Origin: Geobacteraceae bacterium
GTDB lineage: Bacteria > Desulfobacterota > Desulfuromonadia > Geobacterales > Pseudopelobacteraceae
Reading direction: 5' to 3'
Assembly: GCA_025355965.1 (NCBI GenBank)
Contig: JANXYR010000034.1
Location: forward strand, 1 to 64,000
Length of the DNA: 64,000 bases
Shown in pieces: positions 1 to 64,000 of this stretch (within the stretch, counting starts at the first letter, position 1; each line of letters begins with the position of its first letter). A program made the translations under genes and the position numbers. The notes beneath the pieces were generated by a model. It ran no database searches. It saw nothing but the letters and a program-made list of their open reading frames with translations, and was not told the DNA's origin.

Positions 1-549
1 CTTCGGCACGCCAGCGATAGCCTATCTCCACGTTGCCATAGCCGGGAATCAGGGGGTAGAGAGAACGGCCATAGAGGAGTCGCAGTTCTGTATCGTATTG
101 ACCGTTGCCAAGCGGTAGCGCGTCGGTGGTTTCATACCCACCGGGGATCTTTACCAAAAATTGGCTGGAGACAATGCCAATCTTCTCGCTGTCCACTAGT
201 TTGTAGCGCAGTCCCAGATCAACATCTCCCACTCCATTCCCCTTTGAGCGTATCGAGTTATCTTCGTTTTCCAGCCATTTATATGACAGTGAGTTGATTA
301 CGGTCAGATTATCAAACAGGCCGTATTCGAAATAGTTGCTGAGGTTGTAATCCGTGAACTTTCCGTTGTTGGGCGTACCCTTGCGGTTACCGGACGAATC
401 AAAAGTTTCATGCGAATAGTAGTAGTTAAATGCCAGTTTGTCATAGAAAGCGCCCTGTTTGGCGGTCCAGGCGCCGGCGAAAGCGGAAGTGGCTGATGTA
501 ACAATCAAAAGAATGAAAACAATGGATAATTGAATACGTTTTTTCATAA
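1..549 (-). CDS. outer-membrane beta-barrel protein (5' part, runs off left edge)
   Basis: Reading leftward from the ATG at 549 there are 183 open codons to the window edge, so only the N-terminal part is present. The first 24 residues form a clear Sec signal peptide ending in SAFA before GAWTAKQG. The rest alternates polar and aromatic residues (FYDKLAFNYYYS, YFEYGLFDNLTV, DVDLGLRYKL), as expected for amphipathic strands of an outer-membrane barrel; spacing resembles the phenol-pathway MetA-like/transporter-type barrels, which is a weak assignment. A GAGAGGA ribosome binding site precedes the start. An imperfect hairpin at about 573-605 (arms gtaaag and ctttac) lies in the leader; it has no T-tract, so its role is unclear. 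Function is not known. Confidence 0.75.
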
Positions 550-646
550 AAAAATCCTCTCAAGGAGATGGTAAAGAGGGCGCCGGTACTTGGGCCCCTC
601 TTTACGCAACGAAAATCAATTTAAAAAAATGAATAATGTCTGCTAC

Positions 647-680
647 TTCTGAATCGGTAGCGTTTCTGAATCGGTAGCGT
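647..680. repeat. 17-bp perfect tandem duplication
   Basis: Two adjacent copies of ttctgaatcggtagcgt at 647-663 and 664-680, in the gap between the barrel gene and arsS. Seen directly. It looks like a local slippage duplication; no function is apparent. Confidence 0.8.
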
Positions 681-738
681 TGAATTTTGCAGTCGCAAGA
701 CAAGATTTCTAATTTAGAACAATTACATGCTCGACAGT

Positions 739-1689
739 CTAAACAGTAATACTTCCCCCACAGGTGGACCCGGCACCAGCGGTACAAGCAAAACAATGGT
801 CTCCAATCGAAATTGGTGTCCCTTTTTGGGGAAGTTCCATGAGAGTAGAAATATGTCTTCTGCTACCTTTATGAGGTAACTGAGCGGCAATGTTGAAATC
901 ACAATCAAACATATTGCCGTCCCAATTTACGGAAATAAGGGAAGAGCACATCAGCCCGGAAATCGTACAAGGGTTGAACCTTTCTTTCAGTTTCAACAGG
1001 TAGTCATCCAGGTTACCTGAACTTTCCAGCCAGTTGCGAAAACGCCCCAGTGGCACGTTGGCAAAAGTAAATAGATTGTTAAACTTAATGCCAAATTTTC
1101 TGAGTAATTCTTTTCTGAATCTTTCCTCTGCCTGACCTTGCGGTACCGGCAAAAAAGCTCCTATTGGATTTACGGCTATATCAAGTACCAAGCCACTTCC
1201 TTCAATGCCATATCCCATCGAATTAAGGTGCTGCAACATCTCAATACTTTTATCTCCATTTCCTGAACCCCGCATTGTATCGGTCTGTGAGCTGGTTACC
1301 GAAGGCAGAGATGCAACAATGGTAACCCGATGATTGCGGTATAATTCTAGAAGTGCACTCGATTCGGGGCGGGCAAGTGCAACCAGATTGGTGCGGATAA
1401 TCAACTTTGGAGTCAATGGCGCCAGCCCACTGACAAGCCGAGGCAAGTACGGCAATAGCTCAGGAGCGCCACCAGTAATATCAATCGTATCAAAATTAAA
1501 TCGACCAGCACAGGCAATCACATCTTCTACAGTTTGTATTCCCATTGACTCCGTTCTTGTAGGGCTTGCTTCAAGGTGGCAATGCTTGCATGCGATATCA
1601 CAGATAAGCCCTACATTTACCTGTAGCCAGGTTGTGTCGTTTTTGGTCAGCTCAAATCCGTGTGAAAGCAAAGTTTCCTGAAAAGTCAT
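739..1689 (-). CDS. arsS: arsenosugar biosynthesis-type radical SAM protein ArsS
   Basis: A 316-residue radical SAM enzyme. The [4Fe-4S] cluster motif is C30-x3-C34-x2-C37 (CDIACKHC), followed by the SAM-contact stretch TIDITGGAPEL. The C-terminus HCFACTAGAGSTCGG carries three more cysteines (299, 302, 310), a signature I associate with the ArsS family, which joins the 5'-deoxyadenosyl group to dimethylated arsenic in arsenosugar synthesis. Some family members have selenocysteine in this tail; here the codon at 310 is TGT, an ordinary cysteine. No arsM methyltransferase is visible nearby, so a methylated arsenic substrate would have to come from elsewhere. It is the last gene of a minus-strand group with the peroxidase-like gene at 1706-2038 and the Tat protein at 2110-2685. 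Confidence 0.85.
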   Translation of the reverse strand: MTFQETLLSHGFELTKNDTTWLQVNVGLICDIACKHCHLEASPTRTESMGIQTVEDVIACAGRFNFDTIDITGGAPELLPYLPRLVSGLAPLTPKLIIRTNLVALARPESSALLELYRNHRVTIVASLPSVTSSQTDTMRGSGNGDKSIEMLQHLNSMGYGIEGSGLVLDIAVNPIGAFLPVPQGQAEERFRKELLRKFGIKFNNLFTFANVPLGRFRNWLESSGNLDDYLLKLKERFNPCTISGLMCSSLISVNWDGNMFDCDFNIAAQLPHKGSRRHISTLMELPQKGTPISIGDHCFACTAGAGSTCGGSITV

Positions 1690-1705
1690 TCAATACTCCA
1701 TTAAC

Positions 1706-2038
1706 TTACATTGAAATTTTTTCTGCGATTTTGCGCATCTGGATGCCATGAGCCAATGAAGCACCACCTCTAATAGCATTGGTGACATGGACAGCTTCGG
1801 TCATTTCTTCCAGATTTGACCCTTTTTCAAGGCATGCGTTTGTATAAGCGTCAATACAGTAGGGACACTGAACGGCATGTGCAACCGCCAGAGCGATTAG
1901 AGACTTTTCCCTCTCAGTTAATGCCCCTTCCGCAAATACGGCACCATAGTAATCAAAGAACTTCTTAGCCAATCCAGGTGCGTCTTTGCCAATTTCGGGG
2001 AATTTTGCCAGGTCAGCGGGGTCATAATAGGTTTCCAA
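1706..2038 (-). CDS. AhpD-like carboxymuconolactone decarboxylase family protein, arsenosugar-associated
   Basis: A 110-residue single-domain protein of the carboxymuconolactone decarboxylase/AhpD superfamily. The redox CxxC pair is C58-P-Y-C61 with His54 just before it, in the typical helix AHAVQCPYCIDAYTNAC; the second helix reads EAVHVTNAIRGGASLAHG. Small proteins of this type are regularly found beside ArsS. The likely role is peroxidase-like or thiol redox chemistry accompanying the arsenic enzyme; the substrate is unknown. It starts with ATG behind an AGGAGGATATA-type site at about 2040-2050 and lies 16 bp upstream of arsS, so the two are almost certainly cotranscribed. Confidence 0.85.
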   Translation of the reverse strand: METYYDPADLAKFPEIGKDAPGLAKKFFDYYGAVFAEGALTEREKSLIALAVAHAVQCPYCIDAYTNACLEKGSNLEEMTEAVHVTNAIRGGASLAHGIQMRKIAEKISM

Positions 2039-2109
2039 AGTTATATCCTCCTGTGAATATGATTGTTTCAGACTATTATTTCTGAATGGAGCAGCTGTTT
2101 GTCAGGCTT

Positions 2110-2685
2110 CTATGCCAACACTTTATCAAGTATCTCCGCTACTGTATTTACGAATCCAGGGCAACGTGAAGTAAAATAACCTTTACCAGCAGCTTTTTGT
2201 ATACCATCAGGAGTGCCCATATCAGATTCCAACAGCTCAGAGCATCCGATATGCTTATGACGTGCCTTGAACTCCTTGGTCAGTTCAGTTACGCGCTTAA
2301 AGGTTTCAGTATCTGCATGAGAGTCGCTATCAACGGTTTTCCCATACTTCATGCCAATAACCATGTAAGCACCTGTAAGAGCACCACACTCGGAACCCAT
2401 GCCCATACCACCAGCAAAAGCGGCTGCTACCTTACGAGCCTGCTGAACAGTCATACCCAAAGATGGTGCATAGGTTTCCAAGATAGCCTGAGAACAGTTC
2501 ATGGATTTAAGAAACTGATTCTTTGCGTACTCAGGCTTGTTATTAGGGCTTTTATCCTTTGTGGCAGCTTCAGTGATCTTGGAAATTCCACCTGTTGCCA
2601 AAGTTACACCAGCAGCCACAGAAAGTTTGAGAACATTTCGCCTATTAATGCAGGTACAATTATCTTTACTCTTTTCAGTGCTCAT
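2110..2685 (-). CDS. Tat-exported C_GCAxxG_C_C family protein
   Basis: A 191-residue protein with a twin-arginine leader (N-R15-R16-N-V-L-K-L followed by the hydrophobic stretch SVAAGVTLATGG), so export of a folded protein is expected. The mature part holds the family cysteines: SMNCSQAIL, then the signature SECGALTGA, then IGCSELL and SRCPGF. This C_GCAxxG_C_C pattern marks a family of probably redox-active or cofactor-binding proteins of unsettled biochemistry. A GGAG site precedes the ATG. It sits 71 bp upstream of the peroxidase-like gene on the same strand and is probably the first gene of the arsS group. Most homologues I recall are cytoplasmic, so the Tat leader is noteworthy. Confidence 0.85.
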   Translation of the reverse strand: MSTEKSKDNCTCINRRNVLKLSVAAGVTLATGGISKITEAATKDKSPNNKPEYAKNQFLKSMNCSQAILETYAPSLGMTVQQARKVAAAFAGGMGMGSECGALTGAYMVIGMKYGKTVDSDSHADTETFKRVTELTKEFKARHKHIGCSELLESDMGTPDGIQKAAGKGYFTSRCPGFVNTVAEILDKVLA

Positions 2686-2752
2686 AAGTTGTCTCCAAAA
2701 ATATTTTGTGCACTCTAGCTATCTTCCACTGGGCAAACTGGAAAGGGAGTCC

Positions 2753-3013
2753 ATGTCGGAACGGCGGTCGAATTCATTCGGAATTTGCGGTGGGCTACGA
2801 CATCTACAAAAAACGATGAAGGGCATTATTGCCCCTCAGCGTCGGCACAGGTATTTCTACTGTATGACTTTGACCCTTATCTATTTTATTTGGATTTTTT
2901 ATTACATGGTCATGCAGGCAAGTCAAATAGATAATATCGCTCAGAAAGGTCAATATAATCGCAATATACAATTATTCTTGTGCATTAACACTGGCCTAGA
3001 CACATATTTTTGA
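2753..3013 (+). CDS. possible small membrane protein (86 aa), uncertain
   Basis: An open frame of 86 codons starts at an ATG preceded by AAAGGGAGTCC, a good ribosome binding site at normal spacing. The product is basic at the N-terminus and has one strongly hydrophobic stretch, YFYCMTLTLIYFIWIFYYMV, which would span a membrane once. It lies in the otherwise gene-free region 2686-3132, divergent from the Tat protein gene. The C-terminal half looks less protein-like and nothing in it is recognisable. It may be a real small gene or chance. Confidence 0.25.
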   Translation: MSERRSNSFGICGGLRHLQKTMKGIIAPQRRHRYFYCMTLTLIYFIWIFYYMVMQASQIDNIAQKGQYNRNIQLFLCINTGLDTYF

Positions 3014-3062
3014 CACCGTTAGTAACTTGATATTTGGGGAGATTATAAATCGCGAGCAAAGT

Positions 3063-3102
3063 CAAATAAAAGGGGGAACACAGTCTTGTGGACTGTGCTC
3101 CC
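3063..3102 (-). terminator. intrinsic terminator of the rhodanese operon
   Basis: Arms gggaacacagtc (3074-3085) and gactgtgctccc (3091-3102) form a 12-bp stem with one G-T pair and a 5-base loop. Read on the minus strand it is followed by CTTTTATTT. It lies 30 bp past the stop codon of the gene at 3133. Confidence 0.75.
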
Positions 3103-3132
3103 AAGAGAATACCTTGTAACCGCCTTTACAAG

Positions 3133-5055
3133 CTAAAGCGGCCAGCCGATGTCAATCGGCATGGCAGGATCGTTGAACGGTGCATCACGGCGAATCAGGC
3201 CGGTAGCAGAGTCATAGAATGTGCTGTAAACGTACCAGGAGTCATAGTTCTTGATGTTGGACCATCCCATCACATCGGCATAGATAAAGCTCAGGGTTGA
3301 CCGCCAACCGGTACCGCAATAAAAGATAACCGTCTTGTCGGATGTAATCCCTTTAGCAGCCCACATGTCACGTACCTCAGTATAACTGCGCAAGGTATTG
3401 TCCGCATCCATGTAGTATGGCTTTGTAGCTTCGTATGCCCAGATACTGCCAGGTATACGGCCTAAGCGAGTAAGTACGGGGTCATTGTAGCCCGTGATCT
3501 CTCCGATATACTCTTGATATTTTCGTACATCAACAACCTCAATGCCCGGCTGACGTATTCCATTTGCTCGATAATAATCAGCATAAGCCTTGATCTCGGG
3601 CGTCAAGGCCTTGAACTTGGTTTGCGGGTTGATGGTAAATGTCGCTGCTGTCGGTGTGTTGGAAGTGGTTTCAATTGCCCCGCCATTTAAAGTCCAATCG
3701 GACATCCCGCCGTTCAAATAGCGCACGTCAACGCCTGCATAGCGCAACGCCCAGTAAATACGGGTGGTATCGCTCCCCTTGCCATACACAATGACGGTGG
3801 TTGTATTACTGACTCCCATGGCGGCAAGCCGCGCCTGTAGCATACTGTCCGGCACCAGATCCCAGACGATTTCGTTAGCGTCGGACACCGGGAATGCGTT
3901 TGTTGGATTGAGGTAGTCTCTGGCTTCCACGTTGTTGGTATCAAAGTGGATTGCGCCAGGGATGTGCCCGGCGGTGTATGCCGCAGAAGTCGGGCCCCAA
4001 CTGCATTCAAATATTTTGTAACTGTTGCCGGCCGGAAATGTAGCTGGTGGCGTGCCCCTTGCGATAAGAGATTTCACCCAACCGGCGTACACGACCTGCT
4101 TGTAGTTTGCCGCATATTCCATTGGCAGATTGGGAGTGGTGGCAGCCCATTCCTTGATGGAACCGTCATAGTTGGAGCAACGCTGGTATCCCATGAGTCG
4201 CATCAGAAAATAGTTGTGCGCACTACGGATACCGGAGGTACAGTAAGCAACTACCTCCTTGTCAGATGTTATTCCCTTTGATTCAAACAGTGCTCTCAAG
4301 TTTTTGTAGTCAAGGACGGTACGGTCTGAGCTGTAGTCCCAGGCATAGGGGATATTGACTGCGCCGGTAATGTGTCCGGGCCTTGCTTCTCCATAGAGCT
4401 GCCAACCAAGGTACTCCTCATCTGTCCTGGTATCGAGGAGAACAAAATCACTGTCTCCCAGTCGATCCATGATATGGCTTTTCTTTGTGGAAATATCGGT
4501 ACGCAGGTTTGTTGCAGCCGTAAAAGTAGCAGCGGGAAGCGTGATGGCGGTTGTTTGAGTTGGTCTGCTGTCCGCAGCCCATTTATCCCAGCCACCATTC
4601 AAAATGTGTATGTCATTGCAACCAAGATAGTCGAGCATCCAGAAAATACGGCCTGCGGCGCCCCATGAATAGATAGTATCATCGTATATGACAATGGTTG
4701 AATCACTCGTTATGCCTGCGGCACCAAGTTGTTGAGTTAAAGTTGCCAGCGGTTTGAGCGCCTTGGCGGTGCCATCACGATAATCCCCCCATTTTACGCT
4801 GATGGCGCCTGGAATATGAGATGTTTCATAGACACCCGCAGTTGTTCGTGCGTCAATAATGATCAACTTCGACGCACCCAGACTCGCCTGGAGCGAATCA
4901 GCCGATACGAGCAGCCCGGAGTTCGGAAAATCCGTCATCGCCGGTTTAAGTGTGGCAACCGCACTTACCTGAGGGTCAGAGGAACTACTTCCGCATCCCC
5001 CAAGCACCAGTGAGACCATAACCAGCATTAGCAGACCGTATAACATTTTCTTCAT
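3133..5055 (-). CDS. lipoprotein with four tandem rhodanese domains
   Basis: The start at 5055 is chosen because AGGAGGAG lies 8 bases before it; an in-frame ATG 30 bases further upstream lacks a site. The 640-residue product begins with a lipoprotein signal (MKKMLYGLLMLV, lipobox LGGC), so it is anchored to a membrane facing the periplasm. Four rhodanese-like repeats follow. Repeats 2 and 4 carry active-site cysteines, Cys272 in CTSGIRS and Cys580 in CGTGWRS. Repeats 1 and 3 have the same loop without cysteine (YDDTIYSWGAAGR and YGKGSDTTR). This is two copies of the SseA-type arrangement, inactive domain plus active domain. Expected activity is sulfur transfer from thiosulfate or a similar donor. 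The GGC-SSSSD linker after the lipobox is typical of Geobacter lipoproteins. Confidence 0.9.
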   Translation of the reverse strand: MKKMLYGLLMLVMVSLVLGGCGSSSSDPQVSAVATLKPAMTDFPNSGLLVSADSLQASLGASKLIIIDARTTAGVYETSHIPGAISVKWGDYRDGTAKALKPLATLTQQLGAAGITSDSTIVIYDDTIYSWGAAGRIFWMLDYLGCNDIHILNGGWDKWAADSRPTQTTAITLPAATFTAATNLRTDISTKKSHIMDRLGDSDFVLLDTRTDEEYLGWQLYGEARPGHITGAVNIPYAWDYSSDRTVLDYKNLRALFESKGITSDKEVVAYCTSGIRSAHNYFLMRLMGYQRCSNYDGSIKEWAATTPNLPMEYAANYKQVVYAGWVKSLIARGTPPATFPAGNSYKIFECSWGPTSAAYTAGHIPGAIHFDTNNVEARDYLNPTNAFPVSDANEIVWDLVPDSMLQARLAAMGVSNTTTVIVYGKGSDTTRIYWALRYAGVDVRYLNGGMSDWTLNGGAIETTSNTPTAATFTINPQTKFKALTPEIKAYADYYRANGIRQPGIEVVDVRKYQEYIGEITGYNDPVLTRLGRIPGSIWAYEATKPYYMDADNTLRSYTEVRDMWAAKGITSDKTVIFYCGTGWRSTLSFIYADVMGWSNIKNYDSWYVYSTFYDSATGLIRRDAPFNDPAMPIDIGWPL

Positions 5056-5103
5056 TTTAATCTCCTCCTGTTTTTGATTTTTCATTCCAAGTTTACTGCA
5101 GTA

Positions 5104-5349
5104 TCACGGGGCAGCCGTGATACTTTGAGAACAATCTATCGAAAGGGCCGGATTTTTTCGGTAGATTCCGTTGAGCTGCAATTTACTTGCTGATAACTCA
5201 GGGAGATCAATCTTGTAGTCAATCGTGGAAATACCCATCTGGGGAGTAATGTTGATTATAATCTGCCCCTGAAACGGCGGCAGCAAACCAACTTCCATGA
5301 GAGTATTCAGAACTTTAGACCTGTCATCCTTGGTGAGAGTTATTTTCAC
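5104..5349 (-). CDS. small conserved-looking protein of unknown function (81 aa)
   Basis: It starts with GTG at 5349, five bases after a perfect AGGAGG, which supports translation. The product (MKITLTKDDRSKVLNTLMEV...) has a charged N-terminal helix, then a probable beta-rich part (GQIIINITPQMGISTIDYKI) and no signal peptide, cysteine motif or membrane segment beyond one Cys near the end. It lies 48 bp upstream of the four-rhodanese lipoprotein on the same strand and is likely its cotranscribed partner. I do not recognise the family. Confidence 0.6.
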   Translation of the reverse strand: MKITLTKDDRSKVLNTLMEVGLLPPFQGQIIINITPQMGISTIDYKIDLPELSASKLQLNGIYRKNPALSIDCSQSITAAP

Positions 5350-5889
5350 ATTATCCTCCTCTACAGCTGAAACTGTTCAGAGCGGGTGACTTATGCGACA
5401 AACGTATGGCAATGACCTTTGAACCATTGCCCCTGCCGTGTTGTTTTCCTTGCAGACAGCAGATTGCATACCCTACAAGCAGAGTAAAGCGGCCTGGATG
5501 TTCTTCATCAGCCAATCACCAGCGGTCTTCTCGATGAAGTCGTGTTTTTCCGCTCCAATTATATTGTGCTGAGAACTCTATATTGTATTTTACAATTAAT
5601 CAAATAGATAATAACAATAGTAAAGTTGAAATATATCTGTATTTTAGATATTTAGGCCTCTTGAAACGAAGATTCCGGCGTGGTCAGAGGTCGCAAAGCC
5701 GTCTAATTAAGAAAAGGAAGGCATCAACTATGAAAGCTTGGGTGTTGTGATCAGGGGAAAAGTAATGTAGTATCCCACCGAAGTAAGCAGTAGAGTTTGA
5801 GGATTTGTTTTGGGAGTTTTCTGAGGTGTATTTACGAACTTAATTATCAAGTGATAAACACAATTAACATTTTACAAAGGAGTCAAATT
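5350..5889. other. 540-bp intergenic region, divergent promoters and possible gene remnant
   Basis: This gap separates the leftward small gene at 5349 from ssb. The middle (about 5575-5660) is very AT-rich and probably promoter DNA. On the minus strand, about 5480-5585 reads open without a start codon (ending GDWLMKNIQAALLCL then stop), which could be the C-terminal remnant of a lost gene. No convincing riboswitch or RNA gene was found; see the rejected item for a GCAAAGCC match near 5692. Confidence 0.4.
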
Positions 5890-6315
5890 ATGGCGAGTCT
5901 TAACAAGGTTATGCTGATCGGAAACTTGGGCAAAGACCCAGAAGTGCGTTTCACAGCTTCCGGCCAGGCTGTAGCAAGTTTTTCCCTTGCTACAAGTGAA
6001 AAATTCAAGGGAAAAACCGGCGAGTGGGAAGAGCGGACCGAATGGCACAACATAACTCTCTGGGGCAAACTGGCCGAGATAGCCGGTGAGTATCTCTCCA
6101 AAGGAAAGACGATTTATGTTGAGGGGCGTCTGCAGACCCGCAAGTGGCAGGACAAAAGCGGCAATGACCGCTACACTACCGATATTGTCGGAGACAAAAT
6201 GCAGATGCTTTCACCCAAAGGTGAGAGAAGCGGCGGAGAAACCTCGTCAACTCCAAAAAGCAGCGGTGCTAACTACGAAGAGCCCCCTTTCCAGGATGAT
6301 GATATTCCGTTCTGA
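5890..6315 (+). CDS. ssb: single-stranded DNA-binding protein
   Basis: The ATG at 5890 follows AAAGGAG at good spacing; the open frame extends further upstream, but without a site and beyond the normal N-terminus. The 141-residue product begins [20 protein letters not shown], the standard SSB OB-fold start, includes [18 protein letters not shown], and ends in the acidic tail DDDIPF that recruits replication and repair proteins. The Gly/Ser/Pro linker at residues 110-130 is short. It binds single-stranded DNA in replication, recombination and repair. The gene stands alone. Confidence 0.97.
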
Positions 6316-6344
6316 GGATCACCTACCAAAACAATGTAAATTAA

Positions 6345-6376
6345 AGGCCGGAAATCCAATGATTCCCGGCCTATTT
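6345..6376. terminator. probable shared terminator between ssb and cobI
   Basis: Arms aggccgg (6345-6351) and ccggcct (6366-6372) plus three more pairs across one mismatch, with A/T-rich sequence on both sides. It lies between convergent genes and could serve both. Confidence 0.6.
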
Positions 6377-6433
6377 ACGTTTACAGCCTTTATGTAACCC
6401 ACTTTTTGCAATTATTCCTTACAATCGAATTAT

Positions 6434-7132
6434 CTACTTGATAATCATCAACGACAGATAATCCGGAGAATGGGCAGCTATCTGATCAAAATCGGTCATA
6501 ATATTCTGGCGATGGCTACCAACCCGCTCGACAAAAACGGTCGTTTGTTCTCTCCCGGTTGCACGGAGAAGTTTGATGATTTCAGAATATATTGGTTTTA
6601 CTTTCAGCAACACAACGGTTTCAAAGGTTGCCAAAGCAGTTTTTATCTGTTCAATCCCGGCTGTAGCGGGTATCACAACCATTTTTTCATCCCCCTCCAC
6701 CAGTGGGATGGCCGCTTCTGAAGCTGCAGCGTTGATGCTGGATATACCGGGGATAATTTCGATCGGAATCTGCGGCCACTGTTCGCGCAGGATGCGCAGC
6801 AGATAGATAAAAGTTGAATAAAACAGCGGGTCACCAATCGTAATGAAAGCAACTGAACGTCCCGCTTCCGCATGTGCCGCGATCAAAGCAGCTGCGCCCT
6901 GCCAGGCGGGAAGCAGGCGTGACCTGTCTGAGGTCATTGGGAACTGGTGGACAATTATCTCCTGACGATCCTCGTCGATAAATTCCCGGATTGTGCTAAG
7001 CGCCACACTGGCTTCGGACGGATTTGATACCGGAGCAAGGATTACATCGGCACTTCGCAGGATACGCTCAGCCTTCCGAGTAATCAGTTCCGGATCGCCA
7101 GGACCGACTCCGACGGCATAAACAGTTGCCAC
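6434..7132 (-). CDS. cobI: precorrin-2 C20-methyltransferase
   Basis: A 232-residue uroporphyrin/corrin methyltransferase-fold protein. It starts YAVGVGPGDPELITRKA, the SAM-binding glycine-rich motif of the tetrapyrrole methylases, and has the TIGDPLFYSTFIYLL segment and PGISSINAAASEAAIPL typical of CobI/CbiL. It methylates C20 of precorrin-2 (or its cobalt form) in corrin ring synthesis. The start is GTG at 7132; its G overlaps the last base of the cobL stop codon, so translation is probably coupled. Only these two corrin genes are present here; the rest of the pathway must be elsewhere. Confidence 0.9.
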   Translation of the reverse strand: MATVYAVGVGPGDPELITRKAERILRSADVILAPVSNPSEASVALSTIREFIDEDRQEIIVHQFPMTSDRSRLLPAWQGAAALIAAHAEAGRSVAFITIGDPLFYSTFIYLLRILREQWPQIPIEIIPGISSINAAASEAAIPLVEGDEKMVVIPATAGIEQIKTALATFETVVLLKVKPIYSEIIKLLRATGREQTTVFVERVGSHRQNIMTDFDQIAAHSPDYLSLMIIK

Positions 7133-8349
7133 TATTCGCCACCCTTACGGGCCGAAATAACATAGATCGGGTTCTGGGCTTCAAACATCTTGTACTCTGT
7201 CAGGTTACGGGTCTTGGCAACATTGATGCAAGTCGCTTCAACCGTAAAACCATGATCTTCAAGAAATTCTACCGCTCTCGTGAGAGTATCCAGAGTCACA
7301 GCGTTGACTACCACAACCCCGTCCGGTCGGAGGCGCTGAGAAATGATGTCGATAATCTCGTCCAGTTTGCCACCGGCCCCGCCGATGAAAACGCGATCAG
7401 GATCAGGCAGGTCATCCAGACCGTCCGGAGCGTAGGCCTCTATCAATTTAATATTTCGAGCACAGAACTTCTTCAGGTTTTCGTTTATAAAACCGACACA
7501 CTGTTGGTTCTTTTCTACCGCAAAAATCCGGCCATCCGGCATTAAATTGGAGGCTTCAATAGATACGGAGCAGCTTCCGGCACCGATATCCCAGAGTACC
7601 AGATCATCCTGCAGTTGGAGTTTTGCCAGGGTAACAGCACGTACTTCCTGTTTGGTTATTAGTTTTTTTGAGGTGTGAAACTCGTCGTCATCAATGCCGA
7701 TTAGCGGATAGTGAACAAGGTTTGGCTCATAGGTACGAATCAAAATCAGGATATTCAGCTCGGACGTCTCAATATTTTGTAATCCGCGCATGGTCGTCTT
7801 GGTGAATTTTTCGGTCGGCATGCCCAGATCTTCGCATAGCCAAGCTTCGTATCCTTCGGCTCCCCGTTCAATCAGTTCGGTGGCTATGGCAGCCGGTGTG
7901 TTGATCTTGTCGGTCAGCACGCAGGCTTTTTCGGCAGCTATGATCTTGTCTATCGCCTGATGCATACCGCGGCCATGGACAGAAACAAAAATGCCGTCGT
8001 CCCACGGCTCCTTGATCCGTGCAAAAGCGTACTGCATGCTGGTTACATTGGGGAATATCTCGATGCGTTCTTTGGGGAGGTTGCGCAGCAGGAAGCGTGA
8101 AATACCAAAAAAGGTTGGATCACCAGAAGCTAACAGAACCACACGCTTGTCGGTCTGTTTGAGGAACTCCATCAGTTCGGGAAGATCACCCAGTTCTCTT
8201 TTTTCGCCCGCGAAATCGGGAAATATTTCCAGGTGCCTCTGATGGCCGATCATGATGTCAGCTGCACCGATAATCTCAAGTGCCCTTGCGGGAAAACCAT
8301 CCCAGCCAGTGAAACCAGCCCCTATCAGATAGATCGTTTGCTGTGCCAT
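7132..8349 (-). CDS. cobL: precorrin-6Y C5,15-methyltransferase (CbiE-CbiT fusion)
   Basis: A 405-residue fusion. Residues 1-200 are a tetrapyrrole-methylase-fold CbiE domain (IYLIGAGFTGWDGFPARAL, LASGDPTFFGISRFLL). Residues about 210-405 are a Rossmann-type CbiT domain with the SAM site LWDIGAGSCSVSIEAS and the IGGAGGKLDEI motif. The fused enzyme methylates C5 and C15 and decarboxylates the C12 acetate of precorrin-6Y/cobalt-precorrin in B12 synthesis. A CGGAG site lies nine bases before the ATG. The start codon falls inside an unusual inverted repeat (8344-8356 with 8388-8400). It is cotranscribed with cobI. Confidence 0.92.
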   Translation of the reverse strand: MAQQTIYLIGAGFTGWDGFPARALEIIGAADIMIGHQRHLEIFPDFAGEKRELGDLPELMEFLKQTDKRVVLLASGDPTFFGISRFLLRNLPKERIEIFPNVTSMQYAFARIKEPWDDGIFVSVHGRGMHQAIDKIIAAEKACVLTDKINTPAAIATELIERGAEGYEAWLCEDLGMPTEKFTKTTMRGLQNIETSELNILILIRTYEPNLVHYPLIGIDDDEFHTSKKLITKQEVRAVTLAKLQLQDDLVLWDIGAGSCSVSIEASNLMPDGRIFAVEKNQQCVGFINENLKKFCARNIKLIEAYAPDGLDDLPDPDRVFIGGAGGKLDEIIDIISQRLRPDGVVVVNAVTLDTLTRAVEFLEDHGFTVEATCINVAKTRNLTEYKMFEAQNPIYVISARKGGE

Positions 8350-8400
8350 AGTTCGTGCTCCGTATTGGAAGTATGATCTTTTCAGATACGAACTATAGCA
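8344..8400 (-). promoter_or_regulatory. inverted repeat enclosing the cobL start codon
   Basis: tgccatagttcgt (8344-8356) pairs with acgaactatagca (8388-8400): 13 pairs with one wobble and a 31-base spacer. In the cobL transcript the right arm comes first and the left arm contains the AUG. Folding could hide the start codon. It could also be a DNA operator. No cobalamin-riboswitch consensus was recognised here. Confidence 0.5.
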
Positions 8401-8445
8401 CCCGGATATTTAAAAATCACCAGATACTTTAATGTTACAACGGTT

Positions 8446-10983
8446 TTAAAGCACCATATTAATCCGCTCCAGCAAAGCTTCGGCAGTAAATGGTTTCTGC
8501 AGATAGTTGATTTCATCTTCCAGAGTTCCGCCCCGCAGACTTGGATTGGTCGGGTAGCCGGAGATAAAGACTACTTTCAGAGATGGTGTTTGTACAACCA
8601 GAAGTTCGTACAGTTCCGGGCCATTCATGCCGGGCATGACAACATCTGAAACGAGCAGGTCAATTGGCACGGCGCTGTTTGCAAACAGTTCAATAGCCAG
8701 GTGCGGGTCAGCTGCTACGAGGACAGTATAGCCGTAATCTGTTAGCATCTCCTGAACCATTTCCCTTACCATCTCGTTATCTTCAACCAACAGGACCGTG
8801 ATCTCTCCGGTAGCTTTTCTGTTTGGTCGCGGCGCAGCCTGTGGTGCCATCAGAGGGGCCTGATCGCAAGCCGGGAAAAAAATATTGAATGTTGTTCCTT
8901 CTCCTTCATGGCTGGTTACGGATATATGCGCTCCATGCTGTTTGACGATGCCGTAGACAGTAGCCAGCCCCAGTCCTGTTCCATGTCCAACCTGCTTGGT
9001 TGTAAAAAATGGTTCAAAAATATGATTTATGACTTCTGCGCTCATGCCGCAGCCGTTATCCCGAAACGATAACAGCACATGTTCACCAGGCACCATACCG
9101 GGGTGAATTCTGGCATTTTCACCATCCATAACCATCTTGCAGGTTTCGATTGTAATACGCCCTTGGGATCCATTAAAAGCATCTTGGGCATTGACTGTCA
9201 TGTTAAGAATGATCTGTTCGATCTGCGTATGGTCTCCCTTGATATAAGAGCCTTCAGGGTCAAGAATAAGGTCAATGCGGATACTTTCGCGGATAGTTCG
9301 GCGAAGAATTGTATTAAAGGAGAGTATAACCTCATTGAGATCAACAGCTTCAGCGACTATCGATTTTTGGCGTCCGAAGCTCAGGAGCTGTTGGGTCAGA
9401 GCCTTGGCTTTATGGGCGGCTGCAGTAATGCCGGCTAGCTTTGGGGCCAGCGGATCGCCATTTGGTATCGCCGCTGTTGCCATTTCGGCATACCCCATAA
9501 TCGGAGTCAGCAGGTTGTTGAAATCGTGGGCAATGCCCCCTGCCAGATGGCCAATTGCCTCCATTTTTTGCGCCTGACGAAGTTGCATCTCAAGCTGTTC
9601 CCGCTCATTCTCCGCCTGCTTTATGGCACTGATGTCCGAAACTATATGCACCGCGCCAGTAATTTTTCCAGCGGCACTTTTGACAGGATCGACAGTAACT
9701 TCGTACCAACATCCACCAATAACGGCCTGAATTGAAGCGCGATGACCGGTTTCCAACATTTTCAGAAAGGGACAGTCTGAGAGTGGAGACAAGTTATGAA
9801 TGACAATTTCGCAGCACAAACAACCGATAACATGGCCCCGCTGAACTCCAAAGATCCTTTCGGTAGATTTGTTGGCTCGCAACACATTGCGATCAAGATC
9901 TATAACAAAAATAGAGCTTTCAACCGCATCAAATGTTGATTGCCACGCCTCTGCCGAGGCTGCCAATTCAATCTGCTGTTCCATCTGGGTCTGGTAGGTG
10001 TCCTCAATACCCTTAAACCGCCGCAGGAGCATCAAAGCCAGCAGCCATAGGGCCAGAGAAACCACAAGAGAAAGAACGGTTTGGAATAGAGTGTTGCTAC
10101 GCCACTGCGCAGTAACTTCGTCCAATCCCATGTTTGCAGTCGCAACTACCGGGAAATGTTCAAGTGAATCGTAAGATATAATGCGGGCATCTGGTGCGAG
10201 GAGGGCCTTGCCACCGTCAATATGAAATGTTCCTTTGCTAGCCTTTGGCAGGTGAGTGCGAATCAGGTGTGACTGACTAAAATCTTTTGAAAAGTCAGCT
10301 TCTTTGAGCGGTTCGGCCAGAAGCAACACACCATCCTTGCGAACTATGACAATCCGGCCCTGTTGCCCCAGATCTAGTGACCCATAGAAATTGCGGAAGT
10401 AGTCCATTTCAAAAGCAGCGGCCACCAAACCTTCAAACTTGCCGCTTACAGAGCGAACGGGGCGCGATATTGTAAAACGCCACTTACCGCTAAGCCTGCT
10501 TTTGAAAGGTCGCGACAGATACGGGGTGTCGTCACCTGGGTGGTCACGATGGTGAATGAAATAGTCACGATCAGCTACACTGACCTGTTTAACAGGTGTA
10601 TCCGGTAAATTGGCAAAGAGAAGGCCATCGCGATTGACTAGAAAAACGGCGCCGATCTGAGGGGTATTACGAGAATGGCGATTGATAAACTCTCGGAGAT
10701 GCTGGCTATTTTCCTTTTCGATATCACCGTGATCCCTGATGTGATCGATGGTATCCAGAAGGACAGTATCTGCTTCGCTGAAGGCACGTTCGGCATGTTC
10801 CCGGAGGGCTCGGGCATAGCCACGAGACTGCAATTCGGCGGCTCTAACGGTCAGGCTGTATTCGGTCACCGACTTCCAGACAGAAAAACCAACCGTCAGG
10901 AGAATAAGTGCCGTAACAACAATGCGGATGGCACGTTTAAAAGATCTATAATTTGGCGGTTTAATGGTCTTTACAGCTTTCAT
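8446..10983 (-). CDS. hybrid sensor histidine kinase with periplasmic Cache-type sensor
   Basis: An 845-residue membrane protein. Two membrane helices (about 20-42 and 300-322) bracket a periplasmic domain with Cache-like features (RDYFIHHRDHPGDDTPYLS, GKWRFTISRPV). A PAS domain follows (about 340-455, with VIDLDRNVLRANKSTERIFG). Next come the dimerisation domain with phospho-acceptor His486 in GIAHDFNNLLTP, the ATPase boxes (NMTVNAQDAF, FRDNGCGM, GTGLGLATVYGIV), and a C-terminal receiver with Asp780 (LLVSDVVMPGMNG). The ligand is unknown. There is no adjacent response regulator, so the partner is probably encoded elsewhere or the output is through phosphorelay. Confidence 0.92.
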   Translation of the reverse strand: MKAVKTIKPPNYRSFKRAIRIVVTALILLTVGFSVWKSVTEYSLTVRAAELQSRGYARALREHAERAFSEADTVLLDTIDHIRDHGDIEKENSQHLREFINRHSRNTPQIGAVFLVNRDGLLFANLPDTPVKQVSVADRDYFIHHRDHPGDDTPYLSRPFKSRLSGKWRFTISRPVRSVSGKFEGLVAAAFEMDYFRNFYGSLDLGQQGRIVIVRKDGVLLLAEPLKEADFSKDFSQSHLIRTHLPKASKGTFHIDGGKALLAPDARIISYDSLEHFPVVATANMGLDEVTAQWRSNTLFQTVLSLVVSLALWLLALMLLRRFKGIEDTYQTQMEQQIELAASAEAWQSTFDAVESSIFVIDLDRNVLRANKSTERIFGVQRGHVIGCLCCEIVIHNLSPLSDCPFLKMLETGHRASIQAVIGGCWYEVTVDPVKSAAGKITGAVHIVSDISAIKQAENEREQLEMQLRQAQKMEAIGHLAGGIAHDFNNLLTPIMGYAEMATAAIPNGDPLAPKLAGITAAAHKAKALTQQLLSFGRQKSIVAEAVDLNEVILSFNTILRRTIRESIRIDLILDPEGSYIKGDHTQIEQIILNMTVNAQDAFNGSQGRITIETCKMVMDGENARIHPGMVPGEHVLLSFRDNGCGMSAEVINHIFEPFFTTKQVGHGTGLGLATVYGIVKQHGAHISVTSHEGEGTTFNIFFPACDQAPLMAPQAAPRPNRKATGEITVLLVEDNEMVREMVQEMLTDYGYTVLVAADPHLAIELFANSAVPIDLLVSDVVMPGMNGPELYELLVVQTPSLKVVFISGYPTNPSLRGGTLEDEINYLQKPFTAEALLERINMVL

Positions 10984-11068
10984 TATATGCTCGATAGCAG
11001 ACGTGACAGATGGGTATTTTTGAGAATAATGCTAATTTATGCTTTTTATCATATATAGATGAAAGAAT

Positions 11069-11120
11069 ATATTTAAAAAGAAAGGCCGGGAAAACTTCCC
11101 CGGCCTTTCTTTTTAAATAT
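11069..11120 (-). terminator. strong intrinsic terminator after typA
   Basis: Perfect 22-bp stem (11069-11090 with 11099-11120), 8-base loop, GC-rich top (ggccggg) and A/T-rich base giving T-runs on both strands. It lies 10 bp past the typA stop. Confidence 0.95.
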
Positions 11121-11129
11121 TTGAGAACT

Positions 11130-12935
11130 CTACCCTTTATTTGATCGCTTGCGGCGGGTAGGATCAAGCTCTTTCTTGCGCAGACGTATTGAAAGCGGCG
11201 TTACCTCCACTAATTCGTCGTCCTCGATGAACTCCAACGCCTGCTCCAGCGTCATTAACCGTGGTGGAGTCAGCTTGATGGCGTCGTCCGTGCCGGAGGC
11301 GCGAACGTTGGTAAGTTTTTTCCCTTTGCACGGATTGATTTCCAGATCACTATCCTTGTTGTTCTGCCCGATTATCATGCCTCCGTAGACTTCCACCCCG
11401 GCGCCAATAAACAGGGTGCCGCGTGGTTGAAGCGCGTCGAGTGAATAGGCGGTGGTTTCGCCATGGTCCATGGCTATCAGGGCGCCGTTTTTGCGGCCCG
11501 GGATGTCACCTTTATAAGGAGCATATTCGTGGAACGTGTGGGTCATAACAGCGGTGCCGCGTGTGTCAGTCAGGACTTCGCCGCGCAGACCGATCAAGCC
11601 ACGTGCCGGTATGATGAACTCTAAACGTACCATCTCGCCCATCGGCGCCATGGCAACCATCTCACCTTTGCGTGGCCCCATCTTTTCGATAATCGCGCCC
11701 TGAAATTCCGAGGCAACGTCCACAACCAGATACTCCATAGGCTCCATTTTAACGCCGTCTTTCAGACGGACAATAACCTCTGGTTTGGAAACGGCCAGCT
11801 CAAAACCCTCACGGCGCATGGTTTCAATAAGGATTGAAAGGTGCAGTTCGCCACGGCCTGAGACCATGAACGTATCAGGGCTGGCGGTATCATCCACCCG
11901 TAGGGAAACATTGGTACGCAACTCTTTTGTAAGTCGCTCGCGGATGTTACGCGATGTAACCCATTTACCTTCACGACCGGCAAAAGGGGATGTGTTGACT
12001 ATAAAGTTCATTGACAGGGTCGGCTCATCAATTGAAACGTATGGGATTGCGACCGGATTTTCAGCCGAGGCCAGGGTTTCGCCGATGCTGACCTCTTCAA
12101 AACCAGCGACGGTGACGATATCGCCTGTTCCGGCTTCTTCAATTTCAACCTGCTTCAGTCCTTCGTAACCGAGCAGTTTGGTGATACGCCCCTTTGTGAT
12201 TGTTCCGTCCTTCTTAATCATTGCAACAGTTTCGCCGGCCCGCACCTTGCCGTTGAAAATACGACCGGTTGCCATACGCCCGATGTAGTCGTTGTAATCT
12301 ATGTTTGCAATTAACATCTGAAACGGAGCATTGGCATCGCCTTTGGGAGGGCGGACGTTTGCCTCTACCACCGCGAAGAGCGGCTCCATGCTGTTTGAAT
12401 CTACATTAATATCCAGCTTGGCGTAGCCCATCTTTGCACTGGTATAAACCACAGGGAAATCAAGCTGATCGTCGGATGCGTTCAGTTCGCAGAAAAGATC
12501 GAAGACCATGTTGAGTACTTCGTCAGGGCGACTGCCGGGACGATCGATCTTGTTGATGACGACGATCGGCTTCAGGTTCAGGTCAAGGGACTTTTTCAGT
12601 ACGAAGCGTGTCTGCGGCATAGGGCCGTCCAGAGCGTCGACGAGTAGCAGTACGGAGTCTACCATTTTAAGAACACGCTCCACTTCGCCGCCGAAGTCGG
12701 CGTGGCCGGGGGTGTCAACGATGTTGATCTTGTATTGGCCATGGTGGATCGAGAGGCTCTTGGCCAGAATGGTGATGCCGCGTTCTTTTTCAAGGTCATT
12801 AGAGTCCATGACGCGCTCTGTAATGGCTTCATTGGCTCGATAAACTCCGGCGTGCTTAAGCATGGCATCAACAAGTGTGGTTTTACCGTGGTCGACGTGG
12901 GCAATAATGGCAATATTTCTGATTCTTTCCTGCAT
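11130..12935 (-). CDS. typA: translational GTPase TypA/BipA
   Basis: A 601-residue translation-factor GTPase. The G domain has AHVDHGKTT (P-loop), RGITI (switch), [14 protein letters not shown] and NKIDRP. EF-G-like domains follow ([34 protein letters not shown]), then the BipA-specific C-terminus. It binds the 70S ribosome and helps 50S assembly and stress adaptation. The start follows GAGGAG. A terminator-like hairpin lies 25 bases upstream in what is probably its leader. Confidence 0.97.
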
Positions 12936-12959
12936 GGGTAAAACTCCTCAATTCCGCAA

Positions 12960-12988
12960 AATAAAACGACGGGCATTGCTGCCCGTCG
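12960..12988 (-). terminator. intrinsic terminator before typA (end of the proA operon or leader attenuator)
   Basis: Perfect 9-bp stem cgacgggca (12967-12975) with tgcccgtcg (12980-12988), loop ttgc, followed on the minus strand by TTTTATTTT. It ends the operon coming from 13072. The promoter suggested at 12999-13027 would place it within the typA leader. Confidence 0.85.
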
Positions 12989-12998
12989 AAGATTGCAC

Positions 12999-13027
12999 AC
13001 TATGTCAGGTTTTTGTTGATTTGACAA
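12999..13027 (-). promoter_or_regulatory. typA: probable sigma-70-type promoter of typA
   Basis: On the minus strand, TTGTCA (13022-13027), a 17-base spacer and CATAGT (12999-13004). It is the only good pair between the CoA-binding gene and typA, and it lies upstream of the terminator hairpin. Confidence 0.45.
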
Positions 13028-13071
13028 CTGTTTATACGATAGTCAAGAAAAAACTCTTTTAGCGTATGGAA

Positions 13072-13476
13072 TTAATGCTCATGATACCCCAACACAACCA
13101 GCAGGCAACTGCCGTCAGCGATGACGTTGATTCCCTTCTCAATACAGAGTGCAACGGCTTCTGGATGCTCAGCCCCAGGCTGCATCCAGATATTTTTTAT
13201 CCCTTTTGCTATCGCCAACGGCACCAGCTTCGTAGTCACGGCAGGAGGGGTGATCATGGATATGCTCAAAACGTCTGGTGGCAGGTCGCTGATCGTAGCC
13301 GCGCAAGGTATCCCTTCAATTTCCGCTTCGTTTGGGTTGACCGGGACGGTTTTTTTGCCGTTCTGCAGGTAACAACGCAGCACCTTGTTGCCATACTTCT
13401 CTCGGTTTACTGATGCGCCGACAACCCCGAAAGCTTCTGCTGCGAGGAACTGCTGGATCTGTTCTTGGATGGTCAT
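13072..13476 (-). CDS. CoA-binding (YccU-type) domain protein
   Basis: The start at 13476 is supported by AAGGAG six bases upstream; the longer open frame would overlap proA. The 134-residue product is a single Rossmann-type CoA-binding domain: FGVVGASVNREKYGNKVLRCY at the N-terminus, VYPVNP-like strand (TVPVNPNEAEIEG), then MITPPAVTTKLVPLAIAKGIKNIWMQPGAE. Such proteins resemble the N-terminal part of succinyl-CoA synthetase alpha and bind CoA; no reaction is established. It lies 25 bp after proA on the same strand, so it is its operon partner. Confidence 0.88.
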   Translation of the reverse strand: MTIQEQIQQFLAAEAFGVVGASVNREKYGNKVLRCYLQNGKKTVPVNPNEAEIEGIPCAATISDLPPDVLSISMITPPAVTTKLVPLAIAKGIKNIWMQPGAEHPEAVALCIEKGINVIADGSCLLVVLGYHEH

Positions 13477-13501
13477 GACAAGCTCCTTGTTTTGTGCGGG
13501 G

Positions 13502-14758
13502 CTATTCCCGAATCTGTCCATCCCCATAAACGATGAACTTGGTGGTGGTCAGGTCTTCCAGCCCCATCGGACCGAATGAGTGCAGCTTGGTGGTGGAGAT
13601 ACCTATTTCAGCCCCCAAGCCGAGTTGGCCACCGTCGGCGAAACGGGTTGAAGCGTTGACCATTACGCAGGAAGAGTTGACCTCGCGGATGAATCGCTGG
13701 GCCCGACTGTAGTCGCTGGTGATGATCGATTCTGTGTGCAGCGAACAGTAACGGTTGATATGGGCAATCGCGGCATCAATATCGTCAACTACACGGCAGG
13801 CCAGAATCAACTCAAGATATTCTGCATACCAATCTTCTTCCGTAGCTGGTTTTGCGATCGGTGCGTAGCTGCAAAAAGTACCATCACCGCGCAGTTCCAC
13901 TCCTAGCTCTGACAACTTCGCAGCAATTTTGGGGATGAATTCAGCCGCCACATCCTTGTGGATCAGGAGCGTCTCCAGCGCATTGCAAACACCGGGGCGC
14001 TGGGTCTTGCTGTTGACTATAATCTGTACTGCTTTTTCAAAATCAGCGGACTGATCGACAAAAATGTGGCATACCCCTTTATAATGCTTGATGACCGGGA
14101 TGCGCGAGTTCTCAACCACAAAACGGATCAAACTCTCGCCGCCGCGCGGGATGATAAGATCAATTGACTCTTCCTGCTTGAGCATCTCCAGCACACCTTC
14201 GCGTTCAGTGAAAGGGATCAGTGACAGAGCGGCCTCCGGGATGTGTAACTCTCTCAGCACGCCCTGCAAAACAGTAGCGATAGCCAGATTGGAGTTAATT
14301 GCCTCGGACCCACCACGCAGGACCACGGCATTCCCGGCTTTGAGGCAGAGGGCAGCGGCGTCGGCTGTCACGTTTGGGCGCGACTCGTAGATAATCCCGA
14401 TCGTGCCGAGCGGGATGCGCATCTTGCCGACCATCAACTCGTTGGGGCGTTTCCACATTTTGGTTACTTCGCCAACAGGATCAGCCAAAGCGGCAATCTC
14501 GCGCAATGCGTCGGCAATCGCGCAAATTCGATCTTCATCTAGCATCAGGCGATCCAGCATGGCATTTGACAGCCCCTTTTGGCGTCCAACCAAGAGATCT
14601 TTCTGATTTTCCTTGATCAATACCGGCGTTGCCTTTTCAAGGGCAACGGCCATCTTCAAAAGCATATCATTTTTGACAGCCGTTGAAAGTCGTGCCATAG
14701 CCAGCGATGCCTGACGGGCATCCTGTGCAATTTTTACAACCTTTTCTGTAATACTCAC
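13502..14758 (-). CDS. proA: glutamate-5-semialdehyde dehydrogenase
   Basis: A 418-residue enzyme with the usual ProA length. The chosen start is GTG at 14758 behind GGAG, giving the standard N-terminus VSITEKVVKIAQDARQAS; upstream in-frame sequence is not conserved-looking. Motifs: IGIIYESRPNVTADAAALCLKAGNAVVLRGG, the catalytic-cysteine loop QRPGVCNALETLL, and EIGISTTKLHSFGPMGLE near the end. It reduces gamma-glutamyl phosphate to glutamate semialdehyde in proline synthesis. No proB is adjacent; the CoA-binding gene follows. Confidence 0.97.
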   Translation of the reverse strand: MSITEKVVKIAQDARQASLAMARLSTAVKNDMLLKMAVALEKATPVLIKENQKDLLVGRQKGLSNAMLDRLMLDEDRICAIADALREIAALADPVGEVTKMWKRPNELMVGKMRIPLGTIGIIYESRPNVTADAAALCLKAGNAVVLRGGSEAINSNLAIATVLQGVLRELHIPEAALSLIPFTEREGVLEMLKQEESIDLIIPRGGESLIRFVVENSRIPVIKHYKGVCHIFVDQSADFEKAVQIIVNSKTQRPGVCNALETLLIHKDVAAEFIPKIAAKLSELGVELRGDGTFCSYAPIAKPATEEDWYAEYLELILACRVVDDIDAAIAHINRYCSLHTESIITSDYSRAQRFIREVNSSCVMVNASTRFADGGQLGLGAEIGISTTKLHSFGPMGLEDLTTTKFIVYGDGQIRE

Positions 14759-14868
14759 GATCTCTGCTCCAATAAATAGAATAAAAATATGGCGACTGGG
14801 GCAAATCTTACGCAAAAACATGCCTGCCAGCAAGACAATTGACAGACAATTGACATGACTGGTACTCA

Positions 14869-16158
14869 ATGTTACAAGAAACTTCTATGAAGATAATCTT
14901 TTCAATACTCAGACAGCTCTGTCACATTCGTATCATACTCTATGCAAGTACGTTTCTGTTGATGGGTTGTACCAGCCAAATCCCCCGTGAAAATCTATGC
15001 CTCGCTTTGACCGATAACCCTTCCGAGAATACGGTGAAACTGGTAACAATACCGTTACCGGTAATAGCTTCAAGCCCTAATGAAGGGATCACCAGCGGCG
15101 TCTTGACGGCTTTTCTGTTTCATAACAAGCTGGAAGAAGTTACGACCATGCTGGCCCCTCAAGTAAACTACAACGACAATTTTGGTGTTACCGCTTCATT
15201 TTACGGTGCGTATTATCCAACTGCCGAGCGGAATATCGAATTCAATCTTTCACAGTCTGAAAAAGTAAACCATGATTATGAGCTGCGTGTCAGAGAAAGT
15301 TCGCTGCTCGGCAACAAACTTGAACTGAACGGATTTTTCTTTAAATTGGCTGATGGTTCTTCACGGTTTTTTGGTTTTAATGCCAAAAGTCCACAACAGA
15401 TGGAAACAAATTATGCCAATGATGAATTAGGTTACAATGTTTCTGCCGGCTACAAGCTTGGAAAACATTTTCAGGTTACCCTTGGCGACCGCTTCCGAGA
15501 TGTCAGAATCCGTAGGGGAGCTTTTAGTTCCCTGCCTGACATCAAAGATAAATTTTCGTCAGCAACCGTACCGGGCATTGACGGTTTTACTACTCATGCA
15601 CTGCGCGTTTCTCTCACATACAGTACGCTTGACAATCGGGACACACCAACATTTGGCGGTTATACCCGGATTTCTTTTGAGCCGACAATGAAAGACACCG
15701 GGGGGGCTGGGAATTATCGGCATTACGAGATTGAAGCCAAGGGATATATTCCTTTCAGCAATGCCAGGTACATCAGCGTCTTCCGCCTTATGTACAATCA
15801 AACCCTCGGCAATGAGGCCCCGTTTCTGGAACAGAGTATCCTGGGGGGCGAATCGACTCTGCGGGGGTACGGTCGCAACCGCTTCATCGATAACAGTTTT
15901 ATGCTCTGCAATTTAGAAGAACGCATCCGGCTATTCCGCTGGGAGGTGTTTGGTGTGACTGCAGATTGGGAAGTGGCCCCCTTTATCGATTTGGGTGCTG
16001 TGATGAAGTCCTTGAACAAAGCTAACGGCTCTAACTTCGAGTTTAACCCTGGCATCGGTTTCCGGGCGATCGTACGTCCAAATATTGTCGGCAGGGTAGA
16101 TTTGGGTGTCGGTAGTGACGGACCGGCGGTGTTTGTCGGGTTGGGTTATCCGTTTTAA
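14869..16158 (+). CDS. BamA/TamA-family surface-antigen outer-membrane protein
   Basis: A 429-residue protein with an N-terminal signal ending in a lipobox-like LLMGC. The rest is a beta-barrel of the bacterial surface antigen (Omp85-type) family without visible POTRA repeats: YNVSAGYKLGKHFQVTLGDRF, HALRVSLTYSTLDNRDTP, SILGGESTLRGYGRNRF, and a final strand GPAVFVGLGYPF ending in Phe. The GG-x-S-x-LRGY motif is the conserved loop region of this family. Either of two ATGs (14869, 14887) could be the start; neither has a clear ribosome site. It is divergent from proA and convergent with the regulator at 16183. Its cargo is unknown. Confidence 0.8.
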   Translation: MLQETSMKIIFSILRQLCHIRIILYASTFLLMGCTSQIPRENLCLALTDNPSENTVKLVTIPLPVIASSPNEGITSGVLTAFLFHNKLEEVTTMLAPQVNYNDNFGVTASFYGAYYPTAERNIEFNLSQSEKVNHDYELRVRESSLLGNKLELNGFFFKLADGSSRFFGFNAKSPQQMETNYANDELGYNVSAGYKLGKHFQVTLGDRFRDVRIRRGAFSSLPDIKDKFSSATVPGIDGFTTHALRVSLTYSTLDNRDTPTFGGYTRISFEPTMKDTGGAGNYRHYEIEAKGYIPFSNARYISVFRLMYNQTLGNEAPFLEQSILGGESTLRGYGRNRFIDNSFMLCNLEERIRLFRWEVFGVTADWEVAPFIDLGAVMKSLNKANGSNFEFNPGIGFRAIVRPNIVGRVDLGVGSDGPAVFVGLGYPF

Positions 16159-16182
16159 ACCATCTGTTTTGAGATTTAATCT

Positions 16183-17568
16183 CTATTTTGCCCGTTTATC
16201 CGGGCGCTCTATCTCAAATTTGTCCAAACGATACTGCAATGTTTTGTAACTCATCCCCAGAAGCGGCGCCGCCTTGCCAATCACCCATTCCGCACGCTCC
16301 ATCGCTTTAATTATCAATCCTCTTTCCAGCGCCTCAAAATCAATCCCCTCTGCCGGAAGATCAAAATTAATGCCCCCCATAAGTGAACCGCAGGCGGTGA
16401 TTTCGGTCGGAAGGTCGTCCGGTTCTATATAATTGCTTTCAGCCATCAGGATCGAACGCTCGATCACCGACTCCAGTTGCCGCACATTACCGGGCCAACT
16501 GTAGTTCATCAACAGCTTCAGCGCCTGTTTCGAGATACCGGCCATTGTAATTCCCGCCGCCTTGCTGTATTTTTCAAGAAAAAATTCTGCCAGAGTCTTG
16601 ATGTCACTTCCCCGCTCGCGCAGTGGAGGGAGATTAACGCGGATAACGTTCAGCCGGTAGAACAGATCCTCACGGAAAGTCCCTTTTTTTATCTCCTGTT
16701 CGAGCTCTTTGTTGGTTGCCGAGACCAAACGTACGTCCAGAGCGATATTGACTTTGCCACCAACCCTACGGACCTCCTTTTCCTGGATGGCCCGCAGCAG
16801 CTTGGCCTGCATGGCTACGTTCATCTCACCGATCTCATCCAAAAAAACCGTGCCGCCGTCTGCCGCTTCGAATATACCGATCTCACGTGCATTGGCACCA
16901 GTAAAGCTCCCTTTTTCATGACCAAACAGCTCACTTTCAATCAGTGTGTCCGGAATGGCAGCGCAATTAATGGCAATAAACGGCTTGTCGCGCCGCGGGC
17001 TCCCTTCATGGATCGCCCGGGCAATCAGCTCTTTGCCGGTTCCTGATTCGCCCACAATCAAGACAGTTGAATTTGAAGGGGCAATCTTGGCAACGATTCG
17101 GAAAACCTCCTTCATTTTGGGATGTTCACCCTGCATATTGGGTATCGTTGCTATTGCTTCTATCCGCTTCTGCAACACCCGGTTTTCGCGCATCAGGCCG
17201 ATGCGCTCAAAAGCTCGCAGCAGCGTTAGCACCAGATTGTCACGCTCCAGCGGTTTTTCCAGATAATCAAAGGCGCCTTTGCGCATGGCTTCTACGGCTG
17301 AATCAACCGAACCGTGGGCCGTCATCATAATAATACATTGCTGCGGGTCATCAGCCAGGACCTTCTCCAGCAAGTCAAGCCCGCTCTGTCCCTGCATTTT
17401 GAGGTCGGTCATGATCAGGTCAAACTCGCGCTTTTCCAGCTGCTCCAACGCTTCGCGTACACCGGGTACATCAACGACATCGTATTTTTCTTTTTTCAGG
17501 ATCAGGTTGAGGATATCCCGCTGCCCTTTTTCGTCATCTACTATCAGTATGCTACCGCTACTTTTCAT
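16183..17568 (-). CDS. sigma-54-dependent NtrC-family response regulator
   Basis: A 461-residue regulator. The receiver domain has the acidic pair D11-D12 and phospho-acceptor Asp55 (DLIMTDLKMQG). The AAA+ domain follows with GESGTGKELIARAIH (Walker A), GSFTGA (sigma-54 contact loop, with Ser in place of the usual Ala) and GGTVFLDEIGEM (Walker B). The C-terminal Fis-type helix-turn-helix includes AAPLLGMSYKTLQYRLDKF. It is the partner of the kinase encoded 14 bp upstream and the last gene of a five-gene minus-strand run. Target promoters are not identified in this window. Confidence 0.95.
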   Translation of the reverse strand: MKSSGSILIVDDEKGQRDILNLILKKEKYDVVDVPGVREALEQLEKREFDLIMTDLKMQGQSGLDLLEKVLADDPQQCIIMMTAHGSVDSAVEAMRKGAFDYLEKPLERDNLVLTLLRAFERIGLMRENRVLQKRIEAIATIPNMQGEHPKMKEVFRIVAKIAPSNSTVLIVGESGTGKELIARAIHEGSPRRDKPFIAINCAAIPDTLIESELFGHEKGSFTGANAREIGIFEAADGGTVFLDEIGEMNVAMQAKLLRAIQEKEVRRVGGKVNIALDVRLVSATNKELEQEIKKGTFREDLFYRLNVIRVNLPPLRERGSDIKTLAEFFLEKYSKAAGITMAGISKQALKLLMNYSWPGNVRQLESVIERSILMAESNYIEPDDLPTEITACGSLMGGINFDLPAEGIDFEALERGLIIKAMERAEWVIGKAAPLLGMSYKTLQYRLDKFEIERPDKRAK

Positions 17569-17582
17569 AGTTCCTCAGTTTT

Positions 17583-18995
17583 TCAAGTTTCCGTCGGTTG
17601 CAGCGGCAACGAAACGGTAATGGTCGTTCCGGTGCCAACGGTGCTTTCAACATCTATTCCCCCACCATGTTCCTTGATGATCCGTTCGGTGATAGCCAGC
17701 CCCAGGCCGATACCAACATCCTTGGTTGTAAAATATGGCTGGAATATTTTGCTGATGTCGTCAGGAGATATACCACTCCCTTGATCGGTGAAGGTCAACT
17801 TCACCTGATCCTCTTCAAGTTGTGCTCCAAGAGTGATTGTGCCACCATCCGGCATGGCCTGAGAGGCGTTGGTGATAAAATTGAGGATGCAGTTACGAAA
17901 CAGCTCGCCATCAATCCAGAGTGGCGGCAGATCGACGGGGATCTGCTTGACTACTACAACATGCTGTTCCGATAATCGGTCCTGAAGCACAGGCAGAACC
18001 TTGGCGAGCAGTTCCGGATAGACGACCTGCGTCCGGCGCAGTTTGAGTGGCCGCCCATAGTTCATGAAGTTCACCACCATGTAATTTGCGCGGCGTACCT
18101 CTTCTTTAATCTTTTCGGTCAATTCTAGCAGTTCGGAGCACTTATCGCCGCAGTTGGGGAGCATTTCGACTTTAAGGTGATCAATCGCCAGGCTGATATA
18201 ATTAAGCGGATTCCTGATCTCGTGGGCGATGCCGGATGCCAGTTGGCCGACCCGGGAGAGGTGCTCCGCTTCATAAAGGCGCTTTTCCAGCGCTTCCCGC
18301 TCACGCAATTTTTCAACCATGTTGTTGAAACCTACAGCCATCTCTCCAATTTCATCGTTGCTTTCCACCGGAATGGTCACCGACAGGTCGCCGGCCGAGA
18401 CCCGTTTGAAGTCCTCCACCATGTTTTTGATCGGGGTAGTATAGCGCCGGGCGAGAAAGATAATCAAGGCGATGCCGACGGTGAAAACCATGCCGGTCGC
18501 GAACAGGCGGCGGATAAAATTGGCACGCTGTATGTCACGTATATTGTCCAGCAGCATATTGATCTGGACATACCCGAGCTGTTCATCCCCAACAATAACC
18601 GGAACCACTACTTCATACGGTTTTTGGGAGAGTACCGCGCCACCAATCGGTCGCTGTACCGCGTGAACACCCTTCTCCAGCTTTTTCAGCTCGCGTTTTT
18701 TACCGATCTTTTCCGGATCGGAGGAGTCGATAATTTCCCCCTCCGTATTGATGATGTTGATCTCGTTGATACCTTTTTCACGGGCCTTAATCAAATAATC
18801 GGTCAGGCGGGATGTCTCCGCATTGGAGGTGAGATCCTCAATGCTCATCTGGATCGCCTTGGATATCTCCTGAGAACTATCCTGAATCTCATTCACCAGA
18901 GCGGTCTGGGCATACTGGTTGAGTATGAAGAGAGTCAGCATCGCCAGGACGAGCAGCGAAAGCATTATAATGATCAGTTTGGCATTTAATTTCAT
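17583..18995 (-). CDS. membrane sensor histidine kinase (HAMP type)
   Basis: A 470-residue kinase. TM1 (about 6-26) and TM2 (about 163-183) flank a periplasmic sensor of about 135 residues with a PDC-like pattern (INIINTEGEIIDSSDPEKIGK). A HAMP domain (KRVSAGDLSVTIPVESNDEIGEMA) and the dimerisation domain with His258 (GIAHEIRNPLNYI) follow. The ATPase boxes are NFITNASQAM, FTDQGSGI and GIGLGLAITERII. It pairs with the NtrC-type regulator immediately downstream. The signal sensed is unknown. Confidence 0.94.
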   Translation of the reverse strand: MKLNAKLIIIMLSLLVLAMLTLFILNQYAQTALVNEIQDSSQEISKAIQMSIEDLTSNAETSRLTDYLIKAREKGINEINIINTEGEIIDSSDPEKIGKKRELKKLEKGVHAVQRPIGGAVLSQKPYEVVVPVIVGDEQLGYVQINMLLDNIRDIQRANFIRRLFATGMVFTVGIALIIFLARRYTTPIKNMVEDFKRVSAGDLSVTIPVESNDEIGEMAVGFNNMVEKLREREALEKRLYEAEHLSRVGQLASGIAHEIRNPLNYISLAIDHLKVEMLPNCGDKCSELLELTEKIKEEVRRANYMVVNFMNYGRPLKLRRTQVVYPELLAKVLPVLQDRLSEQHVVVVKQIPVDLPPLWIDGELFRNCILNFITNASQAMPDGGTITLGAQLEEDQVKLTFTDQGSGISPDDISKIFQPYFTTKDVGIGLGLAITERIIKEHGGGIDVESTVGTGTTITVSLPLQPTET

Positions 18996-19005
18996 GAGTG
19001 CCTGG

Positions 19006-20352
19006 CTATTCTACCATTTCACCGATCAGATCATAATCTGATGAGTCCGTGATCTTGAGCGTGACAATGTCGCCGATGTCAGCAGTTCCTGAAGTGATAT
19101 AAACCTGCCCGTCGATGTCTGGTGCCTGGCGGGATGACCGCCCTTTGAGAAGCAGCTCTGTCTCCTCACTAAACCCTTCAACAATTACCTGTTCGGTTGT
19201 CCCGATCAGTGTGCGGTTATGACGGAAAGAAAGACGCGCTTGGGCACGCATCAGTTTACGGTAGCGTTCCCGCTTGACCCGTTCTGAAACCTGATCCGGC
19301 AACTCAGCAGCGGGAGTACCCTCTTCCCTGGAGTAGCAGAACACCCCCAGGCGGTCGAAGCGTGTCTGCTCAACAAAGTTGGTCAGAGTTGTAAAGTCTT
19401 CGAGCGTTTCACCCGGAAAACCGACGATCAGCGATGTACGCAGGGCAATACCGGGAATTTCGCTCCGTAGTTTATCTATCAGATCACGTATTTGTTGTTC
19501 CGAACTCCTCCGTTTCATCGCCTTCAGTACCGGATCGGAGATGTGCTGAATCGGAATGTCCAGATACTTGCAAATCTTCGGCTCCTCCCGAATCAGGGCG
19601 ATAAGGCTGTCGGTGATTCCGTCAGGATATGCGTAGAGCAGCCGTATCCAGCGCAGGCCGTCAATTTTGGCCAGCCGTTTGACAAGCATTTCTAGTGTGG
19701 TGCCGTCATCCATGTCACTGCCGTAACGGGTGATGTCCTGGGAGATCACATTGATCTCCTTGACCCCACGAGCGACCAATCGCTCCGCTTCGGCCACCAA
19801 AGCGTCTACCGGCCTGGAGCGATAGGCCCCGCGCAGTTTGGGGATAATGCAGTAAGAACAGCAGTTGGAACAGCCCTCACCGATCTTGAGGTACGAAAAC
19901 CAAGCGGGAGACGAGTTCAGGCGAGGTAATGTTTCGTCATAGATAAAATCGGGATCGCCGATATAGCGAAGCTGACCCTCAGTGCCGCTCTTTTCGGCGA
20001 GAATCTCGGCGATACGGGGATAATCTCCGGTGCCAATGAATATATCGACCTCAGGCAACTCCTTGGCCAACTCCTCCTGATAGCGCTGCGGCAGGCAGCC
20101 GGATACGATCAGGGTATGGCAATGCCCGTCATGCTTGCGCTCAGCCAGGTCGAGGATCGCATCTATACTTTCCTGCTTGGCTTCCTTGATGAATGAGCAA
20201 GTGTTGACGATGATAACATCGGCATCCTTCTCATCCATCGTGATCTCGTAATCCTGCTTCGAGAGCACCCCCAGCATAACTTCGGCATCCACAAGATTTT
20301 TCGGGCAACCAAGGCTGACCATGTTTACTTTTTGTTTTGCGATTTCGCTCAA
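19006..20352 (-). CDS. rimO: ribosomal protein S12 methylthiotransferase
   Basis: The start is TTG at 20352, preceded by GAGGG; this gives the usual N-terminus [19 protein letters not shown] and 448 residues. Order: N-terminal MTTase domain with cluster cysteines ([21 protein letters not shown]), radical SAM core with C-x3-C-x2-C in [15 protein letters not shown], and a C-terminal TRAM domain. It adds a methylthio group to Asp88 of ribosomal protein S12 using SAM and two [4Fe-4S] clusters. It lies 13 bp after yajQ and 10 bp before the sensor kinase gene. Confidence 0.96.
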
Positions 20353-20365
20353 AATATCCCTCGTT

Positions 20366-20851
20366 CTACTCTCTGAAATTAGTAAACTGCATCTCGACAT
20401 CCAGATCCTTACCCTTCAACAGCTGGATCGCATCCTGCAAATCGTCGCGATTCTTGCCGGTTACCCGCACCTGATCATCTTGGATTTGCGCCTGTACTTT
20501 TAGCTTGCTCTCTTTAATGGCATTGGTTATGTCCTTGGCTTTCTCCTTGGAGATCCCCTGCTGGACTGTGATGATCTGGCGGACCATGCCGCCCGAAGCC
20601 TGCTCTACCTTGCCGTACTGAAGCGCCTTAATTGAAATATTGCGCTTCATGAATTTGGATTGCAGCACATCCACAACCGCTTTCAATTTGTAGTCGTCGT
20701 CTGCCAGGATCTTGACTGAGTCCTTCTCCGGCGTAATCTGGCATTTGGAACCCTTGAAGTCGTAACGCTGGCTAATCTCTTTGATTGCCTGATTCACGGC
20801 ATTATCAACCTCCTGCATGTCTACTTTTGATACGATGTCGAATGACGGCAT
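20366..20851 (-). CDS. yajQ: YajQ-family nucleotide-binding protein
   Basis: A 161-residue protein, full family length, beginning [20 protein letters not shown] and containing the conserved RYDFKGSK and [28 protein letters not shown] segments. YajQ proteins have two RNP-like folds; some bind cyclic di-GMP and act with transcription factors, others are known only to bind nucleotides. Cytoplasmic. It sits between lolA (17 bp) and rimO (13 bp). Confidence 0.95.
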
Positions 20852-20868
20852 AACTAAACCTCCAATAT

Positions 20869-21579
20869 TTACTGTTTTATTACCTCAACCCCTTCCGGGA
20901 TCTTGAAATTGAATTTTCCGTCGGCTATCCCCTTGTTGACCCGCGCTCTGCTGTAGTCAATCCGGGTCCGGTTGCCACCGGCGTCGTGAACTATCGAGGA
21001 AACGATAGGAAAGATGTTTTTGACCTCTCCGGCCGCCCGCATCTGTTCAACAGCTTCAGAGGATACTGTCAGCTGGAGTTTGGTCAGAACCGGGCTTGCT
21101 TTTTTCGGAACCAATTCAAGCTGATAGTTACCGTTTTTGTCCTGCGGCTCAGCAGCTAAAGTAACGTCAAAGTCACGTGAGACATGGCCAAGGCCGGTCA
21201 GATATGAAAGTGCGATGGAGTTGCCTCCGGCAAACATGGCGGCAACACTGTTAACCAGTACCTGCTTGCTTTCCGGCGTATAAAACCAGACCTGTTTGCC
21301 GTTGGAGATGATCTGCTGTTTAGGCTTGGAATAGTTGAAACGGAACATGGCAGTTGCCGATGCGGGGCGCTTCAACAATACTTCGCCACTTCCCTTCTGC
21401 TCCCGATTGACAGCAGCTATGGTAGTCTTCTGGGAAAAATCGGCCTGCACGTCCTGCAATCCGGCATATCCTTTCTCAAGGGCTGAGACAACCTCCTTGA
21501 GAGAAGCCGGTGTAGATGCAGCGGACAGCGGGATTGCGTAAAACGACACCAGTATGCATATGGTTAATATTCTGAACAT
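20869..21579 (-). CDS. lolA: outer-membrane lipoprotein carrier protein LolA
   Basis: A 236-residue periplasmic protein with a Sec signal ([21 protein letters not shown]). The mature part follows the LolA pattern: [57 protein letters not shown] and [10 protein letters not shown] at the end. It carries lipoproteins from the LolCDE complex to the outer membrane. First gene of the compact run lolA-yajQ-rimO-kinase-regulator, starting 141 bp after cheA. Confidence 0.93.
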
Positions 21580-21720
21580 TAGTTGATACCTTTCTTATCG
21601 CTGCGGGGTGGTTTAGAAACTCTGAAACTACAATTCCTGCTGTTTAGGAGTGCGATACTGCCATATATGAGCGGCCGCCGCAACCGACAACTACCAGCGG
21701 CACTGCCCGGTCTGCTTGCA

Positions 21721-23346
21721 TCAGGCCAGTGCGCTAGCATCTGCAACAAATAGCACCCGTCCATCGCCTGTGACCGTTGCACCGCTAAACCCCCGCAGGT
21801 GTGAAAGCGGTGAACGGAGGGGGCGGACAAAAATCTCCTGTTGGCCAGAGATGTGGTCAGCGCTAAAAGCAAGTAGAATGCCTCCGACATCACAGACCAC
21901 AACCGGCAGCAGAGCGTTGTCCTCTTTTGAGGACTCCGTCAGGTGCAGTGCCTGCCGAAGGCTACGAAGACGGAGTTGCTGATCTCCCATTATTATCGTA
22001 GAGACGCCTGACTCTTCGCGGATTTCGGAACGTTTTAGCTCCAGGGTCCGCTTGACAACAGTCAGCGGAAACGCGATCTCGAACGGGCCACATTGGACAA
22101 TCAGGGCATGAATGATCGAGATTGTTATCGGCAGTCGCATGACAAAACAACTCCCCATACCGCTCTGTGACTTGATGGTCAGAACCCCGGCCAGCTCATG
22201 CACGGCCTCACGTACAGCATCCATGCCAACACCCCGCCCGGAAATATCCGTAACAGCTGCAGCAGTAGAAAAACCGGGTTTACAGATCAGTTGGTATGCC
22301 TCTTCCTGGGTCATCTGTCTGGCCTGTCCGGAAGAGATAAGCCCCTTTTCAACAGCCTTTAGCTTCAGAGATTCCGGGTCCATGCCTCGACCGTCATCGT
22401 TAATGATTATTTCAACATGGTCTTTGTCACGGCAGACCGTAAGTGTTATCGTGCTACCGAAAGGTTTACCCGCCATTACCCTTTCATCGGCCGTCTCCAG
22501 GCCGTGATCAACAGCATTGCGCAGGATATGGACAATCGGTTCGGTGATTTCTTCCAAAATGCCACGATCCAGTTCGATCTCTTTTCCCTCAAGCTGGAAA
22601 TGGACCTCTTTTCCCTGCTTACGCGCCAGATCACGCACCAGGCGTGGAAACCGCTCGGATATAAATGAAAACGGCAGCATGCGCGCTTTGAAAACCTCAT
22701 CGCGCAGATCCCGCAGTAGCGCGGTAAGCTGGTGGAGCGGTTCCCGGCATTCGGTCGCATCAGCCTGGCGGATGGACTCGGCAAGGCGGTAGCGGTTGGT
22801 AATCAGCTCTCCGGTGATATTGACCAGATGATCAAGGGTTTCGGTTTTGATGCGGATACTTTTGAAGGAATCGGTTCGCCTGAATTGATGAGTTACTACA
22901 GGCGTTTCCGGAGTATTGTCTGCCACTTGTAGCGGCAAATTGGGATCTAAATTCGCGTGCGCTTTATCGGATGGATCAAATGCTGCGAGTCGCTCGATCA
23001 GCGCGGTCGTGTCTTCAAGTACGTCGCTCCCAGATTCAATCCCGGAGACCAGACGGGCCAGGGCATCACTCCCTGCCAAAAGAAGGTCTGTCAGAGCGGG
23101 GGACAGCCGGAATTCACCACTGCGAATCCTCCCCAGGAGATCCTCCATGGTATGGGCTATCCCAACTATCTGATCATAACCCATAGTCGCAGCCATTCCT
23201 TTCATGGAATGGGCATGGCGAAATAGCTCATCAATCGCGGCGGAGTCGTTAGGGGATTCTTCGAGGTGTACAATCAGTTCACTGAATGCGGAGAGATGGC
23301 TGCGGGATTCAGAAACGAACAGATCCCGATAGAGGGACATGTCCAT
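21721..23346 (-). CDS. cheA: CheA-type chemotaxis histidine kinase without a P2 domain
   Basis: A 541-residue kinase. P1 (Hpt) holds phospho-acceptor His46 in FRHAHSMKG. It runs through a short linker directly to the P3 dimerisation domain (about 180-245), so the usual CheY-docking P2 domain appears to be missing. P4 has HILRNAVDHGLE, NDDGRGMDPESL and DISGRGVGMDAV. The C-terminal P5 (CheW-like) domain ends at FVADASALA. The cheY gene ends 3 bp before the start and the cheY stop region supplies GGAG. No receptor, cheW, cheR or cheB gene is nearby. Confidence 0.92.
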   Translation of the reverse strand: MDMSLYRDLFVSESRSHLSAFSELIVHLEESPNDSAAIDELFRHAHSMKGMAATMGYDQIVGIAHTMEDLLGRIRSGEFRLSPALTDLLLAGSDALARLVSGIESGSDVLEDTTALIERLAAFDPSDKAHANLDPNLPLQVADNTPETPVVTHQFRRTDSFKSIRIKTETLDHLVNITGELITNRYRLAESIRQADATECREPLHQLTALLRDLRDEVFKARMLPFSFISERFPRLVRDLARKQGKEVHFQLEGKEIELDRGILEEITEPIVHILRNAVDHGLETADERVMAGKPFGSTITLTVCRDKDHVEIIINDDGRGMDPESLKLKAVEKGLISSGQARQMTQEEAYQLICKPGFSTAAAVTDISGRGVGMDAVREAVHELAGVLTIKSQSGMGSCFVMRLPITISIIHALIVQCGPFEIAFPLTVVKRTLELKRSEIREESGVSTIIMGDQQLRLRSLRQALHLTESSKEDNALLPVVVCDVGGILLAFSADHISGQQEIFVRPLRSPLSHLRGFSGATVTGDGRVLFVADASALA

Positions 23347-23349
23347 TGG

Positions 23350-23712
23350 TCAATACTCCAGGTTTTCTAGCACTTCGGATACTTTCTCAGGGGTAAACGG
23401 TTTCTGGATAAAAGCTTTTGCACCCAGGTCGAGTGATTTCTGGATAACCTGAGCCTGACCGATCGAAGAGCAAACAACAATTTTAGAGTCAGGGCAAACA
23501 GTAATAATTGATTCAAGAAGGTCGAGACCGTTAGAGTCAGGCAGAATGATATCCAACATGATAATATCCGGGTGGCTGGCATGCAGGTTTTTCATGGCCT
23601 CTATGCCGCTCGCCGCTTCAGCCACCACGATGTACCCCTTTTCGACAAGAATCCCGCGCAGTATTTTGCGCATGAAGAGGGAATCATCGACAATCATCAC
23701 GGTCCGGCTCAT
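23350..23712 (-). CDS. cheY: CheY-like single-domain response regulator
   Basis: A 120-residue stand-alone receiver: acidic pair D9-D10, phospho-acceptor Asp54 in PDIIMLDIILPDSNG, conserved Ser/Thr strand KIVVCSSIGQ and Lys in FIQKPF. No output domain. It should be phosphorylated by the CheA encoded immediately downstream. It starts 10 bp after the gatB stop, so it is probably transcribed with gatCAB. Confidence 0.93.
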   Translation of the reverse strand: MSRTVMIVDDSLFMRKILRGILVEKGYIVVAEAASGIEAMKNLHASHPDIIMLDIILPDSNGLDLLESIITVCPDSKIVVCSSIGQAQVIQKSLDLGAKAFIQKPFTPEKVSEVLENLEY

Positions 23713-23722
23713 AATTAACCTC

Positions 23723-25165
23723 CTACCCCTTTAATTTGTTAAGCAGCAGTTCGTTAACTACCGTCGGGTTGGCTTTTCCTTTGCTTGCTTTCATGACCTG
23801 ACCGACAAAAAAACCGAATACTTTTTCCTTGCCACCACGATACTCTTCTACCTGTCCGGCGTTGGCAGCCATGATTTCGTCGATGATGCCTTCGATGGCA
23901 CCGCTGTCGGATACCTGGAGCAGTCCCTGCTCTTCGACGATGAGATGTGGCGCTTTGCCGCTCCGCCACATCTCATCAAAAACGGTTTTGGCAATCTTGC
24001 CAGAAATAGTGCCGTTGTCGATCAGTTTCAATAGCTCTGCCAATTGCTCAGGGGATACCGGGCATGTTTCAATTGATGTACCACTGTCATTTAACGCCCT
24101 AGTGATTTCACCCATAACCCAGTTGCCCACCGCCTTGGCATTGCCACCCGCGGTAACACCAGCTTCAAAGTAATCGGCCAGTGACCGGCTAGCGATCAGT
24201 ACTTCAGCGTCGCAGAGAGGCAGTCCCATGTCGGCCATGAAGCGTTGCTGCCGCTGTTCCGGTAGCTCTGGCAGTTCTTGTCGCGAGCGCTCTATCCACT
24301 CGTTGCTGATAACCAGCGGCACCAGATCCGGATCGGGAAAATAGCGGTAATCGTGGGCCTCTTCCTTGCTGCGCATCGAGCGGGTTTTTCCGCTGTTCGG
24401 ATCAAAAAGGCGGGTTTCCTGAACGACGGTGCCACCATCCTCGATCAGGTCAATTTGCCGCTCGATCTCATATTCGATAGCCTGTTTGACAAATTTAAAT
24501 GAATTGACGTTCTTGATCTCAGCCCGAGTGCCCAATTTGTCTGAGCCGACCGGCATAACCGACACGTTGGCGTCGCAGCGGAAACTTCCTTCCTCCATGT
24601 TCCCGTCACATATTCCAAGCCAGGTTACGATCTGGTGTAACTGTTTCAAATATACTACAGCCTCGTCAGACGAGCGCAAATCAGGTTCGGAAACTACTTC
24701 CAGCAGTGGTGTACAGGCACGGTTCAGGTCAACACCAGAGCCATCACCCGGGCCGGACAGTTCACCATGCACCAGCTTGCCGGCGTCTTCTTCCATGTGG
24801 ATACGGGTGATGCCGATTCGCTTTGGCTCCTCCCCCTCGACCTTGATATCCAGCCACCCCCACTGACAGATCGGATCTTCAAACTGGCTGATCTGGTACC
24901 CTTTGGGGAGATCGGGGTAGAAGTAGTTCTTGCGAGCAAAAATGCTGCGCGGGGTGATGGAACAGTTGGTGGAGAGGCCTGCCTTGATGGCAAATTCCAC
25001 GACCTTCTTGTTCAGCACCGGCAGAGCACCGGGTAGTCCGAGGCAGACAGGACATGTCTGGGAATTCGGCTCGGCACCGAACTTTGTCGAGCAACCGCAG
25101 AATATTTTGGTGTCGGTCAGGAGCTGAACGTGAACTTCAAGACCTATGACAGGTTGGTATTTCAT
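23723..25165 (-). CDS. gatB: Asp-tRNA(Asn)/Glu-tRNA(Gln) amidotransferase subunit B
   Basis: A 480-residue GatB. It begins [23 protein letters not shown] and has the zinc-type cysteines CGCSTKFG and [15 protein letters not shown], then [19 protein letters not shown] and the C-terminal YqeY-like tail [20 protein letters not shown]. It phosphorylates and transamidates mischarged Glu-tRNA(Gln) or Asp-tRNA(Asn) using ammonia from GatA. Third gene of gatC-gatA-gatB. Confidence 0.97.
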
Positions 25166-25180
25166 AATATGCTCCGGAAG

Positions 25181-26635
25181 TTAAATCGTTGCTTTTCTGA
25201 TGTGCCACTCAGTGGCCTGCTCAAATGCATAGCCTGCCTGCAGAAGTGCCTCTTCGCCGAATGGTTTGCCGATCAATTGCAGACCGATAGGAAGGCCGGT
25301 CGTTGAAAAGCCGGCCGGAAGCGACATGGCACAGGTGCCTGCCAGGTTGACCGGGATGGTGAAAATATCGGACAGGTACATCTGCAACGGATCGTTGATC
25401 TTTTCGCCGATCTTGAACGCCGGGGTTGGTGCAACCGGTGTCAACATGACATCGACATCTGCAAACGCCCTGATAAAATCATTCATAATCAGGGTGCGCA
25501 CCTTCTGAGCCTTGACGTAATAGGCGTCATAATAGCCGGACGAAAGTGCGTATGTGCCAAGCATTATGCGGCGCTTGACTTCAGCCCCGAATCCTTCGCT
25601 GCGACTTTTTGTGTACATATCCAGCAATCCGTCAGCCTCGGCACGGTGACCGAAACGAACGCCGTCATAGCGTGCCAGATTGGAGCTTGCTTCAGCGGTC
25701 GCGATCAGATAGTAGGTTGCAACTGCGTAATCCGTGTGAGGCAACGAAATTTCGACAAATTCCGCACCGAGGCGCCGGTAGGTTTCGATGGCGGCATCCA
25801 TAGCCACCTGCACATCCGGGTCAAGGCCATCGATGAAGTACTCTTTCGGAAGGCCGATCTTCAGCCCCTTTACACCGTTTTTCAGGGTGGCGCTATAGTT
25901 CGGCACCGGCGTGTCAACGCTGGTGGAGTCTTTGGGGTCGTGGCCGGCAATCGCCTCCAGCATGACGGCACAGTCTGCCACGTCTCTGGTTAGAGGCCCG
26001 ACTTGGTCCAGTGAAGATGCGTAGGCGATTACACCGTAGCGGGAAACCCGGCCATAAGTCGGTTTCAGTCCGACGCAGCCACAGTGCGAAGCTGGCTGGC
26101 GGATGGAACCACCGGTGTCCGTCCCAAGTGTCGCGATAGCCTGGCTGGCCGCAACCGCCGCTGCCGATCCACCCGACGACCCACCCGGAATGCGGCTCAA
26201 GTCCCAAGGGTTACGGGTTGTGCCGTAGGCGCTTGATTCGTTTGAGGAACCCATGGCAAACTCGTCCTGGTTCAGCTTTCCGAGCAGTACCGCTCCGCGA
26301 TCCCTCAGTTTTTCCCAGGAGGCCGCACTGTAAGGGGGAATAAAGTTATTCAGAATGCGTGAGCCGCAGGTTGTGAGGATTCCTTCCGTCAGGAAAATAT
26401 CCTTGATAGCCATCGGGATGCCGGTCATCAGATGGCACTCGCCTCGCGCAATTCTCTGATCTGCGGACTCGGCAGCGACCAGAGCTTTTTCAGGCGTCAC
26501 TGTGATAAAGGAACCGACCTGCGGTTCAACGGATTCAATGCGCTCAAGCATGGCTGCGGTTGCTTCCACTGAAGAAATTTGCTTCCCCTTCAGTGCATTG
26601 TGTAGTTCATGGATGGTCATGTTGAAAATATTCAT
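25181..26635 (-). CDS. gatA: Asp-tRNA(Asn)/Glu-tRNA(Gln) amidotransferase subunit A
   Basis: A 484-residue amidase-signature enzyme. The Ser-cis-Ser-Lys triad elements are all visible: Lys in MAIKDIF, the Ser-rich [13 protein letters not shown] and the nucleophile in [13 protein letters not shown]. It releases ammonia from glutamine or asparagine and channels it to GatB. Gap to gatC is 18 bp and to gatB 15 bp. Confidence 0.97.
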
Positions 26636-26653
26636 GATAAATGTATTCCTTGG

Positions 26654-26941
26654 CTATTCAATAACTTTTGGTACGGCAAAAAAAGAACCTGAACGATCTG
26701 GAGCGTTGGCCAAAGCCTTCTCCAGACCGATTGAAGATTTTGTAATATCCTCGCGGAAAGCATTCTCCATCGGTACAGCGTGTGAGGTTGGCACTATTCC
26801 TTCCGTATTTACACCGTTCAATTTTTCTACATAGCCAAGGATTGCGTCCATCTGGCCGGCAAACAACTCTTTTTCTCCAAGGTTGAGTTCAAGCCGAGCA
26901 AGCCGGGCTACATGCTCGACATCTGCAACTGTTATCTTCAT
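26654..26941 (-). CDS. gatC: Asp-tRNA(Asn)/Glu-tRNA(Gln) amidotransferase subunit C
   Basis: A 95-residue GatC: TVADVEHVARLARLELN, then FAGQMDAILGYVEKLN and the C-terminal AFREDI segment that wraps the GatA-GatB interface. First gene of the operon; its promoter must lie in 26942-27050, shared divergently with rplM. Confidence 0.96.
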   Translation of the reverse strand: MKITVADVEHVARLARLELNLGEKELFAGQMDAILGYVEKLNGVNTEGIVPTSHAVPMENAFREDITKSSIGLEKALANAPDRSGSFFAVPKVIE

Positions 26942-27047
26942 GGCGCTAACTCCAAAAAATCTGATTAATTGCCGCGTGTATATAACATGAAAAACTACCG
27001 GTTACAACATTGATCAGATCAATTTAGTTGTCCTGATAATTTTTCAC

Positions 27048-27076
27048 TTGACACGAACTCTCTCTTTCAGTAAGTT
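27048..27076 (+). promoter_or_regulatory. probable promoter of rplM-rpsI
   Basis: Perfect TTGACA at 27048-27053 and a weak -10 taagtt at 27071-27076, 17 bases apart. Placement suits a ribosomal-protein operon with a leader of about 60 bases. Confidence 0.45.
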
Positions 27077-27099
27077 ACACCTCTTCAAAAAAATCATGG

Positions 27100-27116
27100 C
27101 CTGTAGTCTCTACAGG
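27100..27116 (+). promoter_or_regulatory. hairpin in the rplM leader
   Basis: cctgtag (27100-27106) and ctacagg (27110-27116) form a perfect 7-bp stem with a 3-base loop, 24 bases before the rplM start. Ribosomal-protein leaders are often sites of autogenous control; that role here is only inferred. Confidence 0.4.
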
Positions 27117-27139
27117 TTGTAACCGCGGGCGGGGAATTT

Positions 27140-27568
27140 ATGAAAACAGAAGTAGCGAAAGCAGCAGATGTAAAACGTGATTGGTATATTGTTGATGCAC
27201 AGGATGCTGTTCTGGGCCGCCTTTCAACCCAGATAGCAAATGTTCTGCGCGGTAAAAACAAGGCTCTTTACACACCCAGTGTTGATACCGGTGATTTTGT
27301 CATTGTCGTGAACGCTGAAAAGATCGCCCTGACTGGTCGCAAGTTAGCCGACAAAATTTATTACAGCCACTCAGGATACGTTGGTGGGTTGAAAGAAATT
27401 TCGGCTGGCAAACTGCTTGAAAAGAAGCCTGAAGAGCTCATCAAGAAAGCTGTCAAAGGGATGCTCCCCAAGAACAAACTTGCACGGGCCATGCTCAGCA
27501 AGCTGAAAATCTATGCGGGACCAAGCCATCCACACGCAGCTCAGTTGCCTAAGAACCTGGCACTTTAA
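27140..27568 (+). CDS. rplM: 50S ribosomal protein L13
   Basis: A 142-residue L13, full length: [51 protein letters not shown] and [28 protein letters not shown]. An early 50S assembly protein. First gene of the usual rplM-rpsI pair. Confidence 0.98.
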
Positions 27569-27589
27569 TATTTCCAAGGAGAAAACGAT

Positions 27590-27982
27590 ATGGCAGCAGT
27601 TAGTTATTATGGAACAGGCAAACGCAAGACTTCAATTGCTCGTGTTTGGCTTAAGCCCGGTGTTGGTACTTTTACCGTAAATCACAAAACTCTAGATGAA
27701 TACTTCGGTCGCGAAACCTCCAAAATGGTTGTCCGTCAGCCGTTTGAACTGGTTGAAAAAGTCGGCATTTTTGATGTGTTCGTAACTGTTTCAGGTGGTG
27801 GCGATACTGGCCAGGCCGGTGCTATCAAGCACGGCATAACCAAAGCTCTGCTTCTGCATGAGCCGGAACTACGCGGCGTCCTCAAGAAAGCTGGTTTTAT
27901 CACCCGCGACTCACGCATAAAAGAACGTAAAAAGTACGGCAGGAAAGCAGCACGCGCCCGCTTCCAGTTCTCCAAGCGTTAA
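27590..27982 (+). CDS. rpsI: 30S ribosomal protein S9
   Basis: A 130-residue S9: [38 protein letters not shown], and the basic tail ending [10 protein letters not shown] whose last Arg contacts P-site tRNA. An AAGGAG site lies upstream in the 21-bp gap from rplM. Confidence 0.98.
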
Positions 27983-28012
27983 TAGTTGGAATAGGCCACA
28001 CTGTTGTATTGC

Positions 28013-28047
28013 AAGGGGAAATCCGAAAGGGTTTCCCCTTTTTTTTA
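28013..28047 (+). terminator. intrinsic terminator of rplM-rpsI
   Basis: aaggggaaa (28013-28021) pairs with tttcccctt (28032-28040), then a run of eight T. Thirty bases past the rpsI stop. Confidence 0.95.
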
Positions 28048-28183
28048 TGCATCCGAAAAATGGTACGAGTCGATGGTAAATAAATATACCCTTTCCGCTG
28101 GACGTCCCACTATTTTTTCCATTGTCCATTATAATTCTTCCTGCTATTGTTCTTCAGTGAAGTATTAATGGGGGTCTAGACGA

Positions 28184-28441
28184 ATGATGGATAAATACGT
28201 TTCCGATCTTGCTGCACAAATGGGAATTCATAAGTTGAAAATATCAGTGACAGATGGCACAAGATTGGGCTGTAGGGATATGCATCTAATTAACTATTCA
28301 TCGGGCAACAAGTTGGTCGGCGGACTTATTCATCATTCAGAACTTGAACATTTGCAGAAGGGCATCATAAACCACAAACTGGAAATTCAAATACGATCTG
28401 CCCTTGCTAGGCTTAAACGATTGCTGGATTCTCGATTATAA
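28184..28441 (+). CDS. small protein of unknown function (85 aa)
   Basis: An open frame with its own upstream GGGGG-rich site and a terminator after it, which supports a real gene. The product starts MMDKYVSDLAAQMGIHKLKI, has a middle beta-like part (GTRLGCRDMHLINYSSGNKLV) and ends in a basic helix (IRSALARLKRLLDSRL). No signal peptide or membrane segment. I do not recognise a family. It stands alone between rpsI and argC. Confidence 0.55.
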   Translation: MMDKYVSDLAAQMGIHKLKISVTDGTRLGCRDMHLINYSSGNKLVGGLIHHSELEHLQKGIINHKLEIQIRSALARLKRLLDSRL

Positions 28442-28474
28442 AAGGGGAGCAGACACATCGAAGGCACTTTTGAT

Positions 28475-28509
28475 GGAAGGTCGGCGTAGATAGTCGGCCT
28501 TTCCTTTTT
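28475..28509 (+). terminator. intrinsic terminator after the 85-aa gene
   Basis: ggaaggtcggc (28475-28485) and gtcggcctttcc (28493-28504) form a stem with one bulge and wobbles, followed by five T. Confidence 0.75.
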
Positions 28510-28628
28510 GAGTGGCGGCGGTACTTTTCAAGGTGAAACCGGCATAGAGACCAATGCTGGCTTAAATATACAAAACTGATTAACTTACATAGTTTACACT
28601 TTTCAAATATCTGAAAGGAGTCATACCC

Positions 28629-29669
28629 ATGTTGAATGTTGCCATCGTAGGAGCCAGCGGCTACACCGGGTTGGAATTGATACGTATCCTCCATTGCCAT
28701 CCAGAGGTAGCGGTGACCTGCCTGACCTCTGAACAGAGCGCCTGTAAGAATATATCTGATGTGTTCCCGACTTTACGTGGGCGTTGCGATATAGTACTGG
28801 AAAACCTGGAGCCGGTACGGATCGCAGAAAAAGCTGATATAGTTTTTACTGCATTACCTCATAAAGCGGCTATGGAGGTTGTACCGACATTTCTTAAGCT
28901 GGGTAAAAAGGTCATCGATCTGTCTGCCGATTATCGTCTTTCCGATCCAGCTGTGTATGGTGAATGGTACGAACCACACCTCAATCCTGCCAACCTTAAA
29001 AAAGCGGTATATGGACTACCAGAGATAAGGAGAGCCAAGATCAAAGGAGCAAAGCTGGTTGCCAACCCCGGTTGCTATCCAACCAGCATTATCCTTGGTT
29101 TGGCTCCGCTATTGAATAAGGGGTTGATAGACTTGACAAGTATCATTGCTGACTCCGCTTCCGGCGTTACCGGCGCCGGACGCGCTGCCAAGGTGGACAG
29201 CCTGTATTGCGAGGTTAATGAGGGTTATAAGGCATACGGAACGGGTGGCGTACATCGCCACATTCCCGAAATTGAACAGGAGCTCTCCCTGCTGGCAGGT
29301 GAACAGTTAAAAATAACTTTTACTCCACATCTTGTGCCGATGGATAGAGGTATCCTTTCAACGATCTACGCTACCCCAACAAAAGAGATCACCAACGAAA
29401 TGATCGCCAAGCTATACCAGGAATTTTACGCAGGTGAACCATTCGTTCGAGTCCTCATGAATGGCAACCTTCCTTCTACCGCTTTTGTACGTGGCTCAAA
29501 CTTCTGTGACATTGTTCCTCTGGTTGATGCGCGTACCGGTCGGATTATAGTCGTTTCGGCTATCGACAACCTCGTAAAGGGTGCTTCCGGCCAAGCCGTA
29601 CAGAATATGAACCTGGTCTGTGGTTTTCCTGAAACGACCGGATTGGAAGGTCTGGCACTGTTCCCCTGA
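28629..29669 (+). CDS. argC: N-acetyl-gamma-glutamyl-phosphate reductase
   Basis: A 346-residue ArgC. Nucleotide-binding N-terminus [19 protein letters not shown]; catalytic Cys149 in ANPGCYPTS; substrate loop [20 protein letters not shown]-terminal [16 protein letters not shown]. It makes N-acetylglutamate semialdehyde in arginine synthesis. AAAGGAG precedes the start. No other arg genes are adjacent. Confidence 0.97.
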
Positions 29670-29672
29670 CCT

Positions 29673-31481
29673 ATGCCATTTATACCTACGACAGCAGAAG
29701 AAGTACGAAAACGGGGCTGGAGCGAATTAGACGTTATCTTCGTCAGCGGCGATGCCTATATTGATCATCCTGCTTTTGGAGTGCCGCTGTTGGCTCGCTG
29801 GCTTGAGTACCACGGTTTTCGGGTCGGCATCATCGCCCAACCTGATTGGCGTTCGAAAGAGCCCTTCATGGCGCTTGGCCGCCCTCGATTGTTTTTTGCC
29901 GTTTCGGCTGGTGCCATGGATTCGATGGTCGCCCACTACACACCTGCCCGCAAACTGCGGCACGATGATGCCTACACTCCCGGTAACCGCCACGGCGCCC
30001 GCCCCAACCGCGCCACAATGGTTTATACCTCCCGTTTGAAAGAAGCATTCAAGGACGTGCCGATCGTTATTGGAGGCATTGAAGCATCACTACGCCGTTT
30101 TACTCACTACGACTTTTGGGAAAACAAGGTACGTCGCTCGATCCTGTTCGATGCCAAAGCGGATCTGCTGATCTACGGTATGGCTGAGCTATCTATACTG
30201 GAAGTAGCAAAGCGGATGCGTGATGGAGAGTTGCTGAGAGATATCCGCGATGTGCGGGGCACAGCATATATTACTAGCGAATTTGAAAATAGCAGTTATG
30301 CCACAATCCCATCCTATGAGGAAATATCTGCATCCAAAGAAAAATTTGCGGCGGCCTTCCGCCTAGCCTACCTCCAACAGAATCCCTGGTCTGCTCAGGT
30401 TGTTGTGCAGCAGCATGGCAACCGAATTCTGGTCTGCAATCCTCCGTCTATCCCTCTGACAGAGGTTGAGATGGACGCAGTCTATGCACTTCCGTTTGAA
30501 AAGGGCCCTCATCCGACGTACCTCGAAACTATCCCGGCATGGGATCAGATTAAAAACTCGGTTACCAGTCATCGGGGTTGTTTTGGTGGATGCGCATTCT
30601 GTGCTATCACCATGCATCAAGGTAAAACAATCCAGTCGCGCAGTAAAAGTTCCATCCTCGCCGAAATATCAGCTATGACAAGCAAATCGTGGTTTCGCGG
30701 TACCGTCAGCGATATCGGCGGACCGACCGCCAACATGTTCGGCCTCGGCTGTAGCAACTCTGACGCAATGAAAAAATGTCAGCGCGAAAGCTGCATATTC
30801 CCCAATATATGCCAGAACCTTCGAACTGGTGACAAGCCTGCTACGTCACTGCTGCAGGCAGCTCGTTCTCTGGAGGGTGTAAAGCACACAGCTGTTTCAT
30901 CAGGTGTACGTTACGATCTTCTGGAGAGGCAACCTGCGTACTTCAGTGAGTTGACAGGTCACCATGTCAGTGGTCTTCTCAAAATTGCTCCGGAGCATCT
31001 GGTTGACCATGTAACAGATGTAATGCGCAAACCGGGGAAGAAAGCTTTTGAAACATTCCTTGTCCGTTTTCGTGAAGAAAGCCTTCGGTTTGGTAAACAT
31101 CAATATATCGTGCCGTACCTTATCTCCGGGCACCCAGGGTGTACGTTGGCTGACATGCTTGAACTGGCACTTATCCTGAAAAAAATGGGGATCAAGGTGG
31201 AGCAGGTCCAGGATTTCACCCCTACTCCTGGCACTATTGCAACGTGTATGTATTATAGCGGGTTTGATCCGATGACAGGAAAACGGGTATTCACGGCAAC
31301 AAGTGACCGTGAAAAGGGGTTGCAGAAGTCTTTGTTGCTATGGCACCTGCCAACAGAAAGGGCCAAGGTGATGGAGGCTTTAAGGGCGTTGGGACACGAA
31401 AGTGATTCGGGTCTGCTGTGGGGTGCTGAAGCCGGAAGCGTCCAAAGAACCAAAAAATATACCACAAAAAAAGCCCGCTGA
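29673..31481 (+). CDS. ygiQ: YgiQ-family radical SAM protein
   Basis: A 602-residue member of the YgiQ (UPF0313) family. The N-terminal third has a cobalamin-domain-like fold ([27 protein letters not shown]). The radical SAM cluster motif is C303-x3-C307-x2-C310 in [10 protein letters not shown]. Further family cysteines follow in [22 protein letters not shown]-type spacing (near residues 360-385). Function is unknown. The start is 3 bp after argC, so expression is coupled. The stop codon lies inside the terminator stem at 31470. Confidence 0.92.
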
Positions 31482-31495
31482 GACCAGCAGGCTTT
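31466..31495 (-). terminator. terminator between ygiQ and csp
   Basis: aaagcccgctg (31470-31480) pairs with cagcaggcttt (31485-31495) with one mismatch. The minus strand continues into seven T, so it fits csp best; on the plus strand the T-tract is weak. Confidence 0.85.
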
Positions 31496-31523
31496 AGATA
31501 TTTCATTAGATGTCAGCAAAAAA

Positions 31524-31724
31524 CTACTTCTTAACTACGTTAGCAGCCTGAAGACCTTTTGGGCCCTGGGTGATTTCAAAGGTTACTGCATCACCTTCTG
31601 CAAGTGATTTAAAACCGTCGCCGCCAATAGCGGAGAAATGAACAAAAACATCTTCGCCGCCTTCCTGCTCGATGAAACCAAACCCTTTTGTGTCGTTAAA
31701 CCATTTTACTTTTCCGTTTGCCAT
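31524..31724 (-). CDS. csp: cold-shock protein, CspA family
   Basis: A 66-residue OB-fold protein with both RNA-binding motifs: KGFGFI (RNP1) and VFVHF (RNP2). Starts [20 protein letters not shown]. It binds single-stranded RNA/DNA as a chaperone or antiterminator. The 269-bp gap upstream could hold a long 5' leader, as in other csp genes. Confidence 0.97.
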
Positions 31725-31993
31725 TTCCTGCCTCCTTTTTTGTCCGGCCTGAGCCTGGACTTCTGGTTACCGCTTAAGTTTCTGGAGTCTGATGCAGGAA
31801 AAGCGCAAAGCCTGGTCAAACGTGCTACTTGCAACGTTCTGCAAAAACTTCCGAAACTGCGTGCTTGAGTCGTTTATCACAGCCATAAAGCGGGTGTCAA
31901 GACAATTCACATCTAACCCCAATAAACGGGAAAGTGCTTTAACTAAGCTATTTTCTGCCAAAAAAGCGTATAAAATAGCTTTAACTTACTAAT

Positions 31994-32584
31994 TTATGGT
32001 GCCTTCAATTCATCATTTTTACTTTGGAGTTTTTTCACAAGTTTGTCATAACCGTTAGCGGTTATAATTTTGTTGAACTGGCTGCGATAGTTTGAGATAA
32101 GGCTCACACCTTCAATAACGACATCGTATACCATCCACTTGCCATCATGCTTGAACATGCGGTAATCAAGCGTGAACTCGTCGCGGGCCGCAGTAATGAC
32201 CTTCGACTTAATCTCTGCATGGTCTTCCTCTAAGATTTCTTTGATATAGACGATTTTCTCATTGTTGTAAGACTCGATCTTCCCGGCATATGAATTTTCA
32301 AGTAAAGTAGCGAACAGTTCTGCGAATTGCTTCTTCTCTGCCGCGCTGCGTGTATTCCAATGTTTGCCAAGCGAACGCTTTGCCATCTCTGAATAGTCGA
32401 ATATTATACTAATAGTTTTCTTCAGGGCTTGGCGCCGCTTCACATCATTTTTTTTCATCTCCTTATCAGCAACAATACGTACAACTTCATCTACGGTCTT
32501 TTTAACATCTTCGGTCGGATTTGCACATGCAACCGAAGCAATGAATATCGATGCAGTCAGTACAACTAAAACTCGTTTCAACAT
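31994..32584 (-). CDS. mlaC: MlaC-type periplasmic phospholipid-binding protein
   Basis: A 196-residue Ttg2/MlaC-family protein with a Sec signal (VLVVLTASIFIASVACA). Family features: FDYSEMAKRSLGKHWN, LLENSYAGKIESYNNE, LDYRMFKHDGKWMVYDVVIEGVSLISNYRSQFNKII. It shuttles phospholipids between outer-membrane partners and the inner-membrane MlaFED complex. Last gene of the minus-strand mla operon, 20 bp after the TolC-family gene. Confidence 0.93.
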   Translation of the reverse strand: MLKRVLVVLTASIFIASVACANPTEDVKKTVDEVVRIVADKEMKKNDVKRRQALKKTISIIFDYSEMAKRSLGKHWNTRSAAEKKQFAELFATLLENSYAGKIESYNNEKIVYIKEILEEDHAEIKSKVITAARDEFTLDYRMFKHDGKWMVYDVVIEGVSLISNYRSQFNKIITANGYDKLVKKLQSKNDELKAP

Positions 32585-32604
32585 GCGATCTCCTCCAGAT
32601 TTTT

Positions 32605-33975
32605 TTAATGGCTGTGCGAAGGTTCGTTTGTAGCGTAGTCAAGATTCGCGGCTGCAATGCGATAATTGTAGATTGATTTAAAAAAATCAGCTCGCATGCT
32701 TGAATAGGCTTGAAGCGCTTCAAAGATATCTTTGGCCGGTCCCATGCCGAAGTCAAAGTTTGCAACTGCTGTAACTGTCCATTTCTTGGCATTCAGGTAC
32801 GCACTACGCGTTGCTGTGGCACTGTTTTTGGCCTCTATCAGATCCAGGTAATATTTTTTTACCTGAAGCGGAACATTTGTATCAGCAAACGTCCGAGTGC
32901 TGAGCAGGCGGTTGTACTGAGCCCGCTCTCCGGCCACCTTGGCACCGGTAATGCCAAAATCCAGTTTCCAGCGCGCCCCAATGGCAACGCCGGCGTTTAG
33001 ATGATTGAACTGATCGTTGATGTAGGGATTTTGGACCCGCTCACGTTCGTCTGAATAGGCCCAGGAAAAAAGACCCCCCAGAAAAATATCAGGATAATAG
33101 TTGGCCTTGGCCGCTTCAACAAGCGCTGTGCGGGCCTTTAGCCCTTCGGCAATCTGGCGAAACTCGGGGCGGCGGAGGCGAGCGTTTTCTATATATGTCT
33201 CCAGAGTAGGAATTTCGACGTCAACAATCACAAGACGCTCAGTTGCGGTCTCCAATTGAGCATCAACCGGCAGGCCAAGTCTCGCTCTCAGAGCGGCCAA
33301 AGCAAGAGCCTCCCCTTTCTTTGCTTCCTCAAGATACTTTGTTGCAATTCCGGAAAATGCATCCAGTTTATACAGATCCACTTCATCAACTGAATCTGAG
33401 CCCTGATCTAATAATTTACGGGCCTTTTCGCGCGACTTGATCAGAATCTCTTCAATTTCGAGTACCAGTTCCTTCATTTCACGAGCCAGCAACAGGCCGT
33501 TATAGTATTCATGAACTTTTAGGACGATCTCGTTGGCTCGCTGCTCCTTGCGGGAGCGATCAACCTCGATGCCATGAGTGGCGGCCTTCATGTTCTCGGA
33601 TATCTTGCCAAAAGTGTAGAGCGGCTGAATAATGGTCGCATCAGCGCTGGTGAACCAGGTAAGTTCATTGAAACTGAATTTTTTGTCGGTTTTGATGGGA
33701 TTAAGATCCTGTCGATTAGCAGTCGGTGCCGGCCCAAACAGAGTAGTCATTTCCAATTGAGGAAAACGGTACGACTTTGCTTCATCCAGCTTACTGGCCG
33801 CCAGATCGATATCGCTCTGCGCTTCGCCAAGTTCTGGCGGCGCTTTCAGTGCCATGCGAATACAGTCGTCAAGTGTCAGAACAACAGGAGCTACCGGGGT
33901 TTCGGCTGCGGTACTTGTTCCGGATACGGCAAAAAACACCAAGACAGCCATGCCTGTACAAAAAAAAGATTTCAT
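32605..33975 (-). CDS. TolC-family outer-membrane channel within the mla operon
   Basis: A 456-residue TolC-family protein. Signal peptide (FFCTGMAVLVFFAVSGTSTAAE), then two OEP repeats rich in coiled-coil helices; start of the first is VVLTLDDCIRMALKAPPELGEAQSDIDLA and YPDIFLGGLFSW-like strand regions are present. TolC-type trimers form a channel through the outer membrane and periplasm. It lies between mlaD (20 bp) and mlaC (20 bp) with no efflux pump genes, so it probably serves the lipid transporter. Confidence 0.88.
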   Translation of the reverse strand: MKSFFCTGMAVLVFFAVSGTSTAAETPVAPVVLTLDDCIRMALKAPPELGEAQSDIDLAASKLDEAKSYRFPQLEMTTLFGPAPTANRQDLNPIKTDKKFSFNELTWFTSADATIIQPLYTFGKISENMKAATHGIEVDRSRKEQRANEIVLKVHEYYNGLLLAREMKELVLEIEEILIKSREKARKLLDQGSDSVDEVDLYKLDAFSGIATKYLEEAKKGEALALAALRARLGLPVDAQLETATERLVIVDVEIPTLETYIENARLRRPEFRQIAEGLKARTALVEAAKANYYPDIFLGGLFSWAYSDERERVQNPYINDQFNHLNAGVAIGARWKLDFGITGAKVAGERAQYNRLLSTRTFADTNVPLQVKKYYLDLIEAKNSATATRSAYLNAKKWTVTAVANFDFGMGPAKDIFEALQAYSSMRADFFKSIYNYRIAAANLDYATNEPSHSH

Positions 33976-33995
33976 CGCTACATTCCTTTAGTAGG

Positions 33996-34448
33996 TCACT
34001 CAACTTTGCCGTGGATAAACTTGCTGACCAGTTCTTCGATATCGATAGCAGACTCGGTCTCACGGATTTTATCATTATTCCTCAACATTTTTTCAGAGCC
34101 GCCCGGCCGAAGCATGATGAATTTATCACCAATAATACCGCTTGTCCGTACCGAAGCGATGACATCATCAGTGATCTTCACTCCGGTCTTTATTTTAAGG
34201 TAGGCCAGCGCCCGGTCGCCACTTTTTGCATCAAGCCCGATCCGGTCAACCTTCCCAACTTCGACGCCGGCAACTTCAACGCGTGCACCAGGTTTAAGTC
34301 CTGAAACGGAATCAAAGCTGGCCGTGACAGAGTAATAATCGCCGCCACCAAATTCCATTTTGCCCAATTTGATTGAAACATACCCCAGGCAAAGGATGCC
34401 GATCAGCATAAAAGTACCGACCATCATTTCCAGTTTTATCATGTTCAT
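33996..34448 (-). CDS. mlaD: MlaD-type MCE-domain protein
   Basis: A 150-residue single-MCE protein: one N-terminal membrane helix (MMVGTFMLIGILCLGYVSI), then the MCE domain with YSVTASFDSVSGLKPGARVEVAGVEVGKVDRI and SGIIGDKFIMLRPGG. It forms the hexameric lipid-binding ring above MlaFE. The C-terminal helix is short, as in E. coli MlaD. Confidence 0.95.
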   Translation of the reverse strand: MNMIKLEMMVGTFMLIGILCLGYVSIKLGKMEFGGGDYYSVTASFDSVSGLKPGARVEVAGVEVGKVDRIGLDAKSGDRALAYLKIKTGVKITDDVIASVRTSGIIGDKFIMLRPGGSEKMLRNNDKIRETESAIDIEELVSKFIHGKVE

Positions 34449-34471
34449 ATGTGACCTCGTAATTAAATGCT

Positions 34472-35218
34472 CTATATCATCTGGATCGGGCCGTCCAGGC
34501 TGCCGCTGATAAACTGTCGAACCGCCGGATGGTCTGAATTCTTAATATCATCGGATGTGCCGTACTGAAGAATCTTGCCACGGAACAGCATGGCCACGTT
34601 TTGGGCCACATCAAAAATCTCCGGTATTTCGTGCGAAACGATCACCGCGGTAAAACCGAACTTTGCATGAGTATCCTTGATAAGCTGGTGAATTGCCCGT
34701 TTTATGATCGGATCAAGACCTGTCGTCGGTTCATCGAATAAAATTATCTTTGGGTTGAGTACAACCGCTCTTGCAAGGCCGACCCGTTTTTTCATGCCAC
34801 CTGAAAGTTCATCCGGGAATTTGTTTTCAATGTTCTTCAAACCGACATCTTCAAGAGCTGAAAGGACTTTACCTCTGATCTCCTCTTTTGAAAGGGATGT
34901 CTTTTCTTCCAGTGGGAACGCAACATTTTCAAAAACAGTCATCGAATCAAAGAGCGCCACATTCTGAAACAGCATGCCGAATTTTTCGCGGATCCGGTTC
35001 AATTCGGAGCGGCGTACATCAATAATACTCTCGCCATCAACCTCAACAGCACCGCTATCAGGCTGAAGCAGGCCGATCAGGTGTTTGAGTAGTACGCTCT
35101 TCCCTTCGCCGCTGGGACCGATGATCGCAGTAATTTTACCATCTGGGATGTCAAGATCAAGTCCATCAAGCACCTTTTGCATGCCAAATGACTTATGCAC
35201 ATTTCGTATAGAAATCAT
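34472..35218 (-). CDS. mlaF: MlaF-type ABC transporter ATP-binding protein
   Basis: The start at 35218 gives MISIRNVHKSFGM and overlaps the mlaE stop in TGATG; the frame is open further upstream but inside mlaE. The 248-residue ATPase has GPSGEGKSVLLKHL (Walker A), LSGGMKKRVGLARA (signature) and ILFDEPTTGLDP (Walker B). It drives phospholipid transport by the MlaFED complex. Confidence 0.96.
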   Translation of the reverse strand: MISIRNVHKSFGMQKVLDGLDLDIPDGKITAIIGPSGEGKSVLLKHLIGLLQPDSGAVEVDGESIIDVRRSELNRIREKFGMLFQNVALFDSMTVFENVAFPLEEKTSLSKEEIRGKVLSALEDVGLKNIENKFPDELSGGMKKRVGLARAVVLNPKIILFDEPTTGLDPIIKRAIHQLIKDTHAKFGFTAVIVSHEIPEIFDVAQNVAMLFRGKILQYGTSDDIKNSDHPAVRQFISGSLDGPIQMI

Positions 35219-35994
35219 CAGAGCAGTACCGAAGTGAGGAAGTAATCCCACACAAGAATAATAACGGATGTCAACACAACCGACTCGGTCGTGGCTTTGG
35301 AAACGCCTTCAGCCCCATGACCGGCGTAGTATCCTTTATAGCAGCCGATCCACGCGATGATCACACCGAAGGAAAATGATTTCACAAAACCGGAGTATAC
35401 GTCGCGCCAGACAACCGATTTTTCCATTTCATAGAAATAAGCCCCGGGATTAACTCCCAGCAGTTTGACGCCGACGAGCCAACCACCATAGATGCCGATC
35501 ACATCAAAGATGGCGCATAACAGGGGAAGAGAAATCATTGCCGCGATGAATTTAGGAGTAACCAGATATTTAAAGGGGTCAAGCGCCATGGTTTCAAGCG
35601 CGTCAATCTGCTCGGTTATTCTCATGATACCGATTTCGGCCGTGATTGCGCTACCGGCCCTTCCGGTCACCATCAGGGCAGTGAGTACCGGCCCGAGTTC
35701 ACGAATCAGGGAAAGCGCCACCGCCGTACCAAGCATACCCTCCGAACCAAACTTTGTCAGAGTGTAATACCCCTGTAGACCGAGAACCATACCGGTAAAT
35801 GCGCCGGTCAGCACGATTACAAACAGCGACTTCGTGCCGATAAAACGCAACTGCTTCAGAACATGCACGAAGCTGCCCGGTCGCCGAACAATCATGTAGA
35901 GCGAATAGAGCAGAAACCACCCTGTTCGTCCCAAGTCGCGCACAATTCCTATCGTTAAATGACCAAGTGCCTGGACCACGTAAATCCTTTGCAT
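35218..35994 (-). CDS. mlaE: MlaE-type lipid transporter permease
   Basis: A 258-residue integral membrane protein with five to six helices and the MlaE landmark ELGPVLTALMVTGRAGSAITAEIG, followed by MRITEQIDALETMA. It is the inner-membrane core of the MCE lipid transporter. First gene of the operon mlaE-mlaF-mlaD-tolC-mlaC. No clear ribosome site precedes its ATG. Confidence 0.95.
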   Translation of the reverse strand: MQRIYVVQALGHLTIGIVRDLGRTGWFLLYSLYMIVRRPGSFVHVLKQLRFIGTKSLFVIVLTGAFTGMVLGLQGYYTLTKFGSEGMLGTAVALSLIRELGPVLTALMVTGRAGSAITAEIGIMRITEQIDALETMALDPFKYLVTPKFIAAMISLPLLCAIFDVIGIYGGWLVGVKLLGVNPGAYFYEMEKSVVWRDVYSGFVKSFSFGVIIAWIGCYKGYYAGHGAEGVSKATTESVVLTSVIILVWDYFLTSVLL

Positions 35995-36060
35995 GCGAAA
36001 AAAGTAAGTGAAAAAATATACATCAACACTTTATAAAAGCAAAGCGTAACTTGATTAAAG

Positions 36061-37503
36061 CTAGCGGCTGTTAGTATCCCCACCGCCTAGAACCTTGTAT
36101 AATGTCACAAGGTTGACCAGTCGGGTAAGACGTGTGCTTATCAGGTTCTGTTGTGCTCCATAGAGAGAACGCTGGGAGTCGAGCACCGAGAGGTAGCTGT
36201 CTACCCCTTTATCAAAGCGAGCCTGAGAGAGCCGATAGTTTTCAGAAGTGGCGTCAGTCAGCGACTGCTGGGCTGCAAGCTGTTCATCAATTGTTCCACG
36301 CTGGGCCAGGGCGTCGGCCACTTCCCGGAAAGCGGTCTGAATTGCTTTCTCGTACTGGGCCACGGCAATGTCGCGATCAACCTCTGCCACTTTCAAGTTG
36401 GCTTTATTGGTGCCGCCGTCGAATATAGGCAGAGAGATACGTGGCAGGATACTCCAGGCAAAGGAATCGCCCTTAAAAAGTCCGGAAAGCTCGGTACTGC
36501 CGAAGCCCACTGACGAGACCAGGGTGATCCTGGGGAAAAATGACGCCCGCGCCGCGCCGATATTGGCGTTGAAACCCTTGAGCTGACCTTCTGCCTGGAG
36601 GATATCTGGGCGACGTAACAAAACATCTGAAGGCAGACCGGGAGCAATGTCCTTCATTGCAGTAACTGTTTCGGAAAGCGTCTGCGGTAACAGTTCAGCT
36701 GAAACCTGAGAGCCAACCACGAGATTAAGGGCATTTTCGTCCTGTGCCATCAGGGTCGTGTAACGGGCGATGTCCACCCGCGCTGCATCCACGGTGGTCT
36801 GGGCCTGATTCATGGAAAGTGAGGAAGAAACTCCAGCCTCAAATCGGCTCTTGGTCAGTTTGTACGACTCCTGTTGGTTAGCCATTGTATCTTTGGCGAG
36901 CTGCAATCGCTCGCGGTCGGCGGCCAGGGTCAGATAGGCCGTGGCAACCTGTGAAACCAGGCTGATTTGAACACTGCGTTGCGCCTGCTCGGTGGCAAGA
37001 TACTGTTCAAGCGCCTGATCCTTCAGGCTCTGCACGCGACCAAACATGTCCAGTTCGTACGAGATCAGTCCGGCGCTGACATTGTATTGGTGCGTTGTCA
37101 TTGCCTGTCCGGTGCCGGAGAGGGTTTCGGGAACCCGCTGAAAACTTGCACCGGCAGACACGTCAACCTTCGGCAACTGATCGGCACTCCGAATCTGGTA
37201 CAGAGCCCGAAAACGTTCAATGTTAAGAACTGCAACTCGCAGGTCGCGGTTGTTCTTGAGTGACTGCTCAATCAGTTTGCCTAATTGTTTATCAATAAAA
37301 AATTCTTGCCACGAAATGTCTGCAACAACTTTTTTCGGCGGTTGTGCGCCTTCCGCCGAAAATGTCTTGGAACCAGACCAAGAGGCCGGTACCGGCGCTG
37401 CAGGTTGGGTATATTTAGGGGCCATGGTTGCACATCCGGCAAGGTAAAGTGACACACCCAGAGGGATACATAGAACTGTCATCATTCGTCGTATATGTTT
37501 CAT
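36061..37503 (-). CDS. RND efflux outer-membrane factor (OprM/NodT family lipoprotein)
   Basis: A 480-residue protein with lipobox LAGC, two OEP repeats and the family sequences FFIDKQLGKLIEQSLKNNRDLRVAVLNIE and DVLLRRPDILQAEGQLKGFNANIGAARASFFPRI (quoted in part by position 290-330). It is the outer-membrane exit duct for the pump encoded just upstream; its start is one base after the acrB-type stop. Confidence 0.95.
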   Translation of the reverse strand: MKHIRRMMTVLCIPLGVSLYLAGCATMAPKYTQPAAPVPASWSGSKTFSAEGAQPPKKVVADISWQEFFIDKQLGKLIEQSLKNNRDLRVAVLNIERFRALYQIRSADQLPKVDVSAGASFQRVPETLSGTGQAMTTHQYNVSAGLISYELDMFGRVQSLKDQALEQYLATEQAQRSVQISLVSQVATAYLTLAADRERLQLAKDTMANQQESYKLTKSRFEAGVSSSLSMNQAQTTVDAARVDIARYTTLMAQDENALNLVVGSQVSAELLPQTLSETVTAMKDIAPGLPSDVLLRRPDILQAEGQLKGFNANIGAARASFFPRITLVSSVGFGSTELSGLFKGDSFAWSILPRISLPIFDGGTNKANLKVAEVDRDIAVAQYEKAIQTAFREVADALAQRGTIDEQLAAQQSLTDATSENYRLSQARFDKGVDSYLSVLDSQRSLYGAQQNLISTRLTRLVNLVTLYKVLGGGDTNSR

Positions 37504-37504
37504 T

Positions 37505-40500
37505 TCAGTTTACCTCCGAAACATTTGCTACAGCAGTCTCTCCGGCGTGAGGTTTGTATTTCTTCCGGCCAAACAGCCGTGACACCATTACAAAGAAAAA
37601 CGGGATAAAGATCAGGTCGATGAAGGTTGCCGTGAGCAATCCACCGGTGACAGCGGTACCGATGGCGTTCTGGGCTGCTGCCCCTGCCCCTTTGGTAAGC
37701 GCCAACGGCAATGTGCCGAAGAAAAACGCCAGCGAGGTCATGATAACCGGGCGGAGCCTGATCTTCACCGCCGCCAAGGTTGCCTCGACAAGTTCATGCC
37801 CCTGATGCATCTGCTCCTTGATGAACTGGATGATCAGAATGGCGTTCTTGGTGGAAAGGCCAATGGTGGTCAGCAGTCCGATCTGAAGATAGACATCGTT
37901 GGGGAGTATCCGCAACGAAACTGCCGTGATCGCTCCCACCAGTCCCAGCGGTATCATCAACAGGTTGACAAAAGGGATAGTCCAGCTCTCGTATAGTGCC
38001 GCCACGGAAAGAAACACCACCAGCAGCGAGATGGCATAGAGTAGCGGCGCCTGCGCTCCGGCATTCTTTTCCTCATAGGAGAGACCGGTCCACTCATAGC
38101 CGACTCCTGGCGGCAGCTTAGCGGCCATTTTTTCCATCTCTGCCATCGCTTCACCGGTACTTATCCCTGGGGCCGCCTGTCCCATAACTTCGACGGAGGG
38201 AATACCATTGTAGCGTTCCAGACGGGGCGAACCATATTGCCAACGAGGTGTGGCAAAAGCGGAAAACGGCACCATTTCGCCTTGGTTGTTGCGCACATAC
38301 CAACTGTTGATATCTTCCGGTAGCATCCGGTATTTTGCATCGGCCTGGAGAAAGACCTTTTTGACCCGGCCATTTTCGATGAAGTCGTTAACGTAGGAAC
38401 TCCCCCAAGCGGTGGCAAGAACGTCATTGATACTTGACAACGGAACGCCAAGCGCCCCCGCCCGAACATCGTCGATGTCGAGTTTGAACTGGGGAGAGTC
38501 ATCCTGGCCATTGGGGCGGACCGCTTTCAGTTTCGGGTTTTTCATCGCCATTCCCAGCAGCATGTTGCGGGCTTCCATCAGCTTCTCATGGCCGATTCCG
38601 CCTCGATCCTGCAGCATGAAGTCAAAGCCGTTGGCTTGGCCCAATTCCACTACCGCCGGTGGCGAAAAGGCAAATGCCATACCATCTCTGAACTGGGAGA
38701 ATGCCCCCATAGCTCGACCGGCAACAGCCGGAGCTTTCAGGTCAGGGGACTGGCGGAACTTCCAATCCTTCAGTCTGACAAAGGCCAGCCCCATGTTCTG
38801 GCCACGCCCGGCGAAACTGAAACCGGCAACCGTGATGACCGCCTCCACCGTTTTTTGTTCCTTCTCCATAAAGTGCTTCTCCAGCTGTTCGACCACCTTC
38901 ATGGTGCGCTCCTGAGTTGCACCGGCCGGAAGCTGAATCTGACAAATAATGAAACCCTGATCCTCATCCGGCAGGAACGAGGTGGGAAGGCGCTGGAAGA
39001 GGAACACCATCCCCGCCACAATCGCACCGTAGATGACCAGGTAGCGCACCGGTTTGTCAAAAGAACGACCGACGATCCCTTCATATTTTCCCCGGCAGAA
39101 ATCGAAAAATTTGTTGAACCAGCGGAAGAATTGGCAGAACCAGCCGCACTCCCCAGGTGTATGCCCTTTTTCAACCGGTTTGAGCAGGGTGGCGCAGAGT
39201 GCCGGGGTCAGGGTCATGGCCACCAGTACCGAGAGGATCATGGCGGAGATAATGGTGATAGAGAACTGCCGGTAGATGACACCGGTAGAGCCACCAAAAA
39301 ATGCCATCGGCAAAAAGACTGCTGTGAGTACCGTGGCAATGCCCCAGAGGGCGCTAGTGATCTGTCCCATGGATTTGATGGTTGCTTCCTTGGGGGGTAA
39401 GCCTTCTTCACTCATGATTCGTTCCACGTTCTCCACGACCACGATGGCGTCGTCAACCAGAAGGCCGATGACAATGACCAGAGCGAACATGGTAAGCGTG
39501 TTGATGGAGAATCCAGCTACCGACAGCACGCCCATGGTACCGAGCAGTACCACCGGTACGGCGATGGTTGGGATCAGGGTGGCGCGGATGTTCTGCAGGA
39601 AAAGGAACATGATGACAAAGACCAGGAAAACCGCCTCAATCAGTGTCTTGACCACCTCTTCGATGGATATTTTGACGAACGGTGTGGTGTCGTAGGGATA
39701 GACCACCTTCATGCCGGCCGGGAAAAATCTGGATAACTCCACCATCTTGGCCTTGACCCGGTTAGCGGTATCCAGGGCATTGGCTCCGGCTGCCAGACGG
39801 ATTGCCATACCACCCAGCGGTTTACCTTTAAAGCGGGCTTCTATATCGTAATTTTCGGTACCGATTTTACATTCCGCCACATCCTTAAGTCTTACGGTGG
39901 AGCCGTCGCTGTTAGTCTTCAGAGTAATGGCATCAAACTGCTCCGTGGTCTGCAGCAGGGTCCGTGCAGTGATGGTGGCATTCAGTTGCTGTCCGGCCGC
40001 AGCAGGTGCGCCGCCAAACTGACCGGCGGAAATCTGGGCGTTTTGACTCTGCAGTGCGGCAACCACATCATTGGTTGTCAGTCGGTAGTTGTTCAGCTTG
40101 GTCGGGTTCAACCAGATCCGCATGGCATTCTGGGAACCGAACATCTGCAATTCACCAACACCCTCAACCCGGCTGACAATTTCTTGGACATTTGATACCG
40201 CATAATCGGTTAACTGGTAGCGGGTCATGGAGTTGTCTTCAGAGATAAGGCCTATTATCAACAAAAAGTTCTTGGTGGACTTGACCACCTGGATCCCCGA
40301 TCGCTGAACGATCTGGGGGAGAAGCGGCGTAGCAAGCTGCAACTTGTTCTGTACCTGCACCTGGGCGATGTTCGGGTCAGTGCCGGCCTTGAAGGTCAGG
40401 TTGATGGCGATCGCTCCGGCAGAGTCGCTGGTGGATGACATGTAAATGAGATTGTCGATGCCGTTCAGCTTCTGTTCCACAACCTGGGTGACCGTATCCT

Positions 40501-40672
40501 GCACGGTCTGGGCGGAAGCTCCAGGATACATGGCATTGATTGTGATCTGCGGCGGTGCGATCGGTGGATACTGGGAGACCGGCAGTGTCTTGATTGACAG
40601 AAGGCCCGCCAGCATGACCATGATGGCGATCACCCAGGCAAAAATAGGGCGATTAATAAAAAATTTGGGCAT
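37505..40672 (-). CDS. RND multidrug efflux permease (HAE-1/AcrB type)
   Basis: A 1055-residue inner-membrane pump. It begins [20 protein letters not shown], the standard AcrB start. The proton-relay acidic pair is in [18 protein letters not shown] (TM4), and the paired repeat TM segments, docking domain and [13 protein letters not shown] in the second half are complete. It is a trimeric proton/drug antiporter. It lies between the adaptor (12 bp) and the outer-membrane factor (1 bp). Confidence 0.96.
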
Positions 40673-40684
40673 GGAGCAGCTCCT

Positions 40685-41878
40685 TTATTTTTTGGCTGGT
40701 TGTGGTTGTGGTGCGCCGGCGGGTGGTGCTGCCGGTGCGCTGCCAAACGGAACTGCTTTGACCGGTGTCCCTGGCCTTGCCTTCTGCAGCCCTTCCAAAA
40801 TGACACGATCTCCCGTTTTCAACCCGTCACTGACCAGCCAACTGTCCCCTACCGTTCTGACTACCTTGATCGGACGCGGCTCCACCTTATCCTCGGCTCC
40901 AACAACCATGACCACGGCATCGCCTTTTGGATTACGGGTCACACCACGTTGTGGGATAAGAATGGCGTTTTCATTTATCCCTTCCACCAGCATAGCCCGC
41001 ACAAACATACCGGGGAGAAGCGCCTGTTTGGGGTTGGGAAATACTGCACGCAGGGTAACGGAACCGGTGCTCTGATCCACCGTGACCTCTGAAAATTTGA
41101 GTGTTCCGGTCAAGGGATACGAGGAGCCGTCTTCCAAGAGCAACTTAACCGACGCTGAACCGCTCTTCTTCAATACTCCGTTTGCAAGGTTTTGCTTCAA
41201 TCTGAGCATGTCTGCGGTCGACTGGGTTACATCGACATACATGGAGTCAAGCTGCTGGATTGTTGCCAGCGCCGTTGGTTGACTGGCGGTCACGAGTGCC
41301 CCATTTGTTACCGAAGACCGGCCAATTCGCCCAGAGATCGGAGCTTTCAAGCTGGTATATGCTAAATTGATCCGGGCAGATTCAACCGCTGCCTTGGCAA
41401 CGGCAAGCTCAGCCTCAGCCTGCTTTAAGGAAGCAAAGGCATTGTCATAATCCTGCTGGCTGACCGCCTTGATCTTCACAAGATCACGATAGCGCCCTTC
41501 CGTGAGTCGCAGCGACACAAGTGAAGCTTCTACCCGTGCCTGAGCCGCCTTGGAACTGGCATAGATAGCTTCAAAGGCGGCGGAATCGATCTGGTAAAGA
41601 ATCTGGCCAGCCTTCACATCGCTCCCTTCAGTAAAAAGACGTTTCAGAATAATGCCGCTTACCTGGGGGCGCACCTCGGCAATCTGTTGGGGAACCGTTC
41701 GACCGGAAAGCTCCGTGGTCAGAGAGACCTTCTCCGGCTTGACCACAACGATCCCGACTTCGGGCGGACCGCTTGGTGGAGGGCCTGCGGATTTTGGCTT
41801 GCCGCAACCGGTAAGGAGCATACAGATAGCAAGAATTCCACAGCTAGCAACTAATGTTGTTCTGAACGTGATTTGCAT
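40685..41878 (-). CDS. RND efflux periplasmic adaptor (AcrA type, lipoprotein)
   Basis: The ATG at 41878 behind AGAGG is preferred over an in-frame GTG six bases upstream. The 397-residue product has a lipoprotein signal (ILAICMLLTGC), a lipoyl-like hairpin (QVSGIILKRLFTEGSDVKAGQILYQID), a helical coiled coil and a beta-barrel/membrane-proximal end, finishing in a Pro/Ala-rich tail. It links pump and outer-membrane duct. A TetR operator-like palindrome lies 22 bases upstream. Confidence 0.95.
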   Translation of the reverse strand: MQITFRTTLVASCGILAICMLLTGCGKPKSAGPPPSGPPEVGIVVVKPEKVSLTTELSGRTVPQQIAEVRPQVSGIILKRLFTEGSDVKAGQILYQIDSAAFEAIYASSKAAQARVEASLVSLRLTEGRYRDLVKIKAVSQQDYDNAFASLKQAEAELAVAKAAVESARINLAYTSLKAPISGRIGRSSVTNGALVTASQPTALATIQQLDSMYVDVTQSTADMLRLKQNLANGVLKKSGSASVKLLLEDGSSYPLTGTLKFSEVTVDQSTGSVTLRAVFPNPKQALLPGMFVRAMLVEGINENAILIPQRGVTRNPKGDAVVMVVGAEDKVEPRPIKVVRTVGDSWLVSDGLKTGDRVILEGLQKARPGTPVKAVPFGSAPAAPPAGAPQPQPAKK

Positions 41879-41900
41879 AGACACCTCTAAATGTAATTAC

Positions 41901-41916
41901 GAATGAATGTTCATTC
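41901..41916. promoter_or_regulatory. TetR operator-like palindrome at the efflux operon promoter
   Basis: gaatgaatgttcattc, a 16-base palindrome with one mismatch. The same sequence in perfect form lies in front of the tetR gene (42545-42560), which strongly suggests both are bound by the regulator encoded at 41951-42529. Confidence 0.8.
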
Positions 41917-41950
41917 TGTATTGGTAGATGAAATTAAATAAAGCCTCTGG

Positions 41951-42529
41951 CTATCTTTTGATGCCATCCCAACAGGCTTCAACTGTCCGGACGATCATTG
42001 CGGCGTCCAGGGTGACGAAGCCGAGGATATGGTCACGTGCCACAGTAACGAGGGGACCGAACGCCAGGTCAAAAAGTATGACGAGCGGAAAATTCTTGAG
42101 CACCTGCTGAGCCATGCCTTGCTCGAACAGTTCCTTGAACGCATTGCAGCCCCCCTCCCGGTTTCCCAGCAGCTTGTCCCGCCGGACGGCTACGCCGTAT
42201 GGGGAGTTATGGAACTGTTCCAGGTAGCGGAAATCCAGAGGGTGCTCGATGAAATACCTCAGCAGGCCGGTGCCGATGTGGAGAAAACGTCCCCGGAACG
42301 GGGTCTCCGTCGAATACCCATCCATGATGATCTGGTTCATCCTGTCTTCTATCCCGCCGTACAGCTCGTTGATCAGGACGTCCTTGTTTTCAAAGTAGCG
42401 GTAGATGGTTCCGGCGCCGACTCCGGCCCGTTCAGCTATCATCGCCATAGGAGCGCCGTGAAAACCGTTTTCTGCAATAAGCTCCCGAGCGGCACGGACG
42501 ATCTCTTCACGCTTATCATTTCTTGCCAT
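41951..42529 (-). CDS. TetR/AcrR-family repressor of the efflux operon
   Basis: The ATG at 42529 has AGGGG six bases upstream. The 192-residue product has an N-terminal helix-turn-helix (MIAERAGVGAGTIYRYFENKDVLINELY) and a ligand-binding helical domain. It lies immediately upstream of the RND operon on the same strand. Matching palindromes precede both genes, so autorepression and repression of the pump are expected, relieved by a pump substrate. Confidence 0.92.
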   Translation of the reverse strand: MARNDKREEIVRAARELIAENGFHGAPMAMIAERAGVGAGTIYRYFENKDVLINELYGGIEDRMNQIIMDGYSTETPFRGRFLHIGTGLLRYFIEHPLDFRYLEQFHNSPYGVAVRRDKLLGNREGGCNAFKELFEQGMAQQVLKNFPLVILFDLAFGPLVTVARDHILGFVTLDAAMIVRTVEACWDGIKR

Positions 42530-42544
42530 GGACAACCCCTATCG

Positions 42545-42560
42545 GAATGAACGTTCATTC
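42545..42560. promoter_or_regulatory. perfect palindromic operator upstream of tetR
   Basis: gaatgaacgttcattc, perfectly symmetrical, 16 bases upstream of the repressor start. Its near copy is at 41901-41916. Confidence 0.85.
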
Positions 42561-42632
42561 TGTAATAGCTTTTTGGCATTACATTAGTCAATATATTTTA
42601 TTATCAGGTTGAAAATTATCTTGCCAATTAAA

Positions 42633-42644
42633 ACGACCGGTCAT
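42633..42644. promoter_or_regulatory. operator-like palindrome (gaccggtc core) upstream of second tetR
   Basis: acgaccggtcat, 11 bases before the start codon at 42656. The same core recurs at 43273-43284 before the MotB-like gene. Confidence 0.75.
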
Positions 42645-42655
42645 ATATTTAGCAA

Positions 42656-43252
42656 ATGGCCCGTCTAAAAAATCCCGATACGATACGTCCACTTCTGCTT
42701 GAAGTCGGTCTAACCCTGTTTGCCAAGCGCGGCTACCATGGTACCGGCATAAAGGAAATTGTCGATACTGCCCACGTCCCAAAGGGCTCTTTTTATAATT
42801 ACTTCAAGAGCAAAGAAGAATTTGGCATGGAGATCATCCGCTGGCATTCGGCGGATTTCTGGCAGAAATGGCACTCTTCCATTGATGCAAACGCCGCTGA
42901 TCCGCTACAGGCACTGCACGATTGCTTTGACATCATGCTGGTTGAGCATATCGACTGTGCCGTGAACACCTTTTGCGTGGTTGCGCACGTTGCGGCGGAA
43001 ATGTGCGAAACAAGTCCTGAATGCCGTATCACAATGAAAACACTTTTGGATGACATGCTGAGAAATGTTGCCGGTTATATACAAAAAGCACAACGTCTCG
43101 GATTGGCCAGAAGTGATGCAGATGCGAATGAATTAGCCAGCCTGTTTTGGGACACATGGACGGGAAGTATCCTGCGGATGAAGATTGAAGACAGTATTGA
43201 ACCGGTGAAACAAAGCGTTTCACTTTTGTTTGGTCGATTATTGAAGAAATAA
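42656..43252 (+). CDS. TetR-family regulator (NemR/AcuR-like)
   Basis: A 198-residue regulator. DNA-binding part: LFAKRGYHGTGIKEIVDTAHVPKGSFYNYFKSKEEFG. The C-terminal domain has several cysteines (HDCFD, HIDCAVNTFCVV, EMCETSPECR), which could sense electrophiles or redox state as in NemR-like proteins; this is inferred. No good ribosome site precedes the ATG and the operator nearly touches it, so the mRNA leader must be very short or absent. Divergent from the efflux repressor. Confidence 0.88.
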   Translation: MARLKNPDTIRPLLLEVGLTLFAKRGYHGTGIKEIVDTAHVPKGSFYNYFKSKEEFGMEIIRWHSADFWQKWHSSIDANAADPLQALHDCFDIMLVEHIDCAVNTFCVVAHVAAEMCETSPECRITMKTLLDDMLRNVAGYIQKAQRLGLARSDADANELASLFWDTWTGSILRMKIEDSIEPVKQSVSLLFGRLLKK

Positions 43253-43272
43253 TTTTTTCCCCAAGTCTTAAG

Positions 43273-43284
43273 ACGACCGGTCGT
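43273..43284. promoter_or_regulatory. operator-like palindrome upstream of the MotB-like gene
   Basis: acgaccggtcgt, a perfect 12-base palindrome 15 bases before the start at 43300. It shares ten bases with the site at 42633-42644, implying control by the regulator encoded between them. Confidence 0.8.
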
Positions 43285-43299
43285 TTATTAAGGTATATT

Positions 43300-44109
43300 A
43301 TGGCGATAAAGCGAGAACCTGAAAAACATGCCAACCACGAGAGATGGCTCGTATCATACGGAGACCTTCTCACCCTTCTGTTTGCGGTCTTTGTGGTCAT
43401 GTACGCCATGGGGCAGTCAGATAAGAAAAAGGCGGAAGAGGTCGCGCAATCAATCCAAAGCGCCTTTGGCATGGCGCAAACTGGCACAGGTGGAAAACCG
43501 ATCATGATCCAATCCGGTGCGGTCAGTGTCGTACCGGATATTAAAACGGTGCCTTCTGCCCAGCGACGTACCGCAACAGGCAAAGTACGCCAGTATGCAA
43601 ACTATACTGACTACGGCCCAATCAAGGCATCTATCGACGCATATCTTGTGAAGAGTGGTGCTAATGGAAAAGTTTCTGTGGAAATTACAAATCGCGGTGT
43701 TGTAGTAAGTCTCAAGGAAGCTGGTTTTTTTGATTCAGGGAGCGCACGCCTGAAAAAAGAGTCCTTGGAAACATTGTCTGCTATTGCGGAGGCTCTAAAT
43801 CACTATGCCAACACGTTTCGCATCGAAGGGCATACAGACAATGTTCCAATGCACTCTGCAGAGTTCCGCTCGAACTGGGAATTGTCCACTATTCGAGCAA
43901 CTACGGTGGTTCATTTTCTGACAGAGACCGCCGGATTCGACCCGGAATTACTCTCGGCTGTCGGTTATGGAGAGTTTCGACCGATAAGTGAAAATGAATC
44001 ACAAGATGGCAGGGCACGCAACCGGCGTGTGGATATTATACTTCTAGCAGCGGAAGCGGAGGGTGGAGAGGCTAAATCGAGACTATCATCAGTAGTACAA
44101 ATGAGATAA
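43300..44109 (+). CDS. orphan MotB-like OmpA-family protein
   Basis: A 269-residue MotB-type protein. N-terminal helix RWLVSYGDLLTLLFAVFVVMYAMG contains Asp22 at the position of the proton-binding Asp of MotB. A linker of about 90 residues leads to a C-terminal OmpA/peptidoglycan-binding domain (FRIEGHTDNVPMHSAEFRSNWELSTIRA, GYGEFRPISEN, GRARNRRVDI). No motA partner is nearby. It follows the second TetR gene by 47 bp and has its own operator copy. It could be a stator unit with a distant MotA or a cell-envelope anchor. Confidence 0.9.
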   Translation: MAIKREPEKHANHERWLVSYGDLLTLLFAVFVVMYAMGQSDKKKAEEVAQSIQSAFGMAQTGTGGKPIMIQSGAVSVVPDIKTVPSAQRRTATGKVRQYANYTDYGPIKASIDAYLVKSGANGKVSVEITNRGVVVSLKEAGFFDSGSARLKKESLETLSAIAEALNHYANTFRIEGHTDNVPMHSAEFRSNWELSTIRATTVVHFLTETAGFDPELLSAVGYGEFRPISENESQDGRARNRRVDIILLAAEAEGGEAKSRLSSVVQMR

Positions 44110-44119
44110 AATTGCAGCA

Positions 44120-45265
44120 TCACACCAGCTCCTCGATCTTCCCCCCCTGTTTCAAAACAAAACGGCTGCCCCGCCATTCAACCCGGTTCCCCAAAAAAGA
44201 AAGCGCCCAAGTGAAAAAAGCCAGCATGTCCCGCAGAGGTAGCAGCCAGAGCCAGCGTGGAAACAGCTCGTCTCGAACAAACCGGCGACTGAAAATGGTG
44301 CAGACACTCAGTCGCACACCATAAAGCAGTGCCACGGCGGCCACTCCGAATACCGGTGACGGGGCCAGCAACGATGCCAGCAAGGCAGCGGGGAAAGGAA
44401 GTGTGATGCCGGAAGCCAGATAGCCTCCAGGCCTGCTGACCCTCATGGTTCGAGCCCAGCGCAACTGCCGTGACAGCACCGCCATGAGACTTTCCGGTTT
44501 GATGACACTCTCTACAAAGCAGGGATCAAGAGCGATCCGCCACCCGGCAAGGTGGATCTTGTTGCCGAGTTGGTAATCATCGGCCAGATAATTTGTCAGT
44601 GCTTCAAAACCGCCTACCGCCAGTAACGCTTCGCGTCTGACAGCCATCGAAGCACCAAGGGCAAATGTAAGCCCTTCCAACCGCTGTGCCACCAGCACAT
44701 TAGGGATCATCTCGGCGGTGAAGCCGATGGCTTCAATGGCGGTCGCAATGCCATGCACGTCAGAGGTGCGATACAATGAAGTTACCAAGCCGACTTGAGG
44801 ATCGGTAAAATGGGAAACCACCGACTGCAGATAGTCCGGCTCAACACTAATATCGCTATCGCAGACAATGATAATGTCATGTTTTGCCTGTGGTAAAGCG
44901 TTTATCAGGTTGGATACCTTATGGTTTGGTCCATGCAGAGCCGGATTGATAACCAGACTGATATCGTGATTGGTAAAATCATCCATCAGCTGCCGAATAA
45001 CAGGAATAACCGCGTCATCGGGCGATGCGGCCGCAAATACAAGCTGCACTTCTCCTGAATACTGCTGGCAACAGAACGAGGCGAAATTATCGTAACTGTC
45101 TTCATCCATCCCTTTGACCGGTTTCAGAAGCGAAATACCGGGAGAAGATAAGTTTGGGGTTGGAAGAACATGCTTTTTGAAATACTTCAGCGCGCACCAG
45201 AGCGAGATCAGCGAGTAGGTCAGCGATGGGAGGACGGCTATGAATGGTAACAGGTTACTCAGCAT
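44120..45265 (-). CDS. hpnI: HpnI-type glycosyltransferase (hopanoid)
   Basis: A 381-residue family 21-like glycosyltransferase with an N-terminal membrane helix and C-terminal helices. Motifs: ISLLKPVKGMDEDSYDNFASF, DSDISVEPDYL (metal-binding DxD), YLADDYQLGNKI and RQLRWARTMRVSRP (Q/RxxRW). This pattern matches ceramide glucosyltransferase-like HpnI, which adds N-acetylglucosamine to bacteriohopanetetrol. Other hopanoid genes are not adjacent. It begins one base after the upstream methyltransferase. Confidence 0.85.
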   Translation of the reverse strand: MLSNLLPFIAVLPSLTYSLISLWCALKYFKKHVLPTPNLSSPGISLLKPVKGMDEDSYDNFASFCCQQYSGEVQLVFAAASPDDAVIPVIRQLMDDFTNHDISLVINPALHGPNHKVSNLINALPQAKHDIIIVCDSDISVEPDYLQSVVSHFTDPQVGLVTSLYRTSDVHGIATAIEAIGFTAEMIPNVLVAQRLEGLTFALGASMAVRREALLAVGGFEALTNYLADDYQLGNKIHLAGWRIALDPCFVESVIKPESLMAVLSRQLRWARTMRVSRPGGYLASGITLPFPAALLASLLAPSPVFGVAAVALLYGVRLSVCTIFSRRFVRDELFPRWLWLLPLRDMLAFFTWALSFLGNRVEWRGSRFVLKQGGKIEELV

Positions 45266-45266
45266 G

Positions 45267-45857
45267 TCAAAGCCCTTTCTGGACGAATATCAGGTAAGGG
45301 GCTTCCAGGCTAACGTTGGCCTGTCCCATGCGCCAGGAGTGAAAGGCGCGCGGATCAAGCTTGGCTGCCCAATTCTCAACAGCCAACTGTTCCTCATCGC
45401 CACCGTCGTGTCCAGGGTAAACAGTCACAAGAACAATTCCACCAGCTGCAAGCAGACCCAGTGATTGCCCCAGTGCGACAACAGTTGTATCCGGCTGGGT
45501 AATGATACTACGGTCTCCTCCCGGGCGGTAGCCAAGGTTGAACAACACAACCTGCACCGACCCCGTTACATGCTGCACCAGCTCTTCGTGCCCTGTTTTA
45601 AGAAGCGTCGCCCGGCTCGACAGTCCCGCTTCCGCCAGCCTGCTGCCGGTCTCGGCAATCGCCTGTTCCTGAATATCAAAACCCCATACATGGCCACTAA
45701 CTCCTACCAGCCGAGCCAATAAAAGGGTGTCATGCCCATTGCCGCAGGTGGCATCTACGGCAGTATGCCCTTCACGCAGAAAGTTGCCCAGAAACAGGTG
45801 CGAAAGTGGCACCGGCCCGCGCAAAGCCGGTATGGATATGCAGTAAGAATCAATCAT
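45267..45857 (-). CDS. mnmM: MnmM/YtqB-type tRNA methyltransferase
   Basis: The start at 45857 (MIDSYCISIPALRGPVPL) is chosen by protein similarity; the open frame runs further upstream into the divergent gene. The roughly 196-residue product has a class I SAM site (DATCGNGHDTLLLARLVG, VWGFDIQ) and the family hallmark VVLFNLGYRPGGDRSI. YtqB/MnmM proteins methylate nm5s2U34 of tRNA to mnm5s2U34. It is followed directly by hpnI. Confidence 0.82.
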   Translation of the reverse strand: MIDSYCISIPALRGPVPLSHLFLGNFLREGHTAVDATCGNGHDTLLLARLVGVSGHVWGFDIQEQAIAETGSRLAEAGLSSRATLLKTGHEELVQHVTGSVQVVLFNLGYRPGGDRSIITQPDTTVVALGQSLGLLAAGGIVLVTVYPGHDGGDEEQLAVENWAAKLDPRAFHSWRMGQANVSLEAPYLIFVQKGL

Positions 45858-45941
45858 AGCGGCGAAGAATAGCAGAACATGGGGGCTTTTGCCACAAAGG
45901 ATTTGTTTGTAATCGGACGCCAAAAAGGGTACTACGAGGGC

Positions 45942-46814
45942 ATGATAATACGAAAAATAGTTGGAAAAGAGCAAAATAGTCTCCGGCTGGACGATGCCAT
46001 TAGCTCCCTCTGTACCGGAGTCAGCAAATCAGAGGCGCGTCGCATCATTGACCGGGGTGGCTGTACGGTGAATGTCGCCCTGGTACGGGTGGCATCGCGG
46101 AGTGTCAAGGCTGGTGATGCCATCGAAATCGGCATCATGGAAACGGGACGTTTTCAGGAGCTGCAGTTGCCGCCCGAAGCGCTGCTGTACGAGGATGCGG
46201 AGCTGATTGCCGTCAACAAACCGGCCGGGATCAACAGCCAGCGCACCCCATATCAGCTGAAAGGGACGCTGGAATACTGGGTTTCCGAATATTTCAAGTC
46301 ACAGGGGAACAGTGAACCGGCACGGGTTGTACATCGCCTCGATCGTGGTACATCGGGAACGATGATCTTTCCCAAGAACAGGCCTGCTGCAGCCTGGCTC
46401 TCCAAACAATTTCAGGATGGTCTGGTGGATAAGCTATATCTGGCGTTGATTTCCGGACGCCCGGATCAGGAGAGTTGGACCGTGGATGCGCCGATCGGAA
46501 AAGTCGCCTCGGCACGTTACGGAATCATTGAAGGGGGCAAGCCATCGAGAACAGAGTTCCGAACGGTTGCATCATCCGGCGACCTCTCACTGGTAGAAGC
46601 AAGGCCGCTGACCGGTCGCACCCATCAGATCAGGGTACATCTTGAATCGGTCGGTCTGCCGATTATTGGAGATGCGACCTATGGCGGCCAATCGGCCGGG
46701 CGAATGATGCTGCACTGTTCCGAGATGACGTTTCAGAATTCTAAAAAAGTGGAAATTATTGCCACAGCTCCACTCGATGGTGAGTTCAAAGAACGGGTTA
46801 GCGGGTTGTCATAA
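45942..46814 (+). CDS. RluA-family pseudouridine synthase
   Basis: A roughly 290-residue protein. An S4-like domain (LRLDDAISSLCTGVSKSEARRIIDRGGCTVN) precedes the catalytic domain with Asp in VVHRLDRGTSGTMIF and GRTHQIRVHLESVGLPIIGD. The ATG at 45942 with GAGGG just upstream is the likeliest start; the frame is open for 63 bases before it. It isomerises specific uridines in rRNA or tRNA; the target is not predictable. Convergent with the AMMECR1 gene. Confidence 0.9.
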   Translation: MIIRKIVGKEQNSLRLDDAISSLCTGVSKSEARRIIDRGGCTVNVALVRVASRSVKAGDAIEIGIMETGRFQELQLPPEALLYEDAELIAVNKPAGINSQRTPYQLKGTLEYWVSEYFKSQGNSEPARVVHRLDRGTSGTMIFPKNRPAAAWLSKQFQDGLVDKLYLALISGRPDQESWTVDAPIGKVASARYGIIEGGKPSRTEFRTVASSGDLSLVEARPLTGRTHQIRVHLESVGLPIIGDATYGGQSAGRMMLHCSEMTFQNSKKVEIIATAPLDGEFKERVSGLS

Positions 46815-46816
46815 AT

Positions 46817-47362
46817 TTATTCGCCAAACACCTGGGCGCTGAAGATGAAAATGTCACACTCCCCCTGCCATGCGTCCTGCGGGAGACCGGCCTTGATGCA
46901 GGTATGTTGCAGGAACTGGTCGCGATTCCAGCCGTATTCCGTCGCCACTTGGGGAAGCAGCACTCCGCGATAACTCCCCTTGACGATGTATATGCCATGG
47001 ACACCGACCTTGATTTCCTCAACCGAGTCAGCCTTTGCCAGCGGCGAAAGCACCGAAATATCAAGTGCAAAATCGGCCAGATCATCAACCTTCATCGGAT
47101 AAAACCGCGGGTCACGTGTTGCGGCCGAAACCGCCATCTCCTGTACCAGTTGATAAAGCGGCTGGTCTGAGACAAAATTGCCGATGCACCCCCGCAACTC
47201 CCCCTTCTGCTTGATCGTAACAAAACAGCCGGAGTGAAGATTCAGTCCAGGTGATGTAGATATAACAGCGGGAACATTTCGGTTGGTGACATAGTAAACA
47301 ATAGTGTCCCGCGCGATCTTCAGCAGTTCCTTTTGTTCCTTTTTGGTCAAGAGTTCCGACAT
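46817..47362 (-). CDS. amrA: AMMECR1-domain protein (AmmeMemoRadiSam system protein A)
   Basis: The ATG at 47362 has an AGGTG site. The 181-residue product is a single AMMECR1 domain with the signature KGELRGCIGNF and SVLSPLAKADSVEEIKVGVHGIYI. The family often occurs with a Memo-domain protein and a radical SAM protein; neither is adjacent. Function is unknown. Last gene of the run gcvR-like, def, amrA. Confidence 0.92.
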   Translation of the reverse strand: MSELLTKKEQKELLKIARDTIVYYVTNRNVPAVISTSPGLNLHSGCFVTIKQKGELRGCIGNFVSDQPLYQLVQEMAVSAATRDPRFYPMKVDDLADFALDISVLSPLAKADSVEEIKVGVHGIYIVKGSYRGVLLPQVATEYGWNRDQFLQHTCIKAGLPQDAWQGECDIFIFSAQVFGE

Positions 47363-47404
47363 AGCTTCACCTCGCGTCACTTTATAAACCAGATGTTATA
47401 TGGG

Positions 47405-47908
47405 TTAATAGTTCTTCCGCCGGAACAGTCCGGTTTTTATGCTGGTCACCCGGTCCAAAAACAGGACACCGTCCAGATGGTCCATTTCGTGCTGAATGGC
47501 AACCGCCTCAAAACCGCTGGCGGTAAGCTCCCGACGAGTACCATCCGGTTCGCTGAACTGTAGCGTAATCTCGGTGGCCCGATCAACATCGCCGGTGTAG
47601 TCAGGCACACTCATACACCCTTCGCGCATGGTGGCAGAGCCGCTACGATCCGTGATCTCGGGATTAATCATGCGCAGCAGACCGTGGTTGTTCTCTTTGC
47701 CGTGGCGATTCTTGGATACATCCACCACGCATACCCGGAGCGTAACACCGATCTGCGAGGCAGCAACACCGACTGAACCGGGCCCCTCATGCATCGTATC
47801 AACCAGATCCTGAATCAGGTCATGGATGCACTGGTCAATCTTTTCTACCCGATTGCAAAGCTTTTTCAACACCGGATGCGGATAACGTAAAATTGGCTGA
47901 ACCGGCAT
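47405..47908 (-). CDS. def: peptide deformylase
   Basis: A 167-residue enzyme with all three PDF motifs: GVAASQIG, EGCMSVPDY (metal-binding Cys) and QHEMDHLDG (two metal His and catalytic Glu). It removes formyl groups from nascent proteins. It starts just after the ACT-domain gene. Confidence 0.97.
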   Translation of the reverse strand: MPVQPILRYPHPVLKKLCNRVEKIDQCIHDLIQDLVDTMHEGPGSVGVAASQIGVTLRVCVVDVSKNRHGKENNHGLLRMINPEITDRSGSATMREGCMSVPDYTGDVDRATEITLQFSEPDGTRRELTASGFEAVAIQHEMDHLDGVLFLDRVTSIKTGLFRRKNY

Positions 47909-47910
47909 AA

Positions 47911-48471
47911 TTAGAAAGCCACCGGCGTTATGACCCGAACGCCGATCTCTACGTTCAGCTCTTTTTTCAAGGCGGACAGGGTCTGCTCAACCCCTTCAGG
48001 ACTCTCTCCCTCCGGCAAAGACACCTCCAGCATCAGCACATAGACCGGTTCCTCGACAGTCCCGATCAGCTTGGTATTGAGATCGGTGATATTAATGTTG
48101 CGTGTCGCCAGCTCTTTGGTAACACGATAGACGATGCCCGGTTGGTCGGCGCCATAGACAGAAATCATGCAGATCTCGCCGTCACTCTCCTTACGGGCCA
48201 CCTCGTCCTGGTGCAGGGTACGCACCCCGAGGGTCATCCCTATCCGGTCACAAACAGGCTTCAGCTCTTCAATGAGTCGTGATTTACTGAACGGCTTTTT
48301 TAGAGAAACAATCAGGATCATGGCAAACTCGCCTCCCAGCATTGTGCAGCTGGAATCAGCGATGTTGCAGCCGAGGTTAAAAAGCCCTTCAGTGATGGCG
48401 GCAACGATACCGGGGCGGTCTTTGCCAACCACTGAGACGGCGTAATGCAAAACTTCAGGTTGTTGTGTCAT
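47911..48471 (-). CDS. GcvR-like double ACT-domain protein
   Basis: A 186-residue protein with two ACT domains: HYAVSVVGKDRPGIVAAITEG and MISVYGADQPGIVYRVTKELA. This is the arrangement of GcvR and related amino-acid-sensing regulators. Its ligand is unknown; there are no glycine-cleavage genes here. First gene of the operon with def. Confidence 0.9.
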   Translation of the reverse strand: MTQQPEVLHYAVSVVGKDRPGIVAAITEGLFNLGCNIADSSCTMLGGEFAMILIVSLKKPFSKSRLIEELKPVCDRIGMTLGVRTLHQDEVARKESDGEICMISVYGADQPGIVYRVTKELATRNINITDLNTKLIGTVEEPVYVLMLEVSLPEGESPEGVEQTLSALKKELNVEIGVRVITPVAF

Positions 48472-48591
48472 GGTAAACCTCTCAGGTTGTGGATCTTTTC
48501 TGTTTATCGCACCAAAACGATTTCATCTGCAAATGTTTTTTGAAATCGGCTATAGTTGTACGGATATTTCAGTAGTGAAAGGATATATACC

Positions 48592-50601
48592 ATGCCCGTC
48601 ACAATCCGTTCCGTCTGCCCATTTGACTGTCCTGATGCCTGTGGCCTTCTTGTCACCGTCGAAAACGATCGCGCCATTAGTGTCTGTGGTGATCCGGATC
48701 ATCCGGTTACGCGCGGTCTGCTCTGCCCTAAGATGGGGCATTATGAACAGACTGTTCACTCTCCACGGCGTTTGACAACACCACTCAGGCGGATCGGGAA
48801 AAAGGGGGACGGAAAATTCGAGCCGATTTCGTGGGATGAAGCGATAGCAACGATCTGCAACCGCTGGCAGCAGATTATTGCCAGTCACGGAGCGGAAGCG
48901 ATCCTGCCATACTCATACGCCGGTACGATGGGGCTGGTGCAGCGCAATGCCGGCCATGCCTTTTTCCACAAACTCGGAGCGTCGCGGCTGGAGCGGACGA
49001 TCTGTTCACCCGCCAAGGATGCCGGCTGGCATGCTCTTATGGGGGATACCCCGGCGATGGAGCCCACTGAAATTAAAGAGAGTGACCTGATTATTCTCTG
49101 GGGGATTAATGCCGCCGCAACCAGTATTCACGCCATGCGTGATGCACAGATAGCGCGCCGCAATGGAGCCAAGTTGTGGGCGATTGATACCTACCGCACC
49201 CCGACCTGCGATGCGGTCGATGAAGCGTTCCTTATCCGCCCTGGTGGTGATGGCGCTCTGGCGCTGGGGATTCTGCATGTCATTGAACGTGAGGGGCTGC
49301 TTGACCAGGAGTTCATTGCCGCCAATGTGCTCGGATTTGAGGAACTGTTAGCGCAGATCTTGCCGGGCTGTTCCCCAACGCAGATGTCGGAGGTCTGCGG
49401 CCTGCCCGCCGAGGTAATTGAACGTATGGCTCGGGAGTATGCCCGGGCAAAAGCCCCGTTCATCCGCCTCGGGAGCGGGCTGACGCGCTACGGCAACGGC
49501 GCCATGACCGTGCGTACGATCAGTTGTCTGCCGGCTGCAGTAGGTGCCTGGGCGAAGCCGGGCGGTGGGATTTTCGTCGGCACTTCAACCGGAGGAGCTT
49601 TCCCGCTTCATAGTGTTACACGGGAGGATTTTATGGCGACCGTGCCGCGACTGGTCAGCATGAACCAGTTGGGTGCGGCGCTTACCGAACTGGACGATCC
49701 ACAGGTTATGTCACTGTATGTCTATCACTCCAACCCGGCCACCATCGCACCGGACCAGAACGCCGTCATTCGGGGGCTGGAGCGGGAGGATCTATTTACG
49801 GTTGTCCATGAACGTTTTATGACCGACACCGCCAGGTATGCCGACATCGTCCTGCCTGCAACATCTTCGCTGGAACATCCGGATCTATATCGCTGCTATG
49901 GCAGTTACCACGCCCAGCGTTGCAGCGCCGCCATCACGCCGCTGGGTGAAGCAAAAAGCAACTGGGAAGTGTTTTGCCTGCTAGCCGCCGGAATGGGGTG
50001 GAATGAGCCCTTCTTCCGCTTGTCGGCAGACGAACTTGTCGAACTGTTGCTGGTAGAAGAAAACCCCTGGAGGAGCGGAGCCGTTACAGAACGTTTGCGT
50101 CAGGGAGAGCCGGTCATGCTGACTCCGCCGACAGAGCTGAAGAAGGAGTGGCTGAGCACCTCGGGGAAGATTGAGGTACTGAATGTGCGGGAGAGCGAGC
50201 CGTTGCCGCGCCTTCTCCCCACTCATGCCGAGCGGGACGGTTATCCGCTGCGTCTGCAGCCGGCGGTCACGCCGTTCGCTCTCAACTCGAGTTTTTATGA
50301 GCAGGACGATCTTCGCTCAAAACAGAAATGCATGGAGCTGATGATGAACCGGATTGATGCCGGTGTGCGCGGTCTGGTTGATGGGCAGGTAGTGATCGCC
50401 CGCAATGACCTGGGAGAGGTCCGTTTTACCCTGCAGATTTCGGATAGGGTACCGGCCGGAACGGTAATTACCGAAGGCGTCTGGTGGCGTGAGTTCATTC
50501 CGGGAGACCGTGGAGTTAATGCACTGACATCGCAGCGGCTTACTGACGGCGGGCGGGGGAGCACGTTATATGATGTGACGGTGGAGGTTAAGGAGGCGTA
50601 A
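48592..50601 (+). CDS. molybdopterin-dependent oxidoreductase (DMSO-reductase superfamily)
   Basis: The ATG at 48592 has AAAGGA upstream; it gives 669 residues. The N-terminus binds one [4Fe-4S] cluster: VCPFDCPDACGLLV with GLLCPKMG. Molybdenum-bis-MGD domains follow (ILPYSYAGTMGLVQRNAGH, GDTPAMEPTEIKESDLIILWGINAA, LPATSSLEHPDLYRCYGSYHAQ), then the C-terminal MGD-binding barrel (TEGVWWREFIPGDRGVNALT). There is no Tat signal, so it is probably cytoplasmic. No partner electron-transfer gene is adjacent, so the substrate is unknown. Confidence 0.92.
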   Translation: MPVTIRSVCPFDCPDACGLLVTVENDRAISVCGDPDHPVTRGLLCPKMGHYEQTVHSPRRLTTPLRRIGKKGDGKFEPISWDEAIATICNRWQQIIASHGAEAILPYSYAGTMGLVQRNAGHAFFHKLGASRLERTICSPAKDAGWHALMGDTPAMEPTEIKESDLIILWGINAAATSIHAMRDAQIARRNGAKLWAIDTYRTPTCDAVDEAFLIRPGGDGALALGILHVIEREGLLDQEFIAANVLGFEELLAQILPGCSPTQMSEVCGLPAEVIERMAREYARAKAPFIRLGSGLTRYGNGAMTVRTISCLPAAVGAWAKPGGGIFVGTSTGGAFPLHSVTREDFMATVPRLVSMNQLGAALTELDDPQVMSLYVYHSNPATIAPDQNAVIRGLEREDLFTVVHERFMTDTARYADIVLPATSSLEHPDLYRCYGSYHAQRCSAAITPLGEAKSNWEVFCLLAAGMGWNEPFFRLSADELVELLLVEENPWRSGAVTERLRQGEPVMLTPPTELKKEWLSTSGKIEVLNVRESEPLPRLLPTHAERDGYPLRLQPAVTPFALNSSFYEQDDLRSKQKCMELMMNRIDAGVRGLVDGQVVIARNDLGEVRFTLQISDRVPAGTVITEGVWWREFIPGDRGVNALTSQRLTDGGRGSTLYDVTVEVKEA

Positions 50602-50607
50602 ACCTTA

Positions 50608-50680
50608 CCACCCCTAGCCCCTCATAAAATAGGATGGGGATTTTAAGCTCCCCTCCTTGATAAGGAGGGGCTGGGGGTGG
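50608..50680. repeat. palindromic intergenic repeat reaching into the ROK gene
   Basis: Outer arms ccacccctagcccctc (50608-50623) and gaggggctgggggtgg (50665-50680) with one mismatch; inner perfect 9-bp hairpin cccctcctt / aaggagggg (50650-50670). This is the form of a dispersed REP-like element. It also may terminate transcription from both convergent genes. Confidence 0.8.
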
Positions 50681-51647
50681 TCGTCTTATCCACTTCATGC
50701 CAAGCCAGCGCGGCAGCTCCAAGAATTGCGCCGCTCGACTCGGGCAGCTCTGACCGGAGCAGTTTCACCTTCCCCTTGTACGGGTTGAACAGAAACTCTT
50801 CCAGATAGCACCGTGTCGGTGTAATCAGCAGATCTCCTGCAGCTGCCAACCCGCCGGAAAGGAAGATCGCTTCGGGGCTAGTATATGCGACTGCGTCAGC
50901 CAGCTTCATTCCAAGAATCCGGGCCGTGGTGTCAAATGCGGCCAGTGCAATTGCATCCCCACCGCAGGCCGCCTCATAGATAATTTTCGAGGTCAGATCA
51001 CTGCAACTGACGTCTCGCAAACTGCTCGCATCAAGCCGCTGAGCCAGCAACTCGAAAACTGTACGACAGATGCCGGTGGCAGAAACGTATGTTTCCAGAC
51101 ATCCATGCTTTCCGCAAGCGCAGTAGCGCCCGGTCGGATCGACGGTGGTATGGCCAAGCTCACCGGCAAAGCCATCTGCTCCGTACAATAGCTCGCCATT
51201 GACGATAATTCCGCTTCCCAGCCCGGTTCCAAGGGTGATGATGATAGCATGCTTCATCCCCCGTGCGCCGCCGAACAGCAGTTCACCAATTGCGGCGGCG
51301 TTGGCATCATTGGTGATTGCAACCGGCAGATCGTACCGCTGCCGAAATAGCTCAACAAGATTGACGGATGCTCCCCAGTTGAGATTGGGCGGATTTTCAA
51401 CTGTTCCCCTCTGATAGTTAGCATTAGGAGCGCCGATGCCTATACCAGAAACGGAGGTTTGAGGCGGGAGTGCCGTGCGAAGCTTCTCTATGCCGTCACA
51501 AAGTCGCGGAACAAGGGCCTCTGCCGACTGGTTAGCCAACGTGGGCAGAGTCGTCTCACATATCAGAGCGCCGCTACGATCAACAAAACCGAAGGAAGTC
51601 GTTGTCCCGCCGATGTCTATTCCGATCACACATTGGTTTGTCTGCAT
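50643..51647 (-). CDS. ROK-family sugar kinase (glucokinase-like)
   Basis: A 334-residue ROK kinase: ATP site GIDIGGTTTSFGFVD, catalytic region ITNDANAAAIGELLFGGARG, zinc motif CACGKHGCLETYVS, and SGGLAAAG near the end. Probably phosphorylates glucose or another hexose/aminosugar. The last dozen residues (TTPSPSLSRRGA) are encoded inside the palindromic repeat, so the natural C-terminus was probably extended by insertion of that element. It lies just upstream of, and divergent from, the pse cluster. Confidence 0.92.
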   Translation of the reverse strand: MQTNQCVIGIDIGGTTTSFGFVDRSGALICETTLPTLANQSAEALVPRLCDGIEKLRTALPPQTSVSGIGIGAPNANYQRGTVENPPNLNWGASVNLVELFRQRYDLPVAITNDANAAAIGELLFGGARGMKHAIIITLGTGLGSGIIVNGELLYGADGFAGELGHTTVDPTGRYCACGKHGCLETYVSATGICRTVFELLAQRLDASSLRDVSCSDLTSKIIYEAACGGDAIALAAFDTTARILGMKLADAVAYTSPEAIFLSGGLAAAGDLLITPTRCYLEEFLFNPYKGKVKLLRSELPESSGAILGAAALAWHEVDKTTTPSPSLSRRGA

Positions 51648-51831
51648 GGTTACCCCTCAAGAAGATATTTACCACCTGAAATGGTTAATATTCTGCTGAT
51701 ATGCCGCTAGAAATATATGCCAAACTGTGATATGCGTAGCAAAAGTTTCATCAGGATAGTAATAGTAGCATACGTTGTTACCAAGCTCAATTTTTGTACA
51801 TCTGAAATACTCAAAAGGAGCCATATCCAGT

Positions 51832-52842
51832 ATGAATGGGAAATCTATCCTGATAACCGGTGGCACCGGATCCTTTGGTAAAAAGTTTGTTGAAATGACC
51901 CTCGCAAAGTATCCAGAGGTCGAACGTCTGGTTATTTATTCGCGGGATGAGCTGAAACAGTACGAGATGGATCAGACCTTTCCAACCAGCAAATTCCCGC
52001 AACTGCGCTATTTTATTGGTGACGTACGTGATAAAGACCGACTTATTCGCGCACTGTCAGGCATTGACACCATTGTCCACGCAGCAGCGCTAAAGCAGGT
52101 GCCTGCTGCTGAATACAACCCGTTTGAAGCGGTTAAGACTAATATTCTGGGAGCACAAAATGTTATCGATGCAGCGATAACTATGAAAGTTGATCGTGTT
52201 GTCGCCTTAAGTACGGATAAGGCCGCAGCACCAATCAATCTTTATGGCGCCACCAAACTCTGCTCTGACAAACTTTTCACCGCTGCAAATCAATTTGCAG
52301 GAAACAGGGATCTACGCTTTTCAGTTGTGCGCTACGGTAACGTCATGGGCAGCAGGGGAAGCGTCATCCCTTTTTTTCTTAAAGAGCGCCATAAAGGTGT
52401 CCTGCCGATCACCGATGAGCGAATGACCCGTTTCAACATAACCCTGGAAGCGGGCGTCAACCTAGTCTATTTCGCATTGCAAAACATGTGGGGGGGCGAG
52501 ATTTATGTGCCGAAAATACCCAGCTATCGCATTATGGACGTTGCCAAGGCGATCGCTCCTGAATGTGGAATCAACTTCGTGGGGGTGCGCCCCGGCGAAA
52601 AGATCCATGAAGAGATGATCACCGAGACCGACGCCCTGAATACCATCGAATTCAGAGACTATTTTGTAATCCTTCCCTCCTTTTCCCCATCCTGGAGCAT
52701 CAGCGAATTTACGGAGAAATTCAAAGGCAAATCATGCCAGGAAGGTTTTCGCTATAACAGCGGCAGCAACAGTGAATGGCTGACTGTAGAAGAGCTGCGG
52801 TCACTGATTTACAATCATGTTGATTCCGCTGTTACCGCCTAG
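51832..52842 (+). CDS. pseB: UDP-GlcNAc 4,6-dehydratase/5-epimerase (PseB type)
   Basis: The ATG at 51832 gives 336 residues and the normal start MNGKSILITGGTGSFGKKF; AAAGGAG lies upstream. Extended SDR enzyme: NAD motif GGTGSFG, AAALKQVPAAEYNPFEA, and catalytic residues in STDKAAAPINLYGATK. It converts UDP-GlcNAc to the 4-keto-6-deoxy-L-altro sugar, the first step of pseudaminic acid synthesis. First gene of the plus-strand cluster. Confidence 0.95.
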   Translation: MNGKSILITGGTGSFGKKFVEMTLAKYPEVERLVIYSRDELKQYEMDQTFPTSKFPQLRYFIGDVRDKDRLIRALSGIDTIVHAAALKQVPAAEYNPFEAVKTNILGAQNVIDAAITMKVDRVVALSTDKAAAPINLYGATKLCSDKLFTAANQFAGNRDLRFSVVRYGNVMGSRGSVIPFFLKERHKGVLPITDERMTRFNITLEAGVNLVYFALQNMWGGEIYVPKIPSYRIMDVAKAIAPECGINFVGVRPGEKIHEEMITETDALNTIEFRDYFVILPSFSPSWSISEFTEKFKGKSCQEGFRYNSGSNSEWLTVEELRSLIYNHVDSAVTA

Positions 52843-52844
52843 GC

Positions 52845-54029
52845 ATGGCCATGAATTCACCGATTCCGTATGGCAGGCAGAGCATATCAAAAGAGGATAT
52901 CAGCGCGGTAGTCAAGGTCCTCGAATCGGACTGGCTGACTCAGGGTCCTTGCATTGAACGCTTTGAGCAGACCGTTGCCGACTACTGCGGCGCCAAGTAT
53001 GCCGTAGCCGTCAACAGTGCCACATCCGCGCTTCATATTGCCTGTCTTGCAGCCGATCTGGGAGAGGGTGATACTCTCTGGACATCACCTAACACCTTTG
53101 TAGCGTCGGCAAACTGCGCCCTTTATTGCGGAGCCCAAATTGATTTTGTCGACATCGACCCCCGTACCTATAACCTGAGTGTGGAAGAACTTGAGCGCAA
53201 ACTGTTCCATGCCAGTAAAACAGGAAAGCTCCCCAAAACCGTAATCCCGGTACACTTTGCCGGGCAGTCGTGCGAAATGGAAAGAATCGCTGCACTCTCA
53301 AGAGAGTATGGCTTTACGATCATCGAAGATGCGTCACACGCTATCGGTGGACGGTACAGTGACACCAAGATCGGCAGTTGCGCCTTTTCCGCCATGACCG
53401 TCTTCAGCTTCCACCCGGTAAAAATAATTACCACGGGTGAAGGAGGGATGGTGCTGACCAATGACCCTTCCCTCTATAATAAGCTTGTGCGTCTCCGTTC
53501 CCACGGCATCACCAGAGATTCCTCTCTGATGGTGGGTGAGAACCACGGGCCTTGGTACTACCAGCAGATTGAACTGGGGTTCAACTATCGCATGACTGAT
53601 ATGCAGGCCGCCCTGGGTACCAGCCAGATTAGGAGGCTGGATGAATTTGTGGCCAAGCGGCATGAACTCGCAAAGCGTTATGATAGGCTACTGGCCGATC
53701 TGCCGCTTGTTGTGCCATGGCAGCATCCAGACGGGTACTCCGCATTCCATCTTTATCTAGTTCGGATAAACGGCCGTCAGACAAAAGCATCCCGTCGTCA
53801 GCTGTTTGATACATTACGTGCTGCGAACATCGGTGTAAACGTCCACTATATTCCCGTGCATACTCACCCGTATTACCAGAGCATAGGTTTCACAGATGGT
53901 ATGTTTCCAGAATCGGAGAGGTATTACTCCGAGGCTATAAGTTTGCCTATGTTTGCCGACTTGACAGACGTGCAGCAGGATCGGGTGATTTCGGTTATTT
54001 GCGAATTTTTCAAGGGCAAATTTTGCTAA
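52845..54029 (+). CDS. pseC: UDP-4-amino-4,6-dideoxy-AltNAc transaminase (PseC type)
   Basis: A 394-residue DegT/DnrJ-type PLP aminotransferase. Phosphate-binding and substrate region VNSATSALHIACLAADLGEGD; EDASHAIGG; PLP-binding Lys193 in FSFHPVKIITTGEGG. It aminates C4 of the PseB product. The start is 2 bp after pseB. Confidence 0.95.
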   Translation: MAMNSPIPYGRQSISKEDISAVVKVLESDWLTQGPCIERFEQTVADYCGAKYAVAVNSATSALHIACLAADLGEGDTLWTSPNTFVASANCALYCGAQIDFVDIDPRTYNLSVEELERKLFHASKTGKLPKTVIPVHFAGQSCEMERIAALSREYGFTIIEDASHAIGGRYSDTKIGSCAFSAMTVFSFHPVKIITTGEGGMVLTNDPSLYNKLVRLRSHGITRDSSLMVGENHGPWYYQQIELGFNYRMTDMQAALGTSQIRRLDEFVAKRHELAKRYDRLLADLPLVVPWQHPDGYSAFHLYLVRINGRQTKASRRQLFDTLRAANIGVNVHYIPVHTHPYYQSIGFTDGMFPESERYYSEAISLPMFADLTDVQQDRVISVICEFFKGKFC

Positions 54030-54039
54030 AGGAGTCAGC

Positions 54040-54663
54040 ATGAGCCAGTACAAGACAGAGCAGGAAGCATTTTGGGCAGGAGACTTCGGTAATGAGTATA
54101 TTGACAGGAATCAGGGAGCCGAGCTTGTTGCAGCCAATCTGTCTCTGTTTGCCAAAATTCTTGCCCGTACGCGCGGGATCAGTAACGTCCTGGAATTCGG
54201 TTCCAACAGGGGATTAAATCTGGTGGCTCTGAATCAACTACTGCCCGGAGCCGACCTGTCAGCAATCGAGATTAACGGCAAAGCCGTGGCTGAACTGGAA
54301 AAACTGGGGATCACCGACAAGGTGTATCATACGTCAATACTTGACTTCACACCGGATTACCAGCGTGACTTTGTCTTCATCAAGGGGGTCATGATTCACC
54401 TGAATCCGGATGTTCTGCCCCAAGCATATGATCTTATTTACAAATCAAGCAAAAGATACATTCTCGTGATGGAATACTACAATCCGACGCCTGTCGAAAT
54501 TCCCTATCGGGGCCATTCGGGTAAACTGTTCAAGAGGGACTTTGCCGGGGAAATGCTGGATCGCTTTCCGGATTTGCAGCTGCTTGATTACGGTTTTTGC
54601 TACGACCGGGACTATGTATTTCCAAACGGGGACGGAACCTGGTTCCTAATGGAAAAACGCTGA
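54040..54663 (+). CDS. pseudaminic acid biosynthesis-associated methylase
   Basis: A 207-residue class I methyltransferase beginning YKTEQEAFWAGDFGNEYIDRN, with SAM motif VLEFGSNRGLNLVAL and the family-specific MEYYNPTPVEIPYRGH. Members occur almost only in pseudaminic acid loci. The methyl acceptor is not established; it may be the sugar or its acyl group. AAAGGAG precedes the start. Confidence 0.88.
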   Translation: MSQYKTEQEAFWAGDFGNEYIDRNQGAELVAANLSLFAKILARTRGISNVLEFGSNRGLNLVALNQLLPGADLSAIEINGKAVAELEKLGITDKVYHTSILDFTPDYQRDFVFIKGVMIHLNPDVLPQAYDLIYKSSKRYILVMEYYNPTPVEIPYRGHSGKLFKRDFAGEMLDRFPDLQLLDYGFCYDRDYVFPNGDGTWFLMEKR

Positions 54664-54673
54664 GGGGACCGTG

Positions 54674-55393
54674 ATGAAACAGATGAAAAATAATGCTCCG
54701 GTTATGGCTATCACCGGCACCAGCAAGGGAATTGGCAATGGCATGGCCAGGCATTTTCTGTCGCTCGGCTACCATGTGGCCGGCTGTAGTCGCGGGGACT
54801 CAGATATCGATCAGGCGAACTATTTTCATTCGCGCGTCGAGATCGGTGATGAGAAGCAGGTGCAGAGCTGGGTCAGGGCGATAAAAAAGCGGTTCGGAAG
54901 AATAGATATTCTTGTCTGCAATGCCGCTCTTGCCCCGGCAAACCTCCTCATGATGATGACTCCAGGTTCGGTCCTCATGGATTTGCTGCAGACAAATCTC
55001 GCCGGCAGCTATTATGTCTGCCGGGAAGTTTCAAAAGTCATGGTGCTTCAGAAATCCGGCAGAATTATTACGACATCAACCATGGCAGTGGGGCTCCATG
55101 AAGAAGGTACTTCGGCTTACTCTGCAACAAAATCCGCCGTGGTTGAGATGACCAAGATAATGGCCAAAGAGCTGGCAACGTCAGGAATCACCTGCAATGT
55201 CATAGCTCCGTCAATGTTGATGACCGAAGCGGTTCACGCCCTTGGCGAAGATATAATTCAACGCGCATTGAGCAAACTTACCATCAAGCGGACGATTACC
55301 ATTGAAGAGGTCTGCAACGTCGTATCGTTCTTTGCGGCGGAGGAAAGCAGCTGCGTCACAGGCCAGGTCATCCACTTGGGACTGGTATGCTGA
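54674..55393 (+). CDS. SDR-family oxidoreductase (FabG-like)
   Basis: The ATG at 54674 has GAGGGG six bases upstream. A 239-residue classical SDR: TGTSKGIGNGMARHFL (cofactor), LVCNAALAPANLL, catalytic SAYSATKSAVVEM, ending VTGQVIHLGLVC. FabG-type proteins reduce 3-ketoacyl carriers; given the KAS III-type gene 0.7 kb downstream this is the likely job. It overlaps the next gene by 7 bases. Confidence 0.9.
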   Translation: MKQMKNNAPVMAITGTSKGIGNGMARHFLSLGYHVAGCSRGDSDIDQANYFHSRVEIGDEKQVQSWVRAIKKRFGRIDILVCNAALAPANLLMMMTPGSVLMDLLQTNLAGSYYVCREVSKVMVLQKSGRIITTSTMAVGLHEEGTSAYSATKSAVVEMTKIMAKELATSGITCNVIAPSMLMTEAVHALGEDIIQRALSKLTIKRTITIEEVCNVVSFFAAEESSCVTGQVIHLGLVC

Positions 55394-56091
55394 CGGACCG
55401 TCCGCTTCTTTCCGAGTATGAATATGGTGGATGCCGTATCGCCTGCCTTGTCACCGGAGAAGAGTGGCAGCAGAACACATACATTGTCACCGACACTTCA
55501 TCTCTAAACACCATAGTTATTGATCCGGGCGGGAGCGTAGAGCGGATAATCCAGCGGATTACGGACATCAACGTGGTCCTGACTCATATTCTGCTGACAC
55601 ATCCCCACCATGATCACGTCGGAGCGGCGGCGAAACTGTCCGAACAGTACAATATGGCCTGCGAACTCCATAAGCAGGATGTCCGGCTGCTGGTGCACGC
55701 TCCGATGTATGCATGGACATTTGCGAAGAGGAAGATTCCGGCTGTATCGCATTACCGGGCATTTGAGGAATTGGTCATTAAAGAGAAGCCTGCCTTTCGG
55801 GCTCTCCACACCCCAGGGCACACAAAAGGGAGCGTCTGCTACATCTTCGACGGCTTCCTGTTTACCGGGGACACGCTCCTGTGCAAGCATGTCGGGCGTA
55901 CCGATCTGCCGGGAGGCAATTCCACTGACCTCTCCACGTCGGTGGATATGATGCTGGGCGTATTGCCGGATGACGCCGTTATCTTTCCCGGCCACGGCAG
56001 GCCGTGGAGTGTTGGAGAAGCCAGAGAGTGGTGGCGGCAGTTTCGCGGGAAGCCGCCGGCTCACATGTCGTTCACCGACCCAATTGACTGA
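55387..56091 (+). CDS. metallo-beta-lactamase-fold hydrolase
   Basis: A 234-residue MBL-fold protein with the metal motif THPHHDHVGAAAKL, then HTPGHTKGSVCY, FTGDTLL and FPGHGRPWS. Glyoxalase-II-like hydrolases share this layout. Inside an acyl-assembly cluster a thioesterase acting on an acyl-carrier intermediate is plausible, but the substrate is inferred. Its start lies within the SDR gene (7-base overlap). Confidence 0.88.
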   Translation: MLTDRPLLSEYEYGGCRIACLVTGEEWQQNTYIVTDTSSLNTIVIDPGGSVERIIQRITDINVVLTHILLTHPHHDHVGAAAKLSEQYNMACELHKQDVRLLVHAPMYAWTFAKRKIPAVSHYRAFEELVIKEKPAFRALHTPGHTKGSVCYIFDGFLFTGDTLLCKHVGRTDLPGGNSTDLSTSVDMMLGVLPDDAVIFPGHGRPWSVGEAREWWRQFRGKPPAHMSFTDPID

Positions 56092-56104
56092 AAGCAAGGG
56101 AGTA

Positions 56105-57109
56105 ATGGATAGCATGACTGATACAGCAGGTGTCGGAATTCTGGGAACCGGCAGATACATTCCAGAGAAGACGCTCAGCAACGAACTGATTGAGAAGCAG
56201 TGCGGCCTGGAGCCTGGGTCGATCCTCGCCAAAACCGGCATCAAGAGACGGCATATCGCCGAAGATCATGAAACAGCCTCCTCCATGAGTGTTGAATGCG
56301 GGCGGCAGGCTCTGAAAGCGGCCAATATCGAACCGGAGCAGATCGGGCTGATAATCTGCTGCACGTTCACAGGTGACTACGTCTATCCGGCTCTGGCATG
56401 CAAAGTCCAGGAACTGATCGGGGCAAAGAACGCCGGTTCTTTTGATTTGATGGCAAACTGCACAAGTTTCCAGGTCGGCCTGACCGTCGCCTCGGACCGG
56501 ATGAAGTGTGATCCGACCATCGGCTATGCGCTGGTAATCGGAGTTGCCCTGCAATCGCGCTATATCGACTGGAGCGATCCCGAGTCGGCAATCTACTTCA
56601 GCGATGGCGCCGGCGCTGCGGTTCTCGGACCGGTTCCTGCGGGCTATGGAGTGCTCGCCAGCGATCTCTTCACCAACAGCAGGGTTTTTGAGGCGGTAAG
56701 GCTGCGCGGAGGCGGCTCCAGCCACCCGATGCGGCCCGAAAATATCAGCGCGGGACTGCAATATTATGAAATGAACGGCATGGAGGTATGGAAGCAGGTA
56801 ATGCAGTTCCAGCCCAAAGCGATAAAACGTGTGTTGGCAAAAATCGACAAGACGACCGATGATGTTGACTTCTTCATTTTCCACCAGGCGAACCAGAACC
56901 TGATCCATTTCCTCATGGGGAGAATGAAACAGCCACTTGAGAAGACCTTGATTAATGTCGATGAAATCGGCAACACGGCTGATGCCTCCCTTGCCGTGGC
57001 GCTGCACGACGCGGTAGTTGCACAAAAAATCAAACGGGACGACCTTGTCGTAATCACCGGAGTGGGTGCAGGCTTCACCTTTGGAGCTGCCGCCATCCGC
57101 TGGTATTAA
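56105..57109 (+). CDS. 3-oxoacyl-ACP synthase III (KAS III/FabH-like)
   Basis: The likely start is ATG at 56105 (or 56114, which is better spaced from AAGGGAG); the longer open frame overlaps the MBL gene. The 334-residue product has GVGILGTGRYIPEKTLSNE and the full catalytic triad Cys119 (ANCTSFQ), His260 (FHQANQN) and Asn290 (IGNTADASLA). C-terminal GVGAGFTFGAAAIRWY is typical. It should condense an acyl-CoA or acyl-ACP with malonyl-ACP. Confidence 0.93.
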   Translation: MDSMTDTAGVGILGTGRYIPEKTLSNELIEKQCGLEPGSILAKTGIKRRHIAEDHETASSMSVECGRQALKAANIEPEQIGLIICCTFTGDYVYPALACKVQELIGAKNAGSFDLMANCTSFQVGLTVASDRMKCDPTIGYALVIGVALQSRYIDWSDPESAIYFSDGAGAAVLGPVPAGYGVLASDLFTNSRVFEAVRLRGGGSSHPMRPENISAGLQYYEMNGMEVWKQVMQFQPKAIKRVLAKIDKTTDDVDFFIFHQANQNLIHFLMGRMKQPLEKTLINVDEIGNTADASLAVALHDAVVAQKIKRDDLVVITGVGAGFTFGAAAIRWY

Positions 57110-57117
57110 GGTAATTT

Positions 57118-58059
57118 ATGATTCCGCCGAACGCGCCTGAGTTTACTAAAATTGTCGACGCAATAATTGCCAGGTCACCTTTCCAGAGAAAGAAACTTGA
57201 GCAGCATTTATCTGGGATGGACGCGGACTACTTTGCCCGGGCTGAGGAGTTCGCCATTGATTACGGCAATTATCTCGCCAGCCAGGATATCCCTTTCGAC
57301 TATGCCATTCAGGCGTACCTCGATATGTGCAAAAGCATGCTGAAATGCCAGATTGAATTCATGAAAACCGGGTCCTACAGCACAACCGACCATAATCAGG
57401 CTTTTATCGATATATATTCAAACCCCGACCGCATGAAATCATATATGATCGCCCTGGCATTGTCCCAATTTCTCTGGTCCTCGCACTACAGAATTTATCT
57501 GGATTTCGAACGGTCCCTCTGCAATAATGCCGCGCGTACCGGCTCTTATCTCGAGATCGGACCCGGTCATGGTTTGTATCTTCGCAAAGCCATCCGGCAC
57601 CTTGATCCTGATGCTTCTATTCAAGCGGTGGATATAAGCCCTGTTTCAATCAGGATCACAAAATCGATCATTGATCACTTCTGCCCGGATACATCGAATG
57701 TCACCTTCTGGACCGGAGACATTCTTGATTACAAAGCCCCCTCGCGATACGACTTCATTACGATGGGAGAGGTTATCGAGCATGTGAATGCTCCCCGGAA
57801 GTTGCTTACCAGACTAATGACGCTTCTTTCCGACTCAGGCAGAGCCTTTATCACGACATCAATCAACTCACCAGCAGTTGATCATGTGTACCACTTCAAG
57901 AGTGTCGAGGAGGTAAGGGAGATGTTCCGCGATTCTGGGCTCGTGATTCTCCATGAACAGATTTTGCCGGTAGAGGATTTGCCTATGGAAGAAATTGTGT
58001 CTCAACGAATAACTATCAACTACTCCGCGGAAGTTAAAAGGGCTGACAGCCATGAGTAA
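57118..58059 (+). CDS. class I SAM-dependent methyltransferase
   Basis: A 313-residue protein. An N-terminal helical part (about 1-135) of unknown type precedes the methyltransferase domain with SYLEIGPGHGLYLRKAI (SAM), AVDISPVSIRI and MGEVIEHVNAPRKLL. The C-terminal end resembles small-molecule O- or C-methyltransferases. Cluster context suggests it methylates the acyl group being built. It overlaps the next gene by 8 bases. Confidence 0.85.
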   Translation: MIPPNAPEFTKIVDAIIARSPFQRKKLEQHLSGMDADYFARAEEFAIDYGNYLASQDIPFDYAIQAYLDMCKSMLKCQIEFMKTGSYSTTDHNQAFIDIYSNPDRMKSYMIALALSQFLWSSHYRIYLDFERSLCNNAARTGSYLEIGPGHGLYLRKAIRHLDPDASIQAVDISPVSIRITKSIIDHFCPDTSNVTFWTGDILDYKAPSRYDFITMGEVIEHVNAPRKLLTRLMTLLSDSGRAFITTSINSPAVDHVYHFKSVEEVREMFRDSGLVILHEQILPVEDLPMEEIVSQRITINYSAEVKRADSHE

Positions 58060-59236
58060 GTATGATGCGATCAAAATCGGGGATACGGCGAAACTCACCC
58101 ACGTTATCACGCAACAGGATGTAGATCATTTTGTCAACCTTACCGGCGATGACAACAAATTACACATAGATGCAGGGTATGCCGAGACCACTGTTTTCAA
58201 AAAACCTGTTGCCCACGGAATGCTTGGAGCATCATTCATCTCAACGGTGATTGGCACCAAACTCCCCGGAGACGGGGCGCTCTGGTTCGCGCAGAATCTT
58301 GAGTTTCTGTTGCCGGTCAGAGTGGGCGACACCATAACTGTCGTTGCCGAAGTCCTGAAAAAATATGATCGGGACAGCATTATCGAGCTGAAAACCGATA
58401 TTTTCAACCAGCACCGGCAAACCGTCACAACCGGAGTAGCAAAGGTGAAGATAGTGGAGCCGTTGAGTCCGGCTGCCCCCTCTTCACCTCAGGAATGCAG
58501 GAAAATCGCACTCGTCATCGGTGCAACCGGAGGCATCGGACAGGCCATCTGCCGACAGCTGGCAGAAGATGGTTTTGATATCGCGATTCATTACCACAGC
58601 AATAAACAGGCTGCGGCAAACATCCAGGATTTCCTGTCAACCCTGGGTATTTCCACCACGATATACTGCGCAGACATTGTTGACGCCCGCCAGACCTCGG
58701 ACATGGTTGAACAGGTTGTACGTCGGTTGGGAGGACTTACCCTGCTGGTCAACTGCGCCACCGCGCGGATTCCTGTCATAAAGTTTTCTTCCCTTGAATG
58801 GGCTGACATCCAGGCGCATCTTGATACAAACGTCAAAGGCACGCTCAATCTCGCCAAGGCTGTAGTACCGGTCTTTGAAGCCCAGAGCCACGGCAAAATC
58901 ATAACGTTTACCACGCAGGCCATCGAAACCCCCGCGGCCGGCTGGCTTCATTACATAACCGCCAAAAACGCCCTGCAGGGATTTTCACGGGCGCTGGCGG
59001 TCGAACTCGCCCCAAAAGGGATAACGGTCAATATGGTTTCGCCCGGCATGACCGAAACGGAACTGATTGCTGACATTCCGGAGAAAACCAGATTGATGGT
59101 GGCAGCCAAAGCACCGTTGCGAAGACTTGCCAGGCCCGAAGATATAGCGGGTGCCGTCAGTTTTCTGGCATCGTCCAAAGCGGACTACATTACCGGAGAA
59201 ACAATTCGCATCAATGGAGGACAGGTGATGCTATGA
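58052..59236 (+). CDS. MaoC-like dehydratase / SDR reductase fusion
   Basis: A 394-residue two-domain protein. Residues 1-140 are a MaoC/R-hydratase hot-dog domain (HFVNLTGDDNKLHIDAGYAE, KPVAHGMLGASFISTVI), with the Asp and His of R-specific enoyl hydratases in place. Residues about 152-394 are a complete FabG-like SDR: VIGATGGIGQAICRQL, LLVNCATA, Tyr301 and Lys305 (HYITAKNA), ITGETIRINGGQVML. Together they would interconvert 3-keto, 3-hydroxy and 2-enoyl thioesters. Its stop overlaps the FkbH start (ATGA). Confidence 0.93.
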   Translation: MSKYDAIKIGDTAKLTHVITQQDVDHFVNLTGDDNKLHIDAGYAETTVFKKPVAHGMLGASFISTVIGTKLPGDGALWFAQNLEFLLPVRVGDTITVVAEVLKKYDRDSIIELKTDIFNQHRQTVTTGVAKVKIVEPLSPAAPSSPQECRKIALVIGATGGIGQAICRQLAEDGFDIAIHYHSNKQAAANIQDFLSTLGISTTIYCADIVDARQTSDMVEQVVRRLGGLTLLVNCATARIPVIKFSSLEWADIQAHLDTNVKGTLNLAKAVVPVFEAQSHGKIITFTTQAIETPAAGWLHYITAKNALQGFSRALAVELAPKGITVNMVSPGMTETELIADIPEKTRLMVAAKAPLRRLARPEDIAGAVSFLASSKADYITGETIRINGGQVML

Positions 59237-61008
59237 CTCTTGTCAGAGGCGGAATATCTGGTAATGAGACAGGCCTGTCCGACATGCTTGCCCTGATCAA
59301 TTCATCCGACGACTCCCAGGGAATCCCGGTTGCGTTCAATTTCCTGCGCAACTTCACTACGGAGGGGATTGAACCGTACCTTCACTACCACTGTCTCTTG
59401 AGCGCCCTCAAGCCAAAGATCACTTTTGGCAATTACGACATGGTTCACCAGGAGGTACTGGACAGGAGTTCGCACCTGTACAGTTCATCTCCGGACATAA
59501 TCGTCGCTGCTCTCTATCTGGACACATACCTTCCTGACGGCTGGCGCGCCTCCTGGAGTGCCGATGATGTCATGAACAGCCTGGCCGGACTCTTTGCCGA
59601 CATTGCCGGCAATACGGATGCAATTATTGTAGTGAACACCTTTGTGCCCCCCTTTTACGCCGACTTCGGCATCAGCAGCGTCAAGGACTTTTCCAGCCAC
59701 CATAACGAAGTGTTGCGGCTTAACCAATTGATACGGGCATACGTCTTCTCCACCCCTGCACGATTTGTGCTGGCTGACTGGGAACGGTTCGTCCGCCTGC
59801 TGGGCGAAAACGAGAGCATGGACTATCGATTCTGGTACATGTCCAGGTCTCCGTTCAAAAAAGCCTTTCTAGAGTTGTATGCACTTGAGCTGGTAAAGGT
59901 CGCCAGGGCCCTGAAGGGCAAATCAAAAAAATGCCTGATTCTTGATTGTGACAATACCCTATGGGGTGGGGTAATCGGAGAGGATGGCCTGAATGGCATA
60001 AAGCTTGATCCGCATTCCTACCCCGGCAATGTTTTCTACGAATTCCAGAAGAGCATAATCCGGCTCCACGAGCGGGGAGTTCTGATCACCATCTGCAGCA
60101 AGAATAACGAACAGGATGTCTGGGACGTCCTCGACGGCCATCAAAGCTGCATTCTCAAACGTGAGCATTTATCCGCATGGCGGGTTAACTGGAGTGACAA
60201 GGTATCAAATATTCGGGACCTGGCCACAGAGCTGAACCTGGGCATTGACAGTTTCGTGTTCGTCGATGATAACCCGGTTGAGTGCGGGCTCATCCGAGAC
60301 ATGCTCCCGGAGGTGACGGTCCTGCAGGTACCGGAGAAGCTTTACACCTACCCGCCCCTGCTGAACCGGGACGGATTGTTCGACACTCTTACCTTCAGCT
60401 CCGAAGACCGGCAGCGGTCACAGTTGTACCGCGACGAAGCACATCGTAAGCATGAACAGGCAAAATATGAAACCATGGATCAGTATCTGGCATCCCTGGC
60501 TCTCAGGGTTACCGTCCATCCCGCCACGGATAACGAGATCTCGAGGGTAGCGCAACTTACTCAGAAGACAAACCAATTCAACCTGACGACCCGCCGCTAC
60601 ACCGAGGCAAAAATCTCATCATTCTGCAATGACCCGGACTGGGCAGTCATCAGCCTTTCCGTGCAGGACAAGTTTGGAGACTCGGGACTGACCGGAGTCA
60701 TGATAGCCCACAAAGAAGGTGATACGGGTGTCATCGACTCACTTCTCCTGAGCTGCCGTATTTTGGGGCGCAGCATAGAAAAAGTGTTTGTTCTCGAGGC
60801 GCTGTCCATCATGAGCCGTCTGTGGCCGGTGAAAACCTGGCAGGCCGAGTTTGCAGCGACGCCCAAGAACCAGCAGGTAGCTGAATTCTGGCCATCCATC
60901 GGGTTCCGGCAGAGCAGCCTGCTGGACGGCCATACCTTCTACACACTGCCGTTTGCAGTACCGGAACTGGAGCCGATATCATACATAGCTATTGAGGAGC
61001 AACAATGA
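59233..61008 (+). CDS. FkbH-type HAD-superfamily protein
   Basis: A 591-residue protein. An N-terminal alpha/beta domain (1-220, SGNH-like) is followed by the HAD domain with D238-C239-D240-N-T in LILDCDNTLWGGVIGEDG, SKNNEQDV and FVDDNPVECGLIR, and a C-terminal acetyltransferase-like region (about 420-570, GDSGLTGVMIAHKE). FkbH proteins take 1,3-bisphosphoglycerate, remove a phosphate and load glycerate onto a carrier protein; the conserved Cys in DCDNT belongs to the active site. The carrier gene follows with a 4-base overlap. Confidence 0.92.
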   Translation: MTLVRGGISGNETGLSDMLALINSSDDSQGIPVAFNFLRNFTTEGIEPYLHYHCLLSALKPKITFGNYDMVHQEVLDRSSHLYSSSPDIIVAALYLDTYLPDGWRASWSADDVMNSLAGLFADIAGNTDAIIVVNTFVPPFYADFGISSVKDFSSHHNEVLRLNQLIRAYVFSTPARFVLADWERFVRLLGENESMDYRFWYMSRSPFKKAFLELYALELVKVARALKGKSKKCLILDCDNTLWGGVIGEDGLNGIKLDPHSYPGNVFYEFQKSIIRLHERGVLITICSKNNEQDVWDVLDGHQSCILKREHLSAWRVNWSDKVSNIRDLATELNLGIDSFVFVDDNPVECGLIRDMLPEVTVLQVPEKLYTYPPLLNRDGLFDTLTFSSEDRQRSQLYRDEAHRKHEQAKYETMDQYLASLALRVTVHPATDNEISRVAQLTQKTNQFNLTTRRYTEAKISSFCNDPDWAVISLSVQDKFGDSGLTGVMIAHKEGDTGVIDSLLLSCRILGRSIEKVFVLEALSIMSRLWPVKTWQAEFAATPKNQQVAEFWPSIGFRQSSLLDGHTFYTLPFAVPELEPISYIAIEEQQ

Positions 61009-61256
61009 TGCAACATCAAGAACAGAAGTTGAAAGAGGTACTTGCACGGATTTTCAACGTTCAACCGGAAATGATCACCGACGACGCCTCTCCCGACACC
61101 ATTGAAAACTGGGATTCGCTTCGGCATATGAATCTTGTTCTCGCGCTTGAGGAGGAGTTCGGCGTAGAATTCACGGATGATCAGGTTGTTGAGATACTCA
61201 GCTACAAACTTATCAAGATAGTGTTTAAGGAGCATGGCGTAGAATTCGTTCAGTAA
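61005..61256 (+). CDS. acyl carrier protein
   Basis: An 83-residue carrier protein with phosphopantetheine-attachment Ser38 in ENWDSLRHMNLVLALEEEFG, the usual DSL context and a helix rich in acidic residues after it. It is the natural carrier for the FkbH protein (4-base overlap) and for the KAS III, SDR and MaoC activities of the cluster. Confidence 0.93.
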   Translation: MMQHQEQKLKEVLARIFNVQPEMITDDASPDTIENWDSLRHMNLVLALEEEFGVEFTDDQVVEILSYKLIKIVFKEHGVEFVQ

Positions 61257-61313
61257 CAAGGCTGTCAGTTTATCCAGACATATAATTTTGAGTTCGCTCA
61301 GGATAGGTTTCAA

Positions 61314-62684
61314 ATGCAATCAATTCATACGATCTTTGAACGCATGCGCAGCAATACATCCGGGACCGCTCTTTTCTGGAACGATCGGGAGATCAGCTAC
61401 TCCGATTTTATCGTCATGATCGATGCCTGGAGTGAGCGACTTGTAGAGCACCATATTGCAAAAGGCACCGTGTGCGGATTCATAGCAGAATACTCTCCCA
61501 ACGTGTGCGCACTGATTTTTGCGCTTATGCAGGCAAAGGCGATCCTCGTTCCATTTACCCCCGCAATTGAGCACGAATTGCCGGAATTCATCGAGATTGC
61601 CGGCGTCACGCATCTGTTCAGATTTGACACAGATGACGACTGGTCATTTGAAAAATGCGGGAGTCCTGTTCAGAATCCGCTTGTTGAGACCTTTATTGAG
61701 CGAGATGTTCCCGGCCTGATAGTATTTACATCCGGCTCCACCGGCAAGCCCAAGGGGATACTCCAGGATTGTGAACGGGTCATGCGCAAGTTCGTCGAAA
61801 AGCGCCCCGGCTGGCGTACCGTTCTGTTCCTCATGCTGGATCACTTCGGCGGATTCAACACCCTGCTTTCAACCTTTGCGTACGGAGGGACGGCAGTATG
61901 CCTACCGGATCGCAGCTCAGAAAGTGTCTGCAGGGTTATTCAGCAATCCCGCGCGACGCTTTTGCCAACCACTCCGACATTTATTAACCTGCTGATCGCC
62001 TCCCGCTGTTACATGGAGTACGATCTGTCATCGGTGAAGCTTATAACCTATGGAACCGAAGTGATGCCCCCCTCCACGCTATCGAAGGTCAGGGAAATTT
62101 TTCCGAATGCCCAGATCAAACAGACGTACGGCTTGTCGGAACTGGGCGTGTTACGCTCCAAATCGGAAAGCGACGATTCGGTCTGGGTGAAAATTGGCGG
62201 TGATGGTTTCGAAATAAAAATCATCGACGACATCCTCTGGGTTCGCTCCGAGGCAAACATGGTCGGATACCTGAATGCGCCCAACCCTTTTGATGAAGAT
62301 GGATGGATGTGTACGGGGGACCATGTTGAACTGCGCGGAGAGTACATGCGCATCCTGGGGCGAAAATCGGAAATGATAAACGTCGGCGGCCAGAAAGTGT
62401 TTCCGGCAGAGGTTGAAAACGTGCTCCTTGAGGCGGACAATGTCCGGGAGGTCACCGTTATCGGTGTGCCACACCCAGTTATGGGAAATGTCGTCAAAGC
62501 AAAAATCTCACTCAATACGCCTGAAGATCAGTTTCTACTGACTGAGCGATTGAGAAAACACTGTCTTGAAAGAATGGCCCGCTATAAAGTCCCGATGAAA
62601 TATGAAGTTGTTGACTCGGAAAATCTGCATAGTAACCGATATAAAAAAATAAGAGTCGGGAATAATCCTGTGGGACATGAGTAA
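61314..62684 (+). CDS. adenylate-forming acyl ligase (ANL superfamily)
   Basis: A 456-residue AMP-forming ligase, somewhat shorter than typical acyl-CoA synthetases. P-loop LIVFTSGSTGKPKGILQD; QTYGLSELG; GDHVELRGEYMRILGRKSEMINVGGQKVFPAEVE (A8-type hinge, positions about 340-375); C-terminal Lys in SNRYKKIRVG. It should activate an acid as acyl-AMP and load it on CoA or on one of the neighbouring carriers. It overlaps pseH by 8 bases. Confidence 0.92.
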   Translation: MQSIHTIFERMRSNTSGTALFWNDREISYSDFIVMIDAWSERLVEHHIAKGTVCGFIAEYSPNVCALIFALMQAKAILVPFTPAIEHELPEFIEIAGVTHLFRFDTDDDWSFEKCGSPVQNPLVETFIERDVPGLIVFTSGSTGKPKGILQDCERVMRKFVEKRPGWRTVLFLMLDHFGGFNTLLSTFAYGGTAVCLPDRSSESVCRVIQQSRATLLPTTPTFINLLIASRCYMEYDLSSVKLITYGTEVMPPSTLSKVREIFPNAQIKQTYGLSELGVLRSKSESDDSVWVKIGGDGFEIKIIDDILWVRSEANMVGYLNAPNPFDEDGWMCTGDHVELRGEYMRILGRKSEMINVGGQKVFPAEVENVLLEADNVREVTVIGVPHPVMGNVVKAKISLNTPEDQFLLTERLRKHCLERMARYKVPMKYEVVDSENLHSNRYKKIRVGNNPVGHE

Positions 62685-63240
62685 AGAAGGAGAATTTAAC
62701 CCCTTGATTACTTTTAATAAAATGACAGTAGATGATCAGGAAATGGTCATGCAATGGCGGGCGCTCCCCTCTGTAACCCAGTATATGGTAACAGACATTG
62801 AACCGGACCTTGACAAACAGATCGCCTGGTTTCACAAAATTTCGAATGATCCGAGCTGCCTGTACCTGATCGTCCAGTACAACAAAATCCCGATTGGAGT
62901 GATCAATCTGGCCAGCATTGACACCGTAAACCGCAGATGCACCGCAGGATATTATATCGGCAATCTGGAGTACCGGTCTGTTGGTGCCATAGTTCCCGCC
63001 TATATTTATAATTACGTTTTTAATGATTTGAAGCTTAATAAAATCTATGGTGAGGTTCTGGAGGAAAACACCGGAGTAATGCATTTGCATAAGCTATTCG
63101 GGTATGAGACTGTAGGCGTAATGCGCCAGCATGTTTTCAAAAACAACCAGTTCCATAATGTGGTAATAATGGAACTCCGTGCGGATGAGTGGGCAAAACA
63201 AAAAAAATACCAAAGTTACATACCTGAAATAGAACTATAA
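62677..63240 (+). CDS. pseH: PseH-type GNAT N-acyltransferase
   Basis: A 187-residue GNAT protein starting FNKMTVDDQEMVMQWRALPSVTQYM, with PIGVINLASIDTVNRRC, CoA-loop region YIGNLEYRSVGAIVPAYIYNYVF and KIYGEVLEENTGVMHLHKLFGYETVG. PseH acetylates the 4-amino group of the pseudaminic acid precursor using acetyl-CoA. In this cluster it may instead use the acyl group built on the carrier proteins. Confidence 0.9.
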   Translation: MSKEGEFNPLITFNKMTVDDQEMVMQWRALPSVTQYMVTDIEPDLDKQIAWFHKISNDPSCLYLIVQYNKIPIGVINLASIDTVNRRCTAGYYIGNLEYRSVGAIVPAYIYNYVFNDLKLNKIYGEVLEENTGVMHLHKLFGYETVGVMRQHVFKNNQFHNVVIMELRADEWAKQKKYQSYIPEIEL

Positions 63241-63251
63241 GGGAGCCTTTT

Positions 63252-63548
63252 ATGAACACTCAAGCAGCACTTCAGTTGATGCAGGAGACTTTTGAGAGCA
63301 TGCAGCGTTCAGGCATGGTACCTGATACCATCACTTTTAATTCGGACACTGTGATCCTGGGTGTTGGTTCCGTTCTGGACTCCCTAGGTTTTGTCACCTT
63401 CATTTCCGATCTTGAAGAACGGCTCTGCACGAAACTGGATGACGAGGTGTATCTGGTACACCATGAGATTGAAGCCTTTAATGCCAACAGCTCGTTTTTA
63501 TCCGCAGGCACGATTGCACGTTTTATCGAGAGCATTACCCCGAATTGA
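63252..63548 (+). CDS. second, divergent acyl-carrier-like protein
   Basis: A 98-residue protein. The central ILGVGSVLDSLGFVTFISDLEERL has Asp43-Ser44-Leu45, the carrier-protein attachment motif, followed by the acidic recognition helix; the C-terminal helix (STIARFI-like, AGTIARFIESI) also fits. The N-terminal 30 residues and the inserted loop are unlike ordinary ACPs. It lies between pseH and pseG, so it may present the acyl donor to the sugar enzymes. Confidence 0.75.
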   Translation: MNTQAALQLMQETFESMQRSGMVPDTITFNSDTVILGVGSVLDSLGFVTFISDLEERLCTKLDDEVYLVHHEIEAFNANSSFLSAGTIARFIESITPN

Positions 63549-63555
63549 GAACAGG

Positions 63556-64000
63556 ATGAGTACGGTAAAAAGGAATAAGACCTTTCTGATTCGAGTCGAT
63601 GCGTCGGCTCATATCGGCGCGGGCCACCTGATGCGGATGCTCTCTCTTGGCCAACTCCTGGTGGAAGCTGGACATGATGTTCATGTTGCAACCATCCCGC
63701 ATAACCCTTCGACCATTGAATATATACTGAAGAGTGCCGGGTTCAGCCTTCATTATCTGGACAAGGAAACTCCCTGGAATTCCCGGCATGATTCCGGCTC
63801 GTTGCTTGGAATTGCGTCGGAGGTTCGGCCTTCATGGATAATCATTGACGGCTATCATTTTGACGAAGATTACGAATACCAAATCAAGGCAGCAGGGTAC
63901 AAGCTGCTGAGGATTGATGACATTCCGGCTCCCCGTACCTATTATGCCGATTTGATACTCAACCAGAATTTCGGAGCCGATGCCTCCGCGTATGCAACAG
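63556..64000 (+). CDS. pseG: PseG-type UDP-sugar hydrolase (5' part, runs off right edge)
   Basis: From the ATG at 63556 there are 148 open codons to the window end. The product begins FLIRVDASAHIGAGHLMRML, the GT-B-like start of PseG/SpsG, and continues with SWIIIDGYHFDEDYEYQIK, LLRIDDIPAPRTYYADLILN and QNFGADASAYAT. PseG removes UDP from the 2,4-diamido sugar before condensation with PEP by PseI. Downstream genes (pseI, pseF) may lie outside the window. Confidence 0.9.
   Translation, partial: MSTVKRNKTFLIRVDASAHIGAGHLMRMLSLGQLLVEAGHDVHVATIPHNPSTIEYILKSAGFSLHYLDKETPWNSRHDSGSLLGIASEVRPSWIIIDGYHFDEDYEYQIKAAGYKLLRIDDIPAPRTYYADLILNQNFGADASAYAT

Follow-up and report, generated by a model that had tools for sequence, protein, structure and literature searches.

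We think it probable that the operon described here makes a CMP-pseudaminic acid (Pse) in which a custom short hydroxy acid replaces acetate on the 4-amino precursor, at the future N7. The operon occupies the end of the window (the whole stretch of 64,000 nucleotides that was analysed) and continues beyond it, with a block of acyl-making genes between its pse genes. All genes named in the sequence-only reading were found in the order it gave and on the plus strand through NCBIfam or Pfam profile matches, the second carrier (ACP2) being placed without one; the overlaps and tiny gaps that it described correspond to neighbour spacings of -8 to +57 nt from pseB to pseG.

The run opens with pseB, the inverting UDP-GlcNAc 4,6-dehydratase (51832..52842; TIGR03589, 522 bits, NCBIfam cut-off 408; 71% identical to same-genus locus L045), the aminotransferase gene pseC (52845..54029; TIGR03588, 565 bits, cut-off 424; 71-72% to same-genus L044, L045 and L046) and a Pse biosynthesis-associated methylase (54040..54663; TIGR03587, 282 bits, cut-off 112; 83% to the same three loci, 55% to L047), the final gene upstream of the putatively foreign segment. 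The cassette starts with SDR1, a FabG-like ketoreductase (54671..55393; PF13561, 148 bits; YSATK at residue 150), followed by an MBL-fold hydrolase with a presumed thioesterase-like role (55387..56091; PF00753, 84 bits; HPHHDH at residue 72), a FabH-like KAS III (56102..57109; PF08541, 94 bits; C120, H261 and N291 invariant in 10/10 aligned sequences), a SAM methyltransferase with a helical N-terminal domain (57118..58059; PF13489, 53 bits; AF2 pLDDT 92.6) and a MaoC:SDR fusion of dehydratase and ketoreductase (58052..59236; PF01575 and PF13561; D33, H38, Y301 and K305 invariant in 15/15). Next come FkbH, a predicted glyceryl-ACP synthase with an N-terminal domain (59233..61008; TIGR01686, 280 bits; D238, D240 and C288 invariant in 14/14), the adjoining carrier ACP1 (61005..61256; PF00550, 28.6 bits; WDSL motif, Ser38) and an AMP-forming acyl ligase (61314..62684; PF00501, 121 bits; TSGSTGKPK at 139; S140-G141-S142-G144, K147 and K444-K445 invariant in 9/9). 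A PseH-type GNAT N-acyltransferase (62677..63240; TIGR03585, cut-off 93; 25-31% to the PseH of L044, L046 and L048), ACP2 (63252..63548; AF2 model with ACP-like fold; D43-S44 invariant in 9/9) and pseG (5' part at 63556..64000, the gene ending at contig position 64620; TIGR03590, 191 bits, cut-off 154) complete the window, pseG being the right edge of the apparently exchanged segment. Past the window edge the same run holds PseI (495 bits) and PseF (326 bits) together with Gfo/Idh, unassigned and DegT genes, up to contig position 69847. All six enzymes of the PseB-C-H-G-I-F pathway exceed curated cut-offs, and the Pfam matches for KAS III, MBL, SDR, MaoC+SDR, AMP-binding and PP-binding are also above cut-off. 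A TPR-GT41-methyltransferase protein is encoded downstream. As an acceptor clue we looked genome-wide for a Maf-type flagellin glycosyltransferase and obtained no match to PF01973, the MptE-like family, which we take to be the Maf flagellin-transferase family.

The catalytic residues examined in the cassette proteins are present and the frames are open. FkbH carries the DxDxT motif and the CSKN cysteine, whose role in FkbH glyceryl-ACP synthases we take as given; it overlaps the standalone ACP1 by 4 nt, is matched by PDB 3slr over residues 66-390 and is the only FkbH match in the genome. The Cys-His-Asn triad of the decarboxylating type is intact in KAS III, whose nearest solved structures are FabH-type enzymes. 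The solved folds closest to the methyltransferase belong to small-molecule enzymes that methylate O, C or N, and the fold cannot tell O-methylation from C- or N-methylation. ACP2 has no Pfam or NCBIfam match. In its AlphaFold model (pLDDT 92.7) Ser44 opens helix 44-62, and in a comparison with solved structures nearly every top row is an ACP chain (one row is a designed scaffold), at a best Z of 9.1 that can be chance for helical bundles. Foldseek with this model gave no match at E <= 0.001, and a PDB sequence search returned pentatricopeptide-repeat proteins only, through a short consensus-like stretch, which we discarded as spurious. On the strength of the model, ACP2 has an acyl carrier-like fold, and a carrier role is predicted. 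PseH scores like an ordinary PseH (122 bits, against 131, 140 and 128 in L044, L046 and L048). We considered a lost CoA loop as a marker of ACP use, but compared by eye with 4xpk a plausible loop is kept; given this loop and the ordinary score, PseH could still transfer acetyl.

The evidence that ties the block to Pse comes chiefly from same-genus operons. L044 has the order pseC-methylase-PseG-PseH-PseI-PseF and lacks acyl genes; identity to the window is 64-83% for the other genes that the two share, but 28% for PseG and 30% for PseH. In L046, where the acyl block is also absent, the other pse genes are again at 64-83%, PseG at 30% and PseH at 25%. Since the block is absent and PseG and PseH alone diverge in this way, the acyl block seems to have arrived with its own PseH and PseG, replacing the native pair. 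L045 and L046 count as one, because their pseB, pseC and methylase are identical. The PseG of the window is about 27-31% identical to seven PseGs of the class, which share 42-56% among themselves, and searches of the genome gave no further PseG or PseH, the PseH of L044 as query giving no other match. Because PseH attaches the acyl group and its product goes next to PseG, a swap of these two fits a changed acyl group. Alternatively, the low identities could reflect fast divergence. Moreover, identity to the window in same-genus L047 drops to 55% for the methylase and 43% for PseF, suggesting that pse genes are reshuffled generally within the genus. Composition was indecisive as a sign of transfer and does not set the block apart: GC is 44.8-55.9% in the cassette genes and 48.2-51.2% in pseB, pseC and the methylase, with PseH lowest at 41.7%. 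A PseG tree was set aside (one of nine inner branches starred, window and L040 joined by long branches, the L051 row in a wrong reading frame), and the comparison rests on the identity table.

Beyond the genus, the acyl block is a recurrent cassette which, judged by gene content, resembles an exchangeable decoration kit across distant bacteria. We counted 20 copies from several phyla, all named cassette loci being from MAGs, and excluded L010, which duplicates the L009 record, L026, which aligns at 29% across the SDR part and has no cassette, and L027 (51 residues at a contig end, with a 56% pseC beside it). FkbH lies within two genes of the MaoC:SDR fusion in all 19 loci with room, adjacent in 17, and ACP1 directly 3' of FkbH in 16 of the 17 with room. 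An extended cassette with the second carrier occurs in 9/20 loci, ACP2 and the AMP ligase being present in the same nine, and an acyltransferase-like gene stands beside eight of these. Pairwise identities of eight genes across eight loci correlate at r 0.55-0.96, a co-variation that partly tracks the species tree. The fusion appears tied to the FkbH unit, because five loci flanked by 6 kb or more on each side (L018, L019, L020, L040 and L041) keep it with FkbH and ACP1 in the absence of a detected KAS III, MBL or AMP ligase; such loci could use a housekeeping FabH instead. Within the class the fusion is rare (2/277 genomes, own included). In a Bacteroidia sample 8/395 genomes matched: G666 (L021), G772, G750 and G899 have fusions with FkbH adjacent or one gene away, G759 has a distant fusion (34%) with FkbH adjacent and was kept out of the 20, and in G741, G904 and G848 MaoC and SDR are encoded by separate frames and FkbH is absent from the stretch examined, which for G904 and G848 was a locus of about 4 kb. 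A search of 72,556 plasmid records gave no match to the MaoC:SDR gene at E <= 1e-40.

The cassette is not Pse-specific, since pse genes adjoin only 4 of the 20 copies (window, L022, L023/L028 and L040) and other sugar genes are found elsewhere. The dedicated acyl-making module serving the Pse operon, as put forward in the sequence-only reading, is well supported, chiefly by the exchange of PseH and PseG with the module, but a linkage restricted to Pse is not. The linkage, whose absence elsewhere that reading had named as a refutation, gives a divided picture: it holds at those four loci, with the pse genes on the strand opposite to the cassette in L022 and L023/L028, but other copies lie beside CDP-3,6-dideoxyhexose genes (L009) or FdtA-type genes (L015, L018, L021, L025). 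Of the 18 genomes from which L010-L027 come, only 4 have a PseI above cut-off. DUF4910 proteins are encoded in cassette loci L022 and L028; in this genome the DUF4910/DUF2172 family, to which cj1295 of Campylobacter jejuni presumably belongs, is found on another contig.

What the sequence itself shows is the gene content, the intact catalytic residues, the exchanged segment and the recurrence of the cassette; the chemistry is inferred at each step, and least securely for the lactyl branch. FkbH is predicted to load a glyceryl unit from 1,3-bisphosphoglycerate onto ACP1. The beta-hydroxyl of this unit may be lost as water through the MaoC domain, leaving a pyruvyl that the SDR domain of the fusion could reduce to a lactyl-type one. 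The methyltransferase may cap a hydroxyl (or carbon), KAS III and SDR1 would add and then reduce one two-carbon unit, the AMP ligase would serve ACP2, and the MBL hydrolase may edit or release the chain. PseH would pass the finished acyl group to UDP-4-amino-4,6-dideoxy-beta-L-AltNAc, after which PseG, PseI and PseF would continue the pathway. More tentatively, and with rather more doubt than confidence, the cassette could be a horizontally exchanged, trans-acting mini polyketide system, with one FkbH-primed and one ligase-served carrier, that makes short lactyl- or glyceryl-derived chains for unrelated surface sugars in several phyla; on entering a pse operon it would carry matched PseH and PseG with it, so that the type of acyl group, its transferase and the hydrolase are swapped together.

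An unlikely alternative is that the acyl group ends elsewhere on the glycan, either O-linked to Pse or carried by a later sugar whose synthesis involves Gfo/Idh and DegT, and that PseH simply acetylates. PseH does score as an ordinary PseH, Gfo/Idh and DegT genes are in the same run, and O-acylation should be possible in L009, because its CDP-3,6-dideoxyhexose genes are not expected to yield an amino group for an amide. However, Gfo/Idh, the unassigned gene and DegT also occur in the cassette-free L044 at 64-81% identity and are therefore probably older than the cassette, and the genes that differ together with it are PseH and PseG. It is more doubtful still that the product is ordinary Pse5Ac7Ac and the acyl genes a hitch-hiking lipid or polyketide cluster without a sugar role: the rarity of the fusion in the class would suit this, but the intact active sites and open frames, the overlaps between adjacent genes, the position of PseH between ligase and ACP2 and the recurrence beside more than one kind of sugar-nucleotide genes argue against it. 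Least probable, and in our view very improbable, is a tetronate- or methoxymalonate-type pathway. In the first, glyceryl-ACP would be condensed with a ketoacyl chain by FkbH, ACP and the FabH-like enzyme and released by ring formation; in the second, oxidation of the glyceryl would give a (methoxy)malonyl extender. As far as the available part of PMC7489565 describes them, in tetronate operons FkbH is accompanied by a standalone ACP and a FabH-like enzyme, all three present in the window, and methoxymalonate operons combine FkbH, ACP, two dehydrogenases and an O-methyltransferase. Against the former stand the five well-flanked loci without detected KAS III and the FabH-type affinity and intact triad of the KAS III, and no Agg4/Agg5-type genes were recognised with the cassette. 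One dehydrogenase of methoxymalonate operons is of the acyl-CoA dehydrogenase type, and profile searches of the cassette proteins gave no match to that family.

A custom N-acyl on Pse would matter because serotype, phage binding and immune recognition are influenced by the range of N-acyl groups that nonulosonic acids and other surface sugars carry, and most genes behind the less common acyl groups are unassigned. With a cassette, a cassette-free operon of the same genus and predicted exchanged enzymes, both the carrier use of PseH and the 1,3-bisphosphoglycerate origin become testable. Mass alone can mislead, as dimethylglyceryl-Pse and dihydroxypentanoyl-Pse share a formula (both 390.164 Da, calculated).

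Several known systems invite comparison. The bryostatin BryA loading module, in which FkbH, ACP, dehydratase and ketoreductase are said to turn glyceryl into lactyl, is a fused PKS module and relates to the cassette only by analogy. The FlaB glycan of Treponema denticola reportedly bears a Pse-type sugar with 2-methoxy-4,5,6-trihydroxyhexanoyl, which by this account resembles our proposal as an extended methylated hydroxyacyl on N7 but has a C6 chain not obtained from glyceryl plus one malonyl. The Pse locus of C. jejuni presumably holds FabH2, ACP and ligase genes. Its flagellin locus, in the part of PMC7099621 available, combines an fkbH-domain gene with a glyceric-acid-derived methylated acyl group on Pse: strain 11168 has dimethylglyceryl-Pse, and strain 12664, where cj1302 (fkbH-domain) is a pseudogene, shows none, in favour of our proposal. 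A point against it is that strain 12661 also lacks this sugar, with cj1301 and cj1306, not cj1302, reported missing. The same paper ties the acyl group to cj1295 rather than cj1302, and a MaoC:SDR fusion is not described in the part available (PMC7099621).

In the O-polysaccharide locus of Flavobacterium psychrophilum, KAS, ACP and ketoreductase (wfpC-G) are predicted to build a hydroxyacyl for a sugar N-acyltransferase, the R-group being 3,5-dihydroxyhexanoyl on Qui2NAc4N, with genes that vary among strains (PMC6519341). The sugar differs, the transferase is PglD-type there and PseH-type here, the word FkbH is absent from that paper, and the sections consulted name no MaoC or AMP ligase. In the Aeromonas group II flagellin island, genes for an ACP, a 3-oxoacyl-ACP reductase and an AMP-dependent synthetase lie between pse genes, and the associated Pse derivative has a mass of 376 Da; flagellin glycosylation islands of enterobacteria have similar genes. 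As far as these sources are accessible, LuxE/LuxC appear in place of KAS III, FkbH and MaoC:SDR (PMC7874193, PMC4875605). By our mass calculation a derivative of 376.148 Da would fit a C4H6O3 acyl. In the neighbourhoods of CA_C2195 (DUF4910) a nonulosonate synthase stands with a methyltransferase, an N-acetyltransferase, an ACP and a protein described as 'N-acetyltransferase + HAD phosphatase', whose make-up resembles FkbH; that proposal is context-based, and the accessible portion lists no KAS III, MaoC:SDR or AMP ligase (PMC4000134). Among marine bacterial sugars, 3- and 4-hydroxybutyryl are two of several known N-acyls, with no gene link described in the portion consulted (PMC3210612). The suggestion that the pathway may be undescribed is thus only partly right, as publications already describe ACP/FabG/AMP-ligase genes in flagellar islands for Pse, the fkbH gene of the C. 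jejuni Pse locus and KAS/ACP/KR genes for a sugar N-acyl. Finally, the Campylobacter fkbH gene, the Flavobacterium R-group genes and the Aeromonas islands put the cassette among an already known kind, of which this gene combination is a new version.

The pse genes and the acyl genes embedded among them form one tightly packed run on a single strand, as the sequence-only reading had described. This run starts at position 51832 with pseB, pseC and a Pse-associated methylase gene, continues with SDR1, an MBL hydrolase, KAS III, a methyltransferase, the MaoC:SDR fusion (dehydratase plus ketoreductase), FkbH, ACP1 and an AMP ligase, and then reaches PseH, the second carrier ACP2 and PseG. Intergenic distances from pseB to PseG are -8 to +57 nt. 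The window covers positions 1-64,000 of a contig of 80,382 bases in a genome of 3.35 Mb; past the window edge follow PseI (preceded by 68 nt), PseF, a Gfo/Idh enzyme, a gene without assignment and a DegT aminotransferase. All six classical Pse enzymes exceed their curated cut-offs. Further along the contig (L006, its downstream part) lies a fusion of TPR, GT41 glycosyltransferase and TylF-like methyltransferase (5337-8120, minus strand; contig C34:75336-78119). Given that a genome-wide family search found no PF01973 protein, this fusion is a candidate O-glycosyltransferase. Next to it, a protein whose ALTTAQ repeats form a long array (L006 8367-10382, minus strand) extends beyond the contig end and is a possible surface acceptor.

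The cassette proteins show no signs of decay. KAS III retains Cys-His-Asn in 10 of 10 aligned sequences, the fusion retains Asp33 and His38 in its MaoC domain and Tyr301 and Lys305 in its SDR domain (15/15), and both the DxDxT and the CSKNN motif of FkbH are conserved (14/14). Motifs are also intact in the MBL enzyme, SDR1, the ligase, ACP1 and ACP2; the last has no match in Pfam, and its structure model has a carrier fold. TIGR01686 (FkbH) has a single match in this genome and none in 14 control genomes.

The same acyl gene set recurs elsewhere. The fusion is found in two of 277 class genomes, its own included, and only in its own genome among the 395 of a phylum sample; eight of 395 genomes in a Bacteroidia sample match the fusion query, and among named genomes the same query found 18 matching loci. 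The genome studied here and G044, the source of L010, belong to the same taxonomic order. We count 20 distinct loci (the window, L009, L011-L025, L039, L040 and L041). By record, the hosts are Geobacter, Bacteroidetes, Saprospiraceae, Cyclobacteriaceae, Chryseobacterium, Bacteroidia, Ignavibacteriae, Chlorobiota, Nitrospirae, Nitrospinota, Pseudodesulfovibrio, Rhodospirillales, Magnetovibrio, Roseateles and Lysobacteraceae, and all the named host genomes are MAGs. In all 19 loci with room (L024 ends inside the fusion), FkbH follows the fusion within two genes, and in 17 it directly adjoins it, the exceptions being L013, with two intervening genes, and L040, with one. ACP1 is immediately 3' of FkbH in 16 of 17 loci with room; one gene intervenes in L040. 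KAS III and MBL are present in 10 of the 20 loci (a further, partial KAS III sits at the edge of L016), and the AMP ligase and ACP2 share an identical set of nine: the window, L009, L015, L017, L021, L023, L024, L025 and L039. Because L018, L019, L020, L040 and L041 have the fusion, FkbH and ACP1 with at least 6 kb on each side and no detected KAS III, MBL or ligase, the gene content points to a core of fusion, FkbH, ACP1 and often the methyltransferase, and to an extension of ACP2, SDR1, MBL, KAS III and ligase. Across eight loci pairwise identities are correlated in 28 of 28 gene pairs (r 0.55-0.96), which partly reflects the species tree.

In polyketide pathways FkbH loads glyceryl from 1,3-bisphosphoglycerate onto a standalone ACP (PMC7489565). 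Since the fusion accompanies FkbH even without KAS III, it may act on this three-carbon unit, which it would dehydrate to the pyruvyl form and reduce to lactyl. A glyceryl to pyruvyl to lactyl conversion has reportedly been proposed for bryostatin. The extension genes could then add and reduce one two-carbon unit; given that ligase and ACP2 co-occur, the ligase probably loads ACP2, and PseH would transfer the finished acyl product. By calculation, a Pse residue has a mass of 316.127 Da when ordinarily acetylated, and would have 346.138 with lactyl, 360.153 with O-methyl-lactyl, 390.164 with dihydroxypentanoyl or dimethylglyceryl, 404.180 with hydroxy-methoxypentanoyl and 406.159 with trihydroxypentanoyl. 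The custom acyl substituent suggested earlier stands in part: the assembly cassette is real and intact, and most likely supplies a custom N-acyl group for this Pse.

Eight of the nine extended cassettes adjoin an acyltransferase-like gene; at L023 none was identified. Above the Pfam cut-off are PseH in the window, a PglD-like protein in L017, Antibiotic_NAT in L024 and GNAT in L039, while the proteins in L015, L021 and L025 show a weaker similarity to PseH (23-26%). The L024 protein (2052-2828), between ligase and ACP2, resembles aminoglycoside 3-N-acetyltransferases (PF02522, 98 bits). L009 has a member of a family of about 290 residues, with a GNAT match below threshold. Members of this family lie directly 3' of the cassette or core at L009 16389-17270, L014 4836-5705, L018 13108-13949 (in two reading frames), L019 13121-13987 and L041 13129-14031. 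The four full-length members are 28-34% identical, and no Pfam family exceeds its cut-off in L009, L014, L019, L041 or the first L018 frame; this is perhaps a new acyltransferase family.

How did the cassette arrive in this operon? The Pse methylase cut-off is passed by six of 58 genomes searched, our own included, and the other five supply the comparison operons L044-L048. The fusion is absent from 36 same-genus genomes at E <= 1e-40. L044, of the same genus, reads pseC, methylase, PseG, PseH, PseI, PseF, Gfo/Idh, an extra gene, the unassigned gene and DegT, and lacks the acyl genes, as does L046, which spans pseB to PseF; L045 is too short to show their presence or absence and, being identical to L046 over the shared stretch, is counted with it. 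L044 resembles the window in pseC (71%), methylase (83%), PseI (79%), PseF (69%), Gfo/Idh (64%), the unassigned gene (64%) and DegT (81%), whereas PseG and PseH reach only 28% and 30%. L046 likewise gives 64% for pseB, 72% for pseC, 83% for methylase and 71% each for PseI and PseF, against 30% for PseG and 25% for PseH. The PseHs of L044, L046 and L048 are mutually 46-64% identical and that of the window 25-31% to them; the PseGs of L044, L046, L047, L048, L050, L052 and L054 are mutually 42-56% identical and that of the window 27-31% to them (L050-L054 being the best matches of a class-wide PseG search). The window PseG matches 29 of 277 class genomes, at no more than 32% identity among the matches listed. 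The window's genome holds no second PseG match at E <= 1e-20, and L044 PseH as query finds no second match there at E <= 0.001.

These comparisons are most simply explained by replacement of everything between the methylase and PseI with the cassette, PseH, ACP2 and PseG. Alternatively, PseH and PseG diverged fast while adapting to a new substrate, which would lead to a similar functional conclusion. Counting against replacement, L047 (G026, same genus) has the order pseB, pseC, PseF, methylase, PseG, with 55% identity to the window in methylase and 43% in PseF, and therefore indicates wider shuffling of pse genes in the genus. In L053 (G233, same order) PseG is likewise strongly divergent, at 24-32% to the other PseGs in the comparison. 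In the same slot, L046 has a PIG-L deacetylase and a formyltransferase after PseH (1613-2987, minus strand), a pair also present in L040 and hinting at N-formyl Pse.

The expected linkage of the acyl genes to pse genes holds in four of the 20 loci: the window, L022 (pseB 51%, plus flaF and DUF4910 genes), L023/L028 (pseB 65%, pseC 50% and PseI 61%, converging toward the cassette, with an FdtA-type gene in the same stretch) and L040 (PseI 62%, PseG 28%, pseC 42%). Some others lie beside CDP-glucose or FdtA-type genes. L009 carries a glucose-1-phosphate cytidylyltransferase, a CDP-glucose dehydratase and RfbH. Pfam assigns FdtA-type genes in L015 and L025, and resemblance to L015 identifies further ones in L018 and L021. 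PseI exceeds its cut-off in only four of the 18 genomes behind L010-L027. DUF4910/DUF2172/HTH_47 proteins (CA_C2195 family) occur with pse genes and cassette in L022 (7847-9106, minus strand) and L028 (11958-13238, minus strand); the window's own genome has a DUF4910 match in a polysaccharide-like locus unlinked to the window (C86:5147-6163, minus strand).

The pathway had been thought perhaps undescribed, and among the matches listed in the open-licence literature on acyl genes with nonulosonic or O-antigen sugars (titles, abstract beginnings and text passages) we found no description of this cassette. Related arrangements are on record. In the available portions of PMC7099621, dimethylglyceryl-Pse is reported in Campylobacter jejuni 11168 and as absent from 12661, where cj1301 and cj1306 are missing, and 12664, where cj1302 (fkbH domain) is a pseudogene; cj1295 is cited as required. 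KAS, ACP, KR and acyltransferase genes are predicted for the 3,5-dihydroxyhexanoyl group of Flavobacterium psychrophilum (PMC6519341), and in Shewanella (PMC3765264) sfmABCDE encodes a methyltransferase alongside a 3-oxoacyl-ACP reductase. Further precedents are islands of Aeromonas (PMC7874193) and enterobacteria (PMC4875605) and the CA_C2195 gene neighbourhoods (PMC4000134). Acyl genes in sugar loci thus have precedents, and the cassette is a variant of that kind.
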